A stretch of 20,610 nt of DNA from a virus: positions 1-20,610 of IMG/VR virus record IMGVR_UViG_3300027704_000211, one strand, 5' to 3'. Below, in pieces: positions 1 to 20,610 of the stretch. The notes below the pieces were generated by a model. It was given only the letters and a program-made list of their open reading frames with translations. It was not told where the DNA came from and searched no databases. Position 1 is the first letter of the stretch; each line of letters opens with the position of its first letter. The position numbers and the translations under genes are program-made.

Positions 1-2
1 AA

Positions 3-1532
3 GAATTCATAAAAACAGCAACTGGAGTTAGAACTTCAAAGATTATTATTGATGAGCAAATTCAGAATATATCATCCTCTGATATTAGTAGTTCCTCATT
101 GGGCGCAACGGTTAACAATAGGATATTAGCGAACGAGGTGGGACTTAACACCAACGAATCAAAAGATACATTAGTAAACGTTCTAATTGAAAAACCTAAA
201 TCTATCGCAGAATTTAAAGTAGACTTTGATGCAATAAGTGCCTTACCTTCTAATGTGTGTGATAATCAATGTAAAAGCACAAAAAAATATCAACTAAGTG
301 CCGAAATGAATAAAGCGAACCATCAACAGTATTACTTTGATAAACAGACTGAACGATTACTAAAGGAAGCAGAAGTCAGAGCAAAACTTAATACGAAGAT
401 GAGAACACTAACGGTCAATGGGTTTCGCAACGCTTCTCTTACAGTGGGAGAACAAGCAGATATGGGCGTACTTGCTGATGGCATCAACGATATTTTAGAT
501 AAGACTACATTAACTTCTGATGAAATAATCAGAAAAAATAATTTGCTTTTAGAATCAAAAGCCGTACTAAAACAGCACATACTAGATAATAACCTAGACC
601 TCAGTGAGGCTGATGAGTCTTCAACTCTAGAAGCACTAGTATATCAAGTAAATGCGAAAGCGGCACTAGAGTCACTATCAAAGATTGACTACGCTACGAT
701 AACAGGATATGCAGACGCTTCTAATACAATAGTTAATGATGTAAATTCAGGCTATCGAGCAAATTTGAATCAAGCAATCAATGTTGGTAAGATACAAGGA
801 GAACTAACAATCAATAGTTTAAAGCAAGATGCGATAATTAACAAAAACTACTACTTTCAGCCTAATCATAGACTTGTTGATGCAATATCACTAGAAGACC
901 TTGAACGTGACTTTGCTATAAAATCTCTTCTTCAAGAGGATGAAGTGATAGGTCAAATTGCAACGGTAGAGATAGCAGGCGTAGAAGAGTATGTTGAGGT
1001 ATTGGTTCCAGTAGATACAGTAAGTGTAGAAAAACAACCAGTCGTATTTAAAACAACGGGTCTTCCCCTTAATACATATAATGTACTTTTACCAATTACA
1101 AATCTGAAAGAAAAATTGGCGGCAGTTGGCGGAGATAAGTCAATGCTAAGTCAACACCAAGAGGCTCAAAAGATGTATCAATTAATAACAAGTACTAATA
1201 CGGGTCAGATGAAAGTAATAACAGATGGTGCTGGTGTAAAAATCAAGGTTAAAGACTATTCTACAGTTGGCATGATAACATACACAGACGCCAATGGCGT
1301 ATCTCAGACTATTGATCCTGTTGCACTTTTTAGTTTACATACAACTACTTACAATGATATATACCCACTATATCAGAGTGATTTCAACACTATCAAAAGT
1401 GGAATCGCTACGTTGTTTCCTAATATAAGTACAACAGATGCTCCTTCAAGTGGAATAATTTCCAGCAATAGAAGAAGCGATTTAATACTAGATATTAGTA
1501 GCAACAAATTTATAGTAGACCCTAACCCATAA
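3..1532 (+). CDS. Large hypothetical (probably structural) protein, 5'-truncated by the window edge
   Basis: I do not recognise this protein. The frame is open from the first complete codon at position 3 (EFIKTATGVRTSK...), so 509 residues are visible and the real start lies outside the window. The TTG at 99 has no special claim to be a start. The visible part begins with a Ser/Ile-rich stretch, followed by a Cys pair (VCDNQC, about nt 256-275) and a highly charged, probably coiled-coil helix (QTERLLKEAEVRAKLNTK). Helical segments continue from there, and the C-terminal half is more beta-like, ending IVDPNP. No signal peptide or membrane segment is visible. It ends 15 nt before gp5, whose ribosome binding site (AGAGGA, 1535-1540) lies in that gap, so the two are probably co-transcribed. 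Position immediately upstream of gp5 suggests a baseplate-hub or tail-associated virion protein, but that is inference from context only. Confidence 0.8.
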   Translation, partial: EFIKTATGVRTSKIIIDEQIQNISSSDISSSSLGATVNNRILANEVGLNTNESKDTLVNVLIEKPKSIAEFKVDFDAISALPSNVCDNQCKSTKKYQLSAEMNKANHQQYYFDKQTERLLKEAEVRAKLNTKMRTLTVNGFRNASLTVGEQADMGVLADGINDILDKTTLTSDEIIRKNNLLLESKAVLKQHILDNNLDLSEADESSTLEALVYQVNAKAALESLSKIDYATITGYADASNTIVNDVNSGYRANLNQAINVGKIQGELTINSLKQDAIINKNYYFQPNHRLVDAISLEDLERDFAIKSLLQEDEVIGQIATVEIAGVEEYVEVLVPVDTVSVEKQPVVFKTTGLPLNTYNVLLPITNLKEKLAAVGGDKSMLSQHQEAQKMYQLITSTNTGQMKVITDGAGVKIKVKDYSTVGMITYTDANGVSQTIDPVALFSLHTTTYNDIYPLYQSDFNTIKSGIATLFPNISTTDAPSSGIISSNRRSDLILDISSNKFIVDPNP

Positions 1533-1547
1533 CAAGAGGAATAATTA

Positions 1548-2813
1548 ATGGCAGAAAAATCAACTTTCGCAAGTATACTCGATAAACAGACAGCACACCA
1601 AGATTCTCCTATGGGTACTGCACTGGGAAAAGGTATGTACAAGGCTGTGGTTGTTCTTAAAAATCCAACTACTGACGAAGTTTACATTGACCCTACTGGT
1701 CGCGGCAGATTAGCCGCGTATGTGCCTGCATTAGATGGTAATCCCTCTAATCCAATGTTCTTTCAACATGCTAGTGCTACTGGTTCGTTTGGTCAACCCG
1801 ACAAAGAAGGTACAGTCATTTTTGTATTCTTTGCTGAGGTGGGTTCCGTAACTGATGGATACTGGCTAGCAACTTCACAACAGGTACCGGATATTGTAAG
1901 TGGTGGCTCAAGAGGCAATCCACATATATCTGGAGATGGCCAAGGTGAAGGAGTATTTACGAATATTGGCGCCGCGAAAGCGACTCCCACTACAATCAAT
2001 GAAGCCAAAGCCGCAGATGAAGACATAAAGAACAGCGAAAGAAATGCGGTTACAGCCGCACAAGGAACATACAGTGATTATGTAAGAGGCTCATCTACTG
2101 CTTCTCCTCATAGAGATGCAAACTATAAGATACCGCAATTACCAAAAGTTAACGGAATGAGAACACCTGGCGGCTCTGCAATCACAATGGATGACGGTAG
2201 TATCGATGACACGGGCGAGATTCATCCTGAACAAATAAGAATAACAACACAATCTGGCGCAGCCATTATTTTAGATGGTGGTAATGATCTTATCTATGTT
2301 GTAAATAGTGCTGGAAGTGGATGGGTAGAAGTTGGAGCAAATGGCGAAGTCATGGTCTACGCAGAAGGTTCACTGAGTATGAGAACAGAAAAAGATTTTA
2401 ATCTTCGTGCTGATAAAAATATCAACATGGAAGCAGGTGAGAACATTAATATTCGTAGTGTTAAGAACACTAAGATTAATGCTACCGAAGAATTACATCT
2501 ACGAAGCAAAGGAGCACAGTTCTTGCAAAGTGAAGCAGGAATGAATGTTGATGTCGGAGTTAATTGCTTAGTAACAACTGGTGGGGTATTACATTTGAAT
2601 GGACCAATTGCACAAAAATCAGAACTCATTCTAGTTGGTGAAATGGATGATATGAATGATTCTCAATGTACTAAACTTAAAGAGACCATTGTATCTGTTC
2701 TGCCAACACATGAACCATATCTTAGACCACAAGCAAAAGAATTAAAAGACACAGCAAGTGCATATTCGATTTTGGCAGCAAGTGACGAAGGTAAAGAGAA
2801 TGCAAAGGGGTAG
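1548..2813 (+). CDS. 5: Baseplate central spike protein, gp5-like, lacking the lysozyme domain
   Basis: In T4, gp5 trimers form the needle at the centre of the baseplate hub that pierces the outer membrane. This 421-aa protein has an N-terminal OB-fold-like domain at about residues 28-112 (YKAVVVLKNP, DPTGRGRLAAYVP, GTVIFVFFAEVG, DGYWLA). A Gly/Ala-rich linker follows to about 200. Residues about 205-350 form a repetitive beta-strand region typical of gp5/VgrG triple-stranded beta-helices (SGAAIILDGG, NSAGSGWVEVGANGEV, EAGENINIRSVKNTKINA). The conserved-looking LPTHEPYLRP is at 385-394. T4 gp5 has 575 residues, with a lysozyme domain between OB-fold and helix. Here that domain is missing, which accounts for the shorter length. 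The start is supported by AGAGGA 7 nt upstream. The next gene starts 3 nt after the stop and encodes a lysozyme-like protein. The family call is firm; loss of the domain is read directly from the sequence. Confidence 0.88.
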   Translation: MAEKSTFASILDKQTAHQDSPMGTALGKGMYKAVVVLKNPTTDEVYIDPTGRGRLAAYVPALDGNPSNPMFFQHASATGSFGQPDKEGTVIFVFFAEVGSVTDGYWLATSQQVPDIVSGGSRGNPHISGDGQGEGVFTNIGAAKATPTTINEAKAADEDIKNSERNAVTAAQGTYSDYVRGSSTASPHRDANYKIPQLPKVNGMRTPGGSAITMDDGSIDDTGEIHPEQIRITTQSGAAIILDGGNDLIYVVNSAGSGWVEVGANGEVMVYAEGSLSMRTEKDFNLRADKNINMEAGENINIRSVKNTKINATEELHLRSKGAQFLQSEAGMNVDVGVNCLVTTGGVLHLNGPIAQKSELILVGEMDDMNDSQCTKLKETIVSVLPTHEPYLRPQAKELKDTASAYSILAASDEGKENAKG

Positions 2814-2816
2814 ATT

Positions 2817-3452
2817 ATGATTTTTGACAAACGAAAAGGTTCATTATTAAATTACATACAGTTACCGTTACACGTAATAACACCTACTGGTACGTACTTA
2901 GGAACGGGATATAGCATAAAGGGCAAACCAACATATATACTATCTCATGAGAAAGTGAACTTAGAGAGTGTAAACACCTTGACGTTTTCACCAATGAGCA
3001 AAGATGCAATAATACTTGACAACAAACCAACACTTGAAGTTACTGACAACGTAGTTGGTTACAATTATAAGATTTCAGATACTGAATTGAATTATGGGTA
3101 TATTACTGTTGCGTCTACTCGCATAGATATCGAATCTAAAAAGATAACAAAAGGAATGGCTGAATTTATTTTAGAAAAACAATTACGAAATATCGGTAAC
3201 ATACTTGAAAAGTTTATCAAAGTAAAAATAGCACAACCACAATATGATGCACTGTTATATCACTTTTATAATGAAGGCACGAGTACTATAGAAAATAGTC
3301 CAGTGATTGCTCTTATAAATGCAAAAGATTGGTATGCGATAACTGACGAAATTCAAACAGGTTTAATGAAAAATGACAGAGTAGATGAACGATTGGCTAT
3401 ACAGAAAATGAAAACTGCAAAGATGTTCAGTTACGTGCCAAGTTTTTCTTAA
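2817..3452 (+). CDS. GH24 (T4-lysozyme)-like protein, probably the detached tail lysozyme; active site not evident
   Basis: The protein has 211 residues. Residues about 110-207 follow the C-terminal lobe of GH24 lysozymes: [10 protein letters not shown], then [21 protein letters not shown] (134-155, close to the common K-V-x-L-x-Q-x-Q-F-DAL-x5-N-x-G-T pattern), [12 protein letters not shown] (161-172) and the basic [18 protein letters not shown] near the end. The N-terminal lobe should carry the Glu/Asp/Thr triad of T4 lysozyme (E11, D20, T26). The nearest match, residues 77-97 ([12 protein letters not shown], then TELNYGYIT), has Asn where Glu is expected and no clear Thr. The first 75 residues match nothing I know. 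The start is supported by AAGGGG (2805-2810), inside the last codons of gp5, so translation is probably coupled. In T4 this domain lies inside gp5, so a baseplate role is likely, possibly structural rather than catalytic. The gene overlaps the 3' end of clpP by 4 nt, tail to tail. Confidence 0.72.
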
Positions 3453-4039
3453 CGAGTTACTAAGACTTTATCTGCTAATCCATAAGCAACAGTTTCTTCC
3501 GCTGACAAAAACTTGTCACGTTCCATCGCTTCAGTTAACTCATCAAATGTCTTACCAGCAGAATTGTGATTCACATAGATTTGAGTCAATCTTTCTTTCA
3601 TTTTCATCATCTCATCGACTTGAATCTTCATATCAGTTGCTTGTCCGCCTGCACCACCACTAGGTTGATGAATCATTGTGCGACTGTTTGGCAACACATG
3701 TCGTTTATCTTTAGCACCTGCTTGAGCAAGTAACGAACCCATCGAACATGCTTGGCCCATCACAGTTGTAGCAACATCAGAACTAATAAATTGCATAGTA
3801 TCATATATCGCCATGCCAGATGTGACAGCACCACCAGGTGAGTTGATATAAAAATGAATATCTTTGTCTGGATTCTCTGCTTCTAAGAATAATAACTGGG
3901 CACAAATCAAATCTGCCTGATAGTCATTAACTTCACTAGTCAAGAATATTACTCTTTCTTTTAATAAACGAGAGAAAATATCGTAACTACGCTCTCCATT
4001 TGCTGATTGGTCAACGACCATTGGTACTAAAGTTGGCAT
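3449..4039 (-). CDS. clpP: ATP-dependent Clp protease proteolytic subunit (ClpP, family S14)
   Basis: ClpP forms a 14-mer barrel of serine protease subunits in the cytoplasm, degrading proteins unfolded by ClpX or ClpA. The 196-aa protein is full length and aligns end to end with bacterial ClpP ([25 protein letters not shown] at 65-70, IYDTMQF at 79-84, IHQPSGG). The triad is intact: S99 in QACSMGS, H124 in TMIHQP and D175 in MERDKFLS. It begins MPTLVPMVV, matching the mature N-terminus of E. coli ClpP (ALVPMV), so the 14-residue E. coli propeptide is absent. Part of the ClpX-docking surface is kept (Y64, F84), while the first Tyr of the E. coli YLY motif is His62. It is the only minus-strand gene here and has its own promoters. 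AAGGA lies 9 nt before the ATG. No ClpX/ClpA partner is visible, so a host or distant phage ATPase is presumably used. Confidence 0.96.
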
Positions 4040-4070
4040 AATTTGTTATCCTTATTGTGATTTCTAGTAT

Positions 4071-4078
4071 TATTTATA
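4071..4078 (-). promoter_or_regulatory. T4-late-type promoter motif TATAAATA for clpP
   Basis: On the minus strand this is a perfect T4 late -10 motif, TATAAATA, with 31 nt between it and the clpP start codon. It overlaps the expected start point of the sigma70-type promoter at 4083-4111. It also lies in a small inverted repeat (TAGTAT at 4065-4070, ATACTA at 4078-4083). T4 late promoters are recognised by gp55 with gp33 and the gp45 clamp. Dual early and late use is inferred, not shown. Confidence 0.5.
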
Positions 4079-4082
4079 TACT

Positions 4083-4111
4083 ATGATAACATTATTGGAC
4101 CCATTTGTCAA
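4083..4111 (-). promoter_or_regulatory. Sigma70-type (early) promoter for clpP
   Basis: Read on the minus strand, a perfect -35 TTGACA (4106-4111) is followed by exactly 17 nt and then a -10 TATCAT (4083-4088; 5 of 6 matches to TATAAT). Transcription would start near 4076, leaving a leader of about 36 nt before the clpP ATG at 4039. In T4-like phages such promoters are used by unmodified host RNA polymerase early in infection, so early expression is inferred. Confidence 0.72.
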
Positions 4112-4136
4112 TCAAAAACTGCGAAGTTTATACCAT

Positions 4137-4144
4137 GATAAATA
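4137..4144 (+). promoter_or_regulatory. T4-late-type promoter motif GATAAATA for gp25
   Basis: GATAAATA fits the relaxed NATAAATA form of the late motif in marine T4-like phages and sits 33 nt before the gp25 start codon, the same distance class as the other late motifs in this window. It is the only good + strand candidate between clpP and gp25 and would drive the gp25-gp6-gp7 unit. The first base differs from the T4 consensus TATAAATA. Confidence 0.5.
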
Positions 4145-4177
4145 CATTTAGTAATTAACTACAGAGAAAAAAACAAA

Positions 4178-4534
4178 ATGGCATTATTCACTGGTTTCAG
4201 TACAAAAAATAAAAAAGCAATCAATCACGAGTTGACTGATAAAGATTTAGTGGTAGAAGACCTTATGAATCACATCATGACTCGCAAGGGCGAACGTATA
4301 ATGCTACCTACTTATGGCTCTATTATTCATGATATGATATTTGAACCATTAACCTCTGAAACAACTGAGTTAATTGAAGAAGATTTAACAGAAATTATAA
4401 AAGATGATCCACGATGCAACTTTCTTAGTATCGAGGTTACAGATTCTGATCACACTGTTAACGCAATCGTGCGCCTTGAAATTCTGCCGTCGAAAGAGCC
4501 AGTAGAACTAAGTATAGATTTAGATAGAGAATAA
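4178..4534 (+). CDS. 25: Baseplate wedge subunit gp25
   Basis: This is a small 118-aa protein of the gp25/W family (T4 gp25, P2 gpW). In contractile tails it sits in the inner baseplate next to the sheath and helps start sheath polymerisation, forming the wedge core with gp6. The family signature is clear at residues about 34-58: MTRKGERIMLPTYGS followed by IHDMIFEPL, then the helix ETTELIEEDLTEII (61-74) and a final beta hairpin (FLSIEVTDSDHTVNAIVRLEI). Length is typical. The leader region is AT-rich, and the purine run just upstream (GAGAAAAAAACAAA) is only a weak ribosome binding site, but the N-terminus (MALFTGFSTKN) makes the ATG convincing. gp6 follows after 13 nt, matching the common order in which gp25 precedes the baseplate J/gp6 protein. 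Confidence 0.93.
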   Translation: MALFTGFSTKNKKAINHELTDKDLVVEDLMNHIMTRKGERIMLPTYGSIIHDMIFEPLTSETTELIEEDLTEIIKDDPRCNFLSIEVTDSDHTVNAIVRLEILPSKEPVELSIDLDRE

Positions 4535-4547
4535 TAGAGAGAATAAT

Positions 4548-7500
4548 ATGAGCCAAGAACGAACCGATAATTTATTTGCAAGTGAGAGTTGGACAGCAGT
4601 ATATACCGCATTTACCAATGTCAGTCTTAAAGCATACGACTTCGATACTATTAGAGAAGCACTATTAGCCTACACTGTTCAAACTTATCCTGAAAAATTT
4701 AATGATTTCATTGCAAGTTCAGAATTTATCGCAATTTTAGATTTAGTCGCATATATGGGACACAGTTTAGCATTCAGATTAGACATGAATACTAGAGAGA
4801 ACTTTATGGACACTGCTGAACGTAGAGCAAGTATTCTACAAATGGCAAAGACGTTGGGTTACAATAAAACTAGACCAATCAACGCAAAAGGCTTCATGAA
4901 GATTACTAGTATAACGACTGATGAAGATGTATTTGATAATGAAGGTGTTTCTTTGGCTGGTAAGAATGTCGTTTGGAATGACAGTAACGATATAGATTGG
5001 TATGAGAACTATATCAGTATTCTAAATTCTTCTTTCTCTGGTACAACTAAAATTCAGAATCCAACATCTACATTAACTATTTCAGATGTCGAGCATTCTG
5101 TATATAATATAAACGAAGATGCAACATCAAAAAGTGTAAATTACTCATTCTCTTCTAATATTAATGGAAAGAGTAGAAGATTTGAAGCAGTATCAGTAGA
5201 ATTAGATACTGAGAACACTAAGATTGGCGAAGCAGAACCAAACGTAACAAACAAATTTACAATCATTAATAGAAATGACAATTTGGGATCAGCAAGTGAT
5301 AGAACTGGATTCTTTGTTTACGCAGTTGGTGGCTCACTTGAATACCAAGATTTCATATACAATACTAAAATATCAAATAGAATAGAAACAATAAATGAGA
5401 TTAATATATCTAATTCTGATGTATGGGTCCAGAAGATAGACTCGGCAAGAACATATGTATCGAGCGTAACATCAATCGACAACGACACAAGAGAAACAGC
5501 AATCTACAATAGTTTGCGTACTGGTTCTGGAGATATCGTAAGTATAAATTCCATAGACAATAATGGAATTGCACTACATTATCCAGATGGGGTTTTTGGT
5601 AACGCGGCGTCTGGCAACTACAGAGCATGGTATAGAAAAGTTGACAATGATAATTTCTCTGTAAACTCTAATGATATCGTTAACAAAATTATAACAATTC
5701 CGTATATTGGAACTGACAGTAGAACATATAGACTAACATTAACAATGTCAAGTACACTTGACTTTGGCGAAAACTTCGCTGGCGAAACATACACTAGTGT
5801 ACGAAGAATTGCTCCAAGAAGTTATTATTCACAAGATAGAATGGTCAACGCACAGGATTATAATGTGTATCCTCTGTCGTTGGGAAACAATGTAATTACG
5901 AAGTTGAAGTCAGTAAATACATCATTTGCTGGTAACTCACGTTTTTATGAAATGGATGACGTTCTAGGTCATCACTCTAACTTGAGTGTAACGGGTTCAG
6001 ACGGAAGTCTATTCGTTGAAGACGAAGCAGTATCAATTCCACTGAGTTACAACAAACTACAAGGAAAGAGTGACAACTTTATAAGAAATGAGTTAACTAA
6101 AGCATTGAAACATCCTAGTCTATTGAATAGTTATTTTCATAAGAATAAAAGCAACAACGCTGTAATTATTGCACAGACAACAACTTATGTCCCACTCTCA
6201 GCAGATGGAATGAAAATTACAACAGCAGCCGCACCAACTAGTGGCGTTTTTGTAGGAGACTACGTTGAGTTATTAATGACTGCATCGGGAAAAACTATTT
6301 GGGCAGATGTTAAGAAAGTAGAAACAACGACTAACACAGATGATACACTTACATTGAATAAGTTCATTCCAGAAATTGGAACACTTATAAACGTGGTAAG
6401 AGGATTTAGAACTAAATTTACGGATACTGAAATAACGGCAATTAAGGCTGAGGTTGATAGTAGTACTGAGCAAACTTTTACATTAAAATATGCAGTAGTA
6501 TCAACTGTATGGGAATGGAAAGTACACCCAGTAACGTCCCCGCCAACAATCCCATCAGAAGCACATATCGTATTTAATTACAATTCTGGTATCAGAGACA
6601 ACGAATCACAGTATACTGCCAAATTTACAGGTAAAAAAATTGCATTCGAAAGTAGAGATCAAGTTAAGTTTTTCTATGGCAACACAACTGATATAATCGA
6701 TAATGAAACAAATTTATCCAAACGAGATAAAATATTTCTCAATTACTTAAAAGAAGATCCAGTAACAGCGGGAGCGTCTACTCAAGCATCTGGCAAGGAA
6801 GTTACAGTAGGACAAGTTTCACTATCCAACGTAGTAACCGATGGTAGTACTGGCGCAACATTTGATGCTGAATTCAGGCATAGTGGCGCACCAACAACTT
6901 ACGATTTTGTAGAAGGTAACGACTATCTTGATAATGCAACATATACTCATAGTCTAGTATCTCCCGCTGGAGTAAAATATTCAATCGATAGAACTACTGA
7001 GATTACACATCCCAGCAACAATACATGGAAGATTATTGGATATACAGACCAATATAATACTGTGCCAGCAGATACGAATGAATACAAACTTTCACTGGCC
7101 GTTAGTGATTTGACAAACTATTCAACAGCACAAACTCCTATAGCAGGCGGAACAGATGTTCCCGTTACTGCAACACCTGTTTCAGATGTTTTCACATCAC
7201 TTGACGCAGTTGGATTCCTAGAGGGATATACTGGTAATGTTGGCACCGCTAATAATTCACATTCAACTCAATCATCTAATGAACTAGATACTTTAGGATT
7301 TAAGGGAAAGAAATCACTGTCTTATTTTCAATCAGCCGCCACAACTAATAACTTCAGATGGGCTGATGTATCTGATGCCGCGGAAACAACTGATTTTACC
7401 ACTGGATACGATTCTGTCCAAGACGAGTATACTTTTACTATGTCTACTGCCGCATCGGCTCTTTATAATAATCTTGATGCTGATATCTATTTCAAGCAAT

Positions 7501-8807
7501 ATGCTTATGGAGAATTTACAGTAACGAGTGCAACTCCACTTACTACTAGTAATATTTTACTCAGAAATACTACAGGCACAATACTTAGTAATGATGACAT
7601 AACAGTTACTAATACAAGTGGCACAAACTATAAGATTGTTTTTTGGACATATGCAATAACAGTCGGAGATCTCATTGATGTAATCATTGGAGTGAATGCC
7701 GATATAACCAGTATTGCAGATTTCTCAGTGAGAGTCAGTGCATCATTTGGACTTGAACTAGGTACAACTTCAACTACTACCACATACACTGGCACATCAT
7801 CATATGTTTATGATGACTACTTGACACCAGCGGGATATATAGATAATACAAAAGTTAAATTGTTCGCATCAAATACTAACGATAATCCTTTTGCTATGCT
7901 AGATATTACAACTAACGAAACTGTTGTAATGGAGCAATACACTGTAAATAACATAAAATATGAAAGAGCATCTAAGACTGTAGTTGCTGCCGCATTACTA
8001 AGTGAAGTTCCAGAAGCCGCGACAATATACTATAATACGTTTAGTAGTGTTTGGTACATTCGCGAAGCGGGCGGTTGGAGTGTCTTAACTGGACACGTAG
8101 ATCAAACTACTACTACTCCGCCATTGATTCAAATCAACTACAATAGTATACAATATAGAGTAATAGAGGGTATCACGTTCGTTAAAGATGAACATACAAG
8201 TTTTAGATGGGACCATTACGCTGATATAAACAAGAGAATAGATCCTAGTACTAGTAATATTGTCGATATGTATGTATTGAGTACTGATTATGTTAGAAAA
8301 GTAAATGAATGGATAGCAAATGATTTCTCAACTACTACTCCAGTTGCCCCAAATAATTTTGAATTAGCAAAGATAATGAATAGTATTGAACCGAAGGGAG
8401 CGATAGCAGACCATATTGCTTATATTCCTGTAGAGTTTAAATATCTATTTGGGTCATATGCTAAGGTAGAGAACCAAGCAATATTCAAAGTCATTAAGAA
8501 ACTGGGAGTTGGATACACTGACAGTGAAATTAAAACCGCAGTATCTACTAAAGTAAATGAATACTTTGCAATTAACAACTGGGACTTCGGTGCAACATTC
8601 TACTTCTCAGAACTGGCAGCATTCTTACACAAAGAATTAGGAGATTACATTTCGAGTGTAATAATTACACCAAAATATTCAGGTAACAAATTTACGGATT
8701 TGTTAAGTATATCGTGTGCATTAAATGAAATATTCATGGCAGTAACAACATCTAGTGACGTAAAAATAATTACACAATTAGCATCATCTGAATTGGTAGG
8801 CAAATAA
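4548..8807 (+). CDS. 6: Baseplate wedge subunit gp6, greatly enlarged
   Basis: gp6 dimers form the continuous inner ring (iris) of the T4 baseplate and trigger sheath contraction. Residues about 52-108 carry the characteristic opening: FNDFIASSEFIAILDLVAYM, then LAFRLDMNTRENFMDTAERR and LGYNKTRP. Residues about 407-500 resemble the next conserved part (GETYTSVRRIAPRSYYSQDR, VNAQDYNVYPL). The C-terminal family region runs from about 1218 to 1419 (FRWDHYADINKRIDPSTSNI, then a gp6-like end with WDFGATFYFSELAAFLH). The protein has 1419 residues against about 660 in T4. The extra length lies mainly between about residues 560 and 1215, a Thr/Ser/Asn-rich, beta-strand-like segment with no motif I recognise. 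GAGAG precedes the ATG by 6 nt, and gp7 starts 1 nt after the stop. The family call is firm; the central region's role is unknown. Confidence 0.9.
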   Translation: MSQERTDNLFASESWTAVYTAFTNVSLKAYDFDTIREALLAYTVQTYPEKFNDFIASSEFIAILDLVAYMGHSLAFRLDMNTRENFMDTAERRASILQMAKTLGYNKTRPINAKGFMKITSITTDEDVFDNEGVSLAGKNVVWNDSNDIDWYENYISILNSSFSGTTKIQNPTSTLTISDVEHSVYNINEDATSKSVNYSFSSNINGKSRRFEAVSVELDTENTKIGEAEPNVTNKFTIINRNDNLGSASDRTGFFVYAVGGSLEYQDFIYNTKISNRIETINEINISNSDVWVQKIDSARTYVSSVTSIDNDTRETAIYNSLRTGSGDIVSINSIDNNGIALHYPDGVFGNAASGNYRAWYRKVDNDNFSVNSNDIVNKIITIPYIGTDSRTYRLTLTMSSTLDFGENFAGETYTSVRRIAPRSYYSQDRMVNAQDYNVYPLSLGNNVITKLKSVNTSFAGNSRFYEMDDVLGHHSNLSVTGSDGSLFVEDEAVSIPLSYNKLQGKSDNFIRNELTKALKHPSLLNSYFHKNKSNNAVIIAQTTTYVPLSADGMKITTAAAPTSGVFVGDYVELLMTASGKTIWADVKKVETTTNTDDTLTLNKFIPEIGTLINVVRGFRTKFTDTEITAIKAEVDSSTEQTFTLKYAVVSTVWEWKVHPVTSPPTIPSEAHIVFNYNSGIRDNESQYTAKFTGKKIAFESRDQVKFFYGNTTDIIDNETNLSKRDKIFLNYLKEDPVTAGASTQASGKEVTVGQVSLSNVVTDGSTGATFDAEFRHSGAPTTYDFVEGNDYLDNATYTHSLVSPAGVKYSIDRTTEITHPSNNTWKIIGYTDQYNTVPADTNEYKLSLAVSDLTNYSTAQTPIAGGTDVPVTATPVSDVFTSLDAVGFLEGYTGNVGTANNSHSTQSSNELDTLGFKGKKSLSYFQSAATTNNFRWADVSDAAETTDFTTGYDSVQDEYTFTMSTAASALYNNLDADIYFKQYAYGEFTVTSATPLTTSNILLRNTTGTILSNDDITVTNTSGTNYKIVFWTYAITVGDLIDVIIGVNADITSIADFSVRVSASFGLELGTTSTTTTYTGTSSYVYDDYLTPAGYIDNTKVKLFASNTNDNPFAMLDITTNETVVMEQYTVNNIKYERASKTVVAAALLSEVPEAATIYYNTFSSVWYIREAGGWSVLTGHVDQTTTTPPLIQINYNSIQYRVIEGITFVKDEHTSFRWDHYADINKRIDPSTSNIVDMYVLSTDYVRKVNEWIANDFSTTTPVAPNNFELAKIMNSIEPKGAIADHIAYIPVEFKYLFGSYAKVENQAIFKVIKKLGVGYTDSEIKTAVSTKVNEYFAINNWDFGATFYFSELAAFLHKELGDYISSVIITPKYSGNKFTDLLSISCALNEIFMAVTTSSDVKIITQLASSELVGK

Positions 8808-8808
8808 T

Positions 8809-11800
8809 ATGGCAAAGAAGATTTATGACTTTTTACCAAGTCATTTAAAGAACGATGAGTTAGAAACAATATTCGAAACTACATTAGACCGCGTATTCTC
8901 TGTTGGTGAAATGGAGAAGACAAAAGCATTTGTTGGTAGAAGAGAAAAAGGAATATATAACAGCAATGATATATATCTTTCATATCCAGCACAGGCTTAT
9001 GCAAGAGATAATTACGGACTAGAACCAACATTCACAAATAGAAATGCGACTGATAATATATTCTATGATGACTTGTTGAATGCGTTATACAACAAAGGCG
9101 CACTGACAAACGACCAAAGACGATTATTTAAAAGTACATTAAAAACAGTTACTTTACCAATAGACTTAGATAAGTTTGTCAACTATAGTATGTACTACTG
9201 GGTATCTCCTAGTTTTGACTCTTCAATCACAGGCTCAACAAAGAAGCACTATGTCACAATCGATAAAGATGCTACTGCAACAGACTTCTGGAAAACTAAT
9301 AACTCTTGGTATCACTATGATGATATCAGTGCCTTAATTACTGATGACAATTTTACTTTAATATCTCAAGCACTAAGACCTATTATTGAATTTGATAAGA
9401 ACATTGAACTAAGTGATACAAGTGCGGCAACAACAATAGCATCTTCATTTACTGTTCCTACTTTTAAGTCGTATGATTCTACTAACACATATCTTAGTGA
9501 CATAAAAATATTTCATTACGTAACGGGCACATATACTGCTGACACAGAGTTGGGACTTGCTCCAAAGTTAATATCTGGCGACTACGAAAGTGAATTCGTA
9601 TTTAATATAGACTTGATAGAATCTTCAACTTATAAACTATCATCAGCATACAAGAAGTTATACATCACATCAACATTTGATTACAGAAACTTAAGACAAG
9701 AATTGGGCGATAGTCTATCAGTAACAGATATTGAATTACTACAAGCACCAAAAAATTCTAACACAATAGATTTGTATGTTGACGGACAAAAGCAAATAGC
9801 AAACTATACATTCAATAGTGCAGACAATAAAATTACAATGACTGGAGAAGTCAGTGGTAATATATACGTTGATTATTGTACTGCTACTCCAGTTGTATAT
9901 GACGGGCAAACTGTATTTCAACGTATCGACCCATCAGTAGAATATAATGTAGATAACAAATCATACGTAGATACAGAGATGACGTACTCTCTTGTCTATG
10001 AACATCTTGTTCGCATAATCGAGACTGTATCGGGTTTAACGGGTGAGGCAAACGCAGTTAATAACTACAGAACATCGGGAACAAACACAGACAAACTAAG
10101 ATTTGCAAACCAAGGTAGTGTACTTATTAAAAATACTATCGATATCAAAGAGGCATACTTTGCACTAACACGTGATGACTACGACCCTATTAAAGCAACA
10201 GAATTCTTATCTGGTGCATATAATGGCTACAAAAATAAATTATTGACTACTGTTCTTTCTATTTTAGAATCAAGTGCAAGTACGACTAAAACTAGTTTGC
10301 AAATATTAGAAGAAGCAATTAGTACTATTTCTCTTGGAAAACATTCAAGTGTAAGTATTTTTAAAGATAGTACTATGTTGAACTTTGGTGAGAATCATTC
10401 TCATTATCAAACACTTGATGCTACCATTATCGCTGGTGCGACAGAACAAGTTATGCCCTTATTTACTGACACGATACTAAACGACAAAGATGTAGTTGTT
10501 ATTCTGAACAATGTCGTTATGAGATTGAAAGGAGATTATACATTAAATACTGGCAAAACAGAAATAACATTTAATACTTCCTTATCTGCTAGTGATACGT
10601 TAACTGTTAGACATTATACTAATACAAAAGAAACATACATACCACCGAGTGCAACTTCATTAAAAATTGCACCAATGTATCTTCCAGAATTTGTTACAGA
10701 TTCACAGTATAGCCCCGCGGTTTCATTTATTAGAGGACACGATGGGTCAATGATTCCAAAATATGAGACACGAGTGGACAATATACTTCTTACATTTGAG
10801 ACAATGATTTATAATAACTTGGTAGAGGATGCTAGTACTCAAGCAGACAGTATGAATTATGGATTATATGATACTTCTAGTACTGATTATTCAAATATTG
10901 AAAAGAAATATATGATGTATCCATTCTTTAAGAAATGGATGATGAGAAACAATGTAGACAACTTAGACAACACCAACTTCGATGCAGATCCATCAGCATA
11001 TAAAACGTGGAATTATCGAGCAAAGGACGAAGACTCAGCGGGTCATTGGAGAGGACAATTATTATACGCATATGGCACAGACCGACCATTAGAAGAACCC
11101 TGGAAAGTATTAAAATTAACATCGATACCACTGGGATTTAATACAGCACACGGTTCAGATTACACCTCAGTTGCATTTTGGACATCATTGATATCAACTA
11201 ATTCTTTAACTTGCCCAGTGCCAGTCGATGGGTCAGGAAACTTAAAAACGCCTAATGAACTATTCTTTGGTGGTGCAATAACATCAAGTGATATACTATT
11301 GATGAATCAAGCATGGGAGTTCGGTGATGGTTCACCAGTTGAACTTGCATGGTCAAGAAGTAGTGAATTTGCTTTTGCTGAATTCATGTTAATGATGTTG
11401 TCGAGTCCATTCGAAGTTATGAACAATTATAGTACACAGATAAAAGACATTATTACATACTCTAATAAAAATGAAGGTATCGACACTAATGTTGTTCTTG
11501 CTGATAAAGCCAATTATTCATTTAAGTTGGGCTCTAAGTTAGGTGGCTTCGTTAACAATTTCAAATTACAAACAGAAAACAATTCATTATCAAATAGTAG
11601 ATTCTCTGAAATACCAACAGACAATTATGATTTATTTGTTCACGCGGGAGTGCCAAATAGAAGTGAATACTTTAGTGCTATCGTATTAGAAAAAGTATCA
11701 TTAGATTTGCCATATCCTGCTTATAGTCTTGCAAATGCATCAACTTACGTTAAGGGAGATATCGTACTAAACACGGGCGACAGCAAATACTATAAAAGAA

Positions 11801-14800
11801 AAACAACAGGCATCTCTGCGAAAGAGACTGCTGGCCTAATCACATTTGATTATAGCAGTTGGACACTTATATCACAACCAAAGACTAGTAAGTTCGGATT
11901 CCAAGTACACGGATATGACGAAATTAATCCAACATTCTATTCAATGGGATGGGATACATCAAGTGGTGAGAAAACATTCTCAACGGCAGGTGATAGACTT
12001 GCTCTGAAACAATGGCAGGGTGGAGAATATTATAGACTAGATTCGTATATATTATGGAACAATACTCCTTACGTTTGTCTTACAAATCATACATCAACTA
12101 CAATATTTGATGACAATATTAAAGATTGGAAACCAGTAGTAGAATGGCCAACAACAAATAAAACACACGCGAATGGTTATAAAGAGTTGGTAGATGACAC
12201 TATAAAGAATTATAATTATGGCGACATCTTAGAAACAGTAGATGACGTTGCTCATTTAATTATGGGTTATCAACATTACTTAAAATTAGTAGGATGGGAA
12301 TTCACAGACACAGACGAAAATAGTGATATCATAGATTGGGAAAATCTATTGTACAAGTTCTTAGATTGGCAAACTGAACAACATTCTGTTGGAGACTTTA
12401 TTACATTGACTCCACTATTAATGGGTGGCAGTTTCAATGCAGCCTATGGCGTAGCAAGTGTGGCTACTGAAACATTCAAGAATTTTTATCGAGTAGTAGA
12501 TTCATCGGGTAGACTTATACCAAATACTGAACTTAATTTTCACACAGATGGTGCCAAATTATCGTTCACTAGTAACATTCCTATCTATGGAATGAAAATG
12601 GACGTGAGAGATATTGAACACGCATTTGTTGTTGATAGAGTTGACAGTTACGATGATGTCATCTATGACCCTCACACTCACACTCGTAATCTTCGTATGC
12701 AAATTGATTGCAACCGAACAATCGATTGGGACGGAACTATGTCTGTCGATGGTTATCTTGTACACGATAACAAGTTAATACCAAACTTCGACACAATGAT
12801 TGAAGAAACTCGCCATTATCGAAATACAATTGTCGACCAAGGATTGTCGATAGTTAACAAATTAAAATCAAATCACATGGGATATACAACTAGAGCATAC
12901 TTGTCTAACCATGGAATTGAAAGAGAATCACAACTAGAATTCTATAAAGGATTCTTATCTCACAAAGGAACAAATTCAAGTATTAATAGAATTGTTAATA
13001 ACAACGGCAACTTTAAAGATATCGAGCATTCTGATATTTGGGCAGTTAAGTTAAGCGACTACGGACAAGTATCAACTAATCTTACGATGACAAAAGATAT
13101 AACAGTCAATGATATGATTAGCGATCCATTCTTAATAGAATATCCAAACATAACAAAAACGTTTGTTGCTCAAGCATCTAAACCCGCTATAGCGATAAAA
13201 ACAACAGGATATGTTGATGCTGTCGATATAAACTACACAGTAAGTAAGCAAAGTGATCTAGTGAATTTAGCAACATCAACCAATACACTCTACGAAGGAG
13301 ATACTGCCTGGGTTCAATTCGACACAGAAAGAGACTGGGATGTGGTACGATTAAGTGAAGTAGCAGAGATAAGTTATGTTGGAGAAACGTCTGACAACCA
13401 ATTGTATATTGGAATGCTCACTGAGATAGATTCTACATTTATTGATAAACCAATTTATCTGAAGATTGCTGGTGCTGAACTATCTCCAACGATAGATGGA
13501 TATTATTTACTTGCCGCTAATGGAACAAAAACTGTAAGCGGAAGTACTATTTACGAATATCTAGTATACGAAGAAGATTTTGAACCAGTGATTGTTGAAA
13601 TAGATTCTTCAACTACTAACAGTATATTTGTTCCAACTAACACAGATTCGGGCATTGAAGCAATTGGTTCAGTAAGTAATCCTGTATTCACTAGTAGCGA
13701 TACAATTACTATTGATGGTACATCTTTCACTTATACGCCTACCGCAGCCTCTAATTCTGGAATATCAATACTTGGTACAGTTGCAAACCCAGTAGTATCC
13801 GAAGGTGAACAAGCAAGATTTGTTATTTACAATGCTAGTGGATTAGTTGAGAATGGCACAAACACAACAGTCACATTCTCTGGAACTGTTGCCTCAACAA
13901 CAACTGCATTTAGTTCGACTTATGGTGACCAAGTAACAATCGATGGTACAACATTAACTGTAGATTACGCAGGAAGTAATAGTATATCACTAACTTCAAC
14001 TGCTACAAAAAGTTCACCACTTACTACAGGAACCACAGTTGTAATAGACTCGATAACAAAAACAGTTACAGCCTTGACTAAAACTGGAACAGTTACAGCA
14101 CCAGTGATGGCATCAACCAAACCATTATCAATTAATGGTCAAACTGTGACACTTACGAGTGGAGATACTCTTGCTGAAATTATTATAGCAATCAATTCAA
14201 CATCAACTTCAGTACTTGCTAGTAACTCAGGAACTAACGAATTAGTTCTAACGACATCATCTCCTGAATTAGATATGTCAGGTAGTGCGTTACAAGACTT
14301 GGGCTTATCTGCTACTACTTTGTACTATGATTCGAAACTAGACAATCTAGCAACTGAACTCAATACAATAACTAATATCACGTGTACTGTTGGCACTAAC
14401 AATCTTATGACCATAACAAGTTCTGGAACCTCAATGGTTATTTCTGGAACAGCATTATCTGAATTGGGTATTACTGCGGGTACTTACTTAACTAATGCAG
14501 ATCCAACATCAACAAGTGTTGTTGAACAAATAAATGCATTAAGTATAACGGGCGTATCAGCCGCAGTTGTAACTGGAACGATTAAAATAACAAGTGCAAA
14601 TCACAACTTAGATATAGTTGAAGTGACTACAGGCGCTATGGGAAGATTGGGATATGCTACGACTACAGTGGCAGTTGATGCTACTGATAATATTCTCAGT
14701 GATTTAAATACTCAAGTATTCTCTACATCAACAACAACTGCAACACGGTCAGACAGACAGATACTAATAACAAGTTCTGAAAAGAGCATAGTAACTAGTA

Positions 14801-17562
14801 ATATTACAGGAAATTCTCTTTCTGATATAGGAATAACAGTTGGCACATATTCAAATACATCAGTATTAAGTTCTACTGCAATAAACTTTGCTGGACAAAT
14901 TACTGACGCCTCTGTAACGGGTCTTGTTGTTAATTTATCAAGTGATGGCAGAATGATATTTACTTCTGACGGAGTAAGTATGTCTTTCTCTGGAACAACA
15001 TCAGAATTGTTAACTAGAATAGGACTTGTAAGAGATTACTCAAACGTAACAAGTAGTGCAAATTATAAAGCAATGCTTTGGAAATCAATCCGACACACCT
15101 CAGATGTTAATGGTGCAACTTTTACAGACTTCTATACTAGTTTAGGACTGAACAGCACAAGTAAATTATGGGTAGATGATTATGAGAATAAGGGTTGGGC
15201 AATACTTGATAGAAATTCATCAGGAACACTTTCAGTATATGCTAGACAATCGACAGTTATAAACACGGATTTAACAAAAAGATTGATAATAAAAGATGGC
15301 GACAACTTTATTAATCATCAAATATATGATCCACTTAACTTAAAGATGCCAGGCTCAATTGTTTCTAATTTAGAATACATCGCATGGAACGATCCTGCGA
15401 GTTATGATACAGTTACTAGTCCTGATATATGGTTAGATGAGAAGTTGGATAAAATTTGGTGGGACACTGACTTAGCAAGATTTTATAGATACAATGATTA
15501 TGGTGATAGCAATGGAAACTTAAATGTCAACTTCGTGAAGAAATATTGGGCACCATCATACGTACCCGGCTCAACAGTAGTTGTAAATAAATGGACAAAA
15601 TCTAGAACATTACCAGTTGAGACAACAACATATAATACTAAGAAATATTATGACGATGTTGCAGGTAAAGAAGTTACAGATTATTTCTACTGGTCATCAA
15701 CAAGTACTGATGTTGTCGAAATTGCAATGTTGATTTCAGCAGGCGGAACTAAGAATAAGTTTATACCAGTTGGACCATCAAGTATTCTTATTAGTAATAA
15801 TGCAACTTCTTATGGTAGTGAAACGATAAACACAACATTACATTATCAACAAGAGTCTGGCGTTCGCAAAGGGCACTCTGATTGGGAGATGTTAGCAGAA
15901 AATTCAGATACTACTGTGCCTGTTGCGTTTTTGACTGACATGATAGATTCAGTATCTAATCTTACAATAGCAAATACCTTCAGTTCTAGATTATCATCAT
16001 CTCAATTAACTGATGTTAATAATGCGATAATTCCAATTTCTTGGATTACAGACTTGGCTATCAATGACATAGTAGTCACAATCAATAGTAACACAGTAAA
16101 AGCAAGTTATCTAACTATTGATGCTGTTGGTTCTAACTTGAAGATATCTCAAACACACACAATGATAGCAGGCGATATATTAAGAGTATACAAAGTTGAG
16201 GGTAAGACAGACAACTGGTTTACAAACAATGCTACTGCTAGAAGTAATTTTGCTTCAGTTATAAATGATACAATGAGCAACAAGATACTAACAAGTATAT
16301 ATTCTAAGTATACGGAGTATTTAGATACCGATGATATTATCTTTGACTTAACTGATTGGTATCTAAATGATAATTATAAGACAATTGATACATTCTCATA
16401 TCTATCAACTACTCGAAATTTTGATATGATTGCTGAGTATGAAAAAGGAATAAAATCATTTAAGTTGAAATTGCCAGCACATGATGAGTATTATTTTGAA
16501 CATGATAATATATTACAACTAGTTAACAGAAGTAACAGTGCGTTGAAAGTATCGTTTGATAGTCTTGTCTTCCCAGAAACATCGTTTAATACTTATTACA
16601 ACAATGCTGTGGGAATTCAAATTCAAGAATTAATGAATCTGTTTCAGGATTATCCAGACACTTCATTTATTAATAATATATTCTTCACTATGGTAAAGTA
16701 TCTTTATACAGAAAAGACATATCCTGCTTGGCTGTTTAAAACAAGTTACATAGATTTGAATTTATATAATCGAGATTTAAAACAATACGCAGTATATCAA
16801 AGGGATAGTGAAGAAGATGTATTAGAATATGTTAGAGAAGCAAAACCATATCACGTTAAAATAAGAGAAATTATACGAACAAACGCAACAAGTGATAAAC
16901 TAACTGCATCTACTACAATTGATGAGAATATGAATCTTACTTTAGATTTTGGTAAAGGTGACATAAGTAGATACGCAGAATCATTGATAGATGGAGGCAC
17001 AACTGGAAATATACCAACTACCGAGATTTCTGGCATTGCTAATGTACCAGGCTCATTTGACTTTGAACAAGGTTCATTACTAAGAAATAGAAATACACCA
17101 ACATCTGGCCCCGATGGATTCGACACTGGCTTCGTAAGATTTGATGGACTAGAAGCAACAATATTAAGATTGCAAACATATCCTGCTGATATTACGGGTG
17201 GCGTTGTCGGAGACCCCGATAATACCTTACTGTATGCTTATGATATCTACGGTAGAGGATATAGCATAAACGTCACGGCTACAGGAACTATATCTGCATT
17301 CGATGGAACAACTTTAACAATTACTCCAGCACATTCGTCAAAATTTGATGATGGAGTGTCTGGTACTAATAAGAAACTAATTGCAGTTCAAAAAGCAGGA
17401 AGTTCTGATATGGAATTCATGCTATACGACAAGAAAGTAAGCACAGTGTTAACAATCAGTAACAGGGCATTGTATACGGGATTAGGATACGAATTTACAA
17501 ATCTTGATACTGTATATGTACTTGATACTCCTTTACAACTAGTTTTACAAGATTTATTATAG
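8809..17562 (+). CDS. 7: Baseplate wedge subunit gp7, giant form with internal repeat modules
   Basis: gp7 is the large peripheral wedge protein linking the T4 baseplate core to its rim (gp8, gp10). This version has 2917 residues against 1032 in T4. The N-terminus is gp7-like (LPSHLKNDELETIFETTLDR; KFVNYSMYYWVSP from residue 122). Near the C-terminus is the conserved-looking EDVLEYVREAKPYHVKIREI (about 2669-2688), followed by a Gly-rich beta tail. Visible inserts include two aromatic modules at about 970-1110 (K982-G-D to W1018, and W1069 to W1107) that look like small carbohydrate-binding modules, and a Thr/Ser-rich repeat block at about 1620-2080. The frame is open throughout, with no sign of frameshift. 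It starts 1 nt after the gp6 stop, with only a weak ribosome binding site, so translational coupling is likely. The gp7 call is firm at both ends; the functions of the inserts are inferred. Confidence 0.87.
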   Translation: MAKKIYDFLPSHLKNDELETIFETTLDRVFSVGEMEKTKAFVGRREKGIYNSNDIYLSYPAQAYARDNYGLEPTFTNRNATDNIFYDDLLNALYNKGALTNDQRRLFKSTLKTVTLPIDLDKFVNYSMYYWVSPSFDSSITGSTKKHYVTIDKDATATDFWKTNNSWYHYDDISALITDDNFTLISQALRPIIEFDKNIELSDTSAATTIASSFTVPTFKSYDSTNTYLSDIKIFHYVTGTYTADTELGLAPKLISGDYESEFVFNIDLIESSTYKLSSAYKKLYITSTFDYRNLRQELGDSLSVTDIELLQAPKNSNTIDLYVDGQKQIANYTFNSADNKITMTGEVSGNIYVDYCTATPVVYDGQTVFQRIDPSVEYNVDNKSYVDTEMTYSLVYEHLVRIIETVSGLTGEANAVNNYRTSGTNTDKLRFANQGSVLIKNTIDIKEAYFALTRDDYDPIKATEFLSGAYNGYKNKLLTTVLSILESSASTTKTSLQILEEAISTISLGKHSSVSIFKDSTMLNFGENHSHYQTLDATIIAGATEQVMPLFTDTILNDKDVVVILNNVVMRLKGDYTLNTGKTEITFNTSLSASDTLTVRHYTNTKETYIPPSATSLKIAPMYLPEFVTDSQYSPAVSFIRGHDGSMIPKYETRVDNILLTFETMIYNNLVEDASTQADSMNYGLYDTSSTDYSNIEKKYMMYPFFKKWMMRNNVDNLDNTNFDADPSAYKTWNYRAKDEDSAGHWRGQLLYAYGTDRPLEEPWKVLKLTSIPLGFNTAHGSDYTSVAFWTSLISTNSLTCPVPVDGSGNLKTPNELFFGGAITSSDILLMNQAWEFGDGSPVELAWSRSSEFAFAEFMLMMLSSPFEVMNNYSTQIKDIITYSNKNEGIDTNVVLADKANYSFKLGSKLGGFVNNFKLQTENNSLSNSRFSEIPTDNYDLFVHAGVPNRSEYFSAIVLEKVSLDLPYPAYSLANASTYVKGDIVLNTGDSKYYKRKTTGISAKETAGLITFDYSSWTLISQPKTSKFGFQVHGYDEINPTFYSMGWDTSSGEKTFSTAGDRLALKQWQGGEYYRLDSYILWNNTPYVCLTNHTSTTIFDDNIKDWKPVVEWPTTNKTHANGYKELVDDTIKNYNYGDILETVDDVAHLIMGYQHYLKLVGWEFTDTDENSDIIDWENLLYKFLDWQTEQHSVGDFITLTPLLMGGSFNAAYGVASVATETFKNFYRVVDSSGRLIPNTELNFHTDGAKLSFTSNIPIYGMKMDVRDIEHAFVVDRVDSYDDVIYDPHTHTRNLRMQIDCNRTIDWDGTMSVDGYLVHDNKLIPNFDTMIEETRHYRNTIVDQGLSIVNKLKSNHMGYTTRAYLSNHGIERESQLEFYKGFLSHKGTNSSINRIVNNNGNFKDIEHSDIWAVKLSDYGQVSTNLTMTKDITVNDMISDPFLIEYPNITKTFVAQASKPAIAIKTTGYVDAVDINYTVSKQSDLVNLATSTNTLYEGDTAWVQFDTERDWDVVRLSEVAEISYVGETSDNQLYIGMLTEIDSTFIDKPIYLKIAGAELSPTIDGYYLLAANGTKTVSGSTIYEYLVYEEDFEPVIVEIDSSTTNSIFVPTNTDSGIEAIGSVSNPVFTSSDTITIDGTSFTYTPTAASNSGISILGTVANPVVSEGEQARFVIYNASGLVENGTNTTVTFSGTVASTTTAFSSTYGDQVTIDGTTLTVDYAGSNSISLTSTATKSSPLTTGTTVVIDSITKTVTALTKTGTVTAPVMASTKPLSINGQTVTLTSGDTLAEIIIAINSTSTSVLASNSGTNELVLTTSSPELDMSGSALQDLGLSATTLYYDSKLDNLATELNTITNITCTVGTNNLMTITSSGTSMVISGTALSELGITAGTYLTNADPTSTSVVEQINALSITGVSAAVVTGTIKITSANHNLDIVEVTTGAMGRLGYATTTVAVDATDNILSDLNTQVFSTSTTTATRSDRQILITSSEKSIVTSNITGNSLSDIGITVGTYSNTSVLSSTAINFAGQITDASVTGLVVNLSSDGRMIFTSDGVSMSFSGTTSELLTRIGLVRDYSNVTSSANYKAMLWKSIRHTSDVNGATFTDFYTSLGLNSTSKLWVDDYENKGWAILDRNSSGTLSVYARQSTVINTDLTKRLIIKDGDNFINHQIYDPLNLKMPGSIVSNLEYIAWNDPASYDTVTSPDIWLDEKLDKIWWDTDLARFYRYNDYGDSNGNLNVNFVKKYWAPSYVPGSTVVVNKWTKSRTLPVETTTYNTKKYYDDVAGKEVTDYFYWSSTSTDVVEIAMLISAGGTKNKFIPVGPSSILISNNATSYGSETINTTLHYQQESGVRKGHSDWEMLAENSDTTVPVAFLTDMIDSVSNLTIANTFSSRLSSSQLTDVNNAIIPISWITDLAINDIVVTINSNTVKASYLTIDAVGSNLKISQTHTMIAGDILRVYKVEGKTDNWFTNNATARSNFASVINDTMSNKILTSIYSKYTEYLDTDDIIFDLTDWYLNDNYKTIDTFSYLSTTRNFDMIAEYEKGIKSFKLKLPAHDEYYFEHDNILQLVNRSNSALKVSFDSLVFPETSFNTYYNNAVGIQIQELMNLFQDYPDTSFINNIFFTMVKYLYTEKTYPAWLFKTSYIDLNLYNRDLKQYAVYQRDSEEDVLEYVREAKPYHVKIREIIRTNATSDKLTASTTIDENMNLTLDFGKGDISRYAESLIDGGTTGNIPTTEISGIANVPGSFDFEQGSLLRNRNTPTSGPDGFDTGFVRFDGLEATILRLQTYPADITGGVVGDPDNTLLYAYDIYGRGYSINVTATGTISAFDGTTLTITPAHSSKFDDGVSGTNKKLIAVQKAGSSDMEFMLYDKKVSTVLTISNRALYTGLGYEFTNLDTVYVLDTPLQLVLQDLL
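13657..14124 (+). repeat. Degenerate ~36-residue repeats inside gp7
   Basis: A short module beginning with G-[ST]-V occurs at gp7 residues 1620 (GSVSNPV), 1656 (GTVANPV), 1692 (GTVASTT) and 1760 (GTVTAPV). The first three are spaced exactly 36 residues apart and the last is at about twice that distance. Several copies contain a strand of the TITIDGTSFTYT type (also VTIDGTTLTV, VVIDSITKTV). The repeat is visible in protein; at DNA level it is diverged. It leads directly into the longer repeat that follows. Confidence 0.6.
14125..15042 (+). repeat. Five degenerate ~60-residue repeats inside gp7, flagellin-hook-like
   Basis: Each unit ends in a Gly-x-x-hydrophobic-x-x-[LI]-G-[LIY] element: GSALQDLGLSATTLY (residue 1825), GTALSELGITAGTY (1880), GAMGRLGYATTTV (1942), GNSLSDIGITVGTYS (2001) and GTTSELLTRIGLVRDY (2062). 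Spacings are 55, 62, 59 and 61 residues. Before each element come a helix such as LATELNTI or VVEQINAL and a strand such as LMTITSSG or IKITSANH. The first unit opens LSINGQTVTLTSGDTLAEII, which closely resembles the 'flagellin hook IN' motif of FliD and flagellins. The family link is inferred by eye. Confidence 0.65.
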
Positions 17563-17574
17563 TGTAATATTACA
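17563..17574. repeat. Perfect 12-bp palindrome TGTAATATTACA
   Basis: It lies immediately after the gp7 stop codon, in the 87-bp gap before the next gene and upstream of two late-type promoter motifs. It has no loop and no following T-run, so it is not a normal intrinsic terminator. In such AT-rich DNA it may be chance; an operator is possible but unsupported. Confidence 0.3.
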
Positions 17575-17596
17575 ACTTTAGCCTTTGAATGAAAAG

Positions 17597-17604
17597 CATA
17601 AATA
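17597..17604 (+). promoter_or_regulatory. T4-late-type promoter motif CATAAATA, distal
   Basis: CATAAATA fits the NATAAATA late motif and lies 45 nt before the start codon at 17650. It is the more distant of two such motifs in this gap; either could serve the unit starting at 17650. Confidence 0.42.
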
Positions 17605-17612
17605 CAATGTAA

Positions 17613-17620
17613 GATAAATA
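17613..17620 (+). promoter_or_regulatory. T4-late-type promoter motif GATAAATA, proximal
   Basis: GATAAATA is identical to the motif before gp25 and is 29 nt from the start codon at 17650, the same distance class as the motifs before gp25 (33 nt) and clpP (31 nt). It is the better candidate of the two in this gap. Confidence 0.5.
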
Positions 17621-17649
17621 TAAGAAAGACTCAACAAAGAGACGAATAA

Positions 17650-18312
17650 ATGTTTAATGATAAAATAGACTCACAAGTAATTGGAACCCTAAAAATCTAC
17701 GATAAAGATAGTGGAGAAATGCTTGTACAAAAGAAAAATGCAATTCATCCTGGAAACATGGCGTATGTACTCGCATCTGCACTTGCAAATAAACCAACAA
17801 GTGTGAATGCATCAGGTTCTGCTCCAAGTATCAATTGGATGGCGTTTGGTAATGGAGGAAGTGTATCTACTACTACTCTTTCTTATCGTTCTCCCAGAGT
17901 AAATCCAACATATGATCAACTACCGATAACATCGAGTAATTCTTCATTATATGTACCAAAATACGAACAATTAACAACAAACACGGTATATTATCCAGGT
18001 CAGGATATGGGTTCGGGGAAAATAGTACCAAACAATACAGCAAAAGTAAATTTCAGTGTGGACTTAACACACGCGGATTACGCAACTGCTGTAGGGGAAA
18101 CGGTTCCGTCAAGTGATAGTTCGACTGACACAAGTGCAGTTGAAGCCTTTACTATTGACGAAATTGGTTTATTATCTGGTGTAACCACTAGTGGTTCTTT
18201 ACTAGATAAAACAAAAACATTAATGCTAACACATGTGACATTTCATCCCGTCTTACTGTCGGCAAATAGAACAATTGTAATCGACTACACGGTTACAATA
18301 CAAATTAGTTAA
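17650..18312 (+). CDS. Virion structural protein downstream of gp7 (T4-like marine phage type)
   Basis: The protein has 220 residues. It starts DKIDSQVIGTLKIYDKDSGE with a following KKNAIHPGNM (about residues 28-37), then INWMAFGNGG (61-70), a Tyr/Ser/Thr-rich middle, TIDEIGLL (168-175), and a beta-rich end (TIVIDYTVTIQIS). This layout recalls virion proteins encoded near the baseplate genes of T4-like marine phages, but I cannot name a T4 equivalent; it does not resemble T4 gp8, which follows gp7 in T4. No signal peptide or membrane segment is visible. The ribosome binding site is weak (AAGAG near 17637-17641). Two late-type motifs lie just upstream, so it probably heads the unit formed with the next two genes. 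A baseplate-peripheral or fibre-connecting role is inferred from position only. Confidence 0.72.
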   Translation: MFNDKIDSQVIGTLKIYDKDSGEMLVQKKNAIHPGNMAYVLASALANKPTSVNASGSAPSINWMAFGNGGSVSTTTLSYRSPRVNPTYDQLPITSSNSSLYVPKYEQLTTNTVYYPGQDMGSGKIVPNNTAKVNFSVDLTHADYATAVGETVPSSDSSTDTSAVEAFTIDEIGLLSGVTTSGSLLDKTKTLMLTHVTFHPVLLSANRTIVIDYTVTIQIS

Positions 18313-18329
18313 AATACAGGAGTATAACA

Positions 18330-19247
18330 ATGGCTTCAGGCTCAACAATTACATACAACGACTTAACAAGTCTGCGTGACCAAATGAATACTATCTTAAA
18401 TGGTACTGGTGTTCACGGTGGTTATAACCAATCACACACGGTGGCAGCAAATCCAACAACCGGTGCATCTATTGACGATTCATATTATGATTCGCTTCAT
18501 AGTGCCGCGGCAAAGATATCAAATTACTACAACATTTCAAACCCATTTACGGCAGTAGATGCAGGAACAACAATCAATTGGACTCATTATGGTTCAGTTG
18601 CTGGTGCTTTCAATACATCTATCACCGACCGTTTTGACGCACCTTGGTCTTATACAGACTGGGACACAAGTGTTCAAAACGAAACATCACAAACAGCAGC
18701 CAATTGGAACGGTACTAGAACGCAAATAGTTAAATTTGCATTCGGTTCTGCTGCCAATCTAAATGCTTGGTTCGCCGCAGGCGGAGAACTTAGAGTTACA
18801 GCATCACATAACGATACAAGTGGCAATCAACAAGGAACATCTTGGGAACAACTTACTGGTGAACTAGGTACTTTTACTTATTCAGTAAGACCAGAAGATT
18901 CAAGTTCAGTTGATGCACGTACACGTTACAAGCACAACAGTGTATCAACTTCTTATGTAGTTCATAAGAAAGAAATTGCAGATGACTCTGATTATAGTGC
19001 AAACTATATTCAAGTTTCAGCAAAAACAGAAAACGGTGGTGCAGACTTTATGATTCAGATTGACTTAGCAGATGCTCACGTTGCCCGTACAGGCAGTGGC
19101 TCTGGTTATGGTGGAGCATGGAACTGGACTGGTGCAGATAATGTACCTGGAACATCAACAGTTACTATTGCTTCGAAGAAGTTAACAAACGCAAGTGGGT
19201 CAGTTACTTTAACTAATCCAACTTCAACTGTGACAGATTCATTATAA
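18330..19247 (+). CDS. Virion structural protein, first of a tandem related pair
   Basis: The protein has 305 residues and is related to the following gene. Shared landmarks are HGGYNQSH (29-36), a region with SYYDSLHSAAAKI (51-63) resembling the partner's SLWDELLTSML, FAAGGELRVTASH (148-160), the ADFMIQIDLADAH element (238-250), and the Trp/Gly-rich GGAWNWTGAD before a final strand (TSTVTIASKKL, 275-285). The N-terminal helix plus G-Y-x-Q-S pattern and the 'aGGElR' element are familiar from structural proteins of T4-like cyanophages. A tail-fibre or baseplate-periphery role is plausible, but no enzymatic or binding motif is seen. The start is well supported by AGGAG (18318-18322), 7 nt upstream. 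It lies 17 nt after the previous stop and is probably co-transcribed with it. Confidence 0.78.
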   Translation: MASGSTITYNDLTSLRDQMNTILNGTGVHGGYNQSHTVAANPTTGASIDDSYYDSLHSAAAKISNYYNISNPFTAVDAGTTINWTHYGSVAGAFNTSITDRFDAPWSYTDWDTSVQNETSQTAANWNGTRTQIVKFAFGSAANLNAWFAAGGELRVTASHNDTSGNQQGTSWEQLTGELGTFTYSVRPEDSSSVDARTRYKHNSVSTSYVVHKKEIADDSDYSANYIQVSAKTENGGADFMIQIDLADAHVARTGSGSGYGGAWNWTGADNVPGTSTVTIASKKLTNASGSVTLTNPTSTVTDSL

Positions 19248-19273
19248 TCTGTTATTTTGTGAGATAAATTCTT

Positions 19274-20239
19274 ATGCCACAGAGTTATTATTTAGGAGGT
19301 AAAGTTCGCGCCGCGGACTTTAACCTTTTTGCTAACGATATAAACAACATTGTTGGTATCGGCGCAAACGATTCAGGATATGGTCAGAGTCATCTCGTTA
19401 TCACTACCGCTGTAGTAGGCGGAGCGGTGACAGCCTCATTGTGGGATGAACTGTTGACTTCTATGCTTTATGCGTCCAGACACCAAGGAACAACAATTAC
19501 AGTACCAACTAGCACATCAGATCCTAGTTGGCCTACTGTTAGCAATATTATTTCTATACTACCCACGCTGACGGCTGATATAGCAACTATAGTCTCCAAT
19601 AAATTGAACAGTAGTTTATCGTATATGACTGTAGAGGCTAATCAAATTTCAGATTCTGAAACTTATGTAGACCCACTCAATGGCACTCCTACATGGACAA
19701 TTATCAACCAAGTATACTATGAAGCCAAACTAGCATTTGTAGATTCAAATGCACGTAGACACTTTTTCAATTCAGGTGGCGAAGTCAGATTTGACGCAGT
19801 GTTAAGTGGAGTTGATGCGGCACATGCCCAAAGTGTTGACTGGCAAACAATGTTAAGTGCTATTGCAACAGTTAAATTATCACATTCTTCTACAGAAAGT
19901 TCAGCAAGTGTAGGTACTCCGGGCAATGGTTTTAACAACTTAACTTCAACATATCAACTTATCTACTCAAAAGGCGGAACAGGAGATTATTCTGGAAACC
20001 AATTAAACATATACGCAAAACTTAACGGTACTGCTGATATTGATGTTAAGATGTCATTTGATGATGCTCACACACAAGATACTGGTACTTGGTCTACTCC
20101 ACCCTACAGCGGAACATGGACTGGTACTGACTATGTTGCTGGCATACTCACTGTTACATTAGATGAACTTAGACCGTCAGATACACCAGACGGTGTTAAT
20201 CTTCCATCTCCAACTTATTCAACTATTTCTTCTCTTTAG
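19274..20239 (+). CDS. Virion structural protein, second of a tandem related pair
   Basis: The protein has 321 residues and is a diverged paralogue of the preceding gene. It has KVRAADFNLFANDINNIVG (10-28), SGYGQSH (34-40), SLWDELLTSMLYASRHQG (55-72), ARRHFFNSGGEVRFDA (160-175), DIDVKMSFDDAHT (255-267) and SGTWTGTDYVAGILTVTLDEL (279-299). The HQG and HFFNSGGE elements fit the structural-protein family of T4-like cyanophages better than the first copy does. The 26-nt gap upstream has no good ribosome binding site. An in-frame TAA at 19265-19267 prevents any earlier start, so the ATG at 19274 stands. The gene ends just before a sigma70-type promoter and looks like the last member of its unit. 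Its precise role is unknown. Confidence 0.8.
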   Translation: MPQSYYLGGKVRAADFNLFANDINNIVGIGANDSGYGQSHLVITTAVVGGAVTASLWDELLTSMLYASRHQGTTITVPTSTSDPSWPTVSNIISILPTLTADIATIVSNKLNSSLSYMTVEANQISDSETYVDPLNGTPTWTIINQVYYEAKLAFVDSNARRHFFNSGGEVRFDAVLSGVDAAHAQSVDWQTMLSAIATVKLSHSSTESSASVGTPGNGFNNLTSTYQLIYSKGGTGDYSGNQLNIYAKLNGTADIDVKMSFDDAHTQDTGTWSTPPYSGTWTGTDYVAGILTVTLDELRPSDTPDGVNLPSPTYSTISSL

Positions 20240-20241
20240 AC

Positions 20242-20270
20242 TTGACTTTTAGGTCGTTTTACTGTATTAT
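20242..20270 (+). promoter_or_regulatory. Sigma70-type (early) promoter for the right-edge gene
   Basis: A -35 TTGACT (20242-20247; 5 of 6) is separated by exactly 17 nt from a -10 TATTAT (20265-20270; 5 of 6). The expected transcription start is near 20277, giving a leader of about 20 nt that contains AGGAGA (20283-20288). It is built like the clpP promoter, with the same 17-nt spacing, and marks a change from late to probably early transcription. It begins 2 nt after the preceding stop codon. Confidence 0.7.
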
Positions 20271-20295
20271 TGATACTAATATAGGAGAATAAACC

Positions 20296-20610
20296 ATGGT
20301 CGATACTACCGAAAAAGTAAAAATAGAATCATCTGAAGAAGACTTACAACGATTAAAGAAGGCGTTAGACTTTTCTAACACTATGAAGACTTTCAATCTA
20401 TCAAAAAACAATCTTAAAGTTAAAACACAAAACTTACTAAGTTACAGTACTGCTGGTGGCTCGTTCTCCGTTGACCAATCACTTATATCTTTTATGAACT
20501 TTGTTGTTTCAAGTGGAAAAACTGAAATCTCATTGCTTGATAAGAATGATATCCCAATTCGCATCGAAGACACTGAAAAGTTTCTCGAAGAAGTATCAAG
20601 TTTATATTTT
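20296..20610 (+). CDS. Hypothetical protein, 3'-truncated by the window edge
   Basis: ATG at 20296 opens a frame of 105 codons that is still open at the last base. It begins MVDTTEKVKIESSEEDLQRL, has a Lys/Asn-rich middle (NLSKNNLKVKTQNLLSYSTA), and continues with SLISFMNFVVSSGKTEISLL and IRIEDTEKFLEEVSSLYF. Acidic and basic helices alternate; no membrane segment or known motif is visible. AGGAGA lies 7 nt upstream, and the gene has its own sigma70-type promoter, so it is clearly real and probably expressed at a different time from the structural genes before it. I do not recognise the family, and no function is proposed. Confidence 0.82.
   Translation, partial: MVDTTEKVKIESSEEDLQRLKKALDFSNTMKTFNLSKNNLKVKTQNLLSYSTAGGSFSVDQSLISFMNFVVSSGKTEISLLDKNDIPIRIEDTEKFLEEVSSLYF

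Follow-up and report, generated by a model that had tools for sequence, protein, structure and literature searches.

A conserved tandem array of five predicted flagellin-type units in a giant baseplate-type protein of a jumbo-type phage

What are flagellin-like repeats doing in the middle of a phage baseplate protein? The question is raised by the window, a 20.6-kb virus record that is analyzed here at its full length and comes from a marine, jumbo-type phage. An open frame on the + strand (8809..17562) encodes a giant virion structural protein of 2917 aa, and residues 1617-2078 of its product (13657-15042) hold the repeats. A sequence-only reading had described this protein as the baseplate protein gp7. 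It had seen 36-residue modules followed by five longer units, likened one unit to the flagellin hook IN motif of FliD, and suggested either a host-contact or polymer-contact surface or a spacer that varies by repeat number.

The giant protein is made up of two scaffold regions with the array between them. The N-terminal scaffold (residues 1-1445; 8809..13143, +) has profile matches in seven isolated jumbo phages. The C-terminal scaffold (residues 2124-2697; 15178..16899, +) also matches isolated jumbo phages, with profile matches that extend to approximately residue 2690 in six of the seven and to 2508 in Atu_ph07. The whole product matches PHROG 10938, "virion structural protein" (E 3e-178), and is of the RaK2/PA5oct type, with colinear N- and C-terminal scaffolds behind gp25 and gp6. 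In PA5oct gp355, 121Q gp582, and RaK2 ORF070, the colinear scaffold likewise stands directly after gp25 and gp6 homologues, without the array. For the PA5oct giant protein, the annotation records detection by mass spectrometry.

Baseplate-type genes lie upstream. A gp5-like baseplate hub gene (1548-2813) matches PHROG 13211, gp25 (4178-4534) matches PF04965 with 41.6 bits, and a gp6-like wedge protein gene (4548-8807) is recognized by a weak match. The order gp25, gp6, giant gene is also found in PA5oct, 121Q, XaC1, and RaK2. The placement in a baseplate-type protein is supported, as is a gp7-like position for a baseplate wedge protein. The name gp7 itself is positional because only the gene order gp25, gp6, giant gene supplies it, and a profile of the whole giant protein matched no solved structure in the PDB, T4 gp7 included.

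Other genes of the window are of separate interest. The hub and a T4-type lysozyme (2817-3452) are two separate adjoining genes (1548-3452). A ClpP-like protease gene (3449-4039, -; PF00574, 258 bits, E 6e-77) sits between the lysozyme and gp25 on the opposite strand. 121Q and XaC1 carry a ClpA-like or ATP-dependent protease gene, also on the opposite strand, just past the giant protein gene.

The array proper is composed of five units of about 57 residues, all on the + strand. Unit 1 (U1), with a beta hairpin (LSINGQTVTLTSG), spans residues 1772-1840 (14122..14328) and resembles a canonical flagellin IN domain; without the hairpin, it spans residues 1787-1840. It is followed by U2 (residues 1841-1895; 14329..14493), U3 (residues 1899-1956; 14503..14676), U4 (residues 1958-2016; 14680..14856), and U5 (residues 2021-2079; 14869..15045). 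A G-x-x-L-x-x-[LI]G element closes all five units, as had been read from the sequence, with a longer loop in U5.

The periodicity was detected by comparing unit profiles with hhalign, each unit alignment holding 30-31 orthologues. Six pairs match at 86-97%: U1-U2, U1-U3, U1-U4, U2-U4, U2-U5, and U3-U4. U1, U2, and U4 match one another at 94-97% (U2 reaches 97% with both U1 and U4), and U3 matches U4 at 94% and U1 at 86-90%. The pair U2-U3 reaches 57-60%. U5 is the most diverged unit; its matches to U1, U3, and U4 are weak, and it is tied to the array through U2 alone, at 94%. Scores of the matching pairs are 24-52, and the maximum of 200 column-shuffled controls is 16.6. Single-unit HMMs also pick up other units in the window protein (U2 on U1 at 3e-6 and on U4 at 2e-5). 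The repeat array and its coordinates are thus correct as first described. DNA-level tandem repeat detection returned nothing at the array, so the repeats are old.

Upstream of U1 lie beta-strand modules of the G-x-V-x-x-P ... I-D-G-T type (residues 1612-1770; 13642..14118, +), which are modeled as strands with pLDDT mostly >80. As 36-residue modules, they hold up in part: the first (1612-1650) and the last (1758-1790) match at 94% by hhalign, and the remaining ones match weakly.

The likeness to flagellin was examined by sequence and by structure. PF07196 (Flagellin_IN) matches U1 (14125-14259) with 27.1 bits, and with 25.6 bits in a 101-aa piece, against a cut-off of 22.7 bits. The match is near the threshold and context-dependent, since it falls to 22.6 bits in a longer 322-aa piece. 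Pfam scans of the whole protein and of the 469-aa array found no family at the array; shorter pieces are required, perhaps because of composition-bias correction. None of ten shuffles of the U1-region residues gave a PF07196 match. Among relatives, the family appears at E up to 1 in 16 of 23 and exceeds the cut-off in 3 of 12 long records; two relatives have two or three PF07196 stretches per array, all below the cut-off. It is also the commonest family among 79 single unit sequences (21 at E up to 0.1, best 8e-5).

Other sequence searches gave little. Unit profiles compared with E. coli K-12 FliD and FliC scored no better than with shuffled FliD or FliC, so the evidence for kinship with flagellin and FliD is the family profile together with the fold. 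With V. cholerae FlaC, the unit profile aligns through the LG element at E 0.078 only. Single units have no match in PHROGs, and tblastn of the array against 50,697 phage records returned zero matches. The unit profile found weak traces only (E 0.007 or worse) on seven jumbo phage genomes, and a bacterial genome scan with patterns taken from the N-terminus only found no relatives. Helicase matches from a PDB sequence search with the array were dismissed as chance. The protein is not itself a FliD or a flagellin: Pfam detects neither FliD_N nor the flagellin N- and C-terminal core domains, whether the query is the whole protein or the flanking stretch 13498-14100, and phage scaffold is joined to the array on both sides.

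A first AlphaFold2 model of the array had a pLDDT of 65. A second model, built on a more diverse alignment of 33 sequences, has a mean pLDDT of 88.5 and a pTM of 0.63, the latter leaving the relative arrangement of the units uncertain. In both models, each of the five units has a strand or hairpin leading into a helix, followed by three strands and a second, short helix, and the five units are thus predicted to share one secondary-structure order.

In a Foldseek search, the top match is H. pylori FliD (E 9e-7), and flagellins come next. U1 with its flank superposes by VIA-align on D2 of V. cholerae FlaA (Z 11.5, 1.8 A over 83 residues) and on D2-D3 of E. coli FliD (Z 9.0, 2.0 A over 82 residues). 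Flagellin D2 and FliD D2-D3 overall give Z 9-11.5 over 80-83 residues, with an rmsd of 1.7-2.1 A. Z is about 5-8 when U1 and its flank are superposed on phage sheath proteins (A-1(L), phiTE, XM1, Mu, Milano, and E217). By prediction and superposition, U1 has the flagellin D2 / FliD D2-D3 fold, the same hairpin-helix-three-strand unit with an L-x-x-LG-type end, and the proposed likeness to the flagellin hook IN motif stands as to fold. In the BFVD, long matches are found to uncultured-phage sheath and baseplate J-like proteins at high rmsd, and these suggest that similar arrays may exist elsewhere.

The array is absent from four related phages that share the scaffold. With its immediate borders it covers residues 1605-2085 (13621..15063, +), and in RaK2, 121Q, XaC1, and Vibrio phage 2.275.O the corresponding interval holds 230-260 aa. 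Compared with that interval, the left flank scores 93.5%, the right flank 98.9%, and the array 0.1%. The array is therefore a discrete insertion of ~480 residues, because the scaffold of these four phages is colinear without it. In PA5oct, SCTP-2, and Atu_ph07, other sequence occupies the interval, which measures ~230-290 aa when PA5oct is counted with the first four, ~490 in SCTP-2, and ~1500 in Atu_ph07. An insertion in the lineage of the window is a simpler reading than loss in the others. At the same site in Atu_ph07 (residues 1653-3170), the ~1500 aa contain many G-x-G-Y-type beta repeats, which from their sequence are probably another array at one length-variable site.

The number of units does not vary. 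A related protein was found at 63 viral loci, and 14 loci from a second scan are distant (32-50% in the best segment). The array is present at 58 loci, where seven arrays are cut by contig ends and 51, not all distinct sequences, are read to the end. Each of the 51 has five units, even in sequences with as little as about 37% identity. An extra weak unit trace, under 14 bits, occurs in two records of one sequence. The constant five units rule out the spacer of variable repeat number that had been suggested.

Array length does change in distant relatives, through insertions within U1. Eight of nine aligned distant relatives have an extra ~75-210 residues between the hairpin and the helix of U1 (14155..14172, +; boundaries approximate, from the alignment of L103-L118), and L109 has none. 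The unit number stays constant. That U1 tolerates such insertions argues for solvent exposure. The insertions differ among L112:6343-8460, L116:6310-8286, and L118:6331-8142; a beta module of the type TVDNGVDTPYVLTTSxYxYSNDVITF recurs in several, and that of L112 is partly different. None has a Pfam match over the cut-off.

The array is under purifying selection that is slightly laxer than on the scaffold. In six pairwise comparisons, dN/dS is ~0.18-0.29 for the array and 0.11-0.17 for the N-terminal scaffold. Mean pairwise identity among close relatives is 0.69 in the array, 0.72 in the N-terminal scaffold, and 0.55 in the C-terminus; in the distant set the values are 0.46, 0.57, and 0.45. 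Neither identity nor dN/dS shows hypervariability of the array.

Single FliD- or flagellin-like domains are already known from phage sheath, nozzle, and auxiliary capsid proteins. The insertion domain of the Vibrio phage XM1 sheath (7KH1) resembles FliD D3 (PMC10457771), and the lateral sheath domains of Mu, phiTE, A-1(L), Milano, and E217 are likewise FliD/flagellin-like; like the array, all are found in a contractile-tail protein. The lateral sheath domain of phiTE and Adele is reported to have no direct part in contraction, and the same paper lists the fold not only from sheaths and podovirus nozzles but also from auxiliary capsid proteins, FliD, and flagellin (PMC12846349). The auxiliary capsid protein of crAss001 carries a FliD-like FD domain (PMC10172136), which resembles the array in being on the virion surface but belongs to the capsid and is a single domain. 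The six sheath proteins have one copy, whereas the array has five in a wedge-type protein; unlike in FliD and flagellin, the five stand in tandem within a phage scaffold. What sets the array apart is that five copies are conserved in tandem, and in a wedge-type protein. The decoration domain thus also exists as a conserved tandem of five, inserted into a giant baseplate-type protein at one discrete site, and related phages that have the scaffold without the array provide a natural comparison for the role of such decorations.

The best explanation, and a modestly probable one, is that the array works as an outward arm or spacer of fixed length on the wedge. In this explanation, a jumbo-phage baseplate wedge-type protein would have received an insertion of ~480 residues, built from a stretch of beta modules and then five tandem flagellin-IN-type domains. 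The arm would be made of the same decoration domain of which phage sheaths and capsids bear single copies on their surfaces, and it would hold or space another virion part. We infer that the array lies outside the baseplate in an extended form and does this rather than bind the host. Purifying selection and the lack of hypervariability are more in keeping with such a structural arm than with a surface that binds a receptor. The main rival, somewhat unlikely, is a docking platform on which a tail fibre, a whisker, or the neighboring wedge attaches, its partner fixing length and sequence. A constant array length is equally expected under a specific docking contact, where the unit number would be fixed as observed; units 5 and 3 are best conserved in distant relatives, and phage A-1(L) has a wedge protein whose insertion domain anchors the long tail fibre (PMC10966104). 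Against docking, no partner protein was recognized, and the four ORFs downstream (17650-20610), of which the last is still open where the window stops, carry no functional name; one of them matches PHROG 11259 (function unknown).

Contact with the host or with a polymer, in which the units would bind flagella, glycans, or the envelope at adsorption, is possible, the evidence not favoring it, and we consider it quite improbable. The predicted fold is common to the surface-exposed outer domains of flagellin and FliD, and the U1 insertions of relatives include one with a CBM_X2 trace below the cut-off (E 0.016). Fold likeness alone shows no function, however, and both purifying selection and the absence of hypervariability speak against this role. 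Very improbable is a neutral decoration, a mobile surface domain that was duplicated in tandem and kept without a specific role. The domain does recur across phage virion proteins, and the array is S/T-rich and a little less constrained by selection than the scaffold, but a unit number that is constant down to about 37% identity and a dN/dS well under 1 weigh against neutrality. A wider proposal, itself unlikely, goes beyond the fixed-length arm: the marine jumbo-type lineage may have a dedicated baseplate appendage of five flagellin-type domains in fixed number, with further domains added at U1 and a defined function, either presenting fibres or contacting the host, that has no counterpart in described baseplates.

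Variation is found elsewhere in the giant protein. Residues 2701-2917 (16909-17559) are among its least conserved and most length-variable parts, and the C-terminus of distant relatives ranges from 40 to 737 aa, one being cut by a contig end. Judged from sequence comparison, the C-terminus is probably a better place than the array for seeking host- or fibre-specific variation.
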